From NCBI GenBank assembly GCA_003167415.1, contig PMTF01000016.1:124148-188147 (forward strand): a stretch of DNA of 64,000 bases, in the 5' to 3' direction. Positions 1 to 64,000 of this stretch are shown piece after piece. Position numbers and translations under genes: made by a program. The notes under the pieces are model-generated. The model ran no database searches, was not told where the DNA came from, and saw only the letters and a program-made list of their open reading frames with translations. Within the stretch, counting starts at the first letter, position 1; each line of letters opens with the position of its first letter. The DNA comes from Acidimicrobiaceae bacterium. Lineage in GTDB: Bacteria; Actinomycetota; Acidimicrobiia; Acidimicrobiales; RAAP-2.

Positions 1-310
1 TCAACTGCGGAATCAGTCCCAAATCTTGATGGACAAACGACATGCCGTATCCCTGAAAGGATGAACCGTTGAGCGGGAAGTTCACGGGTCGGACACCGAC
101 GTCAATCACCGCGCCCGGCTCGGGCACGTGGTAGCCAGCGAGTACCTTGATCAGCGTAGATTTTCCCGATCCGTTCTGACCGACCAGACCGTGCACCTTT
201 CCAGGCATGATTCGCATGGAAACGTCGTCCAGGGCTCGCGTGTCACCGAAGGCGACACTGAAGTTGTTCAGCGCAATGGACACGGATTGTTCAATGGTAG
301 GAGGACACAT
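1..310 (-). CDS. Sugar-type ABC transporter ATP-binding protein, 3' end outside window
   Basis: This is the first 103 or so residues of an ABC ATPase of the ribose/xylose importer (RbsA/XylG) type; the rest lies beyond base 1. The reading frame starts with ATG at 308-310 and shows the Walker A motif GQNGSGKST near residue 43, followed by a Q-loop segment FVHQDLGLIPQ near residue 94. It lies 108 bp downstream of the binding-protein gene at 419-1579 on the same strand, with a strong hairpin between them, so the two probably form one importer that energises uptake of a pyrimidine, nucleoside or sugar. The matching permease would be further downstream. The family call is firm; the substrate is inferred only from the operon. 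Confidence 0.88.
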   Translation of the reverse strand, partial: MCPPTIEQSVSIALNNFSVAFGDTRALDDVSMRIMPGKVHGLVGQNGSGKSTLIKVLAGYHVPEPGAVIDVGVRPVNFPLNGSSFQGYGMSFVHQDLGLIPQL

Positions 311-320
311 TGCCACTCCG

Positions 321-363
321 CACACTCACCCCACCGGAGGGAATCTCCGGTGGGGTGAGTGTG
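321..363 (-). promoter_or_regulatory. Perfect 19-bp stem-loop between binding-protein and ATPase genes
   Basis: The left arm at 321-339 (CACACTCACCCCACCGGAG) is an exact reverse complement of 345-363, with a 5-base loop. No run of T follows on the minus strand, so it is not a classical intrinsic terminator. Its place just after the binding-protein gene fits the mRNA-protecting or attenuating hairpins known after binding-protein genes of ABC operons, which raise binding-protein levels over the membrane components. The function is inferred; the pairing is seen directly. Confidence 0.8.
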
Positions 364-418
364 GCCGTCGAATGCAACCGGGGGCCACTTGCTTCAATGC
401 AATACAGCAGGCTCACTT

Positions 419-1579
419 CTATAGTCCCCAGAGTTTGTAGTAACCACTCACCCCAGAAGATCCGTAACCCTTGCTGTTCACGGGAGGCGTTCCGGCGGTG
501 TTCACGTTCTGAGTATCGAAGATGAGCAATGGTATGCCTTCATTCACTACCGGCGTCAGTCCGCTTGCGATGCGCATTTCGTTATCGATGATCGCCAGGC
601 TCACCCATTCCAGGTCTTCGCCGACGTCCATCTGAACAATCTTGCCCTTTTCGGTCTGCATGTCGCCGAGTACGAACGGCGTGCCGTCGTAACTCACGAT
701 GTGGACCTTGCCTACCTTGTTGGCGGTGGTGATAGCCGGGATGATGAACTGCGACTGGCTGTCATAGAGCGGCGAGATGTAGGTCAGGTTCGGGTGAGCT
801 TGCAACTGGGCCTGCACTTGGGTCCCCGTCGTTGTCGCCCAGTCCGCGACCGGAACATTGATGGTGTAAACCTTGCAGTTCGGGCATACCAGCTTGAACT
901 CCTTCTGCTCAGCTGCCAAGCCAAAGGAACTGGCAGCGACGTCGCTTGAACCGACGAGCAGTATCTGTCCCTTACCGTTGGAATGCACGGTCATCCAGTC
1001 GGCCTGCAACTTGGCTGTCTGCCCGTAAGGCGCATCCACCGTTCCGCTCAGAAGGGGATCGGCGGCTTGACCAAGCCCATAGGTATCCGAGGAGATCACT
1101 TTGATCCCGGCGGCCTTAGCCAGCTTGATCTGCGGCTCGAGGGTCTTGGGATCGATGCCCGACAGCAGGTCAATGACACTCACGTGCTCGCTGATCGCCT
1201 CGTTCATGCCAGTGGTCCATTGGGCCGGACTGCCACTGTTCTGAAAGTCGACGAACTTGAAGCCAATCTTCTTGGCCGCCGCAGCCATTCCATCTTCCAG
1301 AGTCTGAACGAATTGGTCACTGCTGTTCACCGGAATGCTGAAGATGATCTTGTTCTTCATGTCCTTCTTGGCGTTGAAGGACGGACCAGGCGCTTTGAAG
1401 GTTGGAATCGCGGTGTAATTGGCCAAGTGAGACTTGGCCAAGGCGATCCCCTTCGCCACTGATGAACCCGAGGCGCCGGCTGACGATGCAACCACGGCGC
1501 CCCCACCCAGCACCAACGCCACCGCCATCGTGGCTGCCGTTACTCGACGACCCTTTAAATTATTGTGCGTACTTCGCAT
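419..1579 (-). CDS. RbsB-type substrate-binding protein of an ABC importer
   Basis: A 386-aa secreted binding protein of the periplasmic-binding-protein type 1 (ribose/galactose-like) family. The N-terminus has a basic stretch, a hydrophobic core (MAVALVLGGGAVVASS) and an Ala-rich cleavage region, so it is exported; in a Gram-positive-type cell it would be anchored or held near the membrane. ATG at 1577-1579 is preferred over a GTG 21 bp upstream because GGAG sits seven bases before it. Internal segments such as GMNEAISEHVSVIDLLSG and VISSDTYG follow the family's ligand-cleft pattern. It is the last complete gene of the pyrimidine degradation operon and is followed by the partial ATPase. Its ligand may be a nucleobase, nucleoside or ureide; this is inferred from context, and sugar binding cannot be excluded. 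Confidence 0.87.
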   Translation of the reverse strand: MRSTHNNLKGRRVTAATMAVALVLGGGAVVASSAGASGSSVAKGIALAKSHLANYTAIPTFKAPGPSFNAKKDMKNKIIFSIPVNSSDQFVQTLEDGMAAAAKKIGFKFVDFQNSGSPAQWTTGMNEAISEHVSVIDLLSGIDPKTLEPQIKLAKAAGIKVISSDTYGLGQAADPLLSGTVDAPYGQTAKLQADWMTVHSNGKGQILLVGSSDVAASSFGLAAEQKEFKLVCPNCKVYTINVPVADWATTTGTQVQAQLQAHPNLTYISPLYDSQSQFIIPAITTANKVGKVHIVSYDGTPFVLGDMQTEKGKIVQMDVGEDLEWVSLAIIDNEMRIASGLTPVVNEGIPLLIFDTQNVNTAGTPPVNSKGYGSSGVSGYYKLWGL

Positions 1580-1665
1580 GCTGAAACTCCATCCCCCCAC
1601 TTGGGGCTATTGACATTTATGTGTACCGATAAGAGACTTCGCTCTCCCTAACTCTTCGGACGCTG

Positions 1666-2667
1666 CTAGGCGTCGAGTTTTCCAATGATCTCCTTCCCGT
1701 ACGCTTCGATCGTTCCGTCTGGATCGTCGTGCATCAGATACAGTGCGAACTGGCCAACGCCAAGTTCTTTCAACTCAATGAGGCGTTGTCGGTGATTCTC
1801 AATTGGGCCTAGAAGGCAGAAGCGATCGATGATTTCGTCCGGAACAAACTCCGTGTCAGGGTTGCCCGCCTTGCCATGATGGCTGTAGTCGTATCCTTTT
1901 CGGCCCTTGATGTAGTCGGTGAGAGCCTGGGGAACCATGTTCGAATCGGAGCCGTAACGCTCCACTATGTCGGCCACGTGGTTCCCGACCATCCCGCCGA
2001 ACCAGCGCACCTGGTCGCGCTGGTGGGCCAGGTCATTTCCGACGTACGCGGGAGCTGCCACGCATACTGTGAAGTCCTTCGCCTGTCGACCAGCTGCTCG
2101 CAGCGACTCAAGGGCTGCGTCAGCAGCCCATCCCACCACGAAGGGGTCGGCCAACTGAAGAATAAGGCCATCAGCCTTCCGGCCAGCCAGTTCCAGGGCC
2201 TTGGGACCGTACGCCCCCATCCAGATCTCGAGCTCGCCCTCGTCAACCCATGGAATCTTCACCTGCGTGTCGTGCAGCGACACCCCACGACCCTCGGCGA
2301 GTTCCTTGATCACCGTCATGCATTCGCTCAGCGTGGAAAGGCTGGCGGGTCCGCCCCCGGTGACGCGTACGGCAGAGTCACCTCGTCCTATTCCGCACAC
2401 CGTTCTTGGACCGAACATCTCGTTCAACGTGGCGAACAGAGATGCGGTCACGGTCCAGTCACGAGTGAGGGGATTCGTCACCATGGTTCCAACCTTGATT
2501 CGTTTGGTTGCACCGAGTATCTGGGAGTAGATCACAAACGGCTCTTCCCACAAGACGCAGGAGTCGAAGGTCCAGAAGTGGGTGAATCCCGCCTCTTCCG
2601 CTCGCTGCGCAAGCTCAACCACCTTGCTCGCGGGTGGATTTGTCTGTACTACTAACCCGAAGTCCAT
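1666..2667 (-). CDS. LLM-class (probably F420-dependent) oxidoreductase
   Basis: A 333-aa protein of the luciferase-like monooxygenase superfamily, a TIM-barrel fold that uses FMN or coenzyme F420. The opening MDFGLVVQTNPPAS, the segment HFWTFDSCVLWEEPF and TMVTNPLTRDW resemble the family related to methylene-tetrahydromethanopterin reductase found in actinobacteria. An ATG preceded by GGAG marks the start. It is in the same operon as dihydropyrimidinase and beta-ureidopropionase, with only a 40-aa ORF between it and the dihydropyrimidinase gene. No dihydropyrimidine dehydrogenase is visible in the window, so this enzyme may carry out or assist the missing redox step; that role is inference. 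Membership in the superfamily is secure, cofactor choice is likely but unproven. Confidence 0.85.
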   Translation of the reverse strand: MDFGLVVQTNPPASKVVELAQRAEEAGFTHFWTFDSCVLWEEPFVIYSQILGATKRIKVGTMVTNPLTRDWTVTASLFATLNEMFGPRTVCGIGRGDSAVRVTGGGPASLSTLSECMTVIKELAEGRGVSLHDTQVKIPWVDEGELEIWMGAYGPKALELAGRKADGLILQLADPFVVGWAADAALESLRAAGRQAKDFTVCVAAPAYVGNDLAHQRDQVRWFGGMVGNHVADIVERYGSDSNMVPQALTDYIKGRKGYDYSHHGKAGNPDTEFVPDEIIDRFCLLGPIENHRQRLIELKELGVGQFALYLMHDDPDGTIEAYGKEIIGKLDA

Positions 2668-2676
2668 ATCGTCTCC

Positions 2677-2799
2677 TTATTGCAACTTTGAATCCGTGAG
2701 CAGATGCTCCAGAGCATTAACTGAAAGTGCGTGGCGCACCAGTTGCATGACAGCTACCGAGTCAGCGATGTTGGAATTAACCAGAGAGCCGAAGTTCAT
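2677..2799 (-). CDS. 40-aa small ORF coupled to the dihydropyrimidinase gene
   Basis: ATG at 2797-2799 overlaps the TGA of the dihydropyrimidinase gene (2796-2798) as ATGA, and the frame runs to TAA at 2677-2679, just before the GGAG that serves the LLM oxidoreductase. The peptide begins MNFGSLVNSNIADS and continues with an amphipathic-looking stretch VMQLVRHALSVNALEHLL. It fills the whole gap between two operon genes, which argues for real, translationally coupled expression. It has no signal peptide, no cysteines, and matches no family I recognise. A role as a small subunit or merely as a coupling leader are both possible. Confidence 0.5.
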   Translation of the reverse strand: MNFGSLVNSNIADSVAVMQLVRHALSVNALEHLLTDSKLQ

Positions 2800-4199
2800 C
2801 GCAGATAGCCATTGAGTCCGCGCGCAAGGAATCGCCCGTCGCCGGCCTTTCCCACGTACTCGTCACCCTCGATCACGACGGCACCGCGTGAGAGCACAGT
2901 GGTCACCTTCCCCTTGACTTCCAAGCCCTCGTACGCGGAGTAGTCCACGTTCATATGGTCAGTGTCTACCGAGATCGCGCGCGACGCGTTCGGGTCGAAG
3001 ATGACGACATCCGCGTCGGCACTGGGTGCAATGACGCCCTTCTTAGGAAAGAGTCCGAACATCCGCGCCGGTGTAGTGGACACGACGTCAACCCAACGAG
3101 CGAGTGCGATCTCTCCCTGTTCGACACCCTGATAGATCAGACTGACGCGGTCCTCGACCCCCGGCAGCCCGTTGGGGATCTTCGAGAAGTTGCCGAGACC
3201 GAGTTGCTTCTGATCCTTGAAGCAGAAGGGACAGTGGTCGGTCGAGACAACGCTTAGATCGTCGGTGCGAAGTCCCCGCCAGAGTTCGGGTTGGTAGCTC
3301 CGCGGCCGCAGTGGTGGCGAACAGACGTACTTGGCTCCTTCGAACCCTTCACGTGCCGTGTCCTCTTCTGACAGAAAGATGTACTGCGGACATGTCTCGG
3401 CGAACACGCTCTGACCGCGGTCGCGTGCCACCGCCACCTCCTGCAAGGCTTCGGTCGCCGAAAGATGGACGATGTAGAGCGGGGCACCCGCGACGCGTGC
3501 GAGCTGAATGGCACGGTGCGTCGCCTCCGCCTCGAGAATCGCCGGCCGAGTGAGGCCGTGGTAACGAGGGTCCCCCTCGCCCCGCTCCAGGGCCTGGGCG
3601 ACCAACACGTCGATGGCGATGCCGTTTTCGGCGTGCATCATGATGGTCGATCCATTTTTGGCGGCCTGCTGCATTGCCTGCAGGATCTGCCCGTCGTTCG
3701 AGTAGAACACTCCGGGATAGGCCATAAACAGCTTGAAACTGGTGACCCCTTCTTCGACGAGCAGGTCCATCTCGGAGAGCGTTTGCTTGTTCACGTCCGA
3801 CATCGCCATATGAAAGCCATAGTCGATGGCACAGTTCCCGTCGGCCTTAGCGTGCCACTTGTCGAGACTCTCGCGGAGACTGGTGCCGATGGACTGGATG
3901 GCGAAGTCGATGATCGTGGTCGTGCCGCCAAAAGCTGCAGCCCGCGTTCCGGTTTCAAATGTGTCGACCGATTGCGTACCGCCGAACGGCATCTCCATGT
4001 GGGTATGGCCGTCGATGCCCCCGGGGATGACCAATTGTCCGGTGGCGTCGATCACCCGATCGGCACCTTGCGCCCATTCGGCTGAATATGCGGAACCTCG
4101 AGCGCAGAGCCCAACGATGATTTCGCCCTCGACCAGCACGTCGGCCGCAACCGGCCCAGACGCGTTTACGACGGTGCCTCCACTAATAAGCAGTTTCAT
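2796..4199 (-). CDS. hydA: Dihydropyrimidinase (hydantoinase)
   Basis: A 467-aa cyclic amidohydrolase that opens dihydrouracil or dihydrothymine (or hydantoins) to the N-carbamoyl beta-amino acid. The binuclear metal centre is complete: H65 and H67 in GIDGHTHMEMPF, the carboxylated lysine K156 in SFKLFMAY, H189 in MMHAENG, H245 in YIVHLSA and D321 in STDHCPF. Length is normal for the family and ATG at 4197-4199 gives the expected N-terminus MKLLISGGTVV. Upstream is beta-ureidopropionase, the next enzyme of the pathway, and downstream a coupled 40-aa ORF. Some homologues prefer hydantoins, allantoin or aminohydrolysis of other rings, but the neighbours favour reductive pyrimidine degradation. 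Confidence 0.95.
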   Translation of the reverse strand: MKLLISGGTVVNASGPVAADVLVEGEIIVGLCARGSAYSAEWAQGADRVIDATGQLVIPGGIDGHTHMEMPFGGTQSVDTFETGTRAAAFGGTTTIIDFAIQSIGTSLRESLDKWHAKADGNCAIDYGFHMAMSDVNKQTLSEMDLLVEEGVTSFKLFMAYPGVFYSNDGQILQAMQQAAKNGSTIMMHAENGIAIDVLVAQALERGEGDPRYHGLTRPAILEAEATHRAIQLARVAGAPLYIVHLSATEALQEVAVARDRGQSVFAETCPQYIFLSEEDTAREGFEGAKYVCSPPLRPRSYQPELWRGLRTDDLSVVSTDHCPFCFKDQKQLGLGNFSKIPNGLPGVEDRVSLIYQGVEQGEIALARWVDVVSTTPARMFGLFPKKGVIAPSADADVVIFDPNASRAISVDTDHMNVDYSAYEGLEVKGKVTTVLSRGAVVIEGDEYVGKAGDGRFLARGLNGYLR

Positions 4200-4241
4200 A
4201 CGTCTATTTTCCTGTCTCTCTTGATCGTGGTCTCATACTCC

Positions 4242-5105
4242 CTAGGGGGCGGTCAGGCTCCCGTAACTATCTGGCCGGCGATCACGATAGAACGCCCAGG
4301 TGTGGCGGACGTCTTTGAATACGCTCATGTCAAGGTCACGGACGATCAAATCTTCCTCCGTGCCCGAGGCGTCCTCGCCGACTTTCTGACCTCGGGGATC
4401 CACAAAGTACGAAGACCCGTAGAAATCGTTGTCACCGAGTTCTTCGGTCCCCACTCGATTGATCGCCCCGACGAAGTACTCGTTTGCCACCGCGGCGGCT
4501 GGCTGTTCAAGGTTCCAAAGATGCGACGACAGTCCGCGACTGGTTGCCGAAGGATTGAACACGATTCGAGCGCCCGCAAGACCCAAGGCCCGCCAACCTT
4601 CGGGGAAGTGGCGGTCGTAGCAGATATACACGCCGATTGGTCCGACGGCGGTGTGGAAGATTGGATAACCGAGATTGCCGGGTCGGAAGTAAAACTTCTC
4701 CCAGAAGCCCTTGACCTGAGGGATGTGGTGCTTGCGGTACTTGCCTAGGTACGTGCCGTCGGCGTCGATGACGAAGGCGGTGTTGTAGAAAACGCCTTCT
4801 TGCTCGACCTCGTAGACGGGGACAACGAGCACCATTCCGGTCTCTCGAGCGAGATCGCACATCAGTTCAGTCGTGGGTCCGCCCGGGACGGCCTCGGTGT
4901 AAGAGAAGTACTCGGGGTCTTGCACTTGGCAGAAGTACGGTCCATAAAAGAGCTCCTGAAAGCACAGAACCTTTGCTCCCTGGCTCGCTGCCTCACGCGC
5001 CAGGGCCACGTTGGTCTTGATCATCGACTCCTTGTCGCCGGTCCACTTGGTCTGAACCAGGGCAGCTCGGACGATCTCCAATTCTCCATTGTTTTGGTTG
5101 CTCAT
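4242..5105 (-). CDS. Beta-ureidopropionase / N-carbamoyl amidohydrolase (nitrilase superfamily)
   Basis: A 287-aa nitrilase-superfamily enzyme that would split N-carbamoyl-beta-alanine (or N-carbamoyl-beta-aminoisobutyrate) into the beta-amino acid, CO2 and ammonia. The catalytic triad is visible: E51 in CFQELFYGPYF, K125 in KYRKHHIP and C162 in GVYICYDRHFPEGWR. ATG at 5103-5105 with GGAGAG seven bases upstream is chosen over an earlier TTG in the same frame. It lies between the dihydropyrimidinase gene and the semialdehyde dehydrogenase gene on the same strand, which is exactly where the pathway needs it. N-carbamoyl-D-amino-acid hydrolase or N-carbamoylputrescine amidase are close alternatives by sequence type; context favours the beta-ureido substrate. 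Confidence 0.92.
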   Translation of the reverse strand: MSNQNNGELEIVRAALVQTKWTGDKESMIKTNVALAREAASQGAKVLCFQELFYGPYFCQVQDPEYFSYTEAVPGGPTTELMCDLARETGMVLVVPVYEVEQEGVFYNTAFVIDADGTYLGKYRKHHIPQVKGFWEKFYFRPGNLGYPIFHTAVGPIGVYICYDRHFPEGWRALGLAGARIVFNPSATSRGLSSHLWNLEQPAAAVANEYFVGAINRVGTEELGDNDFYGSSYFVDPRGQKVGEDASGTEEDLIVRDLDMSVFKDVRHTWAFYRDRRPDSYGSLTAP

Positions 5106-5181
5106 TGCGGTCTCTCCTTCGGAAACTTTCACTATTGATGTGGCTAACGTCGGTCTCAAACTTGCTCACTGCGTCAACTGC

Positions 5182-6708
5182 TCACTTCTTGCTGTCGTGC
5201 TTCTCTTTCTCACTGGCGGTGGCGTTCGGGAACGCGAGCGAGGCGTGGTGCTGGCGAATGTTCTGCCACCGACTGGTCACGGCCTTCCCGCGCGTGTAGA
5301 ACTGCACGCCGTCGGGCCCGTAGATGTGCAGGTCACCGAAGAGCGAGCTGTTCCAGCCGCCGAAGGAGTAGTAGGAAACAGGCACCGGAATCGCGACGTT
5401 GATGCCAACCATCCCGGCGGCAACTTCGGTCTCGAAGCGTTGGGCGGCGGCGCCGTCATTGGTGAAGATCGCCGCGCCGTTGCCGTAACCGTTGCGCTCG
5501 ATCAAGTCGAGGGCGTCGTCGAGAGTGTCGACTCGAATGATGCTCAGCACTGGTCCGAAGATCTCATCGGTGTAGACCCGCATGTCAACGGTGACCTCAT
5601 CGAGGAGACACGGTCCGAGCCAGTAGCCTTCCGGCGCTCCCTTGACTTGATGGTCGCGTCCATCGATGGCGATCTTCGCCCCTTCAGCTTCGCCAATTCC
5701 CAGGTACGAAGCCACGCGATCGCGATGCTCGACGGTGACCAAGGGGCCCATCTCAGAGTCCGCGTTGGCGCCATTGCCGACCGTGAGTCGCGACACGCGC
5801 GCTTGGATCCGTTCGACCAACTCGTCACCGCAGCCGCCCACCGCCACCAGGACCGACGCGGCCATGCACCTTTCACCGGCCGAGCCGAATCCCGCGCTGA
5901 CCGCCGCTTCGGCGGCGTCTCCCATGTCCGCGTCGGCCAAGACCACCATGTGATTCTTCGCTCCACCCAGTGCCTGCACGCGCTTTCCTTCGTGGGCCGC
6001 GGTCTCATAGACATGCCGGGCCACCGCGGTCGATCCAACGAAGCTCACCGCCGCAATCCCCGGGTGAGTGAGGATCCGGTCGACCGACACCTTGTCCCCT
6101 TGGACCACGTTGAAGACGCCGTCGGGAAAACCGGCCTCGGCGACCAGTTCCGCCAGAAAGATCGACGCGGAAGGATCCTTCTCCGATGGCTTTAGCACGA
6201 AGGTATTGCCGCAGGCGATAGCCAACGGAAACATCCAGAGTGGCACCATCGCCGGGAAGTTGAACGGCGTAATTCCCGCCACCACTCCGAGCGGTTGACG
6301 CAACGAGTGGACGTTCACTCCGGTCGATGCGTTCTCGGTGAACTCACCCTTCAACAGCTGAGCGATCCCGCACGCGAACTCTACGACTTCGAGACCGCGG
6401 GCCACTTCACCGGCGGCGTCGGCCCTGACCTTGCCGTGCTCGCTCGTCAGAATCGCCGCGACCTCGTCGATGTGGATGGCGAGCAGTTCGCGCAGTGCGA
6501 AGAGCGCGTTGGTGCGCTTCGCGAGCGACGTCGCTCGCCACGCGGGAAACGCCTCGGTGGCCGCAGCGACCGCGGCGTCCACTTCGGCGATGGAGGCGAA
6601 GTCGACCACGCCGGTCTGCACTCCGGTCGCCGGATCGAAGACCTTGCCGTGGCGTGGCGCATCACCGACCCACGACTTTCCATTGATCCAGTGGGTGATT
6701 TGCTTCAC
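5182..6708 (-). CDS. mmsA: CoA-acylating (methyl)malonate-semialdehyde dehydrogenase
   Basis: A 508-aa aldehyde dehydrogenase of the MmsA type, which turns malonate or methylmalonate semialdehyde plus CoA and NAD into acetyl-CoA or propionyl-CoA and CO2. Seen in the sequence: GITPFNFPAMVPLWM with N150, the NAD-binding SFVGSTAVARHVYE, and the catalytic cysteine C281 in AGERCMAAS; the MmsA-type active site with GNTFVLKPSEKDPS is present. Start is GTG at 6706-6708, overlapping the stop of the upstream aminotransferase gene as GTGA and preceded by GGAG. The C-terminal tail is rich in Lys and Ser. It finishes the pathway from uracil or thymine begun by its operon partners. Function assignment is strong. 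Confidence 0.95.
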   Translation of the reverse strand: MKQITHWINGKSWVGDAPRHGKVFDPATGVQTGVVDFASIAEVDAAVAAATEAFPAWRATSLAKRTNALFALRELLAIHIDEVAAILTSEHGKVRADAAGEVARGLEVVEFACGIAQLLKGEFTENASTGVNVHSLRQPLGVVAGITPFNFPAMVPLWMFPLAIACGNTFVLKPSEKDPSASIFLAELVAEAGFPDGVFNVVQGDKVSVDRILTHPGIAAVSFVGSTAVARHVYETAAHEGKRVQALGGAKNHMVVLADADMGDAAEAAVSAGFGSAGERCMAASVLVAVGGCGDELVERIQARVSRLTVGNGANADSEMGPLVTVEHRDRVASYLGIGEAEGAKIAIDGRDHQVKGAPEGYWLGPCLLDEVTVDMRVYTDEIFGPVLSIIRVDTLDDALDLIERNGYGNGAAIFTNDGAAAQRFETEVAAGMVGINVAIPVPVSYYSFGGWNSSLFGDLHIYGPDGVQFYTRGKAVTSRWQNIRQHHASLAFPNATASEKEKHDSKK

Positions 6709-8039
6709 GCGAAGCTCCTTGTCTCGGTCTTTCGTCCTTGAGCGGCTTGATCGACGTCGTAGAGCACCTCGGTCAGCACTTCAACGGCCGTCGTTGCTTC
6801 GCTCATCGTGACGCTCATCGGCGGAGCGATGCGCAGCACATTGTTGTAGAGGCCACCCTTGCCCACCAGGAGGCCGCCGCGACGACTGGCTTCGAGCGCC
6901 GCTTGGGCGGCCTTGGGATTCGCGGTGAGAGTCCCGGGTTCGACCAGTTCGATGCCGACCATCAGACCCTTTCCCCGGATCTCACCAACCACGCCGAGGG
7001 CTCCGGTACGCGCTTGGAGCTGGCCGCGCAGAAAGTTGCCCACTTGCAAAGCGTTGGCCTGAAGGTCGTGCGAGATGATGTAGTCGAGGTTGGCGAGCGC
7101 GCCCGCGCTCGACAAAGGATTGCCCCCGAAGGTGGAGATTGAATTGGCGCGGACCGAATCGATCAACTCGGGCCGTCCGACCACGCCACCAATGGCGAGT
7201 CCGTTGCCCAGGCCCTTGGCGAAGGTCATCAGATCTGGTTGGATGTCGTGAGCCTGGAAGCCCCAGAAGTGTTCACCAGTGCGGCCCCAGCCCGTTTGGA
7301 CCTCGTCGGAGATAAAGAGGATGCCGTACTCGTCGAGAACCTTCTTCATCGCCCCGAAGAATCCGTCGGGCGGCACCACGAATCCACCGACTCCCTGGAT
7401 GGGCTCGGCGATCATGCAAGCGACGTCGCCCGACGTGGTGGTCTCGATGACGTCACGCAGGTCCCTCACGCACGCCTTGGTGAACTCCTGGTCCGATAGA
7501 GGCCCGAAGGGACTGTGAAGCCGGTTCCCGCTCTGCACGTAGCTCACGTTGAGCGGGCTCAGACTCGACGACGACCACGAGCGGTTGCCAGTGACCGACA
7601 TCGCGGTGAAGGATCGACCGTGGTAGCTGTTGCGCAGCGCCAACACCTGATTGGACGTACGCGCCGAACACGAGAGCATGAGGGCGGTCTCGACCGCCTC
7701 GGTGCCGGAACTTACGAAGAATACCTTGGCGTGAGGAATCGTCGACAGTCCAGCTATGCGCTCGGCGAGCTCGATCATCGGGCGAATGAGGTACAGGGTG
7801 GAGGTGTGCAGCATCTTGCCGGCTTGTTCTCGGATGGCGTCGACCACCTCGGGTACGTTGTAGCCGGTGCTGGTGGTGAGTATGCCACCGAAGAAGTCGA
7901 GGTAACTCGTCCCGTTCGCGTCGCGCACGTGCCGTCCCTCGCCACTCACCAGTTCCAGCGGTTCGTCGTAGTACAACGCCAGCCAACTTGGCATCACTTT
8001 GCGATGACGACTCAGTAGTTCAGAATGCGATGTTGTCAT
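6705..8039 (-). CDS. Class III aminotransferase (beta-alanine / beta-aminoisobutyrate type)
   Basis: A 444-aa PLP enzyme of aminotransferase class III, close in pattern to AGXT2-like and omega-amino acid:pyruvate transaminases. Visible motifs are FFVSSGTEAVETALML, NSYHGRSF, the PLP-pairing aspartate in FISDEVQTGWGRTG, and the Schiff-base lysine in LMTFAKGLGNG. It would move the amino group of beta-alanine or beta-aminoisobutyrate to pyruvate, yielding alanine and the semialdehyde taken by MmsA, whose gene overlaps by four bases. The next upstream gene encodes alanine dehydrogenase, which can return pyruvate. Soluble and cytoplasmic. GABA or glyoxylate as partners cannot be excluded. Confidence 0.92.
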   Translation of the reverse strand: MTTSHSELLSRHRKVMPSWLALYYDEPLELVSGEGRHVRDANGTSYLDFFGGILTTSTGYNVPEVVDAIREQAGKMLHTSTLYLIRPMIELAERIAGLSTIPHAKVFFVSSGTEAVETALMLSCSARTSNQVLALRNSYHGRSFTAMSVTGNRSWSSSSLSPLNVSYVQSGNRLHSPFGPLSDQEFTKACVRDLRDVIETTTSGDVACMIAEPIQGVGGFVVPPDGFFGAMKKVLDEYGILFISDEVQTGWGRTGEHFWGFQAHDIQPDLMTFAKGLGNGLAIGGVVGRPELIDSVRANSISTFGGNPLSSAGALANLDYIISHDLQANALQVGNFLRGQLQARTGALGVVGEIRGKGLMVGIELVEPGTLTANPKAAQAALEASRRGGLLVGKGGLYNNVLRIAPPMSVTMSEATTAVEVLTEVLYDVDQAAQGRKTETRSFA

Positions 8040-8054
8040 AATGATCTTTCTGTT

Positions 8055-9125
8055 CTAAGCGGCGGATAAAGATGCGTCGAGTGCAGCGGCAACGACGGGA
8101 TGAACGATGCGACCATTGGCCACGTTGAGTGAGCCGACCAGCATTGGGTGATCGGACTCCAAGGCCAACTGGCGCACCCGACCAGCGATCGCCGCGCTCA
8201 GGGCCCGGCTGGCGGTACGCGGAAACTGACCGGGAACGTTGGTCACGCAGTAGTGGATGACGCCGTTCTCTTCGTACACGGGGTCAGAGAGCGAAGTCGG
8301 TCGCGAGGTCTCGATGCAGCCGCCCTGATCTATGGCGAGGTCCACCACCACCGAGCCCTTGCGCATCGATCGCACTTGGTCGGCGCTGACGACGATCGGG
8401 GCGCGGGCGCCGGGAACGAGGGCGGCCCCAATGACCAGATCCGCTTGTTCTAGGACTTCGCCGATCGCACTCGACGACGACGCCAACGTGGCCGTCACCG
8501 TGCCGTCGAACTGAAGTTGACGGAGTCGTTCGAGGTTCACGTCAACCCCGGTCACTTCGGCGTCCATGCCTCGGGCGCCGCGCGCGGCCATCGTGCCGGC
8601 GACTCCCATCCCAATGACAACGACGCGAGCCGGCGGGACCCCGGCACTGCCGCCGAGCAGAGTGCCAGAACCTTGCGCCAAGTAGTAGGCCCCCATGATC
8701 GCGGCGGAGCGACCGGCGATATCACTCATCGGTGCGAGGAGCGGAAGACCTTGGCCCTCTCGGACTGTTTCGAAGGCGTGGGCTTCAACACCGGCGTCTT
8801 GGAGCGCGAGGGCCAACTCGGGGGCGGCGGCAAGATGAAGGTAGCCGAAAAGCTTCAAACCGCGACGAAATTGACGAAATTCGCCGGGTAGAGGCTCTTT
8901 CACTTTGACGATTAGATCGGCGCCCCAGACTTCGTCCACGTTCGAAACGAGATCGGCTCCCGCCAATAGATACTCGGTATCGGAGAATCCGGCCGCCACA
9001 CCGGCGTTGCATTGCACGAGTACCTTGAGACCCGAGCTGGTGAGCATCGCCACCGCGTGCGGGTCCAGTGCAACCCGGCGTTCACCGTCCTTCACTTCAG
9101 CAGGTACGCCTAACGTCGTGGTCAT
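8055..9125 (-). CDS. ald: Alanine dehydrogenase
   Basis: A 356-aa NAD-dependent alanine dehydrogenase that converts L-alanine to pyruvate and ammonia. The start LGVPAEVKDGERRVALDP, the catalytic-lysine region LIVKVKEPLPGE, LKLFGYLHLAA and the nucleotide-binding VVIGMGVAGTMAARGARG all match the family. Length is close to the usual 370 residues. It is the first gene of the minus-strand operon, divergent from the PucR regulator. In this setting it would regenerate pyruvate from the alanine made by the class III aminotransferase, so the transamination step runs forward and ammonia is released. The assignment is firm; the metabolic logic is inference. Confidence 0.95.
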   Translation of the reverse strand: MTTTLGVPAEVKDGERRVALDPHAVAMLTSSGLKVLVQCNAGVAAGFSDTEYLLAGADLVSNVDEVWGADLIVKVKEPLPGEFRQFRRGLKLFGYLHLAAAPELALALQDAGVEAHAFETVREGQGLPLLAPMSDIAGRSAAIMGAYYLAQGSGTLLGGSAGVPPARVVVIGMGVAGTMAARGARGMDAEVTGVDVNLERLRQLQFDGTVTATLASSSSAIGEVLEQADLVIGAALVPGARAPIVVSADQVRSMRKGSVVVDLAIDQGGCIETSRPTSLSDPVYEENGVIHYCVTNVPGQFPRTASRALSAAIAGRVRQLALESDHPMLVGSLNVANGRIVHPVVAAALDASLSAA

Positions 9126-9386
9126 AAATCTCCCCCAATTTCAGCCAATCGGATGGAATTGATCCCATTGGCCCTCAAACTTCACAAATTGTAAACAGCA
9201 CGGCCGCTCGTATACCTTGGCAACATGTCGATTATTCTCATCATTTTCGTGCAATGTGTATAGACTGTTTTCCTGTGACCACGTGGCGTGCGATCGTTCC
9301 TTCGGCCACTCAGTTCTTGGCCAGTAACCAAGGCCGCATGCACTTTGGTATGACTTCCTCGATGGCCATTACGGACAGTTGATGAG
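9126..9386. promoter_or_regulatory. Divergent promoter region with operator-like inverted repeat
   Basis: This gap separates the ald-led operon from the divergent PucR gene. At 9144-9154 and 9162-9172 lie two 11-base arms, GCCAATCGGAT and ATCCCATTGGC, complementary except at one position, with a 7-base spacer; the site is 19-47 bases upstream of the ald start codon. A weaker CTTGG/CCAAG repeat lies near 9317-9333, closer to the regulator. Both are candidate PucR sites. AT-rich stretches near 9225-9265 could hold promoters, but no consensus -10/-35 pair stood out clearly enough to place. Confidence 0.5.
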
Positions 9387-11030
9387 GTGACGACGTCCGA
9401 CCGGGCCGACTTACGATTGCCGACAGTTGCGGAGATCCTGACGCTTCCTGAGGTGCGCCGAGGTTACCCGACTGTTGAAGCAGCCCAGAGCGCCCTCGAC
9501 CGACCCGTGAGGTGGGTACACGTCAGTGAGGTGCCCGATATCGCCCACCTGCTTCGAGGCGGTGAACTCATATTGACCACGGGCGTCGCGTTTCCGACCA
9601 CGGACAACGAACTCGTCACCTACATCAGCGATCTCGCGGCCGCCCAAGCGACGGGCGTGATTATCGAACTTGGTCGGCGTTTTAGCGCCCTCCCTGCAGC
9701 ACTGATCCAGAGCGCCGAAGCCCACAACCTGCCACTCATAGCGCTGCATAGCGAGGTCCCCTTCGTGGCCATCACCGAAGCCATCCACGCGATCATCGTG
9801 AACTCCCAGATCAGCCAGCTCCAACTGGGCGAAGTCGTGCACCGTGCCTTTCACGCCCTCGCCGCGGATGCCGCCGCGCCCCAAGAGATAGTCGACGAAA
9901 TCGCTCGACTCGCGGACTGTCCGGCCGTCTTCGAGAATGTCGCCCATCACGTGCTGGCCTTCGCCGGCGCTACAACCAAGGCCACCGAAGCACTCGATGA
10001 CTGGGAGCAGCGCTCGCGCAAGACCGCGTGGGCGAACCACACCACTGTCATCGATGGGCGGCACTGGCTCGCCGCGCCGGTCGGCGCTCGCGGACAGGTC
10101 TGGGGACGGCTTGTCTTGCTCCCGAGCATTCCCGCCAACGCCCTTCAGCAAACGATCCTCGAACTAGGTGCCACGTCGTTGGCCCTCAACCTCTTGATCG
10201 AACGCGAGGAGTATCTCCTCGAACATCAGACCCACCGCACTTTGATTACCGACATCATCGAGCACCATTACAGTTCCCCGGACGAAGTCCACGCCAGGAC
10301 GGCGTCACTCGGAGTTCCGACTCGACGCCAATCCCTCGTCGCAATGGTCGTCCTTCACGAACGAGGGGCGCCGCTCACCGATATCGCGCGTCACGCGAGG
10401 GCACGCGAAGAAGCGACCGCGGTATCGAGGGCCTTGGCTGACGCGAACGCGACTGGCCTGGTCGGGCTGGTCAAGCCCGGGCGACTGGGCCTTTTGATCT
10501 CGGCTCCCAGCGAGGTCCGGATGAAGAACGTGCTCGTGTCGATCGCGAAAGCCATTCACGAGCGAGCCGACAAGCTGATCCCCGCTGGCACCACCGTCAT
10601 CGGTGTCGGACCACCGGTCAAGGAGATCGACGACTTTCATTATTCGTTCACTGATGCCAACGAGGCCGCGGACGCGGCGGAAAATCTTCCGGGCGACTTA
10701 CTGTTCGTTACTACAGCGGACATCAGGCTTCGTGGCTTGGTCCATCTCTTGCGCGATGATCCGCGACTACAGAATTTCGCCAGGCGCGAACTCGGGGCAC
10801 TACTCACCCACGATGAGCGCTACGGTACTGACCTGACGGGCACGCTCAACGCATATCTTGAGTCCGGAGGCAATAAGTCGGCGGCCGCGTCATCGGTCTA
10901 CATGAATCGCGCAACCTTCTACCACCGTCTCGAACAGATTGAGAAGATCTTGAACTGTGATTTGGATGCCGTCGAGTCACGCAATTCTCTCTACGTCGCT
11001 CTCGTCGTTCACCATTCCCTCGAGGCCTGA
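9387..11030 (+). CDS. PucR-family transcriptional regulator
   Basis: A 547-aa regulator with the PucR layout: an N-terminal purine-catabolism-type sensor domain (about residues 10-130, with VRWVHVSEVPDIAHLLRGG and LILTTGVAFP), a middle GGDEF-like region, and a C-terminal helix-turn-helix near 490-540 (ESGGNKSAAASSVYMNRATF followed by YHRLEQIE). Start is GTG at 9387; no strong ribosome site precedes it, and an ATG four bases upstream in another frame stops at once. It is divergent from the pyrimidine degradation operon and is the likely controller of that operon, responding to a base, ureide or beta-amino acid. The family is certain; the ligand is not. Confidence 0.92.
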   Translation: MTTSDRADLRLPTVAEILTLPEVRRGYPTVEAAQSALDRPVRWVHVSEVPDIAHLLRGGELILTTGVAFPTTDNELVTYISDLAAAQATGVIIELGRRFSALPAALIQSAEAHNLPLIALHSEVPFVAITEAIHAIIVNSQISQLQLGEVVHRAFHALAADAAAPQEIVDEIARLADCPAVFENVAHHVLAFAGATTKATEALDDWEQRSRKTAWANHTTVIDGRHWLAAPVGARGQVWGRLVLLPSIPANALQQTILELGATSLALNLLIEREEYLLEHQTHRTLITDIIEHHYSSPDEVHARTASLGVPTRRQSLVAMVVLHERGAPLTDIARHARAREEATAVSRALADANATGLVGLVKPGRLGLLISAPSEVRMKNVLVSIAKAIHERADKLIPAGTTVIGVGPPVKEIDDFHYSFTDANEAADAAENLPGDLLFVTTADIRLRGLVHLLRDDPRLQNFARRELGALLTHDERYGTDLTGTLNAYLESGGNKSAAASSVYMNRATFYHRLEQIEKILNCDLDAVESRNSLYVALVVHHSLEA

Positions 11031-11034
11031 GTAC

Positions 11035-12402
11035 CTATCGCTTCTGGCCTGTGGGCGTAATCGCGAACGCCAACGGTGCGAGCCCCACCGTGATCGCTTT
11101 GCTGGCAGTGCCCGTCGACGTGGCGATCGGGATGACCCTGCCGGGGATGTTGTGCGACGATCCAACGCCGACGTAGGTGCCGCTGTCGAGGACAAAGACG
11201 GTGGCGCCGTTCGGGCTGATCGTAAGCATGGATGCGTTACGTCCCACATCGATCGTCTTTCCGGCAGTGCCCGTCGCCAGATCGACGGGGATGACGGTGC
11301 TCTCCCTCGGGCTCGACGTGGTGGTGAGCACGTAGGCGGTTGAACCATTTGGCGCGATCGCGACCTCCCAGGACATCGCGCCGGGCTGATCTCCGAGCGT
11401 GGCCACCTTGCGAACGACTCCGGTTGCCGTGCTCAAGAGCGCGAGCGTGTTGTTGTTGGCGTAGGGCGACCCCTGTTCGAGGTGGGTAACGGGCACGCCG
11501 ACCTCGGCGAGCGCGGTGTCATCTCGCGTCACCGCGATCGCCACCGGCATGGAGGTGCGAAGCCCGATGGCCTTGCCGAGACTTCCCGTCGCCGTGGCGA
11601 TCGGGACGATCCCCGACGAGGTGATCGCGTAGGCGGTCACGCTGTTCGACGTGAACGCGAGCCCGCTCACGGAGAAGGGGACCACATCGCGGGCCAGCTT
11701 GATCGCCGGCGCGGAGGTATCGGTCGCGGTGTCGACGGGCGTGATGGCGCTGGGCTCGCCTGGGTTGCTCGGGCTCGAATCCACGACGTAAAGGAACTTG
11801 CCGTTCGGCGACATCGTCATGGATAACGGAAGGGTCCCCACCTTGATCGGACGCAGGGCCGTGCGCGTCGCGAGATCAATCGGCGTGACCGTCGCCGGCG
11901 TCGTCGCCGGCGTAGTGGCGGCGTCGATCCCGTTGAGGACGTACGCCCTCTTGCCGTTCGGCGTGATGGCGATGGCCTGCGGGGCGGTACCGACGGCGAT
12001 CGGCCTGCCCGGTCGGTCGGTCGCCGTGGCGATCGGGACCACGCTGCCCGGTGATCCATCCTCATCGCCGCCGACCGCGACGACGTAGAGGGTCTTCGCT
12101 CCCGGGGCGACAGCGAGCGCGACCGGAGACAGCGCTCCGAGCCCGATCGGGTGTGCGGCGATGCCGGTCGAAGCGTCGATCGGCGTGATGTCGTGCGAGG
12201 CCAGGTTGGCCACGTAGATGGTCGAGCCGGAGGTGACCGAGCCAGCGACGGACAATGACATGACGCCGGTGAGACCGCCCACGCCGATCAGGATTGCGAC
12301 CGCCCGTGCCCACCGATGGGGACGGGCGTCGGCTCGCGTGTGGGCACGCGGCCAAGCGGCAACGTCCGCTGCTCTCCCATTCACTGATCTTGACCTCGAC
12401 AT
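11035..12402 (-). CDS. Secreted YVTN-type beta-propeller repeat protein
   Basis: A 455-aa protein with a basic N-terminus, one hydrophobic segment (AVAILIGVGGLTGVMSLSVAG, about residues 33-53), and then eight or so repeats of about 45 residues with the pattern Y-V-x-N/T ... ITPID..T.......I.VG. Examples are STIYVANLASHDITPID, RAYVLNGIDA and FLYVVDSSPSN. Such repeats fold as a beta-propeller of the YncE/surface-layer type and are exposed outside the membrane. The gene is convergent with the PucR gene (4-bp gap) and divergent from the next secreted-protein gene. No enzymatic motif is visible; a structural or adhesive role is likely but unproven. Confidence 0.8.
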   Translation of the reverse strand: MSRSRSVNGRAADVAAWPRAHTRADARPHRWARAVAILIGVGGLTGVMSLSVAGSVTSGSTIYVANLASHDITPIDASTGIAAHPIGLGALSPVALAVAPGAKTLYVVAVGGDEDGSPGSVVPIATATDRPGRPIAVGTAPQAIAITPNGKRAYVLNGIDAATTPATTPATVTPIDLATRTALRPIKVGTLPLSMTMSPNGKFLYVVDSSPSNPGEPSAITPVDTATDTSAPAIKLARDVVPFSVSGLAFTSNSVTAYAITSSGIVPIATATGSLGKAIGLRTSMPVAIAVTRDDTALAEVGVPVTHLEQGSPYANNNTLALLSTATGVVRKVATLGDQPGAMSWEVAIAPNGSTAYVLTTTSSPRESTVIPVDLATGTAGKTIDVGRNASMLTISPNGATVFVLDSGTYVGVGSSHNIPGRVIPIATSTGTASKAITVGLAPLAFAITPTGQKR

Positions 12403-12565
12403 GCGACAAACTTAACGGGGATCGGCCTCCTCAAGGTGTCCTTGCATCGATTCGAGAACCCGACGAAACGGCGCTCGCCAAAGTCGCGTTTTCGGAGCTA
12501 TCCTGATCGGTCAGTGACGGATACGCTCGCACCATCCGGTTCACGTTGGTCGAGAGAGGGAATCT

Positions 12566-13141
12566 GTGAAGACACTGCCCCGTAACAACCATGTACTGAG
12601 AACGTCACTCGCCTGCGCCGCGGTGATTGCGTCGTTCGCGCTCTTCACCTCAAGCGCCGTGGCCGCGAGCACCATTGGCAAAGTGAAGATGACCGGGCAG
12701 GTCGCAGGGAGCCTTTCGATTCCGAAGAATTTGACCAACAAGTTCGGAGGGACGCTCGTCGGTTGCCAGATTCAGGAGAACTCGACGTCGCAGGTTCTGA
12801 TCTACCTCGCTGCCGGCAAGGTTCAACTCAATGGCAAGTCCGTCTCGCAGAAGGCCGGGATGCTCTTCGTGTCGGTCGATCGTGACGGCACCAGTGAGAG
12901 TGTCAGTTCGGTGAATCAGGATGCCAAGGTGACCCTCACCCTCGTGATCGGTGCGAAGACCTATCTCTGGGCGAGCTCGTCCGGCACCATCAGCATCAAG
13001 AGCCGAGGTGGTGCCGGCACCTTCAGCGTCGGTGCGGTGCCGGCCGGCACGCTGTCCGGGATAGCGTTGCAATCCGGTGCGGCCACCAAGCCCGTCAAGC
13101 TTTCCGGCTCCTGGTCGTACTGTCGTCCTTTCCCGAAATAG
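12566..13141 (+). CDS. Small secreted protein of unknown function (191 aa)
   Basis: Start is GTG at 12566 with AGAGGG a few bases upstream. A clear signal peptide (LRTSLACAAVIASFALF, cleavage after SSAVAA) precedes a Gly/Ser/Thr/Val-rich beta-type body with two cysteines, one near residue 68 (GTLVGCQIQ) and one close to the C-terminus (LSGSWSYCR), placed as if to form a disulfide. The ending GSWxYC is echoed by GSWNCGS in the convergent gene at 13489-14025, and both carry a G-x-SGTL/AGSL stretch just after the signal peptide, so the two may be distant paralogues. I do not recognise a named family. Confidence 0.7.
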   Translation: MKTLPRNNHVLRTSLACAAVIASFALFTSSAVAASTIGKVKMTGQVAGSLSIPKNLTNKFGGTLVGCQIQENSTSQVLIYLAAGKVQLNGKSVSQKAGMLFVSVDRDGTSESVSSVNQDAKVTLTLVIGAKTYLWASSSGTISIKSRGGAGTFSVGAVPAGTLSGIALQSGAATKPVKLSGSWSYCRPFPK

Positions 13142-13337
13142 TCGGGCGGCAGCGATGCTTACGGACACCGCGTCCGAGATCTGGGTGACGACGCCGCACT
13201 CTCGCCGTACTGCGTGTGTTCGCGGTCGTGGGGTACTAAGCCGAAGGTACCCCTGCATGAACCGCCCGACATATCCTGACGAGGTGTTTTGTGCCACACC
13301 ACTGCATCCCTTCTGGCTACCTGAGCGTCTTCGGCCC

Positions 13338-13488
13338 CGGCGCGCGCGCGCCGCCGCTGGGTCGGCGTCGGCGTAGCCGGTAGGTCGAACTCGACGCCGG
13401 CCCCGGCGACGACGCGCAGGTGCTTATGCGTCAACGTCCCGAGGTGTTCGATCAACTCGCGATAGCCGCGGAGGGGGTCAGCGTTACG
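13338..13488 (-). pseudogene. Transposase C-terminal remnant (weak)
   Basis: The 347-bp gap between two convergent secreted-protein genes holds a minus-strand open stretch reading DPLRGYRELIEHLGTLTH, then HKHLRVVAGAGVEFDLP and TPTPTQRRR. This resembles the tail of transposases that end with a Y-R-x-L...LATLTRN...PTPLQRR pattern. No start, no catalytic core and no inverted repeats were found, and the frame downstream loses all resemblance. It is best read as an insertion-sequence scar, with modest confidence. Confidence 0.35.
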
Positions 13489-14025
13489 TCAAGATCCGCA
13501 GTTCCAGCTCCCGGTGACCGTGGCAACCTTGCCGTAGGTTGTGCTGCCCACGGCGTGGTATTTGACCGTTATGTTGATCGAACCCGTTGACCCCTTGTAC
13601 GTAATGCTTCCGGATGTTTCGAGAAATGAGATGATTGGAGAGCCACTGCTCTGAAAAGACGTGTCGGTGAGCGACTTCACGTTTGCCGCGCCCACGTGAG
13701 TCGTTCCCTTCTTGGAGGGGTAGGCCGACAGACCCCAAGCACCTTTCCCCGCGCCGGTGATGGTCCCCTTCATGTGAGAGAGGGTCACCAGGTACCCCTT
13801 GCCGCTGTACGTCTTGCCGAAGGTGCAGTTAAAAGACGAGGGTGTGAGTTTGAGCGTTCCACTGTAGGCGCCCTTGAACGTGAAGGTATTCGACGCCCCG
13901 CCGGCACTGGCCGTGGCCGGGGAGACCAGCACCACCGCACTAAAAAGAACCATCCCGGTCAAGATGAGTGCGGTTGTCTTGTCGCGCCACCTTCGACCGC
14001 GCGAGCACTTTATCGGTTCGAACAT
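13489..14025 (-). CDS. Small secreted protein of unknown function (178 aa)
   Basis: ATG at 14023-14025 is chosen because AGAGG lies six bases before it; another in-frame ATG is two codons upstream. The N-terminus is basic and followed by a hydrophobic segment (ALILTGMVLFSAVVLVS) and an ATASA cleavage site. The mature part is Gly/Ser/Thr-rich with two cysteines (SSFNCTFG and the C-terminal GSWNCGS). The GxxSGTLKL stretch after the signal and the terminal GSW-C recall the protein encoded at 12566-13141. An extracellular beta-sandwich is likely; the function is unknown. Confidence 0.7.
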   Translation of the reverse strand: MFEPIKCSRGRRWRDKTTALILTGMVLFSAVVLVSPATASAGGASNTFTFKGAYSGTLKLTPSSFNCTFGKTYSGKGYLVTLSHMKGTITGAGKGAWGLSAYPSKKGTTHVGAANVKSLTDTSFQSSGSPIISFLETSGSITYKGSTGSINITVKYHAVGSTTYGKVATVTGSWNCGS

Positions 14026-14276
14026 ATCCATCCTCTTTCGGTTGGGACGGGTAACGTCCGTTCTCGGTTGAATGGTAGTAGCAGATCCGTAGAAGGTTTG
14101 AGGTTGCTACCAAGTTCTCTAGCAGTCGGTACAACGCTCTCGGAATCGTGTTGCCGGAGAGCATCGAACACGAAGAAGCGAGAGTCTCCAGGGCCGACGC
14201 GGTTCGACGGGCCGCGCGACTTCTGACCGTGGTACGTGCCAACGTACACGTGACCCAGACGAGCAACGCCTAACAA

Positions 14277-15197
14277 CTACTCCAGCGGTTCCAGTGGTGT
14301 GCCCGCGGGCTCGCGCTGCCGGTACGCCACGACAGCAATTGCGGTGAGACCGATCCCAACACCCACAATCTGAAGCGCGGTCATAACCTGACCGAGGATT
14401 ACGACGGCGGCGACCGCGGCCACGAGAGAGCTCAGGTTGCCAATTACCGACGAGATTGAGGCGTCGACGTAGAGGTGCGCCCAGTTCATAATCAGATGAC
14501 CACTACCCGGCACGATGGCGAGCAGAAGAATCCAGAACCAGTCGCCCCCATTGACCCGGCCGAGATGTTGACCGGTGACCAAGATCACGAGCGTAACTGC
14601 GAAAGCCGCCGCGATCGTCGCGCCGGTCGTGTACTCCAACGCGTCGAGGTGGCGGCGCGATCGTTTGGAGACTAACCAGTACGCGGTCCAAAAGAGCAGC
14701 GCGCCGAAGGCGAAGAGGTCACCGTCGATCTGTTGGTGACCGTGCGACCTGGCGCCCACCACCGTCAACACGACTCCGACCATTGCCAAGGCGATCCAGA
14801 GAATGTCCCAACGATGGAACGATTCGCCGAACATCCGTCGCGCCAACACGAAGACGAGCGCCGGTTGAAACGCCCCAATCAGTGAAGCGACCACGATGCT
14901 CGTGAGTTTCACGGCACTGTAGAACGTAATGAGATCGCCCGCAAAAAGAAGACCGCCAAGCCAGCTGACCCTCATCGTCATCCACGTCAAACGGCGACCC
15001 GTCGCGAAGGTGATGGCGGTCAGTGCCACCGTGCCAATCCAAAGCCGGTAGAAGGTCAACGCCACCGCCGACGAGGATGCGAGTTTCACGATGATGCCGC
15101 CGAAACCCCAGAGGGCCGCCGCCGCCACGGCTGCACCAAGGCCGAGAGTTCTCCGTTTCTTCCCACTTACCCGCGAAGATTCACTTCGCACGTTCAT
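14277..15197 (-). CDS. DMT-superfamily (EamA) membrane transporter
   Basis: A 306-aa integral membrane protein with about ten hydrophobic segments and two EamA repeats, opening with LGLGAAVAAAALWGFGGIIV and, in the second half, LLAIVPGSGHLIMNWAH and VVAAVAAVVILGQ. These are typical of drug/metabolite exporters. The N-terminus is basic, as expected for an inside start. It is followed by a 245-bp gap to the small secreted-protein gene and is preceded by the ABC importer operon, but the 78-bp spacing and different function leave operon membership open. The substrate cannot be read from the sequence; metabolite or amino-acid export is common in the family. Confidence 0.85.
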   Translation of the reverse strand: MNVRSESSRVSGKKRRTLGLGAAVAAAALWGFGGIIVKLASSSAVALTFYRLWIGTVALTAITFATGRRLTWMTMRVSWLGGLLFAGDLITFYSAVKLTSIVVASLIGAFQPALVFVLARRMFGESFHRWDILWIALAMVGVVLTVVGARSHGHQQIDGDLFAFGALLFWTAYWLVSKRSRRHLDALEYTTGATIAAAFAVTLVILVTGQHLGRVNGGDWFWILLLAIVPGSGHLIMNWAHLYVDASISSVIGNLSSLVAAVAAVVILGQVMTALQIVGVGIGLTAIAVVAYRQREPAGTPLEPLE

Positions 15198-15275
15198 CTC
15201 AGCGGCACGCGGGAGGAAACGTCGTCGAATTGGGACGCGTCGCGCGGCCTATAGCGATTCACGACGTCTATGAGG

Positions 15276-16115
15276 TCATTCGACAATTCGAATCTCCCGC
15301 GAAGCGTCGAGCGGGACCGGTTGCGGGTGCGACGCGAGCAGCGATTTGGTGTACTCGTCTTGCGGATTGTGAAAGACCTCGGCCGTCGTACCGATCTCGA
15401 CGATGACGCCGAGATGCATGATCGCCACGCGGTCGGCGACTTCGGCGATCACCGAGAGTTGGTGGGCGACGAAAAGGATGGCGAGGCCCAACTCGTCGCG
15501 GAGATCAAGAAAGAGGTTGAGAAGCTGGGTCTGAATCGACACGTCCAGAGCACTCACGGCCTCGTCGGCGATCAATACCTCGGGACCGATGGCCAGGGCG
15601 CGCGCCACCGCGACGCGCTGACGCTGGCCCCCCGAAAGTTCACTCGGGTGGCGCACCGCCATGGACGACGGGAGGCGCACCAGATCAAGGAACTTCGACA
15701 CGAAGGCGTCGCCGTCTTCACTACCGGGTTGGTGGTGGACGCGGCCGGCCTCGAGAATCGCAGTACCGACCGTCATTCTCGGGTTGAGTGAGGCGTACGG
15801 GTCTTGAAAGACCATCTGCATGCGCCGGCGAATCTCGCGCAGCTCGTGACCACGGGCGTCGCGAACGCTGCGACCGTCCACCGTGATCACACCCTCGTCC
15901 GGCTCGACCAAGCGAATCAGCATTCTCGCCAGGGTGGTCTTGCCGCTCCCCGAGCCACCGGCGAGACCAAGAATCTCGCCTTTGGCGAGGTCGAAGCTCA
16001 CGTGATCGACCGCCAGCGCGCTGTCACCCGGTCGCCGCGTCACGAACTCCCCCAGGGAGCGACGCAACCTGAACCGCTTGGTGAGGTCCTGCACGCTGAG
16101 CAGCATCTCGCTCAC
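15276..16115 (-). CDS. Oligopeptide-type ABC transporter ATPase, OppF/DppF-like
   Basis: A 279-aa ABC ATPase with Walker A GGSGSGKTT, Q-loop MVFQDPYASLNPRMTVG, signature LSGGQRQRVAVARAL, Walker B VLIADEAVSALDVS and switch histidine in LFVAHQLSVI. The Walker A serine/glycine pattern and the NPRMTVG segment are standard for the second ATPase of dipeptide/oligopeptide importers. GTG at 16115 overlaps the stop of the partner ATPase gene as GTGA; an ATG nine bases later is an alternative. The C-terminus is short for an OppF protein, lacking the cysteine-rich tail some members have. It is the last gene of the nine-gene operon starting at 24671. Confidence 0.92.
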   Translation of the reverse strand: MSEMLLSVQDLTKRFRLRRSLGEFVTRRPGDSALAVDHVSFDLAKGEILGLAGGSGSGKTTLARMLIRLVEPDEGVITVDGRSVRDARGHELREIRRRMQMVFQDPYASLNPRMTVGTAILEAGRVHHQPGSEDGDAFVSKFLDLVRLPSSMAVRHPSELSGGQRQRVAVARALAIGPEVLIADEAVSALDVSIQTQLLNLFLDLRDELGLAILFVAHQLSVIAEVADRVAIMHLGVIVEIGTTAEVFHNPQDEYTKSLLASHPQPVPLDASREIRIVE

Positions 16116-17107
16116 GCGCCACCCGCTTCGCTGGTCGCGCTGATGGTCCGCACGAAAGGACAGGCGGTCGCGTGGGCGTCGCCCACGACTTCGAGGCTCA
16201 TATCGACACCCGCGCACTCCGGTCGCGCGAAGGCACAGCGACCGGCGAACGGACATCCCGGACCTGTCTCACCGGCGGAGGGCGGTTGACCAGGGATGCC
16301 GGCGCGTCGAACGTGATGGCCGGCCGACTCGAGACTCGGGATTGACTCGAGCAATGCGCGCGTGTATGGGTGTTGCGGTCGGGCGCATATCTCGGTGACT
16401 GGTCCGGATTCCACCACGTAGCCGCCGTACATCACCGCGACGCGCTGGCAGGCCTGGGCAATGACGCCGAAGTCGTGCGACACGAGCAAGACCGCCATGT
16501 TGAGATCACGACGGCGTTGCTCAATCAACTTGAGAATCTGCGCCTGCGTCGTCACGTCGAGCGCCGTCGTCGGTTCGTCGGCGATCAAGAGTCGAGGACC
16601 AGCGGAGATCGCGATGGCGATCATGACGCGCTGGCGCATGCCGCCGGAGAGTTCGTGCGGGAAGGCGCGATAGCGCTGCTCTGGTCGGTCAATCTCAACG
16701 CTCGCGAGCAGTTCAATCGCGCGGGCATGGGCGGAGGACTTGTCCATTCCCGCGTTCACACGCAGGGTCTCCGCCACCTGTTCTCCGATCCGCTTGGTGG
16801 GGTTGAAGCAGCTGAACGGGTCCTGGAAGATCATGCCGACGTTGTGGGCTCGGTGATCGCGAAGTGCTTTCCTTGACATGGCCATGACGTCACAACCGTC
16901 GAACTGCACGTTGGCCGTCATCTGGGCGTGCGAAGGCATTAAGCGAATGATCGACCGACACGACAGGCTCTTGCCCGATCCCGACTCACCAACCAGACCC
17001 ACGGTCTCGCCTTGCTGCACCTCGAGGTTGACCCCTCGCACGACCTCGGTGAATCCCCCGCGGGCGGGGAACGCAATTCGCAGATTCTCGATCGTCAGCA
17101 GACTCAT
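16112..17107 (-). CDS. Oligopeptide-type ABC transporter ATPase, OppD/DppD-like
   Basis: A 331-aa ATPase: Walker A GESGSGKSLSCRSI, Q-loop MIFQDPFSCFNPTKRIGEQ, signature LSGGMRQRVMIAIAI, Walker B LLIADEPTTALDVTTQ and switch HD in LLVSHDFGVI. The C-terminal tail carries the family's cysteine pattern (GCPFAGRCAFARPEC and ATACPF), known in OppD/OppF-type proteins to bind an iron-sulfur cluster. ATG at 17105-17107 overlaps the permease stop as ATGA. It pairs with the OppF-like gene downstream. The assignment to the peptide/nickel importer family is firm; the real cargo may not be a peptide. Confidence 0.93.
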   Translation of the reverse strand: MSLLTIENLRIAFPARGGFTEVVRGVNLEVQQGETVGLVGESGSGKSLSCRSIIRLMPSHAQMTANVQFDGCDVMAMSRKALRDHRAHNVGMIFQDPFSCFNPTKRIGEQVAETLRVNAGMDKSSAHARAIELLASVEIDRPEQRYRAFPHELSGGMRQRVMIAIAISAGPRLLIADEPTTALDVTTQAQILKLIEQRRRDLNMAVLLVSHDFGVIAQACQRVAVMYGGYVVESGPVTEICARPQHPYTRALLESIPSLESAGHHVRRAGIPGQPPSAGETGPGCPFAGRCAFARPECAGVDMSLEVVGDAHATACPFVRTISATSEAGGA

Positions 17108-17982
17108 AGTGACCCCAAGGTCAGGTCGCCCCTCGTGATGCCGTCGCCAATGAGACTGACTCCGATACCGAAGAGCATGAGCACGACGCCCGGGATCGTC
17201 GTGATCCACCACGCGGAGAGCAGGTAACTCTGACCGCTCGCGATGATCGAACCGAGGTCGGCGCCGGGCGCCTGCTGGCCGAGGCCGAGGTAGGAGAGTC
17301 CCGCAATGACGAGCATGTTCACCACGACGTCGACCGTTGAGTAGACGAGGCTCGTGCGAATCAGGTTCGGTAGCGCGTGGCGAAAGATAGCCCGAAGGTG
17401 CGAGTAGCCGAGCGCCTTGGTCGCCATGATGAAGGGCTGTTCGCGCATGACGAGCATCTCAGAACGCGACAGTCGAAAGTACAGAGCCCACCCGACGATG
17501 ACGATGCCGATGCCGACGCCCTTTAGTCCTGGTCCGACGATCGCCACCACGGCGAGGACGAGCACGATGAAAGGAAAGGCGATGACCGTGTCCGCGACGC
17601 GACCGATGACCGCGTCGAACCAGCCGCCGATGTATCCGGAGATCGTCCCCAACGTGACGCCGACGATGAGACCGAGGTACGTTATGACCGCGACCACGAG
17701 TAGGTCAACGCGCAGGCCGTAGAGCACGCGGCTGAAGACGTCGCGGCCGACGAAGTCCGTCCCCATCCAGTGGTGCCACGAGGGCGCCTGGAGCGAGTCG
17801 ACAATATTGATCTGGTTCGGATGGTAGGGCGCGATGTAGGGCGCGAGCAGCGCCGCCAACACCATGATCGCAATGATGACGAGGCCGGTCGACAGTTCCC
17901 AATTCTGCGCCCGGAGGAACGAGCGCCATAGTCGATAGATACGTCGTCGCTTCATGACCGGTCGGGTGGCGAGATCAGACAC
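17104..17982 (-). CDS. ABC transporter permease, DppC-like
   Basis: A 292-aa permease with a first membrane segment near residue 30 (TGLVIIAIMVLAALLAPYIA), the family's GTDFVGRDVFSRVLYGLR stretch, and an EAA-type loop near SHLRAIFRHALPNLI. GTG at 17982 is chosen because GGGAG precedes it by six bases; the frame then overlaps the DppB-like gene by eight bases. An ATG at 17955 after that stop is the alternative start. It would form the membrane channel with the DppB-like subunit. Confidence 0.9.
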   Translation of the reverse strand: MSDLATRPVMKRRRIYRLWRSFLRAQNWELSTGLVIIAIMVLAALLAPYIAPYHPNQINIVDSLQAPSWHHWMGTDFVGRDVFSRVLYGLRVDLLVVAVITYLGLIVGVTLGTISGYIGGWFDAVIGRVADTVIAFPFIVLVLAVVAIVGPGLKGVGIGIVIVGWALYFRLSRSEMLVMREQPFIMATKALGYSHLRAIFRHALPNLIRTSLVYSTVDVVVNMLVIAGLSYLGLGQQAPGADLGSIIASGQSYLLSAWWITTIPGVVLMLFGIGVSLIGDGITRGDLTLGSL

Positions 17983-18922
17983 TCTTCGCTCCCGGTCGCA
18001 CGCGAGGGTCGACCGTCGCCTGCAGCAAGTCGGTCCCCAGGTTGAGGAGAACCACCAAGGACCCGGCGAGTACGGCGAGGGTTTCGACGAGCGGGTAGTC
18101 GCGCTGTTCGACGGCCTGGAACAAGAGGGTACCGAGACCCGGTATCTGGAAGACCTGCTCCAAGACCACAGTCCCACCAATTAAGAAGCCGACGCTGACA
18201 GCGAGCACCGTGACCGTCGGCATGACTGCGTTTCGAAACACGTGACGAATGAGGACCCGACGGGTCGTGAAACCGCGGGCTCGGGCCGCCTCGACGTACT
18301 CGAGGGCCATGGTGTGACGAAGGCTCGAGCGGAGCGTTCGCACGATGACCGCCAACAGCGACAGACCGAGCGCGATCGCTGGCAGCGTGAGCGAACGCAC
18401 GATCCCCCCGAAACCCGCCCCGTAGCCCGAAACCGGTAACCACCCGAGTTTGAGGCCGAAGATGATAGCGAGTATCAGCCCCGACCAGAACGTTGGCATC
18501 GCGAAACTGACCGACGTGAACACTCGAACCGCGTGGTCGGTCGCGGTCTCAGCCTTCAGCGCGGCAATCACCGCAAGTGGCACTCCGAGCACAATCGCCA
18601 CGATCGTCCCGTAGCTGATCAAGGCGATGCTCGGCACGACTCGCTGAGTGATCAGCGAAGAGATGCTCTGGCCGAAGGTGATGGACTGGCCAAAGTGGAA
18701 CGTCACGAGGTGAACCAGGAACAGCCAGAACTGCTGCGGCAACGGCTTGGTGAGCCCGAGGCGCGCGCTGACGAGATCGATCTCCCTCGGCGTCGCCCGC
18801 GGACCGAGCATGTTCGCGATTGGATTACCCGGCACGAAGTGAATCAACATGAACGCGAAGAAGGCCACGCCCAGTAGCTGCACCACGCTGATTCCGATTC
18901 GCCGAACGACGTACGCCCCCAT
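17975..18922 (-). CDS. ABC transporter permease, DppB-like
   Basis: A 315-aa permease opening with MGAYVVRRIGISVVQLLGVA and HFVPGNPIANMLG, the canonical DppB/OppB N-terminus, followed by about six membrane helices and the EAA-type loop ARGFTTRRVLIRHVFRNAV. It comes 63 bp after the binding-protein gene and overlaps the DppC-like gene by eight bases. Together with its neighbours it makes a complete five-component importer. Confidence 0.93.
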   Translation of the reverse strand: MGAYVVRRIGISVVQLLGVAFFAFMLIHFVPGNPIANMLGPRATPREIDLVSARLGLTKPLPQQFWLFLVHLVTFHFGQSITFGQSISSLITQRVVPSIALISYGTIVAIVLGVPLAVIAALKAETATDHAVRVFTSVSFAMPTFWSGLILAIIFGLKLGWLPVSGYGAGFGGIVRSLTLPAIALGLSLLAVIVRTLRSSLRHTMALEYVEAARARGFTTRRVLIRHVFRNAVMPTVTVLAVSVGFLIGGTVVLEQVFQIPGLGTLLFQAVEQRDYPLVETLAVLAGSLVVLLNLGTDLLQATVDPRVRPGAKSV

Positions 18923-18985
18923 CGCTACGTCACGGCACCACTCATGTCGGGACTACCTGACGTCAACTTGGAGCATTGACTCTTT

Positions 18986-20608
18986 CTACTTGGCGATCCA
19001 CGTGTACTGCAACGAGTCCGCGCCCAGTGGGTCGAGCACGGTGCCACACACGTTGTCGCGATGCGCGTTCAGGAACGGCAGGTCCATGACGTTGATGAAC
19101 GGCGTCTGGTCCTGCATCGCGGCCTGGATCTTCGGCCACTGGATTACCTGCGTCGCTTCGCTCGCGGTGTGGTCGAAGGTCGTCACCATCTTGGCGATGG
19201 CCGGATCGTTCCACCACGAGTAGAAGCTGTAGCCGCCTCCGCCGTAGGTGGTGACGAAGGTCGCGTACTCCTCGGGCACCGTCACGTCGCTCGTGAATTC
19301 GGCGTACGGGAAGGTCATGTCGTACTGACCCTTCATGTACAGTGCGGTCTCGGTCGCTTGGTCCTCGGCCTGCAACTTCACGTGGACGCCAATGGATGCC
19401 CACTCGGCTTGGAGGATGAGCACGAGGTTGGTGTACTCGACGTAGCCGCTCGGGTACTGCATCGTGATGGTGAAGCCCTTCGGGTAGTCGGACTTCGCCA
19501 TGTACGACTTGGCGAGACTCAAGTCGTAACTGTAGGGCTTGACGACACTGTTCGACGCGTCGAACTTCAACTGCGGCAGGACGCTATTGGGGATGGTGCC
19601 CAGCCCGTCGAAGACCGTCTTGTTAATGAGCGGCCGGTTGATCGCGTACTCCAGGGCCTTACGCACATCGAGATTCTGGAAAGGCTTGCGCTTGAAGTTC
19701 ATCCACAGGCCGACCCAGTAGGGGATCTTCACCGACTGGAGCGTCAGGTTCGAGTTGCCCTTCACGGTGGCGACCTGGTTGAACGCGATGCCGTCGGCCA
19801 TCTGAGCCTGATTGTTCTCGACGTCGAGCAATCGCGTGTTGTCGTTCAACGCGTACTGATAGGTCACCGAGTTGAGATAGGGCAAGCCGGGCTGCCAGTA
19901 GTTGGGGTTCCGCACGAAGGTGATCGACGAGCCACGAACCCATTTGCTGAGCTTGAAAGGACCAGTGCCCACGGGGTTATTCCAGAACTTGGTGCCTTCC
20001 TTCGTGACGAGAGCCTTGGGCACGATGAACGCGTCAAAGATGCTCATGTTGTAGATAAGGCCCGGCGTCGGCGCCGTGAGCGTCATCAACACCGTCGAAC
20101 TATTGACCGCTGTCGCGCTCTTGAAGCCGCCCGACAGTACTGCGGTCTCGTCCAGTTTCGGGTTGGCGAAATAGTCGAGTGAGAAGACGACGTCGGCCGC
20201 AGTGACCGGTGTGCCGTTTGAGAATTTGATCCCGGGGCGAATGTGGAAGGTGTAGCTCATTCCGTTGGCCGCCTCGCTCCAACTGCTCGCCACGGCGGGC
20301 ACGATGTTCTGCGTCTTACCCGTGGGGTCGGGCATCACGAGACCCTGGTACAGCAAGGTGTCAGCGAAGATGTCGCCATTGCCGTTCGTTGGAAAGAACG
20401 GATTAAGGGTCACGGGGCCGGCTTGGCGGGCGTAGACGAGGTTGCCGCCCTTGAGCGGCGCGCCACTGCACGTGAGCTGCGACGCGGTCGCCGACGACAT
20501 GACGACCAGCGGCGCAATGGCCAATGTCGCCACGAGCGACGTTGCGAGAAGAGCGCAGACGGCGAGTCTCGAACCTCCTCGTTCCCTCAGTTGCTTCACT
20601 TTGGACAC
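18986..20608 (-). CDS. Family 5 substrate-binding protein of the peptide-type ABC importer
   Basis: A 540-aa extracellular solute-binding protein of family 5 (peptide/nickel type). GTG at 20608 is preferred because it gives a clean signal peptide (basic RERGGSRLA, hydrophobic VCALLATSLVATLAIAPLVV, cleavage near SATAS) and is preceded by a run of G; an earlier ATG would add 24 residues without signal character. Typical segments are TYTFHIRPGIKFSNGTPVTA, NPVGTGPFKLSKWVRG, and the latter-half DVRKALEYAINRPLI. No lipobox cysteine is evident at the cleavage site. It leads the importer genes and follows the cyclase gene. The ligand could be a peptide, an opine-like conjugate or a sugar conjugate. 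Confidence 0.93.
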   Translation of the reverse strand: MSKVKQLRERGGSRLAVCALLATSLVATLAIAPLVVMSSATASQLTCSGAPLKGGNLVYARQAGPVTLNPFFPTNGNGDIFADTLLYQGLVMPDPTGKTQNIVPAVASSWSEAANGMSYTFHIRPGIKFSNGTPVTAADVVFSLDYFANPKLDETAVLSGGFKSATAVNSSTVLMTLTAPTPGLIYNMSIFDAFIVPKALVTKEGTKFWNNPVGTGPFKLSKWVRGSSITFVRNPNYWQPGLPYLNSVTYQYALNDNTRLLDVENNQAQMADGIAFNQVATVKGNSNLTLQSVKIPYWVGLWMNFKRKPFQNLDVRKALEYAINRPLINKTVFDGLGTIPNSVLPQLKFDASNSVVKPYSYDLSLAKSYMAKSDYPKGFTITMQYPSGYVEYTNLVLILQAEWASIGVHVKLQAEDQATETALYMKGQYDMTFPYAEFTSDVTVPEEYATFVTTYGGGGYSFYSWWNDPAIAKMVTTFDHTASEATQVIQWPKIQAAMQDQTPFINVMDLPFLNAHRDNVCGTVLDPLGADSLQYTWIAK

Positions 20609-20737
20609 GACGACCCCCCCAGGTTTCGACAGGTCCGGCGCCCCCACGACCCCGGATCCGGTGTTGCAATCTTTGGGCAACCATACGTGACTGATGTCGC
20701 TAACGCAAGCCGGACGTCCAATAAAAAACAGTGAGCG

Positions 20738-21694
20738 CTACTTGATCGCCAGTGCGTTCGCCGGTGAGCCGATGCCCCCCGTGACGTTCAGTGGGGCACT
20801 GGCCAGAAGGAACTCATAGACCCTGTCGATGGCGCAGTCGTCCGCCAGATCCTCCAGATTCCAGAGTTCGCCAATGGCGAAACCGAGCAGTCCAATCAAC
20901 ACCCGGTGCAAGAAGCCGTACGGTCGAGCGGCCTCAGAGAAGTCCGGAGGCCAGACCTCGGTCGCGAATGAATCCGACACGACGGCGGCGGCGCCACTGT
21001 CCCAGAGGTACCGGGCCATCGCTTCAGTGTGTTCAATTCCCGGCGCACGCAGGTCCGAGGCGAGCGAGCGTCGCGCCTCGTCTCCCAGTTCCCGATAGTT
21101 CGCGAGGAATCCAGTGCGCACCACGATCGCACAGCCCTCGCTGAACGAGAGGCCCGCGGCCTCGCGCGCGGCTTCGAGGTCCGCTACTGATATCGAGCCA
21201 GAAGGCGAGGGTGAGAGTTTCCCCTTCGCGTGGTGGCGCGCGACGTCCAACAAGACGCCCCGCGTCACGACACCGTGGCGCGACCAGTGATCGATCGTAT
21301 TGAATCCTCCGCCGAGGACGTCGTCGACCGATCGACCATTGTAAAAGACGCCGGGTCGAGCGGCGATATGCGCGAGCGAGTCCCATTGGCTTGCAATCTG
21401 AGGAAAGTAATCGTCGAGAACGTCGTCGAGGTCCTCGACGGCCCCGGTTCCGCCGCGCAACACCCGGTGACGCGCCGGCGTCCTCGTCGAATCGAGCGGA
21501 GGATCGAAGGCCCAGACCGGCGTGTCGAGGCCGAACGTCGCTCCACGACGCACCAGACCGACGGCGTCGCGCACTACGTCGGACGTGATCAGATTGAGTC
21601 GACCAATCGAGTCGTCGGCGCCGTAGAGTCCCCATGCGGTCCCCGCTCCGGAAAGGTCACGGGGAAGTTCGTCATACGTGGGACTCGTGGCCAC
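20738..21694 (-). CDS. Cyclase-family (kynurenine-formamidase-like) hydrolase
   Basis: A 318-aa protein of the cyclase/arylformamidase-like family, a metal-dependent hydrolase fold that acts on amides or lactones. The N-terminal pattern GAGTAWGLYGADDSIGRLN and the active-site region QWDSLAHIAARPGVFYNG match this family; a second region GCAIVVRTGFLANY and VVSDSFATEVWPPDF fits the C-terminal part. The usual HxGTHxD signature is replaced by WDSLAHI, a variant also found in this subgroup. It lies between the aminotransferase-like gene (10-bp gap) and the binding-protein gene. A second cyclase-family protein is encoded at 38351-39304. Its substrate is unknown. Confidence 0.82.
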   Translation of the reverse strand: MATSPTYDELPRDLSGAGTAWGLYGADDSIGRLNLITSDVVRDAVGLVRRGATFGLDTPVWAFDPPLDSTRTPARHRVLRGGTGAVEDLDDVLDDYFPQIASQWDSLAHIAARPGVFYNGRSVDDVLGGGFNTIDHWSRHGVVTRGVLLDVARHHAKGKLSPSPSGSISVADLEAAREAAGLSFSEGCAIVVRTGFLANYRELGDEARRSLASDLRAPGIEHTEAMARYLWDSGAAAVVSDSFATEVWPPDFSEAARPYGFLHRVLIGLLGFAIGELWNLEDLADDCAIDRVYEFLLASAPLNVTGGIGSPANALAIK

Positions 21695-21704
21695 GGGCTC
21701 TGTC

Positions 21705-22958
21705 TTAGTCGGCGGCGCGAAGCTCAGAGAATGCTGCGTCGGTCGCTGACAAGGCGAGCTCCAGGTCCGCGTCGGTCAGCGCGGCCGAGATGAACCAGTT
21801 GTGGCGTGGGTGTAAGTACAGTCCGTGACACAACGCGCTCGCCGCAAACCTGTTGGCCATCGCCTTGTCGACGTCGCCCACAAAACTCATGTACGGCATC
21901 TGCGAGGGTCCGGTCTGGAGCACCTCGATCCCCCAGCGCTCGGACTGTTCCGACAATCCCGTTCGCAGCGCATCGCCCATTGCGACCATACGCCCGACCG
22001 CATCGTCGCGTTGCAGCACCGTGAGCGTGGCGAGACTCGCGGCCATCGGCACTGACGAGAACCAGAATGATCCGGTCGTGAACAGCGAAGCGGCCGCGTC
22101 ACGCAATCGGTCATTGCCCAAGACGGCCGCGAGCGGATGACCGTTGGCGATGGCTTTGCTCCACGCCGAGAGGTCGGGGGCAACCCCGATGGTTTCCCAA
22201 CTCCCGCCGAAGTGGAGGCGCATGCCGCAGCGCACGTCGTCCAGGATGAGTGCCGCTCCCGACGCGTCGCAGAGTTCACGAAGTCCGCGCGCGAACGCGG
22301 GATCGACCAATTCCTGGTCGAAGCCGGCGTCGTGTCGAAACGGCGAGACCAGAACGGCCGCGACGTCATCGGAGAATGCTGCCCGGACGCTCTCGAGGTC
22401 GTTGTACGTATAGCGAACGAGGTTGGCGCGATCTTCGCTGGTCGTACCGGTTTCGACGGGCGTGCACCACGGTGCGGCACCGTGATACGCGCCCTTCGCC
22501 ACGAGTATCTTTCGTTTACTCGTCGCGGCACGTGCGATTGTGCAGCACAGTGTGGTGGCATCGGTGCCGTTTTTCTGGAGCATGGCCCAGTCGGCGTGGG
22601 CGACTACTTCGACCAGCCGCTCGGCAAGTTCGACCATGCGCTCCGAGGGTCCATCGAGACAGTCGCCGAGCGCGGCCTGACGCGCCGCGGCTTCTTCGAC
22701 CTCCGGGTGTTGGTGACCCAAGAGCACCGGGCCCCAGCTACACATCAAGTCGACGAACTCTCTCCCGTCCACGTCAACGACGCGGGCGCCACGTCCGCTG
22801 GCGAAGAACTGTGGGTACTCGGACGGCAGGGCGTTCATATTGAGGTGGCCGTACATACCGCCGGGGATCACGGCTCTCGCCCTCACGCGAAGTTCCGCGT
22901 CCCTCGGTCGCGATCGCTTGTCCACGTCTGTCGGCAGTCCACTGGTTCGTATCGTCAT
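21705..22958 (-). CDS. Glutamate-1-semialdehyde-2,1-aminomutase-like class III aminotransferase
   Basis: A 417-aa PLP enzyme resembling HemL: the segments FVDLMCSWGPVLLGHQHPEV, MLQKNGTDATTLC, ALILDDVRCGMRLHFGG and the Schiff-base lysine in LSAWSKAIANGHPLAAVLG. ATG at 22956-22958 follows GGAGG by eight bases and is preferred to a GTG seven codons upstream. Its place in a catabolic operon beside an aldolase, a kinase and an importer argues against a heme role; HemL-like proteins outside heme operons often act on other amino acids or amino sugars. It may move the amino group of the imported compound. The specific reaction is not known. Confidence 0.85.
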   Translation of the reverse strand: MTIRTSGLPTDVDKRSRPRDAELRVRARAVIPGGMYGHLNMNALPSEYPQFFASGRGARVVDVDGREFVDLMCSWGPVLLGHQHPEVEEAAARQAALGDCLDGPSERMVELAERLVEVVAHADWAMLQKNGTDATTLCCTIARAATSKRKILVAKGAYHGAAPWCTPVETGTTSEDRANLVRYTYNDLESVRAAFSDDVAAVLVSPFRHDAGFDQELVDPAFARGLRELCDASGAALILDDVRCGMRLHFGGSWETIGVAPDLSAWSKAIANGHPLAAVLGNDRLRDAAASLFTTGSFWFSSVPMAASLATLTVLQRDDAVGRMVAMGDALRTGLSEQSERWGIEVLQTGPSQMPYMSFVGDVDKAMANRFAASALCHGLYLHPRHNWFISAALTDADLELALSATDAAFSELRAAD

Positions 22959-22983
22959 GTCCGCATCCTCCTCAATCACTCGC

Positions 22984-23991
22984 TCACGCGTCGACGAATT
23001 CTTTTAGTCGATGGGCCGCGGCCCGGGCCGCATCATCGTTGTATGCATTGAGCACTGTAACGACCTGTTGGAGGCCCGTGATACCGGCGTCGGATCCGAG
23101 TCCCGTCGCCACGAGCCCCCCGCAGACAGTGCCGATCCACGCCGCTGACGCCGGGTCCAGTCCGCAAAGCAGTCCAACCAGAAACCCTGCGTCGAATCCA
23201 TCACCACAACCCGTCGTGTCCACCACGTCGATGTCCATCGCCGGAATGGACACGTCGATCGCACGGGTGACCACGCGGCATCCCTGCTCGCCCTGAGTGA
23301 CCGCGACACCACCTGCTCCGGCCTCGAGCATGACGTGAGCGGCCTCGTGCACGTCAGTGCACTCCGCGAGCCCGAGTAGTTGCTCTTCGTTGGGACAGAA
23401 CCAATCGGTGTGGCGTAGAACCGGACCGAGGGCGTCAAGGGATCGGCGATCACCGTTGCGCAACACGTCCATCGTCACGAGCGCCCCGTTGCGACGCGCC
23501 GTCGCCACGAGCTGACCAATCACTTCGGGGTCCATGGCGGGCATCGCATCCAGGCCACCCACGTGGATGGCACTGGCGGACAAAACGGCGTCGCGCTGCT
23601 CGTTGGTAAGGTCCGTCGCATTAAAAATGGCATTGGCGCCGGGCACGTGCAGGGCTGGACGTTCGCCGTTCGGACGGATCGGCAGGATGGTCGCGGAGGT
23701 TGCGCCGGCGAGTCGCAGGAGAAGACTTGCATCAACGCCCGCGTCGTCGAGGAGGCGCACGACGAAATCGCCGAGGATGTCATCGCCGATCGCGCCGACG
23801 TTTCGTACTTTGATGCCCATTTTCGCGAGATCGACGCTCGTTCCGGCGGCCGTTCCGGCGGCGGTCGCACGTATCTCATCGATGAGGATCGAGTGTTGTC
23901 CCGGAGGGATCGTCGTGACCGGTCGGCCCAGGATGTCAAGAATATGGACACCCAGGCATACGACGGAACCGAGTCCCTTGAGGTCGCTCAC
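22984..23991 (-). CDS. PfkB-family carbohydrate kinase
   Basis: A 335-aa sugar or nucleoside kinase of the ribokinase/PfkB type. It shows the N-terminal GSVVCLGVHILDILGRPV, the glycine pair in DLAKMGIKVRNVGAIGDDILG, and the C-terminal signature VDTTGCGDGFDAGFLVGLL with the catalytic aspartate in TGCGD. The start is GTG at 23991, overlapping the aldolase stop as GTGA; the long open stretch upstream does not look like PfkB protein. It would phosphorylate a small sugar before aldol cleavage by the enzyme of the upstream gene. The substrate is unassigned. Confidence 0.9.
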   Translation of the reverse strand: MSDLKGLGSVVCLGVHILDILGRPVTTIPPGQHSILIDEIRATAAGTAAGTSVDLAKMGIKVRNVGAIGDDILGDFVVRLLDDAGVDASLLLRLAGATSATILPIRPNGERPALHVPGANAIFNATDLTNEQRDAVLSASAIHVGGLDAMPAMDPEVIGQLVATARRNGALVTMDVLRNGDRRSLDALGPVLRHTDWFCPNEEQLLGLAECTDVHEAAHVMLEAGAGGVAVTQGEQGCRVVTRAIDVSIPAMDIDVVDTTGCGDGFDAGFLVGLLCGLDPASAAWIGTVCGGLVATGLGSDAGITGLQQVVTVLNAYNDDAARAAAHRLKEFVDA

Positions 23992-24671
23992 CGTGCTCCG
24001 TCTTCGAGCGCCGGCCCGCCGTAGCGACGACGACGGACCTCGGCCTCCACCTCGGCCAATTCGTCCGCGGTGAGAATGCGGGGATCGCCGTAACTGAGTG
24101 AGAGTCGATAAACCTTGGCCAACCATTCAAGGAGTAGCGCACGTTCGTACGCCTGCTGCAGCGTGGCGCCACGAGTCACCGCCCCGTGGTTCTGCAGAAT
24201 CGCAGCGTTGCGACTCGCCATGACCGAGATCGCACCATCGGCCAAACCGTCAGAGCCGAAGCGCACATAGTCGACCACTGGCACCGGTCCCCCGAGACCG
24301 GCGATCACGTAGTGAACGGCGGGAAGTTCCGGCTGTGAAAGCGAGAGAGCGACGACTTCAGCGGAGTGCGTGTGCACAATGGCGCGAGCGTCGGTATTGC
24401 GGTAGATGCCCGAGTGCATGGGCCACTCCGACGAGACGGTGGCTTTGCCTGAGAGTTTCTGACCGTCGAGGGATACCACGCAGACGTCCTCCGGCACGAT
24501 CTCGCGATAGAGGATGCCACTCGGACTGATCGCTACGACGTCGCCCACCCGCACGCTGAGATTGCCGGCCGTGCCAACGGCCAGCCCGTCCTCGAGCATT
24601 CGCACGCCGTAGGCCACCAGATCGCGACGAGCAAGGTCAAGCTCGCGCTCGTCAGCTTCCACTCGACCCAT
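23988..24671 (-). CDS. Class II aldolase/adducin-family protein (fuculose-phosphate-aldolase-like)
   Basis: A 227-aa zinc aldolase or epimerase of the FucA/AraD fold. Seen: GTAGNLSVRVGD near residue 35, SSEWPMHSGIYR with a candidate catalytic Glu, the zinc-binding HTHSAEV, and the third histidine in ILQNHGAVTRG. It is the first gene of the nine-gene operon, whose promoter region faces the TetR gene. Likely chemistry is retro-aldol cleavage of a phosphorylated keto-sugar to DHAP and an aldehyde, after the PfkB kinase. Decarboxylase or epimerase activity exists in the family, so the reaction remains open. Confidence 0.9.
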   Translation of the reverse strand: MGRVEADERELDLARRDLVAYGVRMLEDGLAVGTAGNLSVRVGDVVAISPSGILYREIVPEDVCVVSLDGQKLSGKATVSSEWPMHSGIYRNTDARAIVHTHSAEVVALSLSQPELPAVHYVIAGLGGPVPVVDYVRFGSDGLADGAISVMASRNAAILQNHGAVTRGATLQQAYERALLLEWLAKVYRLSLSYGDPRILTADELAEVEAEVRRRRYGGPALEDGAR

Positions 24672-24710
24672 CCCCCATCCCCCGTTCGGTGCGCGCGCTA
24701 CGCCGGCCGG

Positions 24711-24739
24711 ATTTTATACGGATGACCGACAAAAATCAA
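24711..24739 (-). promoter_or_regulatory. Candidate promoter for the aldolase-led operon
   Basis: Read on the minus strand, TTGATT (24734-24739) and TATAAA (within 24711-24718, TATAAAAT) are spaced by 15 bases, 40 bp upstream of the aldolase ATG. The -10 is close to consensus; the -35 and the short spacing are less good. Between them lies GTCGGTCATC, which may overlap a TetR operator. Activity is inferred from sequence only. Confidence 0.4.
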
Positions 24740-24813
24740 TCCCGATTCAGTAATCTGCTTGCGAGTGCCCGTTATCGTAGGGCGCTACCACTGAGAGTGA
24801 GGCGAGGAGGTCC

Positions 24814-25416
24814 GTGCCCAAGATCGTTGATTGGGAGGTCCGCAAGGACTCAATCTTAGAAGCGACGTGGCGCGTCATCGCCCGTGACGGACTGGCGAAC
24901 ACGACCGTGCGCGCCATTGCTCGCGAGGCCGATTGTTCACAGGGAATTCTCTCGCACTACTTCGACGACAAACTGGACATCCTCGCCTCGGCCTTGTTGC
25001 TGTCACACCGTCGAGTTCGCGAGCGCACAGAAAAGAAGGTGAAGGATCTTCGAGGCATGTCGGCCCTTCGCATTGCAATGCAGGAGGCACTCCCCCTTGA
25101 CGCCGAGCGTGAACTTGAAGCTCGCATCGAAGTGAGTTTTTGGGGACGAATGCTAGGAGACGCTCGACTCGTCGACCTAGGTCGGAGCGAAGTCGACCTC
25201 CTCCGTGACCGGCTCCGTGGCCACCTGATCGAGGCGCGTGACGCGAAAGAACTACGTCCGGACCTTGACCTGGAACTCGCGACGCAAGAATTGCTCATAT
25301 TGATTGACGGCATCAGCGTCGAGCGCGTTCATTTCCCGAAATCCGTGTCGCCGTCCCGTCAGTTGGAACTCCTTGAGCGCAGACTTTCCTCGTTCCAAGA
25401 AGTGCCGGTCCAATGA
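24814..25416 (+). CDS. TetR-family transcriptional regulator
   Basis: A 200-aa regulator starting with GTG at 24814 after GGAGG. The N-terminal helix-turn-helix is plain: RDGLANTTVRAIAREADCSQ then GILSHYFDDKLDIL, close to the BetI subgroup (EATWRVIARDGL). The C-terminal half is an all-helical ligand and dimer domain. It is divergent from the nine-gene aldolase/importer operon, with 142 bp between the start codons, and is its probable repressor. The last codons overlap copy A of a 42-bp direct repeat. The family is certain; the ligand is unknown. Confidence 0.92.
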   Translation: MPKIVDWEVRKDSILEATWRVIARDGLANTTVRAIAREADCSQGILSHYFDDKLDILASALLLSHRRVRERTEKKVKDLRGMSALRIAMQEALPLDAERELEARIEVSFWGRMLGDARLVDLGRSEVDLLRDRLRGHLIEARDAKELRPDLDLELATQELLILIDGISVERVHFPKSVSPSRQLELLERRLSSFQEVPVQ

Positions 25417-25448
25417 CGCCCAATTTGAATTGACCGAGGTCGCATGAC
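25407..25448. repeat. Direct repeat copy A (42 bp)
   Basis: This copy covers the last codons and stop of the TetR gene and matches 25986-26027 at 39 of 42 positions; weaker identity runs on for 13 more bases. The core contains CCCAATTTGAATTG, close to a palindrome. The two copies are 579 bp apart and enclose the small membrane protein gene. It could be a target-site duplication, a scar of recombination, or a 3'-end duplication. Confidence 0.75.
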
Positions 25449-25685
25449 CATTCGGTCACTCTTGTTGCTTTCAACTATTGAGGCTGTGAGGCACCCCAAA
25501 TGACCGCTGCTGACAGTCCCATTGTCCCGCCGCCTGTGCGCCTCGCGCAACCGTGGACGCTGATCGCGGTCTGCGCGGGCGCCTCACGACTTCCGCAGCG
25601 GGCTCGAGTCGCCAGTGTTTAGTAGCAGATCCGTTAAGGCGATACCATCAAACGCGCAGAGCGAGATTGTTCAACATAGTCAACC

Positions 25686-25707
25686 TCAACATTCGAGGGA
25701 ATGTTGA
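25686..25707. promoter_or_regulatory. Perfect 9-bp inverted repeat upstream of a membrane protein gene
   Basis: TCAACATTC (25686-25694) and GAATGTTGA (25699-25707) are exact complements around a 4-base centre GAGG, 36 bases before the GTG start at 25743. A further TTCAACAT lies just upstream near 25672. It may be an operator or an mRNA hairpin. The rest of 25417-25742 contains only direct repeat copy A and no gene that I can support. Confidence 0.5.
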
Positions 25708-25742
25708 CCTATGATCACTTTGTCCTTGAGAAGGGATTTACT

Positions 25743-26012
25743 GTGTCCGCTGGTCGCAAAGCCCTCATTACGTTATTGGTACTGATCGGTCTCATTCTTA
25801 TCGCGGTGGGCATCGTGTACTTCGTGGTGAAAGCTGGATCGTTACCGTCGTTCATTCCAGGACACATCGCCCATTCAAGCGCCCACCGCTCCAAGCGCGG
25901 ACTGATCGCCGTCATCGTCGGTGCGGTCGTGTTGCTGGCGGCGGTGGTTGGCGCATCGGTCGGGCGGCGGCGCTCGATAAATCCAGGTCCAATGACGCCC
26001 AATTCGAATTGA
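25743..26012 (+). CDS. Small two-helix membrane protein (89 aa)
   Basis: GTG at 25743 follows GAAGGGA by six bases and gives MSAGRKALITLLVLIG; an ATG 42 bp upstream has no ribosome site. The protein has two membrane segments (TLLVLIGLILIAVGIVYFVV and AVIVGAVVLLAAVVGASVG) separated by a short loop containing AGSLPSFIPGH and basic residues, and ends in a basic tail. This layout is common among small actinobacterial membrane proteins of unknown function. Its last codons form copy B of the direct repeat whose copy A ends the TetR gene. Confidence 0.75.
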   Translation: MSAGRKALITLLVLIGLILIAVGIVYFVVKAGSLPSFIPGHIAHSSAHRSKRGLIAVIVGAVVLLAAVVGASVGRRRSINPGPMTPNSN

Positions 26013-26027
26013 CCGGGGTCGTATGAC
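25986..26027. repeat. Direct repeat copy B (42 bp)
   Basis: The partner of copy A at 25407-25448, with three substitutions. It covers the last codons and stop of the membrane protein gene; its core CAATTCGAATTG is a perfect 12-base palindrome, while copy A has one change there. Both copies spell the same end-of-gene sequence in two unrelated genes and in different reading frames. Confidence 0.75.
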
Positions 26028-26218
26028 TTTTCGGCGACTCTGACGCGATCGGGGCACAGGTCACTCATGGAAGGTCTTCGCAAATTAATGCGTCGAGGTT
26101 GTTGGCTCTTATAAGGGATCTTTTAGTGGGCCTTAGCGGACGGCTTTCAAACCTTTTTCAAGCCCGGGCCGAGTTACTTGAATGAATCGCAGCGATAAAG
26201 CGTGACAGATGTTGTCGA

Positions 26219-28543
26219 TCAAGATGTCAGAACAACGGGTGCCCTTACCTCGTTCAAGTACTTCTTGATGGCCAGGAATTGACTGACGCCATCGAGGCCC
26301 GCTTCGGCGAGCACCGCTTGGCCCTGGCCGCTTCCGAGATAGTGACCTTGGCGATAGGGATGCAGCGTCGCCTCGCGACCGGCGTCAGAACGCACCCAGC
26401 GATACATCGTCGACAAGGTGAAGCCGGTGATCCCGATGGCCTCAAGCGCGTGCGCCTCGGGGAAAAGCGCGTGGCGGCGCTCGGGCGACAACGAGTCAAA
26501 AAGTTCCGCGCTGGCCACGTAGTACACCCTGGGGTCGATGCCCTCGTTCTCGAGCAGGGGCAGAGCCTCGGTCACGAAGGCGTACGTCACGGCACTCTCT
26601 TGCAGCACGATCGTCACGTCGCCGGCCCCGCGAGGGCTCCTCAGCAAGTAGACGCCAGTCGCCGCTGCCTCGGGCGCCGCGAGACCGAGGGCGTGGCGAT
26701 CGAGCACCGTTTCCTCGGGCCGGGTAACGAACGGGGCAATGAATGCGGGCCGCTGGGCGAGAGCGGTTACCAGTAGAGGCCAGATCTCCTTCGGCTCCCA
26801 GGGCGTGAGGGTGACCGCCGTTCCGACGGGGAAGTTCTCCTGGAGCAGTTGCAGCGCCTGCGGGTCCGCGTGGGTGGGACCGTCCTCGCCCGTCGCCAGA
26901 CCGACGTGGCCGCAGATCAGGATGAGCGGCATGCAGGGTTCGCCGCCGACCGGCTTCGCCTGGGCACCGATAACGTGCAGCCGAGCTGCGATATGCCCGA
27001 GGGGTGCCATGAACGCTCCGTAAGAGGAACCCACGCCAATAGCGTGACCGTAGGCCGAGACACCGGAGAGCACTCCGGCGATGGCGTCCTCGCAGATGCC
27101 ACCGATGGACAGCAGTCGGGCGTCAGGGTTGGAGGCGGCGTTCCAGTAACCCGGGGCAAAGTCTCCTGCGATGGTTGCCACACTGGTCGAGCTGAGCAGG
27201 TCGGCTGAGGCAGTGAGCAGGGAGCCACCAGACACCTTGTTGAGGAGTCGCAACGACTTCCCGAGGGTCTCACGCAGCGTCGACTTCGTGCCAGGGGCGA
27301 GCCGAAGTTCGTCGGGCATCTCAATGCGCGCGCGGGCGGCGAACTCGAAGACGGCCGCAACGCGCGGCGCCCCCGGCCGAACGGCGCGACCACGCCGTTC
27401 GAGACGATCGCGTGCCGAAATGAGCCTTGCGGCCAACACCTGAGCAGCCGCCGTCTCCTTTTCCAGACGACGACGCCAGATTTCTAGCGCCTCCCAGAAG
27501 CACTCCTCGCGAGCCTGGTCACCCCGGGGTCCGGCGCAGCGAGGATCGGCGGGATCGCAGGTCGGCACGGACTCTCCTGCGCCGTCGAAGAGTTCGCCCA
27601 TTGCCTGGTAGAAACCGGCGGAGCAGAGCTTGTGTCCCGCGCCGTGTGAGGCCCGGCCCTCGAGACCGTACTTCCAACCCTTGCGCGTACGGTAGATGAC
27701 CGCAGTGGGCTGGCCGTTGTCGATGGCCGCGGCGAGTTGCTGAGCAGCCACAACCTGTTGAAAGTCGTGGCCGTCGACGACCTGCACGACGTTCCAGTCG
27801 TGCAGCTGAAAGAGTTCACCCGGTTCCCACTGGACGTAGTCACCGGGAACATCGCCCTCGCGGCAGACGTGGTCGCTGTCAATCGAAGCTTGGTTGTAGT
27901 CGATGTGCGCCACGACGTTGGACAGCGAGGCCGTGCCGGCGGCGGCCAGGGCTTCACTTACGCGACCGGGTGTGAGCCCGCCTTCGCCTTCGGTGATGTG
28001 AATTCGCGGACAGTCTGGCCCGTAGCGATCGCGGGCGGCGATGGCCAGGCCGATGGAACTCGCCATGCCGACACCCGAGGCGCCGGTGGCGAGACGCACA
28101 AAGGGCGTGGCGGGGGTGGGGTGACCATCCAGCGCCCGGGCGTGCAGGGCCACAAAGAGCGGCGTAGCAGTAGTGGGGTTGCGACGAAAGCCGAGCAGGT
28201 CCTCGAGACGCAAGCGGTGCCGGTCGTCGTCCGCCAGAAGCTCTGGCGCCGCCAGGCGCGCGATCTCGTCGCGCAGGGCCCACATCGCGTACAGGCCCAT
28301 CGCCTTGTGACCCGCGGCGTACGACAAGATGTCCGCATCTTCACGCTCCGGCGCGCCGAGGTCGTAATCGAGACTGTCGAACAGGATGCCGGCCACCTGG
28401 CGCCCTGACGAGATCGAGCCGCCCGGATGCCCCGACGTCGGTACGTAGTTGAAGAGCATGGCGCACAAGGTGCGATAGAACAGATCGAGGGTCTCAAAAG
28501 CAGCGAGTTCGTTTGCCGCGAGCGGTCCGTCTTCAGATGGCAT
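26219..28543 (-). CDS. Divergent transketolase-like thiamine-diphosphate enzyme
   Basis: A 774-aa protein with the order of a transketolase: NYVPTSGHPGGSISS near the N-terminus, a ThDP-binding region where the usual GDG is GEG (ITEGEGGLTPGRVSEAL) followed at the right distance by HIDYNQASID, and a second domain with LSIGGICEDAIAGVLSG, whose Glu matches the catalytic glutamate. It is longer than a typical 660-aa transketolase and has inserts around 400-470. ATG at 28543 has GAAGGA upstream; an ATG at 28582 overlapping the preceding gene is possible. Partner genes are an aminotransferase and a methyltransferase, so a specialised two-carbon transfer rather than the pentose phosphate pathway is likely. 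The substrate is unknown. Confidence 0.82.
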   Translation of the reverse strand: MPSEDGPLAANELAAFETLDLFYRTLCAMLFNYVPTSGHPGGSISSGRQVAGILFDSLDYDLGAPEREDADILSYAAGHKAMGLYAMWALRDEIARLAAPELLADDDRHRLRLEDLLGFRRNPTTATPLFVALHARALDGHPTPATPFVRLATGASGVGMASSIGLAIAARDRYGPDCPRIHITEGEGGLTPGRVSEALAAAGTASLSNVVAHIDYNQASIDSDHVCREGDVPGDYVQWEPGELFQLHDWNVVQVVDGHDFQQVVAAQQLAAAIDNGQPTAVIYRTRKGWKYGLEGRASHGAGHKLCSAGFYQAMGELFDGAGESVPTCDPADPRCAGPRGDQAREECFWEALEIWRRRLEKETAAAQVLAARLISARDRLERRGRAVRPGAPRVAAVFEFAARARIEMPDELRLAPGTKSTLRETLGKSLRLLNKVSGGSLLTASADLLSSTSVATIAGDFAPGYWNAASNPDARLLSIGGICEDAIAGVLSGVSAYGHAIGVGSSYGAFMAPLGHIAARLHVIGAQAKPVGGEPCMPLILICGHVGLATGEDGPTHADPQALQLLQENFPVGTAVTLTPWEPKEIWPLLVTALAQRPAFIAPFVTRPEETVLDRHALGLAAPEAAATGVYLLRSPRGAGDVTIVLQESAVTYAFVTEALPLLENEGIDPRVYYVASAELFDSLSPERRHALFPEAHALEAIGITGFTLSTMYRWVRSDAGREATLHPYRQGHYLGSGQGQAVLAEAGLDGVSQFLAIKKYLNEVRAPVVLTS

Positions 28544-28574
28544 CGCGTCCTTCGCAGAAACCCAGACCGCCCGC

Positions 28575-29870
28575 CTAGACATGGCTCTGATCACCGGCGA
28601 GATAGGCCTGCAAATGCCCGAGCCCTTCGGCGATCTGCGCCGTATCGATACCCGAGTACGCGAAGCGCACGAAGTGCTCGCTCTCTCCTGGTTGGGGCCG
28701 ACCAAAATGTACGCGCGAACACACCGAGACACCGGTCGCGTGGAGTAGCGCGCGCCGAAAATCCTCAACGTCGGTGAATCCCTTCAGCCGCATCGCTTCG
28801 GTGACGTTCGGAAAAAGATAGAACGTCGTATTCGGCTCATAACAGCGGATCCCGGTTGTCTCGTTCAAGAGCGCGATTGCCGTGTCGCGCCGCTCCCGCA
28901 AGACCGACAAGATATGACGAGGTCCGGATTGGTCGCCCGTAAGCCCCTCAAGGGCGCCGTACTGAATGAAGTGGTTAGAACAAGACTCGTCATTGACGTT
29001 GAGCTTGGTAATGACGTCGATGACCTTGCGCGGCCCGATCGCCGCGCCCAGCCGCCAACCCGTCATGGCGAATTTCTTAGAGAAGGTATAGAGAATGACG
29101 CAGCGTTCAGCCATGCCATCCAGAGAGGCGAAAGAAGCGCTTCGACCTGAGTAACGAATGTCAAAGTACGCCTCATCGCAAAGGACCATGAGGTCGTTTC
29201 GCTCAACGAGATCAGCGAGGCGCGCAAACTCTTCCGGAAAGCACTCAGCGCCGAGGGGATTCTGCAGGTCGTTCAATATGAGAATACGCGTTCGCGACGT
29301 GATGGCTTCCTCGAGAGCGCCAAGGTCAATTTCAAAACCGTGCTCTCCCTCGAGGTAACCGTAGGGAACGGCGACGCCACCGTGGAACTCAATCTGCGAC
29401 TCGTAGATGGGATAACCGGGGTTCGGGTAGAGGACCTCGTCACCCGGATTCATGAGGGCCAGGATGAACTTGCCGATGACCGGCTTGCCTCCTGGCTGAA
29501 TCGCAACATTGTCCGCCGTATAGACGAGGCCGTGCGAAGCGCTCACGTCGGCTGCCAGGGCATCCCTCAGGGCGGGAATACCAGCATTCGGACAATAGCC
29601 AGTCTTGCCGTCCTTGATCGCCTTGAACGACGCCTCGACCACGTTGAGCGGTGTCGGAATGTTCAAGTCGCCTAGATGGAACGGATAGACGCGATGACCC
29701 TGGGCTGCAAAAGCGGCCGCTTCGGCCGACACCGCAAAAGCGGTTTCGGTTCCTAAATTGGCGATGCGCCTAGCGAATTGGGCTCGGGCTCCGTTCGGCG
29801 CCTCGCGAAGCTCCGCGACGACCGACTTCGCGGTCCCCGTTTGATCGAACATCCGTTCAGTGGTTCCCAT
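28575..29870 (-). CDS. Class I/II PLP aminotransferase
   Basis: A 431-aa fold-type I aminotransferase. Seen: HLGDLNIPTPLNVVEA, KTGYCPNAGIPALRDALAAD, the YPNPGYPIYESQIEFHGG segment, the PLP-binding LCDEAYFDIRYSG, and the Schiff-base lysine in YTFSKKFAMTGWRLGAAIG. ATG at 29870 after GGAGG is preferred to an upstream GTG region lacking protein character. It is followed by the transketolase-like gene with a 31-bp gap, suggesting one operon. The amino-acid substrate is not evident; aspartate-, aromatic- or alanine-type activities are all possible. Confidence 0.9.
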   Translation of the reverse strand: MGTTERMFDQTGTAKSVVAELREAPNGARAQFARRIANLGTETAFAVSAEAAAFAAQGHRVYPFHLGDLNIPTPLNVVEASFKAIKDGKTGYCPNAGIPALRDALAADVSASHGLVYTADNVAIQPGGKPVIGKFILALMNPGDEVLYPNPGYPIYESQIEFHGGVAVPYGYLEGEHGFEIDLGALEEAITSRTRILILNDLQNPLGAECFPEEFARLADLVERNDLMVLCDEAYFDIRYSGRSASFASLDGMAERCVILYTFSKKFAMTGWRLGAAIGPRKVIDVITKLNVNDESCSNHFIQYGALEGLTGDQSGPRHILSVLRERRDTAIALLNETTGIRCYEPNTTFYLFPNVTEAMRLKGFTDVEDFRRALLHATGVSVCSRVHFGRPQPGESEHFVRFAYSGIDTAQIAEGLGHLQAYLAGDQSHV

Positions 29871-30012
29871 CGTGCCTCCAAATGTCGGCTCAATTTGAAC
29901 CTTAACTCCGCCAGAACATTCACCCATAGAACGCCGTACGATGCAATCTGGCCCTTCACGGCTGGCGCCGATCAACTCACGGGATCGCAACGAAAACGAG
30001 GAGTTCTACCAA

Positions 30013-30894
30013 CTATTGCGAGGTGTCGTGATCGACGACGCCAAAGTTTTCGTTGGTACCGGACCATCGCCGGATTGCGCGCTGGGGACGGAAAAGTCGA
30101 CGGGGAATCTGCACCTCGTTGTGGCGCTTTTCGACATCGTCGACCACGAGATAGCTGACGATGACGCTTCCGCCGCGCCACCACCAGGGTCGAGTCGGCC
30201 AAAGGAAAGGTCGCACGTTGTCGACGATGACGCGACCGGTGGCGATTAGCCAATCATGCTCCCACGGGAAGCAATAGACGATGTGCAGTGTACGGGGCCC
30301 ACGGTCGTACGACTCGAAGATTCTGCTAACCGCGGTGTGAAACGTATCGCCGATGAATGGATTGAACATGAAGACAATGGTGGAGTCGTCGTCGAAAGGG
30401 TAGTCAAGAATATTGCGGACCAGGCACTCAACGGTTCGCGCCTTGAGGTGCGGCTGCGCCAGTTCAATGTTTCTTCTGGCGCTCGACACGAGCTCCTCGT
30501 CGAGGTCGATGCCCACAACCCTCTCGAGAGGAAGCATCGCCGCGATGAGAAGTATCTGACCCTTGCCGCATCCGAGGTCGACGAGCACGTCTGAGGACCC
30601 GGGTCGCAAATCTCGCAGAACCCTTCGGGTCGGCAACCACTGGCAGGCCTGGTAGCGGCTGTTCTCGTCACTGATGAGGGCATCTTCCGAACTACCGTTG
30701 GATATCTCGGCGCCCGTCGCCACGCCGAGTCGCCACTCGAAGACCCGTTGCTGTGAAGTTTCCAACCGCCCGAGCAGGGACATCAACAGATTGTAAATCA
30801 CTTGACCAATTTTGAATATTGACCGGAGAAGGCGTGCGCGCAGAGTGGCAGCTCGATCGAGCCTAATTGAAAGTGCACCCCGAGTCACTTGCAA
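30013..30894 (-). CDS. SAM-dependent methyltransferase-like protein
   Basis: Up to 293 aa with a Rossmann-type SAM site: DVLVDLGCGKGQILLIAAM (motif I) followed by VVGIDLDEELVSSARRN (acidic residue binding the ribose) and a motif near VFMFNPFIGDTFH. The N-terminal 60 residues are basic and partly hydrophobic (IGQVIYNLLMSLLG). The start is uncertain: TTG at 30894, GTG at 30888 or ATG at 30783 are possible, none with a strong ribosome site. A short gap separates it from the aminotransferase. The methyl acceptor is unknown. Confidence 0.78.
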   Translation of the reverse strand: MQVTRGALSIRLDRAATLRARLLRSIFKIGQVIYNLLMSLLGRLETSQQRVFEWRLGVATGAEISNGSSEDALISDENSRYQACQWLPTRRVLRDLRPGSSDVLVDLGCGKGQILLIAAMLPLERVVGIDLDEELVSSARRNIELAQPHLKARTVECLVRNILDYPFDDDSTIVFMFNPFIGDTFHTAVSRIFESYDRGPRTLHIVYCFPWEHDWLIATGRVIVDNVRPFLWPTRPWWWRGGSVIVSYLVVDDVEKRHNEVQIPRRLFRPQRAIRRWSGTNENFGVVDHDTSQ

Positions 30895-30900
30895 AACCTA

Positions 30901-31107
30901 TCAGTGACCCCCAGACACGTTCAGAGGACAATTCGAGGAATAACTCCAAAGGCGAGGCGCACAGAACGAGAGCCGCTGATCCTCAACCTTGCCGATGTCA
31001 ACTCGTGCGTTTGCAGAACAATACGAAATCTGGAACATGATTTCATTCAGAACACGCACGAGTGAATTGACGTTCTCCTGGGTCGCTGTGCGAGCGCAAA
31101 ATACCAC
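30901..31107 (-). CDS. Possible 68-aa ORF filling an operon gap (weak)
   Basis: This GTG-started frame begins three bases after the MFS gene stop and ends six bases before the methyltransferase start, so it fills the gap exactly. The product has four cysteines, is not hydrophobic, and resembles nothing I know. Without a clear ribosome site, chance is a fair explanation; the alternative is that 30895-31110 is a plain spacer. Confidence 0.2.
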   Translation of the reverse strand: MVFCARTATQENVNSLVRVLNEIMFQISYCSANARVDIGKVEDQRLSFCAPRLWSYSSNCPLNVSGGH

Positions 31108-31110
31108 CCA

Positions 31111-32706
31111 CTAGAGACCGGAGTACTCACCAGGTGCGTCGAAGATTACCTCGGTCGACACGTGGGCATTCGTGCGAAGCGGGATCTCCTTCATAATCCA
31201 GCTGAGCGCAAACGCGAGCGCCGCGAACGGAATCGCGAAGAGGAACACGGTCTGCAGAGTGTGACTGAACGCATGGATGACGAGGGTTCGTTCGGCGATC
31301 GGCAGTCGACTGATCTGTGCGGGATTAATCGCGACGCTTCCACCCTTCACGAGATGGCTGAGCTGTATCGTCGACAGGGTCGCACGCAATTCGTGCAGCA
31401 GCCGATTGTTGAAGACGTCGCCCAGAACGGCGACGCCGAAGGCGCCACCAATCGACCGGAAGAACGTCGCGGTAGCAGTGGCGGTGCCCAGCTGTGAATG
31501 CGGCACGGCGTTCTGCACCGCGACGACGAGAACTTGCATCACCAGTCCGAGACCGAGGCCGACGATGAACATGCCGATGGCCGCGTAGGTGAACACGGTG
31601 TTCGGTCCAAGCCGCGAAAGGGCTACGAGCCCCAAGCCGAGCACCGCGGAACCGAGAATCGGGAAGATCTTGTAGCGACCGGTGCGAGTGACCAACTGAC
31701 CGCTCAACACGAACGTGATCAGCATTCCAACCACCATCGGCAATAACTCAAGTCCAGACTTAGTGGGTGACGCGCCATGGACGACCTGGAGGTAGAGCGG
31801 GAGATATACGATCGAGCCGAACATGGTGAAGCCAATCACAAAACCCACCGCCGACGCCGCACTGAATGTGCGGTTGTTGAACAGTTTGAGCGAGATGATC
31901 GGTTCAATCACCTTCATTTCCACGAGGCAGAATGTTCCTAGCAGGATCAGGCTGGCGAGACCGAGACCGATGATCTCCGATGACGACCACGCGTATTGCG
32001 TGCCTCCCCAGGTCAGAAGCAGGATCATACAGACGACTCCAGAAGAGAGCAGCGACATGCCCCAATAGTCGATCTTGTGGGCGACTCGGTTCACGGGTAT
32101 CTGCAGGACAATGGCGATGGCGATGAGCGCGCAGATCCCAATTGGAATGTTTATGTAGAAGATCCATCGCCACGACACGTGCTGAGTAAACCATCCACCG
32201 GCCAGCGGTCCGAGCACGCTCGACAGACCGAAGACGATTCCGAAGTACCCCATGTAGCGACCCCGTTGACGCGGTGGAATCACGTCTCCGATGATCGCCT
32301 GCGATCCGACCATCAATCCTCCGGCGCCGACACCTTGAATAGCCCGGAAGCAGATCAGTTGAACCATGCTGTGCGAGAGACCCGAGAGGATCGATCCAGC
32401 AAGGAAGATGAGAATCGCGAGTTGGAAGAACTTCTTGCGACCGAACAGGTCACCGAGCTTGCCCCACAATGGGAGTGAAATCGTCGAAGTTATGAGGTAT
32501 GACGTAACCACCCACGAGAGTTCGTTGAGGTTGTGAAGGTCTCCCGCGATGGTCGGCAGTGCCGTCGAGACGATGGACTGGTCGAGCGCCGCGAGGAACA
32601 TTCCGAGCATTAGGGCGAACAAGATCACGAGAATCCGTCGGTGCTCTTCCTTGGAGAATACGTGTTCCTCGGGTGGCTGAATTTGATCGGTCGTTTCAGT
32701 CGCCAT
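31111..32706 (-). CDS. DHA2-family MFS multidrug efflux permease
   Basis: A 531-aa transporter with 14 predicted membrane helices, typical of EmrB/QacA. The first helix region LFALMLGMFLAALDQSIVST with its D-Q pair, the motif A-like GKLGDLFGRKKFFQLAI, and the motif C-like VLGPLAGGWFTQHVSWRWIF are visible. ATG at 32704-32706 follows GGAGGT. The start overlaps the end of the MarR gene by 11 bases, so the pair is translationally linked and MarR is its probable regulator. Proton-driven export of toxic compounds is the expected role. Confidence 0.93.
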   Translation of the reverse strand: MATETTDQIQPPEEHVFSKEEHRRILVILFALMLGMFLAALDQSIVSTALPTIAGDLHNLNELSWVVTSYLITSTISLPLWGKLGDLFGRKKFFQLAILIFLAGSILSGLSHSMVQLICFRAIQGVGAGGLMVGSQAIIGDVIPPRQRGRYMGYFGIVFGLSSVLGPLAGGWFTQHVSWRWIFYINIPIGICALIAIAIVLQIPVNRVAHKIDYWGMSLLSSGVVCMILLLTWGGTQYAWSSSEIIGLGLASLILLGTFCLVEMKVIEPIISLKLFNNRTFSAASAVGFVIGFTMFGSIVYLPLYLQVVHGASPTKSGLELLPMVVGMLITFVLSGQLVTRTGRYKIFPILGSAVLGLGLVALSRLGPNTVFTYAAIGMFIVGLGLGLVMQVLVVAVQNAVPHSQLGTATATATFFRSIGGAFGVAVLGDVFNNRLLHELRATLSTIQLSHLVKGGSVAINPAQISRLPIAERTLVIHAFSHTLQTVFLFAIPFAALAFALSWIMKEIPLRTNAHVSTEVIFDAPGEYSGL

Positions 32707-33211
32707 AGATGACCTCCGTATCTCTGCGAATGGACTCCGAGAATTTCTCCAACAGTGCTCCGAATGTGCGCACATCGTCGTCGTCCCAGCCGTCGAACAA
32801 TCGCGCCAGTCGATCCCGGTGCGCGGCCAGGATTCGGTCGACGGTATCCTGGCCGCTACGGGTGAGGCGAATCAGCGACGCTCGACCGTCTTCGGGGTCC
32901 GGCTCACGTGCGACGTAGCCGAGTCGTTCGAGTTGCTGCACCTTGCGCGTCACGGTGGGGGCGTCGACTCCGAGAAGCGCGGCCAATGAGGTGACGCGAT
33001 AGGGAGTGTCGGCGTAGAGTCGCAGCTTGTAGAGCAGCGCAGCTCCGGCTCGATCGAGTCGAACGCCGGCCGCGCGCAACAATTCCTCGTGGACGCGAAT
33101 TTGATTGGTCGACTGCGACACGATCTGCAGGCTCGATTGGATCTGCCCAATTATGACCGCGTCGGGCTTTGACCGTCTGCTGACCTTAGGCTGAGTAGTT
33201 GCTTTCAACAC
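32696..33211 (-). CDS. MarR-family transcriptional regulator
   Basis: About 171 aa when started at GTG 33211. The winged helix is clear: RVTSLAALLGVDAPTVTRKV then QQLERLGYVAREPDPEDGRA, the recognition helix and wing with the family's DxRA motif. TACAAT lies about ten bases before the GTG, so a leaderless transcript is possible; the longer open frame upstream (to 33355) does not look like MarR protein. It overlaps the efflux gene and probably represses it, with induction by a phenolic or drug-like ligand. The exact start remains uncertain. Confidence 0.88.
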   Translation of the reverse strand: MLKATTQPKVSRRSKPDAVIIGQIQSSLQIVSQSTNQIRVHEELLRAAGVRLDRAGAALLYKLRLYADTPYRVTSLAALLGVDAPTVTRKVQQLERLGYVAREPDPEDGRASLIRLTRSGQDTVDRILAAHRDRLARLFDGWDDDDVRTFGALLEKFSESIRRDTEVIYGD

Positions 33212-33460
33212 ATAAATAATTGTAGTGGTGGTCGAGTCATCACGATCCGGCCTCTGAGCGTGAATGACATCGACGCAGATCTCGCCGCGAAAGATGACGA
33301 GCAGATTGACTGGTCGTGGGAATCGGGCCAGCGCTATCTGGGAGGCGATGACCACTCGTGAACAGCGGGCACACGCGTTGCGCGTCTTACGTCACGCTCA
33401 AGCATCATTCGGACCAGGTCCCACATAGGTATATTTCTGTTCTGACATCAGAATGTGTTG

Positions 33461-34261
33461 TTACGTTTCCGCGCTGACATAACCGTGATAGATAGACCTC
33501 AAATCCACAATTCCAAGTTCGTGGAGTGCGAGTGAAATGATCCCGGCAGTTTTTCGAATCGAATCGAGCAGGCGGTCCTGAATAAGGGGAAATCGTGACG
33601 TGGGTGCCGTGACACTGATCGCACCCAATACTCGATCATTTGCACCACGGACTTCCATTGCGACGCAAGAAATGTCGGGAAGATACTCACCAAGGTCGAG
33701 CGCGAATCCCTGCTCTCGTGCCTGGCGAAGTAGCTGTCGAAGCGTCGTTACTGAGGGAGGACGCGGAGAATCCGGGTCCACTGTTTCGTGACGAATTGCA
33801 CGTATCACGTCCTCTTGTTCTTGCGAGTTCATGCCCGCCACGAGCACCCTCCCGAGTGCAGTGAGGTGCACCGGCAGTCGGGATCCGATTCGAGCATTGA
33901 AACCAAATGGTCGATCCGAAAGTACCTTATCGATGTACAGCACCTTGTTGTCATCAAGAACCGCAAGGTTCACCGTTTCGCGAACTTCAGCGGCGAGTTT
34001 GACCAACTCATCGTGAATGGTGGCTCCTATGTCCACGCGTCGACGAACTTGTTCAGCCATGATGACGAGCCTCGTACTGGGCCCGTAGCGCCGAGTGCTT
34101 TCGTTCTTCTCGGCGAAGCCCGTTTCAACCAGAGTTTGTATCAAGCGATATGAGGTGCCACCGGTGACACCGAGATGTCGAGCCAATTCTGAAACGCCGA
34201 CATCCCCCTCCTCTGCGAGATATTCGAGCGACCTGAGCGCATTTGCCGCAGAACTAAGCAT
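33461..34261 (-). CDS. IclR-family transcriptional regulator
   Basis: A 266-aa regulator with an N-terminal winged helix (residues 1-65: NALRSLEYLAEEGDVGVSEL and ARHLGVTGGTSYRLIQTL) and the IclR effector domain (residues 80-250: LVKLAAEVRETVNLAVLDD, RIGSRLPVHLTALGRVL and DLGEYLPDISCVAMEVRG). It heads the left part of the sugar/acid island and lies on the same strand as, and downstream of, the HpaI-type aldolase gene (242-bp gap without a recognised gene). It is a likely controller of the flanking aldolase and hydratase genes. Confidence 0.92.
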   Translation of the reverse strand: MLSSAANALRSLEYLAEEGDVGVSELARHLGVTGGTSYRLIQTLVETGFAEKNESTRRYGPSTRLVIMAEQVRRRVDIGATIHDELVKLAAEVRETVNLAVLDDNKVLYIDKVLSDRPFGFNARIGSRLPVHLTALGRVLVAGMNSQEQEDVIRAIRHETVDPDSPRPPSVTTLRQLLRQAREQGFALDLGEYLPDISCVAMEVRGANDRVLGAISVTAPTSRFPLIQDRLLDSIRKTAGIISLALHELGIVDLRSIYHGYVSAET

Positions 34262-34503
34262 AAAAGTTGAACATTCGATCTCCTATTAAAGCCAAAAGTT
34301 AGCATCGGGAGGATCGCTCAGTGATAACGCTTAGTCCGGAGATCGCTTGCCGACAGAAATAAGGCAACTCGCACCTCTACCCCACTCCTCTTGTGAGCGC
34401 TGGGTGCTTCGAAGTTAGACACGATACTGATTTCCGACCACTGCCACTGCAGGCAACGCCGCGGTTAACGCTACGAGTGCTTTCGGCACCCTAATAGATG
34501 CTT

Positions 34504-35343
34504 CTAAGATCCCAACGGGTTGATCATTCCGCGTAGCGACTTGAAAGCATCAATGACGACTGCACTGTCGGCGGAAACGACGACTAGGGAGACGCCCTCC
34601 GCAAACCATCGGTTCGCCGCTGAAGCATTGGGCGCGTATATAGCTGTTGCCACGCCACGCTCACAGAGCCGGGCGATGAGTTTTCGAATGACAGCTACGA
34701 CTTCAGGATGTTCGGGTTGTCCCGGAAAGCCGAGCTCGCCAGCCAGATCCACGGGCCCGATGAAAAGTCCGTCAATGCCGTTGATGTCGCCAATCTCCGC
34801 GGCAATCTCAACTGCGTCGGATCCTTCGATCATGGCAATGAAAGCCGCATTGGAGTTTGCATTATCAAGAGCATTCGGTTCGCTGCCGGCAAAATGAAGT
34901 CCCCGTACATAAGGATTCAGACTGCGCTTGCCTGACGGAGGGAATCGGGCCGCCTCAACTAAGGCATGCGCGGTGGAAATGGAGGACACATGAGGGACGA
35001 TGACTCCATCCACTCCCATATCGAGTGCCCGCCCGATCTCAATGTCACGGTGACTCGCGATGCGCGCGATGGTAGCCCCACCGCCTGCCGCAGCCGCAGC
35101 GCACAAAGGGGGCAAGTCTTCTACCGTGATTGCACCGTGTTCCAAGTCAAACACGACTGCATCGAAGCCCGCGATCACAGCCATTTCGACAATTTCGACC
35201 CGCGGAATCATGATGAAAGTACCGATCATCTGGGTAGGCAACCTCAGGCGACCGCGCAGGCCAAGGTATGACGATGTCTCCTCGACACCATGGCTATTAG
35301 CCGCCTCGTCCGGAGAGTCACGTCGTTGGCTTTCTTCGGTCAT
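34504..35343 (-). CDS. HpcH/HpaI-type (2-keto-3-deoxy acid) aldolase
   Basis: A 279-aa class II pyruvate aldolase. The catalytic His in AVVFDLEHGAITVEDL, the arginine in ATIARIASHRDIEIG, the metal-binding Glu in FIAMIEGSDAVE and Asp in LFIGPVDLAGELG are all present. The N-terminal 30 residues are extra and polar. The family cleaves 4-hydroxy-2-oxo acids, including 2-keto-3-deoxy-L-rhamnonate, to pyruvate and an aldehyde. It is divergent from the GH172 gene, with paired palindromes between. In this island it could take sugar-derived 2-keto-3-deoxy acids or the hydratase product from 37023-37835. Confidence 0.9.
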   Translation of the reverse strand: MTEESQRRDSPDEAANSHGVEETSSYLGLRGRLRLPTQMIGTFIMIPRVEIVEMAVIAGFDAVVFDLEHGAITVEDLPPLCAAAAAGGGATIARIASHRDIEIGRALDMGVDGVIVPHVSSISTAHALVEAARFPPSGKRSLNPYVRGLHFAGSEPNALDNANSNAAFIAMIEGSDAVEIAAEIGDINGIDGLFIGPVDLAGELGFPGQPEHPEVVAVIRKLIARLCERGVATAIYAPNASAANRWFAEGVSLVVVSADSAVVIDAFKSLRGMINPLGS

Positions 35344-35393
35344 CTGCCCGCCATTTTTTTGAGGAGAATCTTGCTGGTCCTCAACTCATCACA

Positions 35394-35410
35394 CAGTGTA
35401 ACACTGTTAC
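35394..35410. promoter_or_regulatory. Overlapping palindromes, candidate operator
   Basis: CAGTGTAACACTG (35394-35406) and GTAACACTGTTAC (35398-35410) are both perfect palindromes about a central base and overlap by nine bases, 51-67 bases upstream of the aldolase ATG. AGTGTTAC, the complement of half of one, recurs near 35566 on the GH172 side. This 294-bp divergent gap holds no gene; the palindromes look like regulator-binding sites, possibly for the IclR protein encoded at 33461-34261. Confidence 0.45.
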
Positions 35411-35637
35411 GCTAGAAGAAAAGACAGATCGACGTTGGGTATCCCCCAAGTTGACGAGGTCGGATCAGCAGTGAAGGGAAAGTCCCCGATTGATCTCTCG
35501 GAACGGAGCGTTCGGGTGACGATGGCAACGACAGCTAAGAGCTTGGCAAAGTAAACGCCAGAAGTGTTACCGCCAGATATGGTCCGCCCGAGCCGCGGAT
35601 TGGTTCGTTTGGAGTTAAGGCAAGTGGAGGCAATGGC

Positions 35638-36846
35638 ATGAGTCATCCGTTCGACAGACAGATTTTTGGTTCACTAACTCGAACGCCACAGGCAATATCC
35701 CGGCGCTCGTCATCTTGGGACAGGACAGGTGCGAACCGGGACTATATCCGGGTCGGACCCAGCGAGACGGCCGTCTTGCTGGACCAGGAGGGCGCAGGGT
35801 GCATTACGCATCTCTATGCGGCACTCATCGTGCCAGACCTCACGGACTACCGAGATGCCATCATTCGTTGCTACTGGGACGGCGAGAGTGAGCCATCGGT
35901 GGAAGTTCCATTTGGCGACCTATTCGGAATTGCCCACTGTAGGATCCGCGAGTATTCAAGCGCCCTCCATGCGATCAACGGGGGCTTCGGAGGTTCCGTG
36001 GGCACGAACCTTTATTTGCCAATGCCCTTTGCCGAGCACGCGCTTATTACAATCGAGAACCGCTCAGATTCGGCGCTCGGCGGGTTCAACGAAGCGCTCT
36101 GGTTCCACATCGACTACGAAACATACGCGGACTTGCCATCCGACGTACTTCGCTTTCACGCCCAGTGGCGTCAGGAGCGGCCGACGGCTCCAATTGGCGA
36201 TGAGGTGAATGTCACGTTGCACGACGCATTGAACTTGGATGGAGCTGAAAATTATGTTGCGCTCGACGCATCGGGCGAAGGCAACTTCGTCGGTCTCTTT
36301 CTCGAAGTCGACAACATTGCCGGAGGTTGGTACGGAGAAGGCGACGACATGGTGTTCATCGACGACGAACGATGGCCGCCCTCGATTCATGGCACGGGCA
36401 CCGAGGAGATATTTGGCGGCGGAGCCTGCCCCAGTTACGAATACAACTCGCCCTACACCGGCTTCTTCCAACTGGAGAACGCCGACTTTTCGGGACACGT
36501 TGCTATGTACCGATGGTACGTCGCTGACCCTATCCGCTTCAGCAAAAGTCTGAAGTGGACGATTGAGCACGGTCACGCGAATAATTTCGCCAATAACTAC
36601 AGCTCCGTCGCCATGTGGTATCAGAGTGAACCGCATGCGCCTTTTCCTGTCCTCGGTGGGCGCGACGAACTTCGGCCATCTCTCGGTCCAGACTACGAAG
36701 AGGCTCGCGACCTTATCCGTCAAGAAGTAAATCGAATGCACAACGGCAATCTTCCCGGTGGTTTTGCCGCTCTGGGCGAGCTCACGGCACCCTATCTCCG
36801 AGGTGACTGGTCTGCTCTGCGCGCTGTCTACCAACGTCGTACCTGA
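35638..36846 (+). CDS. GH172 (DUF2961) glycoside hydrolase
   Basis: A 402-aa protein of the family formerly called DUF2961, now GH172, which includes alpha-D-fructofuranosidase/difructose-anhydride enzymes and exo-D-arabinofuranosidases. The core region GGWYGEGDDMVFIDDERWPP and HGTGTEEIFGGGACPSYEY is the family signature; E256 in GTGTEE is a likely catalytic acid. A double jelly-roll fold is expected. There is no signal peptide, so it would act inside the cell on imported oligosaccharides. ATG at 35638 is the first codon of the frame. It sits divergent from the aldolase gene and upstream of the hydratase. The sugar, D-arabinofuranose or fructofuranose, cannot be told from sequence. Confidence 0.85.
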   Translation: MSHPFDRQIFGSLTRTPQAISRRSSSWDRTGANRDYIRVGPSETAVLLDQEGAGCITHLYAALIVPDLTDYRDAIIRCYWDGESEPSVEVPFGDLFGIAHCRIREYSSALHAINGGFGGSVGTNLYLPMPFAEHALITIENRSDSALGGFNEALWFHIDYETYADLPSDVLRFHAQWRQERPTAPIGDEVNVTLHDALNLDGAENYVALDASGEGNFVGLFLEVDNIAGGWYGEGDDMVFIDDERWPPSIHGTGTEEIFGGGACPSYEYNSPYTGFFQLENADFSGHVAMYRWYVADPIRFSKSLKWTIEHGHANNFANNYSSVAMWYQSEPHAPFPVLGGRDELRPSLGPDYEEARDLIRQEVNRMHNGNLPGGFAALGELTAPYLRGDWSALRAVYQRRT

Positions 36847-37022
36847 CTCGCACCTCTAAACCGACTGGCTCCCTTTCTGTTCGTTTGACCGCTTTGTTGG
36901 GCACGGGTATTCTCACTCATAGTGGAACATCATTTCGGAGAACGAAACGATTGACCAACCGCTGGTTCTGCGTTCAAGAGGGTCTACTTCGCGTAGTTTC
37001 CAGCAGAAAGGGGCATAAGGCA

Positions 37023-37835
37023 ATGCTTTCACGTGAATTGACAGCGGAGGTTGCGGAGCGCTTGTTTAACGCGGAACGAGATGCCTCTCCAATTGAGCGT
37101 CTCACGGTTCAGTACAAGGATCTGGATCCCGCAAGTGCATACGCCATTCAAGAGGGCTACATAGAGTTGCGTTGCAGGTCGGGTGTAAAGGTAGTTGGAC
37201 GCAAGATTGGTTGCACCTCTAAGCCAATTCAAGAACTTTTTGGGATCGACACCCCAGACTTTGGCGTCCTACTCGACGATATGCAGCGCGCCAATGGCGC
37301 CGAGATCGAGCTCTCTCAACTTATTGAGCCGATGGTGGAACCTGAAGTCGCGTTTCGACTCGGAGTCGAACTTCGCGGTCCCGGGATCTCGAGTGAAGAC
37401 GTCCTTGCCGCGACCGCCGCCCTAATGCCAGCGCTGGAGATAATTGACAGCAGAATTCGAGGTTGGAATATTGCTTTTGCGGACACCGTTGCGGATAACG
37501 GAAGTAGTTCATTGTTCGTTCTCGGCGAGGAGCGGAATATGGAAATTGGTGTCGACCTCGCGGCGGAGTCCGTATCGTTTCGACGTGGCGGCGTGGAAAT
37601 CGATTCAGATTTCGCCACGGCTGTGCTCGGACACCCTCTGAATGCCGTTGCCTGGCTAGTGAATTCCATCGCCGAGTTTGGAGGCAAGCTCAAGGCGGGA
37701 GAAGTGGTCCTATCCGGTTCGATTACGAAGGCGGCGAGAGTGCGGGCCGGAGAGTCCTATGAAGCGATGTTCTCGACGCTAGGAGCGGTCAGTTGCAGTT
37801 TCACTTCTGAGTCGCTGAGGGAGAATCATGCTTGA
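37023..37835 (+). CDS. MhpD-type hydratase/decarboxylase (FAH superfamily)
   Basis: A 270-aa protein of the 2-keto-4-pentenoate hydratase / 4-oxalocrotonate decarboxylase family. Seen: VVGRKIGCTSKPIQELFGID, PDFGVLLDDM, LIEPMVEPEVAFRLG with the metal-binding glutamates, and PALEIIDSRIRGWNIAFADT. ATG at 37023 is chosen, with AAGGGG/AAGG upstream; the open frame further upstream lacks protein character. It overlaps the SnoaL-like gene by eight bases. Combined with the HpaI-type aldolase it would form a hydratase/aldolase pair like the lower meta-cleavage pathway; alternatively it could dehydrate a 2-keto-3-deoxy sugar acid. The family is firm, the substrate open. Confidence 0.88.
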   Translation: MLSRELTAEVAERLFNAERDASPIERLTVQYKDLDPASAYAIQEGYIELRCRSGVKVVGRKIGCTSKPIQELFGIDTPDFGVLLDDMQRANGAEIELSQLIEPMVEPEVAFRLGVELRGPGISSEDVLAATAALMPALEIIDSRIRGWNIAFADTVADNGSSSLFVLGEERNMEIGVDLAAESVSFRRGGVEIDSDFATAVLGHPLNAVAWLVNSIAEFGGKLKAGEVVLSGSITKAARVRAGESYEAMFSTLGAVSCSFTSESLRENHA

Positions 37836-38313
37836 TTCAGGTTCCATGGAACGTCGTATCCGGGACTACTTCGATTCCTGCAACGAGGCAGACTTTGACA
37901 AAATTAGGTCGCACTTTGTGGATGACGCTGTGCACTATTTCCCGCCAGGCATGTACCGCGGACCCTTCATCGGATCCAGCGCAATTGCTGAGCGTTGGGT
38001 GATTGCCGTGCAGTCCATTGGTTCGATATGGACAGTCGATCAAATTATTACTGATCCAACGAGTGGTCGGGCAGTGATCGAATGGTCGCACTTCAAGACG
38101 ATTCAGGGGACACTGCTTCGGGGTGATGAGTGGTATATCTTCGAGCAAGAGACAGGTCTGATCAAGGAGATTCGCGCGTACTATGCGGCCCCGCAGGACG
38201 CAGCAATTGTCGTAAATGAATTGGGAGGATACGACTATCAGGGTCGTGGCTATCCGATGGAGCCCCCTTTCGAAAGGGAAGGTACGAATTGGGCGAGAAG
38301 GGAAAACGAATGA
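37828..38313 (+). CDS. SnoaL/NTF2-like protein
   Basis: A 161-aa protein with the cone-shaped NTF2/SnoaL pattern: an N-terminal helix (RRIRDYFDSCNEADFDKIRS), HFVDDAVHYFPPGMYRGPF, and the later strands GRAVIEWSHFKTIQGT and WYIFEQETGLIKEIRAYY. Members are isomerases, dehydratases or cyclases acting on small organic acids, or simply binding proteins. Its ATG overlaps the hydratase stop by eight bases (ATGCTTGA), so it is cotranslated. The function is unassigned; it may isomerise an intermediate between the cyclase and the hydratase. Confidence 0.82.
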   Translation: MLDSGSMERRIRDYFDSCNEADFDKIRSHFVDDAVHYFPPGMYRGPFIGSSAIAERWVIAVQSIGSIWTVDQIITDPTSGRAVIEWSHFKTIQGTLLRGDEWYIFEQETGLIKEIRAYYAAPQDAAIVVNELGGYDYQGRGYPMEPPFEREGTNWARRENE

Positions 38314-38350
38314 GGAAGCGCAAAATTAACGCTTGCTGCCCTGGAGACGC

Positions 38351-39304
38351 ATGATGGGTGAAAGACCTCCCAACAGAGCGTGGCGCCAAGGAAAAGGATG
38401 GGGCTGGGTTTGGGGCCCGGATGATGAGGTGGGAGCACTGAATGCATTGTCCTCTGCCTCCGTCTTGGCGGCCCTTTCGAAAGTCAACATTGGCAGGGTT
38501 TTTGATCTGGGCGTGACAATTGACCGTCGTTCGTATTCGTCACCCGCGCATCCACGTACCGAAGTAGTTCGGTACCGCACTCCCGAATCTTTTCTTAAGG
38601 ACACCACGACCGGGCCCCGCCAAGACACTGACGTCAGCTTTAATACGTCGTTGATAATGATTTCAGATCACGCGGGAACTCAGATCGATGGGCTCGGACA
38701 CGCGACCACCGGACTCGATAACCACTGGTACAACGGTTTCTCCTGGTCGGAAGCCAGTGGTGACTTCGGTATCGAACGCGCCGGAGCAGCGGGCATCCCT
38801 CCCATCATCGCCTCGGCCGTAATGCTGGATGTGCCGAGAGCGCTTGGGGTCACGGCGTTAAAAGCGGGGCAGGCGATCAACGTAGAAGATCTTGAATCGG
38901 CGATTGACAGGCAGCACACCCATATTTCTCCCGGTGACGTCGTGTGTATACGTACCGGGGTGATGGAGAGATGGGGAGCAGTTGGCGCGGACCACGCCCA
39001 GATTGCCGAAATCGATCTCGCCGGACTTTCGTTGGCATCAGCGAAGTGGTTGGTCGAAGAGAAAGGTGCAATCCTCATTGCCGCGGACACCTCGACCGTT
39101 GAAGTCTCTCCCGCTGTCGATGGGAACTGTGCGGCACCCGTTCACCGTTATCTATTGGCGGAACAGGGTGTGCATATGGGAGAACTGCACAATTTCGAGG
39201 ATCTAGCGAGGGAAGGGATTTCTCGTTTCTGTTACATCGCGCTCGCTCCGAAAGTCGCGGGCACCACAGCCGGATTTGCCATGCGTCCCGTGGGGGTGGT
39301 TTAG
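38351..39304 (+). CDS. Cyclase-family metal-dependent hydrolase
   Basis: A 317-aa protein of the cyclase/kynurenine-formamidase-like family. The signature is HAGTQIDGLGHATTGLDN followed by HWYNGFSW, and a second conserved part reads SPGDVVCIRTGVMERWG and AADTSTVEVSP. ATG at 38351 follows GGAG; ATG at 38354 is equally possible. It resembles the operon-3 cyclase (20738-21694) in architecture (RRGKGWGWVWGPDDEVGALN-like N-terminus) but keeps the HxGTxxD motif that the other lacks. In this island it could open a lactone or an enol-lactone. The substrate is unknown. Confidence 0.87.
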   Translation: MMGERPPNRAWRQGKGWGWVWGPDDEVGALNALSSASVLAALSKVNIGRVFDLGVTIDRRSYSSPAHPRTEVVRYRTPESFLKDTTTGPRQDTDVSFNTSLIMISDHAGTQIDGLGHATTGLDNHWYNGFSWSEASGDFGIERAGAAGIPPIIASAVMLDVPRALGVTALKAGQAINVEDLESAIDRQHTHISPGDVVCIRTGVMERWGAVGADHAQIAEIDLAGLSLASAKWLVEEKGAILIAADTSTVEVSPAVDGNCAAPVHRYLLAEQGVHMGELHNFEDLAREGISRFCYIALAPKVAGTTAGFAMRPVGVV

Positions 39305-39339
39305 GTGACGTCGACAGGGACGCTTCGATTGTCAATCCG

Positions 39340-39513
39340 ATGCCGGTCGAAGACGGATGCATCGTGCTCATGACGCCCAGCGCCGACGCGGAATGCGAAT
39401 CAGGCTATCGGGAGAGCCAATGGCCACGAGCCACACCGAAACAACATTCGTGGAACGGTGTAGAGACGCTACTCCAGACGCTGGCGTTGTCGGCTGATCG
39501 GAGGAAGAAATGA
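39340..39513 (+). CDS. Possible 57-aa ORF coupled to the reductase gene (weak)
   Basis: The frame starts at ATG 39340 and its TGA (39511-39513) overlaps the ATG of the aldo/keto reductase gene as ATGA, so the two could be coupled. The peptide starts MPVEDGCIVLMTPSADAE and ends in basic residues because it reads through the GGAGGAAG ribosome site. It matches nothing I know. The overlap with a Shine-Dalgarno region can produce such an ORF by chance, hence the low confidence. Confidence 0.25.
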   Translation: MPVEDGCIVLMTPSADAECESGYRESQWPRATPKQHSWNGVETLLQTLALSADRRKK

Positions 39514-40502
39514 ACCCTTTCGAGTCAGTCCGCCTTGGTCAGACGAACGTATCCGTGACGCGACTGGGACTAGGTACCGCGCCACTTGGCGGTTGGCCGG
39601 AAGCGATGTCTCTAGATACCGCGCGCCAGACGATTGAAACCGCGTGGAGCGTGGGCATTCGTTACTTCGATACAGCCCCTTTCTACGGGCACGGTCTCTC
39701 GGAGAAATACCTCGGCAGCGTCTTACCGGACCAGGAGCGTTCTGATTTCGCGATCTCGACCAAGGTTGGTCGCTTACTGGTTCCGGGTATTGAGAGGTCA
39801 CCATTATTTAAGGGAACTCCACCCGTTGTGCCCATTCTCGACTACAGCGGCCCGGGCGTCTTGCGTTCGCTTTCGGAAAGTCTCAACCGACTGGCACTCG
39901 ACCGCGTTGATGTCGCACTGATCCACGATCCTGATGACCACCACGACCAAGCTGTGAACGAGTCATACCCCGTGTTGGCAGACCTCAGAGACGAAGGCCG
40001 AATCGGAGCAGTGGGAGTGGGCATGAACTGGTCAGAACCCTTGGCACGCTTCGCAAACGAGGCGGACTTCGACTGCTTCCTGCTCGCCGGACGATACACC
40101 CTTCTCGAGCAAGGTGCCCTCGACGACCTATTCCCGGCTGTTGCTGCTCAAGGAGCTTCTGTTATCGCGGGCGGCGTTCTGAACAGCGGGCTGCTCGTAG
40201 ATCCGCATCCGGGCGCGTTTTACAATTACTCGCCCGCGCCCGACAACTTAGTGGCTAAGGCTCAGCGTCTTCAGCAAGTGTGTCAGAAGTATGAGGTTCC
40301 ACTTCGCGCGGCAGCACTGCAGTTTCCGCTTGCGCACTCGCGAGTTGCCTGTGTAGTCGTGGGAGCACGTTCGCCTGATGAAGTGAAAGACACCGTTGCG
40401 ATGATGCAGGAGCCGATACCAGTCGAACTCTGGACCGAATTGAAGAGCGAAGAACTCCTCCGGTCTGATGCCCCTGTTCCGATGGAGCCGCGAGAAATTT
40501 GA
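39510..40502 (+). CDS. Aldo/keto reductase (aldose/L-fucose dehydrogenase-like)
   Basis: A 330-aa aldo/keto reductase. The tetrad is complete: D54 and Y59 in YFDTAPFYGHGLSEKYLG, K85 in FAISTKVGRLL and H139 in VALIHDPDD. The pattern is that of D-threo-aldose 1-dehydrogenases, which oxidise L-fucose, D-arabinose or L-galactose to the lactone. GGAGG lies eight bases before the ATG. It closes the plus-strand run that begins with GH172. Sugar oxidation would feed a lactonase and a dehydratase found elsewhere in the island; the actual sugar is inferred only. Confidence 0.9.
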   Translation: MNPFESVRLGQTNVSVTRLGLGTAPLGGWPEAMSLDTARQTIETAWSVGIRYFDTAPFYGHGLSEKYLGSVLPDQERSDFAISTKVGRLLVPGIERSPLFKGTPPVVPILDYSGPGVLRSLSESLNRLALDRVDVALIHDPDDHHDQAVNESYPVLADLRDEGRIGAVGVGMNWSEPLARFANEADFDCFLLAGRYTLLEQGALDDLFPAVAAQGASVIAGGVLNSGLLVDPHPGAFYNYSPAPDNLVAKAQRLQQVCQKYEVPLRAAALQFPLAHSRVACVVVGARSPDEVKDTVAMMQEPIPVELWTELKSEELLRSDAPVPMEPREI

Positions 40503-40795
40503 TGCGGATAATCGCCGGGACGGGCAGCGAAACCGCCGACGCTGAGAAACTTACCGACTGAAATATTTATCCGACTTACTCAATCACTACGCATCTGCGG
40601 CCCACAGGCATTCTCACGGTTCGACGCCGACTGTCCGGGTGAGATCTTCATTCGCGATGCCATTCTGTAAGCATCAATCTCCGATTCCCCGGAAGGTTCG
40701 ATGAAAACGCTGGCGCTTCAATGTCGTACTTCCCTTTCCCCTTTTGATATGGACCGAGCCGCCTTAACTCTCAAGTGAGCCGTCGTCCAGATTGC
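40503..40795. other. Convergent gap without recognised genes
   Basis: This 293-bp stretch separates the convergent reductase and hydrolase genes. I see no ORF with a ribosome site, no clear intrinsic terminator and no repeat; a C-rich TTCCCTTTCCCC tract near 40730 is the only visible oddity. Confidence 0.5.
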
Positions 40796-41611
40796 CTAGA
40801 GAAGGGCAAGCTCGCGGGATATTAGGCTTCCAATCACACCAGGCTGGAGAGCAAGTTCGTGCGATTCAACGACAACTAGTGAGCTCCGCGCAATATGTAC
40901 AGACATCTGCTGGGCGAGTTCGATCGGATGTAGCGGGTCGTCGCTTATGCCGACGATGATTACGGGAAGCCGAATCCGTCCCAGCTCTTCAAAAGTGCGA
41001 AGCAAACGCCACTTGCCTACTGCCCGCATGGCAAATGCGAGGGAACTCCCATCCTGTCTTGCCCAAGACGCGCCGAAGCCGTTGGCTTCCTCGGGCGGAA
41101 TGCCCTGCTGTATTAGGTAATCTCGCCGCTCGTCGATCGCTCGAGAAAGTCCAATCACTTCAATTCGATCCGCGAATTTCATAATCCACCCCGAAGAGGT
41201 GGATTGCGTGGTGCCTAGAGCGGGAGCGATTAGGACGAGTGCGCGAAAAACCGTGGCACGCGTCAGTGCGTAACGGAGAACGACTGCCGCACCCATGGAA
41301 CCGCCGCACAGAACGGTGTCGGTCCAATCGAGCACGCGCAGAACCGCGGACAGGTCCTCGACGAGGTCCTCCAAGCCGAATTCTGCCTCACTGGAGACGT
41401 GAGACGACGCGCCGTGCCCTCGCTGGTCAAGTAGCGCTAGGCGGAAACCTGGTAGTTGTCCTAAATCGGCCCTCATGTCGCGTGAGTCACTTCCGAGACC
41501 ATGCAGCGCAATCAGCGGGATGCCTGCACCCGACAAATGCAGGGCAAGCGAGAAGTCGCCACTGTCGACCGTTAGGGTCGAACTGCGGTCCGGCTGAACT
41601 TGGTCACTCAT
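40796..41611 (-). CDS. Alpha/beta hydrolase (lactonase/esterase-like)
   Basis: A 271-aa alpha/beta-hydrolase with the oxyanion segment PLIALHGLGSDSRD, LLDQRGHGASS, the nucleophile S105 in LCGGSMGAAV, an acid in VGISDDPLHP and a candidate histidine in VVVESHELALQP. The pattern is close to enol-lactone hydrolases and MenH-type enzymes. ATG at 41611 overlaps the stop of the 66-aa ORF as ATGAGTGA. It is the last gene of the transport operon starting at 45843, so it may hydrolyse a lactone or ester of the imported sugar. The precise reaction is unknown. Confidence 0.85.
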   Translation of the reverse strand: MSDQVQPDRSSTLTVDSGDFSLALHLSGAGIPLIALHGLGSDSRDMRADLGQLPGFRLALLDQRGHGASSHVSSEAEFGLEDLVEDLSAVLRVLDWTDTVLCGGSMGAAVVLRYALTRATVFRALVLIAPALGTTQSTSSGWIMKFADRIEVIGLSRAIDERRDYLIQQGIPPEEANGFGASWARQDGSSLAFAMRAVGKWRLLRTFEELGRIRLPVIIVGISDDPLHPIELAQQMSVHIARSSLVVVESHELALQPGVIGSLISRELALL

Positions 41612-41804
41612 CGGCACGGGCGATGTCAGCAACAGCTCTTCCGAAAATGCATCCTACCGCCGCGACGCCGCCTCGCTCGGCGACGGAGTCGGCAGCCAGT
41701 GTCAGACCGCGCAGGGCATTATGGAGATCAATGCCTTGCGGTCGCAAATGCTCATGTGAATCTCCAGCGCCGCTCGAGACGCGAGAGTTCGCGGTCTCAC
41801 TCAT
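41604..41804 (-). CDS. 66-aa ORF joined to both neighbours by eight-base overlaps
   Basis: ATG at 41802-41804 overlaps the permease stop as ATGAGTGA, and its own TGA overlaps the hydrolase start with the same octamer. The peptide starts MSETANSRVSSGAGDSHEHL and has an alanine-rich helical-looking second half (LTLAADSVAERGGVAAVGCI). It has one cysteine and no signal or membrane segment. Double coupling in a compact operon argues for a real gene. I do not recognise a family; a small cytoplasmic regulator or subunit is possible. Confidence 0.6.
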   Translation of the reverse strand: MSETANSRVSSGAGDSHEHLRPQGIDLHNALRGLTLAADSVAERGGVAAVGCIFGRAVADIARADE

Positions 41805-42777
41805 AGCGTTCCCCGCCACGTAAAACGTCGGCGTAAACAGCAACCAGGATGATTGCGCCGGTGATGATGTACTGCCAATAGGGATTGACGCTACGCAGGT
41901 TGAGCAAATTGTCGACGACCTCCAAGACGGCGACACCCGTGACCGCACCCATGACATTTCCGACACCGCCGCGCGTGAGGCTATATCCAGCGAGCAAAAT
42001 GGGGGCATAGATCTGAAGCTCCAAGCCAAACCCCAGCGTTGTCTGAGCGGCTCCGTCCTGACCGACGTAGAGAATTCCGCCGAGGCAGGCGATGACGGCC
42101 GTCAGGATAAATAGGCAGAACTTGAGCTTGCCAACAGGGATACCCGCGCGATTCGAGACCGCCGGGTCGCCGCCCGCAGCGCGTATATGCCGTCCCCAGC
42201 GTGTGACCGCAAGGAGGATTGACGCAGCGCCGCCGAACACAAGGGCGATCAGCAGGAGCACAGGAACTCCAGCCCACGTTGCGTTCGTAAAATTGTAGAG
42301 ACCGGGCACGAACGCCGCTAGCGATATGTTGTTCAGAAGGATTAGCGTTAGACCTTGAAGTGCGGTCAAGGTGCCAAGCGTAACAATTAGCGGATTGGCA
42401 CCGAAAAACACGCAGGCCGTGGCGTTGAATGCTCCGACCGCCATTGCGCAAATTAGGGCAACTGCAGCGGCAGCAAATGGCACAAGGCCGTGACCGATGC
42501 AGATCGCAAAAACAGCGGCTCCGAAGCCCGTCATTGATCCGACGGAGAGGTCAATCACGCCTGCGAGCAGCGCCACGGAGGCGGCGATTGTGATGAGCAA
42601 CGGAACAGATGCAGCGCTGCTGATGACATAGAGATTGCTCGAAGTCAGGAACAGATGCGGCTCCAGCCGCCACCCCACGACGATCAAGAGCAGCAGTCCG
42701 ATAATTAGAACTCTCGTCGAGCTCGCAACTAGCGCTTTCCCAATCCGCTGCGCACGCGAAATCACTAACTGAGTCAC
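41797..42777 (-). CDS. RbsC-type ABC transporter permease (second subunit)
   Basis: A 326-aa permease of the sugar (ribose/xylose/YtfT) branch, with about nine hydrophobic segments. The family segment VIDLSVGSMTGFGAAVFAI, NPLIVTLGTLTALQGLTLIL and GDPAVSNRAGIPVGKLK (EAA-like) are seen. GTG at 42777 overlaps the first permease gene as GTGA. It forms a heteromeric channel with the 42774-43754 product, unlike single RbsC homodimers. The cargo is probably a sugar. Confidence 0.92.
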   Translation of the reverse strand: MTQLVISRAQRIGKALVASSTRVLIIGLLLLIVVGWRLEPHLFLTSSNLYVISSAASVPLLITIAASVALLAGVIDLSVGSMTGFGAAVFAICIGHGLVPFAAAAVALICAMAVGAFNATACVFFGANPLIVTLGTLTALQGLTLILLNNISLAAFVPGLYNFTNATWAGVPVLLLIALVFGGAASILLAVTRWGRHIRAAGGDPAVSNRAGIPVGKLKFCLFILTAVIACLGGILYVGQDGAAQTTLGFGLELQIYAPILLAGYSLTRGGVGNVMGAVTGVAVLEVVDNLLNLRSVNPYWQYIITGAIILVAVYADVLRGGERYE

Positions 42778-43754
42778 CTTAGACGTCGTTTGATCCGGAA
42801 CCCGTCGAGCGATACAGCGAACACGAGCAAGAGGCCTTGTGCCAACTGCGTCCAGTCCGGCGTGAGACCCATGACTATGAGCGATGTCGGAACAGTTGAA
42901 AGCAAGCCGATCCCGAGGATGAGGACGAGCATTGATCCCCGACCGCCTTGGAGTGAGAAGCCGCTCAGGATTACTGCGGTGATGGGGAGAAAAAGCAGAT
43001 TGGACGTGTCACTTGCGCTAATGAGCTGGGACTGCGCGGCGTACAGAACTCCGGCAATGCCAGCACACAACCCCATGAATCCGAAAGTGGCGATGCGAAC
43101 CCGCGCCAAACTGATACCCTGACGTTTCGCCGCGGGCGAACCTCCTCCCGCGGCGACGGCGTGTCGCCCGTAACGTGTCTGGCTAAGACCCAGCGCAGTC
43201 AAAAAGAGAACGCCCAGCATAAGCCAGGTGATATCCGGTAGGCCAATGAGGTGATTCAGACCGAGGTCGTGAAGGCCACTCTTCAATAGCGGAAACTCCT
43301 GTCCAAAAGCCATATTCAAGATGCCCACGCCAGCGAAGTTAACCGCCAAGGTAACTACGATCGGATTTATCTTCGTCAACACTATGAGTGAGCCGTTGAT
43401 CAATCCGACCGCACAACCGCAGGCCACTCCCACTATCGCCGCGGGCCAACTTCCGAAGTGATTTAGCACGACCGCAGTACAGAGCGCCGAAAGCGCTGTG
43501 GAGGCGGGGACGCTGAGATCTAGGAGACCCCCGCTGATCACTACCACCGCCTCACCAACGCTCAGCACTCCGATTACCGCCATGCTGAAAGCGATCGCGA
43601 GAAGCGTCTCGCGCGAAATGAATGCAGGGTGAAAACCCGCCGTCACTCCAACCAAGATGGCCCAAATGACGGTGAGAACTGCGGCCGTCCGCGCGGCAGG
43701 ACTTGCCCACGGCCGACTCTTCTCGAGTCGGCCGTGGGTCGTGTTAGTCACCAT
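42774..43754 (-). CDS. RbsC-type ABC transporter permease (first subunit)
   Basis: A 326-aa permease with the same family features: VVISGGLLDLSVPASTALSAL, INPIVVTLAVNFAGVGILNM and GGSPAAKRQGISLARVR. It follows the binding-protein gene by 73 bp and overlaps the second permease by four bases. Its N-terminus MVTNTTHGRLEKSRPWASP is polar and precedes the first helix. It belongs to the importer whose ATPase, binding protein and permeases are encoded at 45843 down to 41797. Confidence 0.92.
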   Translation of the reverse strand: MVTNTTHGRLEKSRPWASPAARTAAVLTVIWAILVGVTAGFHPAFISRETLLAIAFSMAVIGVLSVGEAVVVISGGLLDLSVPASTALSALCTAVVLNHFGSWPAAIVGVACGCAVGLINGSLIVLTKINPIVVTLAVNFAGVGILNMAFGQEFPLLKSGLHDLGLNHLIGLPDITWLMLGVLFLTALGLSQTRYGRHAVAAGGGSPAAKRQGISLARVRIATFGFMGLCAGIAGVLYAAQSQLISASDTSNLLFLPITAVILSGFSLQGGRGSMLVLILGIGLLSTVPTSLIVMGLTPDWTQLAQGLLLVFAVSLDGFRIKRRLR

Positions 43755-43827
43755 TTCAAACGCCTGGCGATAAGCCGGTGGCCGTAGTCACTGCTCCAAT
43801 ACTCCGCTCATCTCCTCCAGGACCGCT

Positions 43828-44979
43828 CTAACTTGCAGGGCAGAACAGCTGAGCTGCGGTCTTCTTGGGGTATTCAGCCAGCTCCTTCGTCCCCCGTTGC
43901 TGAAGGCCCGGGATGGTGGCCGCAACAGACTCCGACATCGGGCAAGTCGCCGCGATCAAAGTTGGATTCGTTGGGGTGAACCCCTTCTTCACGTTGTCGT
44001 GCGCAGCTAGCTCGAGAGCAATCGTCCAGGCAGGAAGAAGTCCCGCCTCCAGGAAGAACTGAATGCTACCGGCGTAGTGAGCGTCTGTCTCCGCGCCCAG
44101 GTCCGAACCGTCTCCACCCCAGGCATAGAGCTCACTAGCGCGACCCAGTTGTTCCGCCGCCGTAATGGCTTGAGTGACCCCGAGGTCGTTGAGTCCACCA
44201 ACCAGGATCTTTTTGGCAGTTGGATCGGCGACAAGAGCATCACTCGCAGCCGCGACCCCGGTCGCGGTGTCGTTGCTCACCTGCCATTGCACGAAATCAG
44301 AACTTGGTATGTTTGGGCAGACCGACAGCACTCCTGCAATGTCGCCTCCGACTCGTTCGGTCGAAGCCGCACCTGTCGGCGTGGAAGCGGCGAGCAACAC
44401 GAGATCCGGTGCGCAGTTCCAATTCGCCTTCGCGTAATCGCCAAGTTTGATTCCCGCAGCGACCCCCGTGGCATGGTCGTCATCACTTGTGAAGTATTCG
44501 CCCGGTCCGGGGATTCCTTCGGTGATCAAAGTTATATGTGCAGCTGCAGCCTTCGCATGCAACACTGGGTTCACCGTTCCGTCAATTTGGAACTCGATGA
44601 CATATTGGACTTTGTCCTCGACAAACTGATTCATGTTGGAAACGGCGGTTGGGCCACTTGCGTTGTTGTTGAGGACGAATGCCTTCCATCCGTAGCGCTG
44701 TGCGAGCCTCGTGAACATCCTTTGCTGCTCGTTTAGGAAGGCAAATCCAACGCCCCCGTTGGCAAATCCGATCCGGATGCCTCTCTTTACTTGTCCAGGA
44801 AGCGGAATCTTGCAACTGGACGATGGGCACAGTGGCTTCGCTTTCGAAGTGATTGTCGCGCTCGGCTGCTTCGCGTTCGCACGAGCGGCCTGCGCAACTC
44901 CCCCGCTTAATCCAACAACCAACATCAAAATCATTGCAGAGAACAAGCAGCATCCCCGCTGTAATTTCTTACTCAGCAT
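43828..44979 (-). CDS. RbsB-type sugar-binding protein
   Basis: A 383-aa secreted binding protein. ATG at 44977-44979 follows AAAGGAG and begins a basic, hydrophobic signal (LFSAMILMLVVGLSGGVAQA). The mature part has the type 1 binding-protein pattern RIGFANGGVGFAFLNEQQRM, YVIEFQIDGTVNPVLHAKA and LLAASTPTGAASTERVGGD. Several cysteines (SSSCKIPL, NWNCAPD, VCPNIP) probably form disulfides. It lies between the ATPase and permease genes. It is similar in kind to the binding protein at 419-1579 but belongs to a different operon; sugar specificity is not readable. Confidence 0.9.
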   Translation of the reverse strand: MLSKKLQRGCCLFSAMILMLVVGLSGGVAQAARANAKQPSATITSKAKPLCPSSSCKIPLPGQVKRGIRIGFANGGVGFAFLNEQQRMFTRLAQRYGWKAFVLNNNASGPTAVSNMNQFVEDKVQYVIEFQIDGTVNPVLHAKAAAAHITLITEGIPGPGEYFTSDDDHATGVAAGIKLGDYAKANWNCAPDLVLLAASTPTGAASTERVGGDIAGVLSVCPNIPSSDFVQWQVSNDTATGVAAASDALVADPTAKKILVGGLNDLGVTQAITAAEQLGRASELYAWGGDGSDLGAETDAHYAGSIQFFLEAGLLPAWTIALELAAHDNVKKGFTPTNPTLIAATCPMSESVAATIPGLQQRGTKELAEYPKKTAAQLFCPAS

Positions 44980-45021
44980 ATTTCTCCTTTTATTTGTTAC
45001 CACTCGAACTTCGATTCGGTG

Positions 45022-45843
45022 CTATTCGGACGGACTTCCCGACACGCCGGTAATCATCGAAATGATTTCCTCGGGCGTTGTATCAGCAATGGTCCGCACC
45101 CCAACGGTGAGACCCAAACGCATCACGGTCACGCGATCGGCGCACCCCATCAACTGTTCGATGTTGTGACTGACCATAACTACGCTGCAACCAGACGACT
45201 TCAGGCGACCGATAATCTCGAGCACGTGCGCCGTCTCGCGGACTCCAAGTGCGGCTGTCGGCTCGTCGAGAATGACGATGTTCCGGCCGAACAACACTGC
45301 CCGGGCGATGGCGAGCGCCTGACGCTGTCCTCCAGAAAGTTCGAAGACTGGGGAGTCGACTGACGGAATCCTCGCTCCAAGGTCGCTCAATACATCGTGA
45401 ACGCGCGCCCGCATCCGTTGTTTGTCGATGAGGCGAAGTAGGCGACTCGCCACTCCGGATCGAAGTAACTCGCGCCCCAAGAAGATGTTGGCAGTGCCCG
45501 AAAGCGGTTCGACCAACGAGAGATCTTGGTAGACGGTTTCGATCCCGCTCGCGAGCGCGTCGGCGGGCCGGCGAAAGTGCACGGGTTCGCCACGGATAAG
45601 CAAACTTCCTTCGTCCGGTGATATCGAGCCCGCGATCATCTTGATCAACGTGCTTTTGCCGGCGCCGTTGTCGCCGACCAAGCCCATAAGCTCGCCTTGC
45701 CGCAACTCGAGGCTGGCTCCGGCGAGCGCGGCGACGGCTCCGAATCGCTTCTGTATCCCCACGGCTTGCAGGACGAGTCCGCTTTCAGTGGCTCCGCTCT
45801 GAATGCCGGCGATCTGCGCCAACCCCGCCAAGTCCTTTGCCAT
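45022..45843 (-). CDS. Sugar ABC transporter ATP-binding protein (single-domain)
   Basis: A 273-aa ATPase: Walker A VGDNGAGKSTLIKM, signature FELSGGQRQALAIARA, Walker B IVILDEPTAALG and switch VVMVSHNIEQL. Unlike RbsA it has only one nucleotide-binding domain, so it presumably works as a homodimer, as in the FrcA-type importers. G-rich sequence precedes the ATG. It is the first gene of the importer operon, and a LacI-type operator candidate lies 43 bp upstream at 45886-45899. Confidence 0.92.
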   Translation of the reverse strand: MAKDLAGLAQIAGIQSGATESGLVLQAVGIQKRFGAVAALAGASLELRQGELMGLVGDNGAGKSTLIKMIAGSISPDEGSLLIRGEPVHFRRPADALASGIETVYQDLSLVEPLSGTANIFLGRELLRSGVASRLLRLIDKQRMRARVHDVLSDLGARIPSVDSPVFELSGGQRQALAIARAVLFGRNIVILDEPTAALGVRETAHVLEIIGRLKSSGCSVVMVSHNIEQLMGCADRVTVMRLGLTVGVRTIADTTPEEIISMITGVSGSPSE

Positions 45844-45885
45844 TCAGCCCCCCTGGCCCCGCACAAACACTGCAACCCGAACTAA

Positions 45886-45899
45886 TTGAGTCGTTTCAA
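45886..45899. promoter_or_regulatory. LacI-type operator candidate upstream of the sugar importer
   Basis: TTGAGTCGTTTCAA is a near-palindrome with TTGA/TCAA ends and a central CG, a hallmark of LacI-family sites. It lies 43 bases before the importer ATPase start codon. Similar 14-base sites occur at 53490 and 53650, beside the rhamnosidase and rhamnose isomerase genes. The likely binder is the LacI protein encoded at 49468-50502. Confidence 0.5.
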
Positions 45900-45941
45900 T
45901 TTTTGGCGCTTCCGCGACTATATGCCAACAGCGAGGGCGCG

Positions 45942-46257
45942 TCAAGAGCATCTCGCAATTCGCCCGAGTGCCGGTTCGGGACCCTGTTTCGTTTGCAGTT
46001 GTGCGACCTTCACTTCATGCGACCCGAATGCGTCGACCGGGATCGTAAGAGTGCCGTGGACGAGAATTTTGAGCGACCGTCAAACCTTCCTGACCGATAG
46101 TCGATCCGGTGATTTCAATCGACCGAGGGTGCAGCTCACTTGGTTCCGCGACTCCGTCGGACATATTCTTGGCGTAGTAGTGAAAGTTGGCAGTTGGGAG
46201 TGGCATAACGTCGTCTCGCACAGACTTGGGAGTACTCCGACAATTGTGATGTTTCAA
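45942..46257 (-). pseudogene. Frameshifted gene remnant, family unknown
   Basis: The 512-bp gap between the importer and the UxaA-type gene contains protein-like minus-strand sequence in two frames. One reads LPTANFHYYAKNMSDGVAEP then ELHPRSIEITGS; after a shift near 46080 the other reads LVHGTLTIPVDAFGSHEVKV and ends at TGA 45942-45944. The second part looks like the closing beta-strand of an extracellular or glycosidase-type domain. No start or catalytic site remains, and stops lie upstream. The remaining bases (46258-46355) show nothing. The alternative is coincidental open frames. Confidence 0.35.
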
Positions 46258-46355
46258 TCACGGGGCGGGAAGGCCCTTGTTACGGGTCCGCTGTGGCTGG
46301 ACCAGGCGCAGTGGACACTCACATCGTAGGAACCGACTCCGTCACGTTAACTGTG

Positions 46356-49100
46356 TCAAAGCGACGTACCCAGGAGCCCACGAGTAATTTGAAAACCCAC
46401 GTTGTTCGACGAAAGCGTTTTTGGCGTTTGCTTTCCAGAGGCAACCGCCGTCGCAATTTCGAGCACATCCAGTGCCTGCTGATTCTGGTCACCTCGTAAG
46501 GTCGCATCCAGGTCTTGAGCAATCGTGATCTCAGTTGACCGATCGGATGTTATTTGAACTACTGGAAGCAGTTGTTGGCCCGTGACTCCGGTGCCCACAA
46601 CATGAACGAGGAGCAACTGAACGCCAGTGGCTCCCAGTCCGCTGCAAATCTCGAGCCAATTGGTTGTGGGAGCGCGCATTACGTGCCAACCCGAATGTCG
46701 CGGGCGCTCGCCGTACGCCAATGTCGGAGCCACTGTGGCGCGGGCACCGAATGCGAGCTCGCGAAAATCTGGGTTGCCTAGCAGCGCTCCGGCGGAGGAA
46801 AGCACGACACTCCCTCCCTTGGTAACCACCCATCCACCAAAATTGGCAAGGGCGCGCGCAGTTTCCAACTTGAGTCGGCCCACTGCTTCTAGACCAACAC
46901 ATAGGTCACCAAGATCACCCGACTTACGCTCTAGAACCGGCAACGAAGACGAAGTCGAATCGAACCATTGACGAACACGCTCGGAGACCGCGTCGATTCC
47001 ACCGTCTAGTTGAATGCTCGCCCAACCGAATTGTCTCGGATCAAGGCCGGCCGAGACGAGACGATTTCGAAAATAATCATTGTGCGTCTTTTCGCACCCG
47101 TGCTCAAGCAATAACGCCATCCGAACACTCGGATGTGCCAGGTATCCCGTCATCGTTCTGGCGTACGTGTTTTCGGAGGATCCCCCGGAGGCTCCACAGC
47201 CCTCAGTGTGCGGAAGTGACACTGTTCTCGTCACCTTTCCATGGTGCCAGTCGTGAAGGTCTGCATCGGCTGCGAGCCTAAGTGCGATCTGGCCGGAGCA
47301 AAGACTAGTAGGCAGGATTAGAGCTAACTGTTCCGGACTCCGCCGATCGTGCACGCGGAACATTGGAATTTTCGCGTTCGCTTCGGCCGGTAATGTGCGA
47401 CGCGTCGATGGTTGTATGGGCGCCCCACCAATATCTGTGTCTTCGAGATCCGACAACAGATCTCCGCCAGATTCCATTACCGCGCCTTTCACCTTGATTT
47501 CCACGCGTTGAACTGGCTTCGTCTGCTTCCAATCGCGCCATATTGAAACCTGGCTCTGCTTCGATTTTTCACCAGCCGTTAAGGCTCCCGAGGCTGTCCG
47601 AATGACGAGGTCAAAGACCTCGGTCGTGAGTTCGTCCATCGGCGTGCCTGTTAGGTAGCGACCCGCATTGACGTCCATTTCTCGGTGCAACAACTCATAT
47701 CTACGGGTGGTCGTCACGACCTTGATGGTTGGGACAAAAGGAAAGTTCGTGATTGACCCGTTACCGGTGGTAAAGATTATGAGATTGCAGCCAGAGGCCA
47801 CTTGTCCAGCGACTGACTCGAGATCGTTTCCCGGGCTGTCCATGAACGTAAATCCCGGGCCGGGAAGCGGCGCTGCGTAATCAATGACATAGTCGAGTCT
47901 TAAGCCTCGATCCAGCTTTCGGGCCGCACCCACGGACTTGAGAACAATGTTGTAAAGACCGCGGTAGATGTTACCTCCGGTAGGATTTCCCTCCGCTGAG
48001 TGACCGTGCCAACCAACCCTCTCTTTGAATAGTTCGACCTTCTCAAGAAACTGCCGTGCCACATCAAAGTTGCGAACGTTCCCTAGTACGTATCTTTCGG
48101 CGCCGATCAGTTCATCCGTTTCAGCCAAATTTGCGGCCCCCCCATGTCTGATGAGTTCTCGAGCAACAGAGCCGGCCAGCGGATTGGCAGTGATTCCGGA
48201 GAAAGCATCGGACCCGCCGCACTGGAGACCGATGCCGAGATGGCGCAACGGCTGTTCCGTTCGCCTTTGCGAAGCAACCACCGGGAGCCATGGTTCAACG
48301 AGGAGCGCAGCGGCCGATAGGTCAGACTCGAAACCCTTACCGCGGGTGAAGAAGGCGTGGGGCACACTAATTGATGGATATTCATGATCAGCCATGAACG
48401 TCCTTAGGTCCTGACTGGTGACAACACCATCCGGTTCGTCAACGATCAGCACGGCTCCAATGTTGGGATGCGAAAGAAAGCCGGATAAGACAGTAAGGAT
48501 GAAGGTCAAATTATTTGGCCGGTGGTCCTCCCCAGCCTCCGTATGGGCTACGGGTACTACGCCGTCAAAGTTTGACGAGGATTCGGAGAATCGTTTACTC
48601 AGCTCGGTCACAAATGAACTACTTCTTGACGTCATGGCCACGATCGCAATATGGTTGCGCGTTCCAGCACGTCCATGGTCCCGCGCGTATCCAAGAAAAG
48701 TTTGTGATTCTTCAGAAGGTTCAATCTGATCCCCGAAATGCAGCTTGGATTCGTCGAGTGCGAAGGGATCCAATGACACGTTCGTCGCAGAAGGCTCATC
48801 CGGTAGTCCGGTAGTTCCCCGTTCACGGAGAGACTCCAAACTTTTAGCGGTGCAGACGTAGTCCCCTGGCAAAAGATTCCGCCGAGCTAGTGCAAACGGA
48901 GTCGACCACGACAAAAGCGGCTCGCCGGAAAGGATGGGCTCGGCAACGATGCGGTGACCCTCGATCACCGTATGGGGAAGAGCAACAATCTCGGTGGCAA
49001 ACCGAATCTCCGTTCCAGCGCTTAGATCCTGCGAAACGACCGCAACATTGTCACCGGATTCCGGAAGAATGGCGATGTCTGAAAAGTTGAGAATGGACAT
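46356..49100 (-). CDS. Tandem-duplicated UxaA-family (altronate-dehydratase-like) protein
   Basis: A 914-aa protein. Residues 1-90 form the SAF-type N-terminal domain (LSAGTEIRFATEIVALPHTV). Residues 135-540 follow the UxaA core: GYARDHGRAGTRNHIAIV, GLQCGGSDAFSGITANPLAG with C294, and FPFVPTIKVVTTTRR. Residues 585-890 repeat the core: LPTSLCSGQ (C601), LPHTEGCGASGG (C635), LLEHGCEKTHNDYF (C669) and a GLGATGVQLLLVHV segment. The first copy lacks the three cysteines at matching places (MTSRSS, AHTEAGED, IVDEPD) and the second lacks the GLQCGG motif (GLEAVG). ATG at 49100 has AAGGAG upstream. A hydroxy-acid dehydratase role is likely, on a sugar acid; usual members are about 500 aa. It is divergent from LacI. 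Confidence 0.85.
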   Translation of the reverse strand: MSILNFSDIAILPESGDNVAVVSQDLSAGTEIRFATEIVALPHTVIEGHRIVAEPILSGEPLLSWSTPFALARRNLLPGDYVCTAKSLESLRERGTTGLPDEPSATNVSLDPFALDESKLHFGDQIEPSEESQTFLGYARDHGRAGTRNHIAIVAMTSRSSSFVTELSKRFSESSSNFDGVVPVAHTEAGEDHRPNNLTFILTVLSGFLSHPNIGAVLIVDEPDGVVTSQDLRTFMADHEYPSISVPHAFFTRGKGFESDLSAAALLVEPWLPVVASQRRTEQPLRHLGIGLQCGGSDAFSGITANPLAGSVARELIRHGGAANLAETDELIGAERYVLGNVRNFDVARQFLEKVELFKERVGWHGHSAEGNPTGGNIYRGLYNIVLKSVGAARKLDRGLRLDYVIDYAAPLPGPGFTFMDSPGNDLESVAGQVASGCNLIIFTTGNGSITNFPFVPTIKVVTTTRRYELLHREMDVNAGRYLTGTPMDELTTEVFDLVIRTASGALTAGEKSKQSQVSIWRDWKQTKPVQRVEIKVKGAVMESGGDLLSDLEDTDIGGAPIQPSTRRTLPAEANAKIPMFRVHDRRSPEQLALILPTSLCSGQIALRLAADADLHDWHHGKVTRTVSLPHTEGCGASGGSSENTYARTMTGYLAHPSVRMALLLEHGCEKTHNDYFRNRLVSAGLDPRQFGWASIQLDGGIDAVSERVRQWFDSTSSSLPVLERKSGDLGDLCVGLEAVGRLKLETARALANFGGWVVTKGGSVVLSSAGALLGNPDFRELAFGARATVAPTLAYGERPRHSGWHVMRAPTTNWLEICSGLGATGVQLLLVHVVGTGVTGQQLLPVVQITSDRSTEITIAQDLDATLRGDQNQQALDVLEIATAVASGKQTPKTLSSNNVGFQITRGLLGTSL

Positions 49101-49467
49101 GCTGCTCCTTCGCGCATGATTCAAACGTCGGCCGCAGGTGGCAACTTGTTTGGCGACCCGGATTGGATCTTCAATTTTTCTCTAAGTCGAATATTATTTA
49201 GTATAGAGACACAATGTGCACCCATCGTTCTCGATAGAGTCTGGGGAATCTCGTCGCTGCTTGGGCCCGTGCACGGCTCTTCGATCGAGTTGCTCGTTGA
49301 CGAATTAAAACGAGAGCTCGAATGCTCAAACCGCTCGACCGAAAATGAGATTCATCCCCACATTTGCAAAGTACATTCAGTACCAGGAAGAATGGGACGC
49401 TTAGGTGTGTAGCGCGCACAGAGAGTTCGAGGGGAACATCGAAGGAAAGTCGCGAAGAGGGGACCCT
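49101..49467. promoter_or_regulatory. Divergent regulatory region between dehydratase and LacI genes
   Basis: The gap holds no supported gene. It contains an AT-rich stretch at about 49170-49215 with TATACTAAATAATATT on the minus strand, a plausible promoter for the dehydratase, and TCTCTA/TAGAGA arms around it that could bind a regulator. A single half-site GATTCAA lies at 49116. No full LacI-type palindrome with a central CG was found here. Confidence 0.4.
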
Positions 49468-50502
49468 GTGGACCGCGTCAGCATCAAGGATGTGGCGACG
49501 CGCGCGGGAGTCTCCGTGGGCACGGTTTCTAATGTCCTCAACCACCCAGGAATAGTTACCGACAAAACGCGACAGCGTGTGAATGATTCCATCAGAGATT
49601 TGAAGTTCGTTCGCAATGAGTCGGCGCGACAGCTTCGAGCTGGCCGAAGCCGAACGATCGGTTTGGTGGTCCTCGATGTCACGAACCCTTTTTTCACTGA
49701 CATCGCGCGAGGCGTAGAAGATGCGGCCAATAATGCCGATGTTGCACTAATCCTTTGCAACAGCGACGGAGCACCTGAGAAGGAGCACAGATATCTGACC
49801 ATGCTGGCTGAACAACGAGTGCTCGGTGTCTTGATTGTTCCCCTACTAGGTGGCGACCAACCTTTCCCTGAGGTCGTCGATCGATCCATTCCATTGGTTG
49901 TCGTAGACGTAAAGGCGCGAAAAAATGATCGATGTTCGGTGTCGGTAGACGATGTGGAGGGAGGGTTTCTTGCAACCTCGCACCTAATTCGACAAGGGCA
50001 TCGGAAAATTGCCTTCGTGGGCGGATCAGGTCGTCCGCTTCAAGTGGAGTCCCGCTTCAAGGGCGCCCGAAAGGCAATCGCGCAGGGGTCTCCGGGACTT
50101 CAACTTATTCCAATCACGGTTGATGAAATGAGCGTTGCGGGCGGACGCAGTGCCGGTGACAAAATAATGGAAATCCCAGGTCGGCAACGACCCACAGCGG
50201 CGTTTTGTAGCAATGATCTCCTGGCACTTGGACTCCTACAAACCCTCACGGATGTGGGCGCAAAGGTTCCCGAAGATCTCGCTATCGTCGGATATGACGA
50301 CATTGAATTCGCCGCTGCAGCGACAGTACCTCTGTCATCCGTACGTCAGCCAAGTCACAAACTTGGATACGAGGCGGCCCGTCTGCTGCTCGACGAGGCC
50401 GCCAGCGACGACCACAAACACCAACACGTGGTCTATTCCCCGGAGTTGATCGTGCGCCGCTCAAGCGACTTGTCCTGGGTCCGCCGTCCCAACAGATTTT
50501 AG
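49468..50502 (+). CDS. LacI-family transcriptional regulator
   Basis: A 344-aa LacI/GalR protein starting with GTG at 49468, after GAGGGG. The DNA-binding helix is at the N-terminus (VSIKDVATRAGVSVGTVSNV, then LNHPGIVTDKTRQRV), with the hinge helix near ESARQLRAGRSRTIGLVV and the sugar-binding core from residue 60 (DVTNPFFTDIARGVEDAANN to VGYDDIEFAAAATVPLSSVR). It is divergent from the UxaA-type gene and upstream of rhaM. It probably responds to rhamnose or a related sugar and binds the TTGAxTCG-type sites listed. The family is firm; the ligand is inferred. Confidence 0.93.
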   Translation: MDRVSIKDVATRAGVSVGTVSNVLNHPGIVTDKTRQRVNDSIRDLKFVRNESARQLRAGRSRTIGLVVLDVTNPFFTDIARGVEDAANNADVALILCNSDGAPEKEHRYLTMLAEQRVLGVLIVPLLGGDQPFPEVVDRSIPLVVVDVKARKNDRCSVSVDDVEGGFLATSHLIRQGHRKIAFVGGSGRPLQVESRFKGARKAIAQGSPGLQLIPITVDEMSVAGGRSAGDKIMEIPGRQRPTAAFCSNDLLALGLLQTLTDVGAKVPEDLAIVGYDDIEFAAAATVPLSSVRQPSHKLGYEAARLLLDEAASDDHKHQHVVYSPELIVRRSSDLSWVRRPNRF

Positions 50503-50658
50503 ACGGCTCATCATTGCCGACAAACAGTGCCTCCACCAAAACGAGAGCCCCTTCATTACTGCTCGCAACCTTTGGAAATGCACCCTTTCAATGCTGTTCT
50601 GTGGCAGTTCTATCATTACGTGATTGCCAAACCTCGCGTGAGGGATAAGTGAGTCGAT

Positions 50659-50982
50659 ATGAGCCAACGAGTCTGCTTCAAGTTGAGAATCAACCCGGAA
50701 TTCGTTGACGAGTACAAGCAACGACACGCTGAGGTATGGCCAGAGATGTTGACGGCGCTTTCAGAATCCGGCTGGACGAACTACTCGCTCTTCGTGGCGC
50801 CCGACGGAGAGCTAATCGGCTATCTCGAGTGCGAAGATCTTGCGAAATCCCTTGAACTCATGGGCCGGGCTGAGGTCAACACGCTTTGGCAAGCATCGGT
50901 GGCCAAGTTTTTTGTGGGGCTTGACGGAAGGGCGGCCGATGAAGCGATTCGTCCACTTGAGGAGGTGTTTCACCTCGTCTAG
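50659..50982 (+). CDS. rhaM: L-rhamnose mutarotase
   Basis: A 107-aa protein of the L-rhamnose mutarotase family, which interconverts alpha and beta anomers. The histidine in EYKQRHAEVWPEM, the SLFVAPDGELIGYLECED segment and the closing LEEVFHLV match RhaM; the length is normal. ATG at 50659 gives the expected start. It sits between LacI and the convergent rhamnosidase gene and works with the isomerase encoded at 53735. Confidence 0.93.
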   Translation: MSQRVCFKLRINPEFVDEYKQRHAEVWPEMLTALSESGWTNYSLFVAPDGELIGYLECEDLAKSLELMGRAEVNTLWQASVAKFFVGLDGRAADEAIRPLEEVFHLV

Positions 50983-50997
50983 AGATCTCAGCCAACC

Positions 50998-53433
50998 TTA
51001 GATTTTCCACTCGCGGCGGTGGTGTCCGGGCATCATTTCTTCAATGCTGTTGTCAGGCAGCCAAAGGCGGGCGGTTGTCCCTTCTGGCACGGTCAAATCG
51101 ATCTCAAACCCATTGGTCGTTTGCGTCCACGCCACATGGATTCGTCCATATGGACTCACGTGAAAGGTGCTGGCCCGAGTCAATCCGCCCCCTGGGAACG
51201 GACGAACCGAAAACCTTTGATACCCGGGCTCCAACTCCTGCAGTCCTGCCGTATATCGATGTAGAAAACTGATGACCGCGCCTTTCGAATAGTGATTCAG
51301 AGACGCACGAGAAACTCCCTTCCCGTCGATGCCTTCCCACTCCTCCCAGACCGTCGTGGCGCCTCGGTCAAGCATGAGCAGCCACGAGGGTTCCGTGCGT
51401 TGAAATAGCAACTCATATGCAACGTCAACATGACCAGTATCCGCGAGTACCGGAAGAAGAAACGGCGTGGCTAGAAAACCGGTACCAAGGTGAGTCCCGG
51501 CTTCGCGAATTAGTGCAACGAGTTGAGAAGCAACGTCAGCGAGAATATCTGCAGGGACTAGGTCAAATGCGAGAGCCCGCGTCAGGTTTGCTTGCGACCG
51601 AGGCGATACGACGCCGTTCTCGTCAATGAACTCCCGCTGCCACGCGTGACGGACTTCGTTGGCAAAGTCTCTCAGTCGAAGAGACTCCCCACTAAGGCCA
51701 ATTAGGTCAGCGATTTCGCTCATCTCGTTGGCCGTTCGATACATGAATGCAGTCGCCACGGCACCGTGATCATCAGAAAAAGCCCGAGCCCGAGACCTTT
51801 CGAGATCCACACCGGGTTCGAGCCACTCGCCGAAGTGAAAGCCTGTATCCCAAAGATACTTCTCATGATCCAGGGGTTCTGCCGAACGTTCAATTCGGCT
51901 CGGATGTCGCTTCGTCGCCGCAATATTCCGCGCATAGTCAAGCCACGCGGTCATGGAGGGCCACTGCTCTGCGAGCACATCAGTCTCTCCGGTACTCCGA
52001 TACAGTTGCCACGGCACGTGAACGGCCGCGTCCCCCCAGCCAGAGCAACCTTGAATCTCCTTCCAATCTGTGATGGCGCGATCGTCATTTGGATTGGGAT
52101 CCGGCACGATATGGGTGACCGCGCCTGACTCGAGTTGGTCGGCAGCGAGATCACGCAACCACTTCCGTGAAAAGGCCATTACGTCATAAAGGTAGGAAGC
52201 CGTCTCGATGTAGATCTGCCAGTCGCCGGTCCAGCCCGATCGTTCTCGCGTGGGACAGTCGGTTGGTATGTCGCACGCGTTTCCCCGAAAACTCCAGTCG
52301 GCGGCTAAGTGCAACCTATTTATGTCTTCGCTTGAGCATTTGAATGAGCCAATCTGAGCTAACTCGGTATGCACGACGACGCTGACGAGGTCCTCAACAT
52401 CCATCACTTCCAAGCCATCAACTCGGACAAACTGAAACCCCTTAGTCGAGTGTCGTGCTTCAAATCTCTCCCCAATTCGTCCCGACGAAATAACTTGGTC
52501 TACCTGAAATGTGTCGCTGCGGGACTCCGGCACACCTAAGCGGTAGTGCGCGACGTTGGCTTGCACAACGTCGCCAGCGTCATCAAGGGCTTCGCCGTAG
52601 GTGATTGTAATAATGTTGCCTTCTGGACCGAGCTTGTTCAGACGTACCCATCCGTTACTGTTTTGTCCGAAGTCGACGATCCAGGATCGTTCGGCAATCT
52701 TCCTTGTCCAAACCGCAGGGAGTTCGGTCACTCGCATAACCGGCGGCCCACTCGGCTCGCACAATTGGTCGAAGCCATAATCCCGAACAGCCACGGGTTC
52801 CCACGCGGAGCGATCACCTCCTGGAGAAATCGACTTCGGTGAGAACTGCCTTAAGTCGTGTATCTCGCCGGCAATATTGTCCGCCCGTATGATGTGACTT
52901 TTCTTCGACCGCCACTGCTCACCGGTGACGAATGTGAGTTCTTCGCCATTCTCTAATACAACAATCAATTCGGCAAGGAACGCTGTGGTCGGTCCGTAGT
53001 CGTCGACACGACGCGCAAAGCCATTCTGTCCGCGCCACCATCCATCACTCAACAAAGACGCAATGACATTTTCTCCCGCCACAAGTAGGTCCGTCACGTC
53101 AAAGGAATGAACCTGCAGTCGACGGCGATAAGCCGTGAAGCCCGGCGTGAGTTCTTGATCACCAACCCGTTCGGCATTGACGAATGCTTCGTACACTCCG
53201 TGCGCCGTCGCATGCAGGGTGGCTCTCGCAACTTGACCCGGAAGTTCCACCACGCCCGCAAGCCAGTATGCCGGGCGTTGTCTGGCGAATTCACCGACCG
53301 CTTCGCAGGGTTCAATCCACTGAGCGGCCCATTGCGTTGGATCAAGAAGGCCAATCTCCCACGGGCGTTCGCACTCCCCCGCGTCACGGACACGAAGCCT
53401 GTGTCCTACCGGTGCCGCGGTTTTCCTGCTCAT
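50998..53433 (-). CDS. Alpha-L-rhamnosidase, GH78
   Basis: An 811-aa enzyme of family GH78 that releases L-rhamnose from plant glycosides or pectin fragments. The N-terminal beta domain contains PAYWLAGVVELPGQVARATL, the middle has WIVDFGQNSNGWVRL, and the catalytic (alpha/alpha)6 barrel shows DIPTDCPTRERSGWTGDWQI, where the acidic residues act, followed by GWGDAAVHVPW and a C-terminal SVRPFPGGGL domain. No signal peptide is evident, so it likely acts in the cytoplasm on imported glycosides. It is slightly shorter than many GH78 proteins at the N-terminus. It is divergent from rhaI, with two LacI-type sites between. Confidence 0.94.
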   Translation of the reverse strand: MSRKTAAPVGHRLRVRDAGECERPWEIGLLDPTQWAAQWIEPCEAVGEFARQRPAYWLAGVVELPGQVARATLHATAHGVYEAFVNAERVGDQELTPGFTAYRRRLQVHSFDVTDLLVAGENVIASLLSDGWWRGQNGFARRVDDYGPTTAFLAELIVVLENGEELTFVTGEQWRSKKSHIIRADNIAGEIHDLRQFSPKSISPGGDRSAWEPVAVRDYGFDQLCEPSGPPVMRVTELPAVWTRKIAERSWIVDFGQNSNGWVRLNKLGPEGNIITITYGEALDDAGDVVQANVAHYRLGVPESRSDTFQVDQVISSGRIGERFEARHSTKGFQFVRVDGLEVMDVEDLVSVVVHTELAQIGSFKCSSEDINRLHLAADWSFRGNACDIPTDCPTRERSGWTGDWQIYIETASYLYDVMAFSRKWLRDLAADQLESGAVTHIVPDPNPNDDRAITDWKEIQGCSGWGDAAVHVPWQLYRSTGETDVLAEQWPSMTAWLDYARNIAATKRHPSRIERSAEPLDHEKYLWDTGFHFGEWLEPGVDLERSRARAFSDDHGAVATAFMYRTANEMSEIADLIGLSGESLRLRDFANEVRHAWQREFIDENGVVSPRSQANLTRALAFDLVPADILADVASQLVALIREAGTHLGTGFLATPFLLPVLADTGHVDVAYELLFQRTEPSWLLMLDRGATTVWEEWEGIDGKGVSRASLNHYSKGAVISFLHRYTAGLQELEPGYQRFSVRPFPGGGLTRASTFHVSPYGRIHVAWTQTTNGFEIDLTVPEGTTARLWLPDNSIEEMMPGHHRREWKI

Positions 53434-53489
53434 CAGTAACCTCCCTTCGGCATTGCCGCTACCTCCCAGGACCCAACAAATCGAGTTAC

Positions 53490-53503
53490 TTGTAACGATT
53501 CAA
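53490..53503. promoter_or_regulatory. LacI-type operator candidate 1 in the rhamnose divergent region
   Basis: TTGTAACGATTCAA is an imperfect palindrome: its right half CGATTCAA matches the site at 53650 exactly and its left half matches six of eight. It overlaps GTTACTTGTAAC, a separate five-base-arm palindrome at 53485-53496. It lies 57 bases upstream of the rhamnosidase start codon, suited to control that gene. Confidence 0.45.
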
Positions 53504-53649
53504 GGCGCATCCTGAGAGAACAGTACAACGAAATCACTAAGGCGCCACGAGGGCCTTTGACGCCATTCCCAGTACCGTTTAGATAGGGTTTGTTTGCCCT
53601 CTGTGAAAGCCACTTGACGTAGCCACGTAGTCGTGTGAAATACTCTTTG

Positions 53650-53663
53650 TTGAATCGATTCAG
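53650..53663. promoter_or_regulatory. LacI-type operator candidate 2 in the rhamnose divergent region
   Basis: TTGAATCGATTCAG contains the perfect 12-base palindrome TGAATCGATTCA (53651-53662) with a central CG. It lies 71 bases before the TTG start of the isomerase gene. With the sites at 53490 and 45886 it suggests a LacI regulon that joins the rhamnosidase, the rhaI operon and the importer. The rest of this 301-bp gap shows no gene. Confidence 0.55.
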
Positions 53664-53734
53664 AACCAGCGGCAAATCTGGTGCAAAATTCCTCGCCAGG
53701 GAGCTGTTGCCTAATTTGTTTGGGGGAAACTGCC

Positions 53735-54898
53735 TTGAATACGTCGGACGCGCTCAGAGTTCTTCGAGACCAGGAAATCGAACTCCCTTCGTGGGCTTTC
53801 GGCGATTCGGGGACACGATTCAAAGTGTTCCACCAGTCGGGTGTACCAAGGAACCCTTTTGAGAAAATTGACGACGCCGCCCAGGTGCATCGACTCACTG
53901 GGATTACTCCGAGTGTTGCATTGCATATTCCCTGGGACAGCGTTGATGACTTCTCATCATTGGCGTCTTACGCCGGTGAACGAGGAATTTCGATTGGCAC
54001 GATCAATGCCAACGTATTTCAGGACGACGACTTCATGCTTGGAAGTGTTGCCAATCCTGACCCCAAGGTGCGTCAAAAGGCAGTGCATCATCTCCTCGAG
54101 TGTATAGACGTGATGGACGCCACTGGCTCAAAGGATTTGAAGTTGTGGTTCGCTGACGGCACTAACTATCCGGGGCAAGACAACATCAGATCGCGGCAAG
54201 ATCTTCTCAGTTCCGCTTTGCGCGAGGTTTACGATCGCCTCGCTCCCGATCAACGTTTGGTTCTTGAGTACAAGTTGTTCGAACCATCGTTCTACACAAT
54301 GGACGTCCCCGACTGGGGCACCGCATTTGTTCACTGCCTGGAACTTGGCAGTAAGGCCGTTGTGTGCGTTGATCTCGGTCATCACGCACTCGGCACGAAC
54401 ATTGAATTCATCGTGGCGATGCTGGCGAGGCAAGGTAAATTGGGGGCGTTCGACTTCAATTCGCGGTTCTATGCTGACGATGATCTGATGGTCGGATCTG
54501 CGGACCCATTCCAACTCTTTCGAATTCTTAACGAGTGCGTGGCAGCGAGACTTTTGGATCCAGATTCAGGCGTGACCTTTATGTTGGATCAATGTCACAA
54601 CATTGAACCGAAGATTCCAGCTCAGATTCGATCAGTGATGAATCTTCAAGAGAGCACAGCCAAAGCCCTTCTCATTGATCGCGACTCATTGGGCGATGCT
54701 CAACGCGCGGGAAACGTTTTGGAGGCAAATGCGATATTTATGGACGCGTTCAATACCGACGTACGACCAATGTTGGAAGAACTCCGCAAAGAGCAGGGTC
54801 TCGATCCGGATCCGATGAACGCCTTCGACAGTTCCGGATACGCAAAGCAAGTCGCAGCCGAAAGGGTCGGCGGCGAACCATCCGGTTGGGGAGCTTGA
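53735..54898 (+). CDS. rhaI: L-rhamnose isomerase (RhaI type)
   Basis: A 387-aa isomerase converting L-rhamnose to L-rhamnulose, of the actinobacterial/Pseudomonas RhaI family rather than E. coli RhaA. Seen: IELPSWAFGDSGTRFKVFHQ, LKLWFADGTNYPGQDN, the metal ligands in VLEYKLFEPSFY and VCVDLGHHALGTNIE, and FDFNSRFYADDDLMVG. TTG at 53735 follows GGGGGA and matches the expected N-terminus; a GTG 54 bp upstream is an alternative. It overlaps the next gene by 13 bases and is the first gene of the rhamnose operon. Confidence 0.93.
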   Translation: MNTSDALRVLRDQEIELPSWAFGDSGTRFKVFHQSGVPRNPFEKIDDAAQVHRLTGITPSVALHIPWDSVDDFSSLASYAGERGISIGTINANVFQDDDFMLGSVANPDPKVRQKAVHHLLECIDVMDATGSKDLKLWFADGTNYPGQDNIRSRQDLLSSALREVYDRLAPDQRLVLEYKLFEPSFYTMDVPDWGTAFVHCLELGSKAVVCVDLGHHALGTNIEFIVAMLARQGKLGAFDFNSRFYADDDLMVGSADPFQLFRILNECVAARLLDPDSGVTFMLDQCHNIEPKIPAQIRSVMNLQESTAKALLIDRDSLGDAQRAGNVLEANAIFMDAFNTDVRPMLEELRKEQGLDPDPMNAFDSSGYAKQVAAERVGGEPSGWGA

Positions 54899-56973
54899 CC
54901 AACTATGTGGCTCAACGTGATTTTGGAAAAGTGACGACGCCCGATCCCGCAGTCATCGCGCTCTTGAGGCGAAGCAATAGGCTTGGAAGCGATCGACGGG
55001 TCACTAATTTTGCCGGCGGCAACACATCCGCCAAGGGAACAGTCGTCGATCCAGCTACCGGGACTGACGTCGATGTCCTTTGGGTTAAGGGATCCGGTGG
55101 CGACTTGGGCACACTTACGGAAGGCGGTTTGGCGACTCTTCGACTTGATCGTCTCCGAGGTCTAATTGATGTCTACCCGGGCGAAGAGCGCGAGGACGAA
55201 ATGGTCGCAGCTCTTGACTATTGCCTCCACGGAAGGGGTGGCGCTGCCCCGTCGATTGACACCGCGATGCACGGTCTCGTTAATGCTTCGAACATTGATC
55301 ACTTGCATCCCGACAGTGGAATTGCAATAGCCACATCCATTGACGGTGAAGAACTCACATCCACAATTTTTGGAGACCGAGTCGTTTGGATTCCTTGGCG
55401 ACGTCCTGGCTTCCAACTTGGCCTTGACATTGCCGCCGTCAAGGACTTGCATCCCAAGGCCGTTGGCTGCATTCTTGGTGGGCATGGGATCACGGCTTGG
55501 GGCGATACAAGTGATGAGGTTGAATCCCATTCGAATTGGATCATCAGTACGGCGCAGGACTACATCAACACGAACGGAAAGACAGAACCATTTGGAAGGG
55601 TCGTTGACGAACGTCGCACACTTCCCGAAATTGCACGGCATTCCAAAGCCGCGGCGCTGGCGCCATTTCTTCGAGCGATTGCTTCCAGGGACCAACGTAT
55701 GGTGGGACACTTCATCGATTCCGAAGTCGTTTCGGAGTTTCTGGAGTGCGACAAACTGTTCACTCTCGCCCAGCTCGGCACGTCGTGCCCAGATCATTTT
55801 CTCAGAACCAAAATAAGACCCCTCGTTTTGGACTTGCCCGCAGAAGCGCAAATCGACGATTGCGTGAATCGGCTAGAGCAGCTGCACGAACAGTACCGAT
55901 TGGACTACGCGGCATACTACGACCGTCATGTCACGGCAGATTCGCCGGCAATGAGGGGGAAAGATCCCGCAATTATTCTCGTGCCTGGGGTCGGAATGTT
56001 TTCGTACGGGAATAACAAACAGACCGCCCGAGTAGCCGGCGAGTTCTACGTGAACGCCATCAACGTGATGCGCGGCGCCGAATCGCTTTCAACGTATTCG
56101 CCAATTCCCGAATCCGAAAAATTCCGTATTGAATACTGGGCGCTCGAAGAAGCGAAATTGCAACGGCTCCCCGCTCTAAAACGACACGCTGGTCGTGTCG
56201 CATTTATTACAGGTGCTGCCAGCGGTATTGGCAGGGCGATCGCAGAAAAACTTGCGAGTGAGGGTGCATGTGTCGTCGTCGTCGACTTACAACAAGCGGA
56301 TCCCATAGATGCGGCTGCAAAAATTGGTAATGCTGATGTTGCGGTCGGTGTCGTCGCAGACGTCACTGACAGTGTCGCCGTTCGTAAAGCGATTGATGCA
56401 GCTCTTACCTCATTCGGCGGAGTCGACCTGGTGGTCAACAATGCCGGTCTTTCCATTTCCAAGTCACTTTTGGAAACGACCGACAATGACTGGGATGTTC
56501 AACAGGACGTGATGGCAAAGGGCAGCTTCTTGGTTTCTCGAGCTGCCGCAGCGACGATGATCAACCAGCGCCTTGGTGGTGACATCGTTTATATTGCGTC
56601 AAAGAACGCGCTCTTTGCTGGTCCAAACAACATCGCGTACAGCGCGGCCAAAGCGAGTCAAGCCCATCAAGTACGCCTACTTGCGGCTGAACTTGGTGAG
56701 TACGGAATCCGCGTTAACGGAATCAACCCCGATGGTGTCGTTCGTGGGAGCGGGATCTTCGCGGGTGGATGGGGTGCTCAACGCGCAGAAGTTTACGGAG
56801 TCCCTGAAGAAAAACTCGGTGAGTTCTATGCGCAGCGAACCTTACTTAAGCGCGAAGTGCTGCCTGAACATGTCGCCAACGCCGTCTCCTCAATCGTTTC
56901 TGACGAGTTCGATCACACAACAGGATTGCTGATTCCGGTCGACGCCGGCGTCGCGGCCGCGTTCGTCCGCTGA
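54886..56973 (+). CDS. rhaE: Bifunctional rhamnulose-1-phosphate aldolase / L-lactaldehyde dehydrogenase
   Basis: A 695-aa fusion known in the rhamnose pathway of many bacteria. The N-terminal half (about 1-400) is a class II aldolase with VTNFAGGNTSAKGTVVDP, the zinc-site HLHPDSGIAIA near residue 140 and the GGHGIT stretch. The C-terminal half (about 425-695) is a short-chain dehydrogenase: FITGAASGIGRAIAEKL and the catalytic pair Y585-K589 in YSAAKASQAHQ. It would split rhamnulose-1-phosphate to DHAP and L-lactaldehyde and oxidise the latter to L-lactate. It lies between rhaI and rhaB with almost no spacing. Confidence 0.94.
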   Translation: MGSLTNYVAQRDFGKVTTPDPAVIALLRRSNRLGSDRRVTNFAGGNTSAKGTVVDPATGTDVDVLWVKGSGGDLGTLTEGGLATLRLDRLRGLIDVYPGEEREDEMVAALDYCLHGRGGAAPSIDTAMHGLVNASNIDHLHPDSGIAIATSIDGEELTSTIFGDRVVWIPWRRPGFQLGLDIAAVKDLHPKAVGCILGGHGITAWGDTSDEVESHSNWIISTAQDYINTNGKTEPFGRVVDERRTLPEIARHSKAAALAPFLRAIASRDQRMVGHFIDSEVVSEFLECDKLFTLAQLGTSCPDHFLRTKIRPLVLDLPAEAQIDDCVNRLEQLHEQYRLDYAAYYDRHVTADSPAMRGKDPAIILVPGVGMFSYGNNKQTARVAGEFYVNAINVMRGAESLSTYSPIPESEKFRIEYWALEEAKLQRLPALKRHAGRVAFITGAASGIGRAIAEKLASEGACVVVVDLQQADPIDAAAKIGNADVAVGVVADVTDSVAVRKAIDAALTSFGGVDLVVNNAGLSISKSLLETTDNDWDVQQDVMAKGSFLVSRAAAATMINQRLGGDIVYIASKNALFAGPNNIAYSAAKASQAHQVRLLAAELGEYGIRVNGINPDGVVRGSGIFAGGWGAQRAEVYGVPEEKLGEFYAQRTLLKREVLPEHVANAVSSIVSDEFDHTTGLLIPVDAGVAAAFVR

Positions 56974-56975
56974 AC

Positions 56976-58331
56976 ATGGCGTTGCGAACTTTTGCTGCAG
57001 TCGACATTGGCGCCTCCGGTGGCCGCGTAATGGCAGGTCGAATCGACAATAGAGAACTTCATCTCGATACGATTCACCGATTTTCAAATGGCGTCATTGA
57101 ATCCGAGGGCCATTTGCGATGGGACCTACAACGCATTCGTCAAGAGATGGCCTCTGGACTATCGCTCGTACCAGACGCAGAATCCATAGGCATCGACACT
57201 TGGGGCGTTGACTATGGCCTTCTTGACGCAAGTGGCGAGATAATTGATCAGCCGATTTCGTATCGCGACAGTCGCACGACGGATTTCATCCAAGCGGTCC
57301 ACAGCCTTATCTCTCCCGAGGAGCTCTATGCGATCAACGGACTTCAATTCCTCCCGTTCAACACAATCTTCCAACTGGCGAGCGAACAAGAGAGTTCGAT
57401 CTGGCACCGCGCCGATCGTTTGGCACTCCTTCCAGATCTCCTGTCGTACTGGCTGACTGGAGAACTCAGAACTGAGATGACCAACGCGTCAACCACTGGA
57501 CTTCTCAATGTGCGAACTCATGAATGGTCGCAAACAATTCTCGATCTACTCCATATTCCGGAAAGTCTTCTGCCATCGATTGAACCTCCTGGGACCATCC
57601 GCGGTAAAACGGCCGCGGGAGTCTTCGTTACGTCGGTTGCCTCTCACGACACAGCTTCTGCCGTTGTGGCCATACCGGCAACCACGAGTCACTTTGCGTA
57701 CGTCATTGTCGGCACTTGGTCTTTGGTCGGAATTGAACTTGCGTCTCCAGTTCTCACCGAGTCTGCGCGAGTTGCAAACTTCACGAACGAACTCGGAGTT
57801 GACAATCGCGTCCGATTCCTGCGGAACGTTGGCGGATTATGGCTTCTTCAAGAGTGTTTAAGAGAGTGGCCCGCGTGCAATTACGATGAGCTGCTCGCAA
57901 AGGCCTCCGAACTTCCAGTCGGCGGTCCGACCATCGAAGTACGTGATCCGGACTTCATCGCGCCAGGACGAATGGCGGCGCGTGTGAAGGAGGCCGCGGG
58001 TCAATCCGATATGACGCCAGACGAAATTACCCGATGCATCATTGACTCTTTGGCATTGGCTTTCGCTGACACAATCCGACAGGCGGTTGGGCTTTCCGGA
58101 GCATCGGTGGAGGTGGTTCACATGGTGGGCGGCGGTTCTCAAAATGTGCTTCTCTGTCAACAAACTGCCAACGCTGTTGGCATTCCCGTCATCGCTGGTC
58201 CAGTGGAAGCAACAGCACTAGGCAACGTACTAATACAGGCCCGCTCTCACGGCGCCGCTCCATCGTCGCTTGAAGACTTACGCGAAATCGTTGCATCGTC
58301 AACCGAGCTCAGACGATTTGAGCCACAATGA
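56976..58331 (+). CDS. rhaB: Rhamnulokinase
   Basis: A 451-aa kinase of the FGGY family that phosphorylates L-rhamnulose at C1. The N-terminal ATPase motif AAVDIGASGGRVMAGRI, the segment SIGIDTWGVDYGLLDASGE, NVGGLWLLQECLREW and VVHMVGGGSQNVLLCQQTAN match rhamnulokinase closely. The ATG is two bases after the stop of the previous gene and its own stop overlaps lldD by four bases. Length is close to the usual 480 residues. Confidence 0.95.
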   Translation: MALRTFAAVDIGASGGRVMAGRIDNRELHLDTIHRFSNGVIESEGHLRWDLQRIRQEMASGLSLVPDAESIGIDTWGVDYGLLDASGEIIDQPISYRDSRTTDFIQAVHSLISPEELYAINGLQFLPFNTIFQLASEQESSIWHRADRLALLPDLLSYWLTGELRTEMTNASTTGLLNVRTHEWSQTILDLLHIPESLLPSIEPPGTIRGKTAAGVFVTSVASHDTASAVVAIPATTSHFAYVIVGTWSLVGIELASPVLTESARVANFTNELGVDNRVRFLRNVGGLWLLQECLREWPACNYDELLAKASELPVGGPTIEVRDPDFIAPGRMAARVKEAAGQSDMTPDEITRCIIDSLALAFADTIRQAVGLSGASVEVVHMVGGGSQNVLLCQQTANAVGIPVIAGPVEATALGNVLIQARSHGAAPSSLEDLREIVASSTELRRFEPQ

Positions 58332-59563
58332 ATCCACTCAAGTCGATTGCTTCTGTAGTTCGATTCAAACGATTCGAAGCGAATCCGTCACTACGTCGAC
58401 TCGCCAAAGCAGCTTCAGTCGCTGATTTACGTCGACTCGCGCAACGTCGACTTCCCCAGGGTGTTTTTGACTATATCGATGGTGGCGCTGAGGATGAGCG
58501 AACACTTTCTGACAACGTATCCGCGTTTGCCAACGTGTCCTTTCGACCACGCGTGCTCCGAGGCCTCAGTGATGTTCGTATTGGCTCTTCGATTCTTGGG
58601 AATACGCTCGAATATCCGTTAATCCTCGCTCCAACGGGCTTTACGAGAATTGCCGATCCCCAAGGTGAACTCGCGGTTGCCCGTTCGGCAGCGAGAGCCG
58701 GCCTTCCATACACGTTGTCGACGCTAAGCACGCGTTCAATTGAAGAGGTCCGATCTGTGAGCGATGGTCGACTTTGGTTTCAGGTCTACGCTTGGCGCGA
58801 TCGAGGTCTCTTAAAAGAGATGATCGATCGAGCTGCCGCCGCACGATTCGAGGCTCTCGTCCTAACCGTCGATACCGCCGTGCTGGGTCGACGAGAACGC
58901 GACATTCGACACGGATTTTCTCTTCCCCCAACGATTGGCCTCAAAACCATCGTCGACGGCGTAAGACACCCCTCGTGGACGTGGTCATTTATTCGGAGCG
59001 AACCCATTCGTTTTGCAAATGTCATCGGAAGAGAGGTAGGTGACGGAGCGTCACCGGTCAGACTCTCCGACTACATCAACACCCAATTCGACAGCGGCCT
59101 ATCGTGGCGCGATGTCGATTGGCTTCGTTCGGTCTGGGATGGTCCCGTCGTCCTTAAGGGAGTTCAGACCGTTGAGGATGCTCGACTAGCCGTAAAGGTC
59201 GGCGTTGAAGCGATCGCACTCTCCAACCACGGTGGCCGACAACTTGACGGGGCGCCAGCAATACTCGGTCTCGTCGCTCCCGTATCTGACGCCGTGGGCG
59301 GTGAAATCGAGATTATTTGCGATGGTGGCATACGCCGAGGTAGCGACATCGTAAAGGCAGTCGCATTGGGAGCTTCAGCCGCGATGGCCGGTCGCGCCTA
59401 TCTCTATGGTTTAGGCGCCGCCGGCGAAATGGGCGTAGATCGCGTGCTCGAGTGGTTCCGGAATGACCTAATTAGGACCTTGAACCTCATCGGCGTCAGT
59501 TCGTTCGAAGAACTTGACCGAACTTGCTTGGAGTTCTCTCGCGATGTAGAAATTCGTCTGTGA
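58328..59563 (+). CDS. lldD: FMN-dependent L-lactate dehydrogenase
   Basis: A 411-aa alpha-hydroxy-acid dehydrogenase that oxidises L-lactate to pyruvate. Seen: GVFDYIDGGAEDERTLSDN near residue 50, LILAPTGFTRIADPQGE, PYTLSTLSTRSIEEV, FQVYAWRD, and the active-site stretch ALSNHGGRQLDGAPA with the catalytic histidine. It follows rhaB as ATGA and would consume the L-lactate formed by the bifunctional enzyme, feeding electrons to the respiratory chain. Other family members act on mandelate or glycolate; the operon supports lactate. Confidence 0.93.
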   Translation: MNPLKSIASVVRFKRFEANPSLRRLAKAASVADLRRLAQRRLPQGVFDYIDGGAEDERTLSDNVSAFANVSFRPRVLRGLSDVRIGSSILGNTLEYPLILAPTGFTRIADPQGELAVARSAARAGLPYTLSTLSTRSIEEVRSVSDGRLWFQVYAWRDRGLLKEMIDRAAAARFEALVLTVDTAVLGRRERDIRHGFSLPPTIGLKTIVDGVRHPSWTWSFIRSEPIRFANVIGREVGDGASPVRLSDYINTQFDSGLSWRDVDWLRSVWDGPVVLKGVQTVEDARLAVKVGVEAIALSNHGGRQLDGAPAILGLVAPVSDAVGGEIEIICDGGIRRGSDIVKAVALGASAAMAGRAYLYGLGAAGEMGVDRVLEWFRNDLIRTLNLIGVSSFEELDRTCLEFSRDVEIRL

Positions 59564-59584
59564 GAACGATCGAGACGTCCGCCG

Positions 59585-60775
59585 TCAAAGGATAGCTGTG
59601 CCGCCCTCCGGCGCGATGACGGGCAGACTTGGCCTTGGCGCCCGTAGTGGCAGATCGAGCCAAGCGAGTCCGATATCGCGACCCATGTGCGACGTGCTCG
59701 TCCCTGCGGCTCCGTCATAGTAGACGGCCAGGCGGTCGCCTATGCGCAGCACCGACGGGGTGCCAACCACTCTCTTGGACCACGAACAGTTATTGCGGTC
59801 CAAGACCACCGCCTTGTCGTCGGGATTCCAGTGGTTGATGTCGTCAGTCCAGTAGACCCAGATGGCATCGGTGTACTCAAACTCGAAATCGCCGATGTGG
59901 TTGGTGAACAGAAACCAGGTCTGACTAGCCTCCTCGAAGTACAGCGGGGCGCTTTCGATCTGCTCCTCGAGCGGCACGATCGGCTCCGGATCCAGCGTCC
60001 ACGTTCCGTCGAGATCACGCGTTCGCGCGATACCTATGGTGCGCTGGAGCCCCGCGGAGCCGATCCTGGCGGCACTGAAAAACTGCAGGTACTCATTGCC
60101 ATGGAGGATCACCGGCCCGGGGTAAGTCTCATCGGAGTAGTAGGTACCGGAGATCCGCCGAAACGGCACCACGTCATGCTGCTTCGTCCACGGCCCCGCC
60201 GCCGAGGGAGCCTTTGCCTTCATCGTGTTATACGGGGGCAATGCGACCCGGTCTGGCGGCGGGCTCGTGTTCGGCGTGCCGAGGTAGAACATGTGCCAGA
60301 CATCACCCTCCTGATAAGTCACGCCGTAGGACGCCGAGCCGGAGTCGTCCGACCCGGGCGCCCCGAGCTCGAGCACCGTGCCGTGCTTGTCCCAGGCCAG
60401 ACCGTCGGCGCTCGTCGCTAGCGAGCACAGCCAGCCGGTGGGACCCGCCGCGTCGTAGTGCATGTAGTAGGTGCCGTGGTCCTCGAAAACCCAGACGTCC
60501 CGCGCGGTGTAGATGTCGCATTGATTCGGCCCGTCGCCGTGGAGTAGGACGGGCCCGTGGTCGACAGCGTCCATGCGCAGCGTCGCCACCGGCCTGCCGT
60601 CGGCGTAGGAGGGGACGAAAAGGTCGTCGCATCCCGACTGGTCGACATCGCGAACGGCGCCCGCTTGCGCCGGCAGCTGAGGAATACCGGCGCCCGTTGT
60701 CCCGACATTCGCCAAATGCGCTATATCGTCAACGTCTTGCGGGCTTGGTCTCGGTGCTAGAGAGTGATCGCACAC
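59585..60775 (-). CDS. Five-bladed beta-propeller glycoside hydrolase-like protein (GH43/GH130 type)
   Basis: A 396-aa protein with the repeated blade pattern of GH43/GH32-like hydrolases: DVWVFEDHGTYYMHYDAAGP, SLATSADGLAWDKHGTVLEL, VWHMFYLGTP, NEYLQFFSAA and WFLFTNHIGD. Candidate acidic residues occur in D-rich blade starts. No signal peptide is visible. GTG at 60775 is the only start giving the N-terminal blade; ribosome binding is weak, so the start is uncertain. It is convergent with lldD and richer in G+C than the rhamnose genes, so it may have a different origin. Activity, perhaps on arabinose, xylose or mannose residues, cannot be assigned. Confidence 0.75.
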   Translation of the reverse strand: MCDHSLAPRPSPQDVDDIAHLANVGTTGAGIPQLPAQAGAVRDVDQSGCDDLFVPSYADGRPVATLRMDAVDHGPVLLHGDGPNQCDIYTARDVWVFEDHGTYYMHYDAAGPTGWLCSLATSADGLAWDKHGTVLELGAPGSDDSGSASYGVTYQEGDVWHMFYLGTPNTSPPPDRVALPPYNTMKAKAPSAAGPWTKQHDVVPFRRISGTYYSDETYPGPVILHGNEYLQFFSAARIGSAGLQRTIGIARTRDLDGTWTLDPEPIVPLEEQIESAPLYFEEASQTWFLFTNHIGDFEFEYTDAIWVYWTDDINHWNPDDKAVVLDRNNCSWSKRVVGTPSVLRIGDRLAVYYDGAAGTSTSHMGRDIGLAWLDLPLRAPRPSLPVIAPEGGTAIL

Positions 60776-60801
60776 AGTTCATCCAAAATGATTAGGTCCG
60801 A

Positions 60802-62337
60802 CTAGTTGATTTTTCGTTCGTGGCCCTCCCAGTAGGGCTCTCGCAACTTGAACTTCTGCAATTTTCCAGTGGCCGTACGGTCGAGTTCCGTGCGAAACTC
60901 AATCGAGGTTGGTGTCTTGTAGCCGGCCAGATGTTGACGACAGTACTTGATCAACTCCTCTTGGGTGACCTGGGCGTTCGCAACCAGCACTACGAGCGCC
61001 TTGACCGTTTCACCCCACTTCTCGTCGGGTACTCCGATCACGGCGACCTCAGCGACGTCGGGGTGACTGAACAGCATGTCCTCGACCTCAACGGAGGAAA
61101 CATTCTCTCCACCGGTGATGATGACGTCCTTCAGCCGGTCCGTAATTGTCACGTAGCCGTCATCGCCTATTGTGCCGCCGTCGCCGGTGTGGAACCACCC
61201 GTTGGCCAGGGCCTCGCCGGTCTCCTTGGGCTGATCCCAATAACCCTGCATCACGACGTTCGAACGAGCGAGCACCTCGCCCAGTTTCGAGACCTGCAGA
61301 GTCGTACCGAGGGCGGGCGCGCCCGCGCGAATCAGTTTGGCCGCACGCCGTTCGGTGTCCAGTTCATCCCACTCCGCGCGCGAACGGTTGACCGTCAGCA
61401 GTGGCGAGGTCTCGGTCATTCCGTAAAGCTGGATGAATTCCCAGCCCAGCACGGTTTCGACCTGGGCGATCGTCTTCGTGGGTGGTGGCGCGCCCGCCAC
61501 GATGATGCGAACGCGATCGCGCCCGGGTACGTCACCTTCCCATTCCAACGCAGCCGCGAGCGTGGAATTGACCACCGTCGGCGCGGCACACATCACCGTG
61601 ACCCCGTGCTCGGCGACCCGACGAAGGATCTCGTTACCGTCAATCTTGCGCAGCACAACGTGTTGGGCACCGAGACCGGTCATCGCGAACGGCATCCCCC
61701 AGCCGTTGGCGTGGAACATCGGTAGGGTGTGCAGATACACGTCTCGATCGGACACTCCGGTGTGCAGCGCAAGAGTGGTGGCGTTAATCCATAGGTTGCG
61801 ATGCGTGATCTGCACACCTTTGGGGTACGCCGTGGTGCCGCTGGTGAAGTTGATCGCGGCGGTGGCACCTTCGTCCGGAGCCCAAGGCTCCGGCTCAACT
61901 CCGAAGCAGTACATCGGACCATCCCCGGAGGCCCCGAGCGTGAATTTGTGCCGACAGGGCACACTCGCCAATTGGTCTTCTAGATCCGGATCGACCAACA
62001 AGACGCTGGCCCCCGACTTCTCGACAATGTAGGCGACCTCATCACGCGATAGTCGAAAGTTGATCGGAACCAGCACGCGCCCGTACGCGCAGACGCCAAA
62101 GAATGAGATGAGCAGTCGAGCGCTGTTGTGCGACACGATCGCCACGCGTTCCCCCGGCAGTACACCGAGTGCGTCGAGAGCCGCCGCTTGGGCGCGCGCC
62201 AACTCATCAATGCGGGCATAACTCAACTGCTCCAGGGGCTCGGCGGGCTGCAGCGGTTCATCAATTATCCCAATGCGTTCGCCATATACCATCTTGGCGC
62301 GGTCAATGAAATCCTTGGCGCTCAAAGGCACAAACAT
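60802..62337 (-). CDS. Acyl-CoA synthetase (AMP-forming)
   Basis: A 511-aa adenylate-forming ligase. Seen: the phosphate-binding AAINFTSGTTAYPKGVQITH, the Mg-binding IQLYGMTETSPLL, the hinge region GWFHTGDGGTIGDDGY then VTITDRLKDVIITGGENVSS, and the catalytic lysine in RTATGKLQKFKLRE. GGAGGT precedes ATG 62337 by four bases; an ATG four codons upstream is in the same frame. Closest pattern is the medium/long-chain fatty acid or benzoate-type FadD group. It ends 26 bp before the glycosidase-like gene on the same strand. The substrate acid is unknown. Confidence 0.92.
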   Translation of the reverse strand: MFVPLSAKDFIDRAKMVYGERIGIIDEPLQPAEPLEQLSYARIDELARAQAAALDALGVLPGERVAIVSHNSARLLISFFGVCAYGRVLVPINFRLSRDEVAYIVEKSGASVLLVDPDLEDQLASVPCRHKFTLGASGDGPMYCFGVEPEPWAPDEGATAAINFTSGTTAYPKGVQITHRNLWINATTLALHTGVSDRDVYLHTLPMFHANGWGMPFAMTGLGAQHVVLRKIDGNEILRRVAEHGVTVMCAAPTVVNSTLAAALEWEGDVPGRDRVRIIVAGAPPPTKTIAQVETVLGWEFIQLYGMTETSPLLTVNRSRAEWDELDTERRAAKLIRAGAPALGTTLQVSKLGEVLARSNVVMQGYWDQPKETGEALANGWFHTGDGGTIGDDGYVTITDRLKDVIITGGENVSSVEVEDMLFSHPDVAEVAVIGVPDEKWGETVKALVVLVANAQVTQEELIKYCRQHLAGYKTPTSIEFRTELDRTATGKLQKFKLREPYWEGHERKIN

Positions 62338-62424
62338 TGTGACCTCCATGGTTCATGAATCGACACATCTCGAATCCAAACTCTGGACGCGCCGTCGCTG
62401 CCTACTTAATATTAGGTAGGCATG

Positions 62425-62733
62425 TTATCCCACGACCTTTCGCGCGTCATTCTCAAGAAAACCGCTCAAGCAGAGTCGTCCGTTTCGAAAGGTACGCTTA
62501 AGTTGAGCGACCGTGAGGGTCGCATCCGGTAACGGGATCCCGTCGTCGCACTGACGTTGAAGTTGCTTGAGCTTCCTCACAACCTCGGACATGGTCTTGG
62601 CAGAGACCGTCTTTCGAATTAGACGACCGTTGCTCGAATACCCAAGGGTGAGCACACCGAGCCACCGACCATCAGAGGAACGCTGATAGATCGAGCCCTC
62701 ACCATTACCTCTCCAACTCGCCACCTTCATCAT
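62425..62733 (-). pseudogene. Truncated phage-type integrase (N-terminal arm-binding domain only)
   Basis: A 102-aa frame whose first 75 residues match the N-terminus of actinobacterial tyrosine recombinases: WRGNGEGSIYQRSSDGRWLG, VLTLGYSSNGRLIRKTVSAK and KLKQLQRQCDDGIPLPDA, then LTVAQ. The usual continuation into the core-binding and catalytic domains is lost; the last 27 residues are unrelated. The arm-binding domain alone cannot recombine DNA. It is probably a scar of a past integration event, though no tRNA gene was found beside it. Confidence 0.7.
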
Positions 62734-62822
62734 CTCTTTCGCGTCGCTGACACCGTGGCTGACACAAGAGTCGCGACGACACTAAAAGAGATTGAAGGAA
62801 AATGAAAAGCCGTATGAAATAA

Positions 62823-62868
62823 GGACAAATTTGGTGGTCCTAACCGGACAAACCTCGAACCAAATTGT
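62823..62868. repeat. Nested inverted repeat near the integrase scar
   Basis: GACAAATTTGGT (62823-62834) and ACCAAATTGTC (62858-62868) are complementary apart from one extra A, and inside them GTCC/GGAC form a further short stem. This lies in the 295-bp gap between the integrase remnant and the helicase gene. It might be an attachment-site or structured RNA element; nothing else is recognised in the gap apart from a possible ATAAATAGGG promoter tail near 63011. Confidence 0.4.
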
Positions 62869-63028
62869 CTCGACAAGGCTTGAACGTCTGCATCAAATCG
62901 TCCGCGATTGAAGCCGATGGCACGTTACCTTCCAGAGATTGTCCAGTTGCGTTTCAATATTCAGTGAATAGCGCCAACAGTGCCCTTGGTCGAAGTCGCT
63001 GTAACACCCCATAAATAGGGTCGAACAT

Positions 63029-64000
63029 ATGCCGGCTTCTCATCGAGAACTCAACGCGAGACAACGTGAGGCCGCCTCCTTTGGGGACGGGCCCCTGCGA
63101 GTCATCGCGGGACCCGGGACTGGGAAGACCACGACGCTTACGGCCAGAGTCGAATTTCTTCTCGAGCGCGGTGTCGCGCCGGAGCGAATTCTGCTCCTGA
63201 CCTTCACCCGCCGCTCGTCGCGCGAGATAGTAAGCCGTGTTGGCGCACTTCGAGGTGCCGACCATGGACGCCGGGTCTCGGGCGGCACCTTTCACTCGGT
63301 GGCCCACCACACGCTGCGCCGCCACCACGCCGCCCTTGGTCTGCCTGCAGGTTTCGGAGTTCTGGATCGAGGCGACGCTGCCGACCTGATTGACCTTGTT
63401 CGCGGCGAACTGGGGATACTAAGCAAAGAGCGGCGACTGCCGAAGAAGTCGACTCTGGGCGCACTGTATTCGCGAACGGTGAACACGGGAATGCGACTCG
63501 CCGATGTCATGCGCGAGAATACGCCCTGGTGCGCCGAGAGCTTCGAAGAAGTCGCTTCACTTTTCACAGCCTTTGTGGCCCGAAAGCAGTCACTCGGACT
63601 TCTGGATTTCGACGACCTGCTCTTGTACTGGCGGGTGGCCGCGCAGGATGATGCTTTGGGCGAAGAGCTCGGCGCGGCCTATGACCACATTCTGGTCGAC
63701 GAGTTTCAGGACGTGAACCTCTTGCAGTTAGACGTACTCGTCGGGCTGCGCCGAATCGATCCTCGATTGACGATTGTCGGCGATGACGCGCAGGCCATCT
63801 ATGGTTTTCGTGGCGCGACGGCGAGGTTCTTGCTCGATGCCGAGCGCTATTTCAACGGACTAACAACGATCACGCTGGACGTCAACTACCGATCGTCTGG
63901 GGCGATCCTTGGGGTGGCCAATGCCCTCGCCGCCGACGCGCCCGAAGGATTCAGCTCCGTCCTTCGCGAAGTGGTCCCGGTTAGTGGCGCGAGCCAGCCA
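63029..64000 (+). CDS. UvrD/Rep-family helicase, 3' end outside window
   Basis: The first 324 residues of a superfamily 1 DNA helicase; the frame is open to the last base. ATG at 63029 gives MPASHRELNARQREAASFGD (Q motif), then Walker A VIAGPGTGKTTTLTARV, motif Ia LLLTFTRRSSREI, motif II HILVDEFQDVNLLQ, motif III IVGDDAQAIYGFRG and motif IV region LDVNYRSSGAIL. It would unwind DNA in repair or replication restart. Weak AGGG lies upstream. Since the C-terminal half is missing, PcrA, UvrD1 or an AddA-like protein remain possible. Confidence 0.93.
   Translation, partial: MPASHRELNARQREAASFGDGPLRVIAGPGTGKTTTLTARVEFLLERGVAPERILLLTFTRRSSREIVSRVGALRGADHGRRVSGGTFHSVAHHTLRRHHAALGLPAGFGVLDRGDAADLIDLVRGELGILSKERRLPKKSTLGALYSRTVNTGMRLADVMRENTPWCAESFEEVASLFTAFVARKQSLGLLDFDDLLLYWRVAAQDDALGEELGAAYDHILVDEFQDVNLLQLDVLVGLRRIDPRLTIVGDDAQAIYGFRGATARFLLDAERYFNGLTTITLDVNYRSSGAILGVANALAADAPEGFSSVLREVVPVSGASQP

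Follow-up and report, generated by a model that had tools for sequence, protein, structure and literature searches.

A tandem UxaA/GarD-type dehydratase whose two halves probably complement each other to form one metal site

The window, the whole 64,000-nucleotide stretch of an Acidimicrobiaceae genome analysed here, encodes a 914-residue protein of the UxaA/GarD superfamily whose sequence reads as the domain order SAF-D2-D3-D2'-D3'. The two D2-D3 units differ reciprocally in their metal-site cysteines: copy 1 retains C294 in D3 and lacks the three cysteines of D2, while copy 2 retains C601, C635 and C669 in D2 and lacks the cysteine of D3 (residue numbers follow the 914-aa form). We consider it probable that this is an iron-dependent sugar-acid dehydratase, organised as a pseudo-heterodimer, in which copy 1 (through D3) and copy 2 (through D2) jointly build the one live site and the mirror site is dead.

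The reading frame was defined by direct reading (Table 1). An AAGGAG-like ribosome site lies immediately 5' of the ATG, and an alternative in-frame TTG start at 49124 gives a protein of 922 aa. The SAF domain matches 3k3s_A (aa 7–109, Z 12.7) and 3laz_A (aa 8–109, Z 11.6). When the N- and C-terminal halves are scanned alone, both PF04295 and PF20629 are found in each, all four scores exceeding the curated Pfam cut-offs of 27.3 and 26.8. The repetition of the UxaA core claimed in the initial annotation is thereby borne out, and the matches on the second half alone rule out an unrelated fold there. The tandem duplication that it described holds for D2-D3 but not for the whole of UxaA, as copy 2 has neither a SAF domain nor a complete D3. 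The D3 motifs of copy 1 are intact (LQCGGSDAFSG, ETDEL, GNPxGGN, FMDSPGND and TTGNGSITNFP), and in the alignment D3 of copy 2 lacks both the active-site cysteine and the segment bearing the NPSPGN-type motif. Compared directly, the two halves match at best with 24% identity over 144 residues, so the duplication is old.

Table 1. Features of the tandem dehydratase gene and its neighbours, in window coordinates.
Feature	Position	Strand	Basis or remark
Tandem UxaA/GarD-type dehydratase, whole CDS including stop	46356..49100	-	914 aa; ATG at 49100, stop at 46356; direct reading and full-length relatives
SAF (beta-clip) N-terminal domain, aa 1-110, single occurrence	48771..49100	-	3k3s_A and 3laz_A structural matches
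D2 of copy 1, ~aa 134-275, PF04295, three metal cysteines gone	48276..48701	-	Pfam 73.9 bits (N-half alone); alignment columns
D3 of copy 1, ~aa 286-515, PF20629, motifs intact	47556..48245	-	Pfam 257.3 bits (N-half alone); alignment columns
C294 codon, sole cysteine from copy 1	48219..48221	-	C in 77/77
Linker, ~aa 516-587, mostly low model confidence	47340..47555	-	AlphaFold
D2 of copy 2, ~aa 588-722, PF04295, three metal cysteines present	46935..47339	-	Pfam 51.1 bits (C-half alone); alignment columns
C601 codon (PTSLCSGQ)	47298..47300	-	C in 83/83
C635 codon (LPHTEGCG)	47196..47198	-	C in 83/83
C669 codon (LEHGCEKTHND)	47094..47096	-	C in 83/83
D3 of copy 2, ~aa 730-907, PF20629, degenerate	46380..46913	-	Pfam 31.1 bits (C-half alone); alignment
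Sugar-type ABC transporter (ATPase, binding protein, two permeases)	41797..45843	-	downstream, same strand
Divergent LacI-type regulator	49405..50502	+	possible link by position

A scan of a collection of species-representative genomes returned 405 related stretches. The best 80 of these 405 are all fused and come from at least nine phylum-level groups; 74 of the 80 loci hold the tandem architecture as a full ORF, and the remaining 6 end at contig edges. C294 is kept in every full-length tandem sequence (77/77), and no cysteine occupies the aligned D2 positions in copy 1 (159, 190 and 222–226; 77/77, with unrelated cysteines elsewhere in this domain in 37/77) or the D3 position in copy 2 (77/77), the six tandem sequences ending at contig edges having been left out of the copy-1 columns. 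C601, C635 and C669 are kept in 83/83, of which 80 were retrieved via the patterns CEKTHND or [ML]PTSLC[SA]GQ; the conservation of C601 and C669 is partly selected for because these patterns contain them, and C294, C635 and the losses are unaffected. A pattern-free protein search of the window's phylum matched 25 genomes strongly, all of one family. All four cysteines are present in 21 of 21 sequences, namely 19 loci from that search together with the Rubrobacter and Pantoea plasmids, several of these genomes being also among the best 80. A scan of genome contigs with a single protein as query found no relatives. Judged from these alignments the reciprocal pattern is not due to chance, and the description of the two copies in the initial annotation extends to all full-length tandem homologues surveyed.

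In the window's genome no second PF20629 or UxaA-type ORF was found, and among genomes reached through fused loci, several of them MAGs of unstated completeness, no other PF20629 ORF was found in 14/14. In five Rubrobacteraceae genomes a second UxaA-type ORF occurs in addition to the fused gene, which is therefore not the sole UxaA-type gene in every genome. All five second ORFs belong to the class without the three D2 cysteines and so could not supply them. Distribution of the fused dehydratase is patchy within the genus: the tandem gene is absent from the 36 other same-genus genomes among the 60 relatives searched, three of which have a distant single-copy homologue only.

The same split is seen unfused on haloarchaeal plasmids, as an alpha-SAF-beta operon of three separate genes, all three annotated 'UxaA family hydrolase'. 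Alpha and beta occur on the same 16 plasmid records, from which 14 pairs were read; the other two pairs score 99.7–100% in the alpha and beta searches. The alphas keep only the D3 cysteine (14/14) and the betas keep the three D2 cysteines (14/14), with the D3 cysteine position of beta drifting between C, S, V and A. AU tests gave p 0.63 and 0.64 for a shared origin of alpha and copy 1 and of beta and copy 2, values that neither reject such descent nor establish it.

In the work on D-arabinonate dehydratase from Herbaspirillum huttiense (Watanabe 2019, PMC6336799), iron and a rubredoxin-like EPR signal are reported, and Cys134, Cys173, Cys208 and Cys276 are proposed to bind the iron. For UxaA/GarD enzymes generally, the four superfamily cysteines are put forward there as ligands of a single rubredoxin-like iron, a site that is a proposal in that work too. 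Four conserved cysteines are there ascribed to all UxaA/GarD members except sulfolactate sulfo-lyase (PMC6336799). In our survey, all four lie in one chain in 54 of 61 non-fused UxaA-type ORFs (59 distinct; taken from a subset of the loci matched in several searches), and the 1 + 3 split is therefore a departure from the norm. Within the window's protein no single D2-D3 unit holds the four cysteines; only the whole chain does.

The other 7 of the 61, and two further relatives, lack the three D2 cysteines and form a local clade that we take to be SuyB-like, a name resting on the published statement about sulfolactate sulfo-lyase. Loss of these cysteines is alone no proof that copy 1 is dead, given that SuyB-like lyases lack them too. 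By analogy, copy 1 (SAF-D2-D3) could be a complete enzyme that needs the D3 cysteine only, with copy 2 a structural or regulatory pseudo-enzyme. We regard this as unlikely, even though the whole of GarD is covered by copy 1 and, at nine of nine SuyB-like loci, the only other UxaA/SAF-type ORF is a short one (HMM, all frames), no cysteine-bearing partner being found on the stretches read. Absence of the same D2 cysteines is also noted for sulfolactate sulfo-lyase (PMC6336799), and SuyB-type proteins are still lyases according to the literature. A purely structural partner would have no need of three D2 cysteines, yet these are invariant in copy 2 (83/83) and in the archaeal betas (14/14), where they persist while the D3 cysteine drifts. 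The SuyB-like group is moreover a separate clade with different D2 motifs (VDDISN and YGR). In trees sampling every second of the 54 four-cysteine classical sequences, together with 8 archaeal pairs out of the 14 read (two gappy classical rows being omitted from the domain trees), the fused N-halves and the SuyB-like group each occupy one side of a branch, both with support 100, and the fused protein does not group with the clade lacking D2 cysteines.

The AlphaFold model of the full-length protein has a pLDDT of 85.8 and a pTM of 0.88. Copy 1 of this model (4..527) superposes on E. coli GarD 6u7l_D with Z 43.7 over 439 residues (rmsd 3.0), which supports a predicted GarD fold for copy 1; homology of copy 2 to UxaA/GarD has its basis in Pfam, the fold comparison having been made for copy 1. 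GarD proper is ruled out, the protein scoring 154.6 bits against TIGR03248, far under the equivalog cut-off of 730.85 bits. The metal site in the GarD crystal structure reportedly contains Ca2+ and not a four-Cys iron, an observation that counts against the four-Cys iron reading. A separate prediction for the trans arrangement only, running from D3 of copy 1 through the linker to D2 of copy 2, gave a pTM of 0.72, where by our own estimate ~0.45–0.58 would be expected if its two domains were unplaced relative to each other; AlphaFold can pack truncated domains artificially. Alignment of the segment model with GarD was confined to D3 (213 residues, Z 23.8). The models predict, with fair confidence, that D3 of copy 1 packs against D2 of copy 2. 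This bears, at the level of domains only, on whether C294 faces C601, C635 and C669, as the initial annotation had asked. GT-B enzymes such as 3tov_A align to the full model across 148..890 (Z 6.8, 244 residues, rmsd 4.5), a middling Z with only the range ends given, which hints at a fit of D2 of copy 1 against D3 of copy 2. Mutual-information covariation between domains favoured no pairing in a shallow set of 94 sequences (~36 effective).

The three cysteines of copy 2 could in principle hold a cluster unaided, so that copy 1 would have a catalytic D3 and D2 of copy 2 an independent three-Cys metal site or Fe-S cluster with another role. In Foldseek, likeness to Fe-S proteins of the 2-hydroxyacyl-CoA dehydratase and double-cubane types was weak and non-significant (8s02_B, E 2.1e-2; 6eno, E 5.5e-2; 3o3m_B, E 0.2). 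We hold such separate sites to be improbable, because most single-chain relatives (54 of 61) carry these three cysteines together with that of D3, and PMC6336799 proposes a single iron site for them. Of the two kinds of site that the initial annotation had left side by side, a metal or an Fe-S centre, a mononuclear rubredoxin-like iron is likelier than an Fe-S cluster. A live site formed in cis, each copy pairing its own D2 and D3, is unlikely because both sites would then be broken. That the ORF is a chance fusion, an assembly artefact or a decaying gene would suit its patchy occurrence and is scarcely credible, given an uninterrupted frame and an architecture shared with full ORFs elsewhere, in named isolates and complete plasmids; such conserved relatives rule out an artefact or pseudogene.

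Complementation of the two halves into one site, as first suggested in the initial annotation, is supported because reciprocal conservation is invariant across the phylum-level groups, because the separate haloarchaeal subunits show the same reciprocal loss, because no other UxaA-type gene was found in the window's genome or in the 14 genomes reached through fused loci, because PMC6336799 proposes these four cysteines as ligands of one iron, and because AlphaFold, with fair confidence, packs the D3 domain of copy 1 onto the D2 domain of copy 2. We propose that gene duplication and fusion would have turned a homodimer into a one-chain pseudo-heterodimer. Such a pseudo-symmetric dimer would offer two sites, each made of one D2 and one D3. 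The retained site would combine C294 and the D3 motifs of copy 1 with C601, C635 and C669 of copy 2, the four cysteines jointly binding one rubredoxin-like iron, and the mirror combination, in which copy 1 supplies D2 and copy 2 supplies D3, would have decayed. Catalysis by the fused protein, which we infer to be a dehydratase, would begin with removal of the alpha proton, followed by loss of the 3-hydroxyl, converting an aldonate-type acid to a 2-keto-3-deoxy acid.

This model carries a testable prediction for the superfamily as a whole, which we favour slightly: that the iron of UxaA/GarD dehydratases sits between subunits, held by three D2 cysteines of one and one D3 cysteine of the other. 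Given two equivalent shared sites per homodimer, duplicated subunits could each shed a different half of one, and such shedding, perhaps by independent events in the fused bacterial gene and in the heterodimer of haloarchaea, would yield asymmetric single-site dehydratases. If true, these have so far gone unrecognised, and duplicated subunits can divide a metal site in two formats, one fused chain or two chains. Both annotated plasmid copies seen are labelled only 'UxaA family hydrolase', and three tandem proteins scanned matched no NCBIfam model above cut-off; with such generic annotation and no fitting model, tandem proteins are easily misread as plain altronate/galactarate dehydratases.

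By position, the ABC transporter is a possible substrate uptake partner of the dehydratase, and the LacI-type regulator may be tied to it. A crude script collected 186 neighbouring ORFs from 23 loci, of which 135 were chosen (10 scanned singly, 113 together and 12 left out). Among the 113, Aldedh was the commonest Pfam family (5), followed by FAA_hydrolase, GATase and PhyH with 4 apiece; the 10 scanned singly, nine directly beside the fused gene and one a gene away, gave 3 FAA_hydrolase and 2 without a match. Gene context in the 23 loci is not decisive for a substrate.

No tandem or two-large-subunit UxaA was described in the literature searched, with most subscription journals, figures and supplements outside its scope. 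Comparison with known systems places the protein within the UxaA/GarD superfamily (COG2721; PF04295 + PF20629), with which it shares, in copy 1, the order of SAF, D2 and D3 and the predicted GarD fold and, over the chain in total, the same four cysteine positions, but from which it differs in having D2-D3 duplicated on one 914-aa chain and the cysteines divided 1 + 3. The D-arabinonate dehydratase of H. huttiense is likewise an iron-containing member of the superfamily with four conserved cysteines, but is single-copy with all four in one chain. SuyAB also combines a SAF-type small protein with D2-D3, and the three D2 cysteines are missing from SuyB as well; however, it has no second copy supplying cysteines, its D2 motifs are different and its SAF-like part is on a separate ORF. 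The haloarchaeal alpha-SAF-beta system likewise has two D2-D3 units that have lost their D2 and D3 cysteines reciprocally, but distributes over three genes what is here one fused chain.

The tandem protein carries, from N- to C-terminus, an SAF (beta-clip) domain, a GD_AH_second domain (D2), a GD_AH_C domain (D3), a linker, and second versions of both (D2' and D3'), with no SAF domain ahead of copy 2. The initial annotation had described a repeated UxaA core, and this holds: when the halves were searched separately against Pfam, all four matches lay above cut-off (copy 1, 73.9 bits to PF04295 and 257.3 bits to PF20629; copy 2, 51.1 and 31.1 bits). The copies are scarcely alike when compared directly (24% over 144 residues), and the duplication is therefore ancient. 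Eight cysteines are present, among them C294, C601, C635 and C669, exactly where the initial annotation had placed them. Their loss is reciprocal, as it had claimed: copy 1 has an intact D3 and no cysteine at the D2 positions, while copy 2 retains the three D2 cysteines and has lost that of D3. By alignment, copy-2 D3 is also missing the segment bearing the NPSPGN-type motif.

Features of the window and of related loci (L-numbers are working names of relatives' loci)
Feature	Location	Strand	Description
Tandem UxaA/GarD-type dehydratase ORF	window 46356-49100	minus	914 codons without interruption, ATG at 49100
L-rhamnose cluster	window 50659-59563		mutarotase, alpha-L-rhamnosidase, RhaI isomerase, RhaD-dehydrogenase fusion, rhamnulokinase-like and LldD-like genes
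Putative catabolic ORFs (read by eye)	window 1666-9125		hydantoinase/dihydropyrimidinase-like, carbon-nitrogen hydrolase, semialdehyde dehydrogenase, aminotransferase
Rubrobacter indicoceani neighbourhood	L039:10536-20438		Nramp metal transporters, lactate-utilisation or LUD-domain genes
SuyB-like ORF	L242:6290-7450		Actinomycetota; similar in L241, L243-L247, L259, L260
Halostagnicola larsenii beta	L146:4521-5728		annotated short; separate 'hypothetical protein' immediately before
Haladaptatus triplet	NZ_CP119783		alpha 396 aa, SAF protein 106 aa, beta 377 aa

The split is constant in the bacterial tandem sequences compared. A tblastn search of plasmids with the fused protein gave two records at 80% or more query coverage (Rubrobacter indicoceani, 49.5% identity; Pantoea soli, 39%), and copy 2 used as protein query found strong matches (E < 1e-59) in 25 of the 396 genomes searched from the window's phylum, all from a single family, evidently Rubrobacteraceae. 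A copy-2 profile scanned against a collection of 84,980 species genomes picked up 405 related stretches; among the best 80, 74 hold a complete tandem ORF and six an ORF truncated by a contig end. A survey of long homologues, which the initial annotation had suggested, found C294 in 77/77 full-length tandem sequences and cysteine at the aligned copy-1 D2 sites in 0/77. C601, C635 and C669 occur in all 83 tandem sequences, the invariance of C601 and C669 being partly selected for by retrieval patterns that contained them; all four cysteines are present in 21/21 sequences retrieved without motif patterns. In a tree that takes in 22 of the best 80 relatives and the plasmid copies, these carry labels from Actinomycetota, Chloroflexota, Thermomicrobiota, Pseudomonadota, Acidobacteriota, Gemmatimonadota and the candidate phyla Poribacteria, Latescibacterota and Handelsmaniibacteriota. 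The closest aligned relative of the window protein is from Kribbella (62%), with Qaidamihabitans as close when copy 2 is compared. Lateral transfer into the window's lineage is likely, since the fused gene is absent from all 36 other same-genus genomes searched; in three of these there is a single-copy relative, a distant one.

Complementation between the halves is argued for most strongly by an unfused counterpart in haloarchaea, compared at the level of sequence. A Haladaptatus plasmid carries three overlapping genes, each annotated as a UxaA family hydrolase: alpha lacks the three D2 cysteines and retains ECGGSD, while beta retains the three cysteines and has lost the CGG motif. Searches with alpha and with beta return the identical set of 16 haloarchaeal plasmids. 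In the 14 that were read, the order is always alpha-SAF-beta, the D2 cysteines are lost in every alpha and retained in every beta, and the beta D3 position is C once and elsewhere S, V or A. These genes are not fused, and therefore both cysteine sets, if needed, must meet from two chains. The annotated H. larsenii beta lacks its first strand because the ORF is annotated short. In the tree the two bacterial copies and the archaeal alpha and beta subunits each occupy one side of a branch. By the AU test on single-domain trees, a common origin of fused and archaeal forms is not rejected (p 0.63 for D3, alpha-type; 0.64 for D2, beta-type); one or two origins are both compatible.

The fused gene largely stands by itself. 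PF20629 has no match outside the fused ORF in the window's genome (96.6% complete), and matches are confined to that ORF in 14/14 genomes reached via fused loci. Five Rubrobacteraceae genomes (G236, G298, G376, G424 and G453) speak against a clean rule, having a second, separate PF20629 ORF in addition to the fused gene; all five extra ORFs are SuyB-like and could not provide D2 cysteines, because they lack them themselves. Non-fused UxaA-type control ORFs (61, of which 59 distinct) came from loci found in several searches, among them one of 296 genomes from the window's own phylum and one of 200 from the phylum to which a gammaproteobacterial MAG belongs. All four cysteines are present in 54; in the other seven, which form a clade of their own, the three of D2 are missing. 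At the loci of these seven and two more, the sole other UxaA/SAF-type ORF found is a short SAF-type one adjoining each (9/9), and the stretches read yielded no cysteine-bearing partner. These SuyB-like ORFs are probably sulfolactate sulfo-lyases, since the published enzyme also lacks these cysteines, and they weigh against any simple rule by which the D2 cysteines would be indispensable.

An AlphaFold2 model of the full protein (33 sequences) reached mean pLDDT 85.8 and pTM 0.88, and GarD (6u7l), the only solved full-length relative found, matches its copy 1 with Z 43.7. Folded separately, the contiguous piece D3(copy 1)-linker-D2(copy 2), the trans piece alone being compared, gave pTM 0.72 (pLDDT 77.3) against about 0.45-0.58 expected under simple assumptions for unplaced domains; copy-1 D3 is thus predicted to pack, probably directly, on copy-2 D2. 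Foldseek searches with two models (m3bda815c25d2 and meb14bc83e90b) showed weak, non-significant likeness to 8s02, 7yyl, 6eno and 3o3m, which are 2-hydroxyacyl-CoA dehydratase-type and double-cubane Fe-S proteins.

A D-arabinonate dehydratase of this superfamily is brown, was stored with Fe2+ and DTT, and gives EPR signals that include a high-spin ferric, rubredoxin-like one; four of its eight cysteines, and no others, are shared by UxaA/GarD enzymes in general, sulfolactate sulfo-lyase excepted, and these are proposed as iron ligands (Watanabe et al., 2019; PMC6336799). Judged by place in the family motifs, they are the positions divided between the two copies here. The initial annotation had envisaged one metal or Fe-S site built by both halves. 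Sequence and models together support a single shared site, for instance through the haloarchaeal pairs (14/14), with mononuclear iron a likelier occupant than Fe-S.

The window gene is flanked by a sugar-type ABC transporter on one side and a LacI regulator on the other, and the L-rhamnose cluster adjoins the region; the fused dehydratase is not known to belong to the phosphorylating rhamnose pathway. Elsewhere its neighbours include genes for FAA hydrolase, aldehyde dehydrogenase and the like. The Nramp and lactate-utilisation or LUD-domain genes of R. indicoceani recur near the unfused triplet on two Haladaptatus plasmids (L149, L249), a setting that would suit a putative iron enzyme of sugar-acid breakdown. 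Separately, the ORFs near the window's start resemble a cluster for breaking down pyrimidines or beta-amino acids.

In the literature surveyed we found no published description of a fused split-cysteine UxaA, which is a new form within a known superfamily. Other enzymes have taken the well-known course of duplicating and then losing one of two shared sites, which lessens the surprise of the split; its two parallel formats, fused and unfused, and the direct test they offer of the UxaA/GarD iron position heighten that surprise. Known altronate and galactarate dehydratases had been said to carry both cysteine sets in one copy, and E. coli UxaA and GarD indeed hold all four, three in D2 and one in D3, on the same chain, whereas the fused protein divides them one to copy 1 and three to copy 2.
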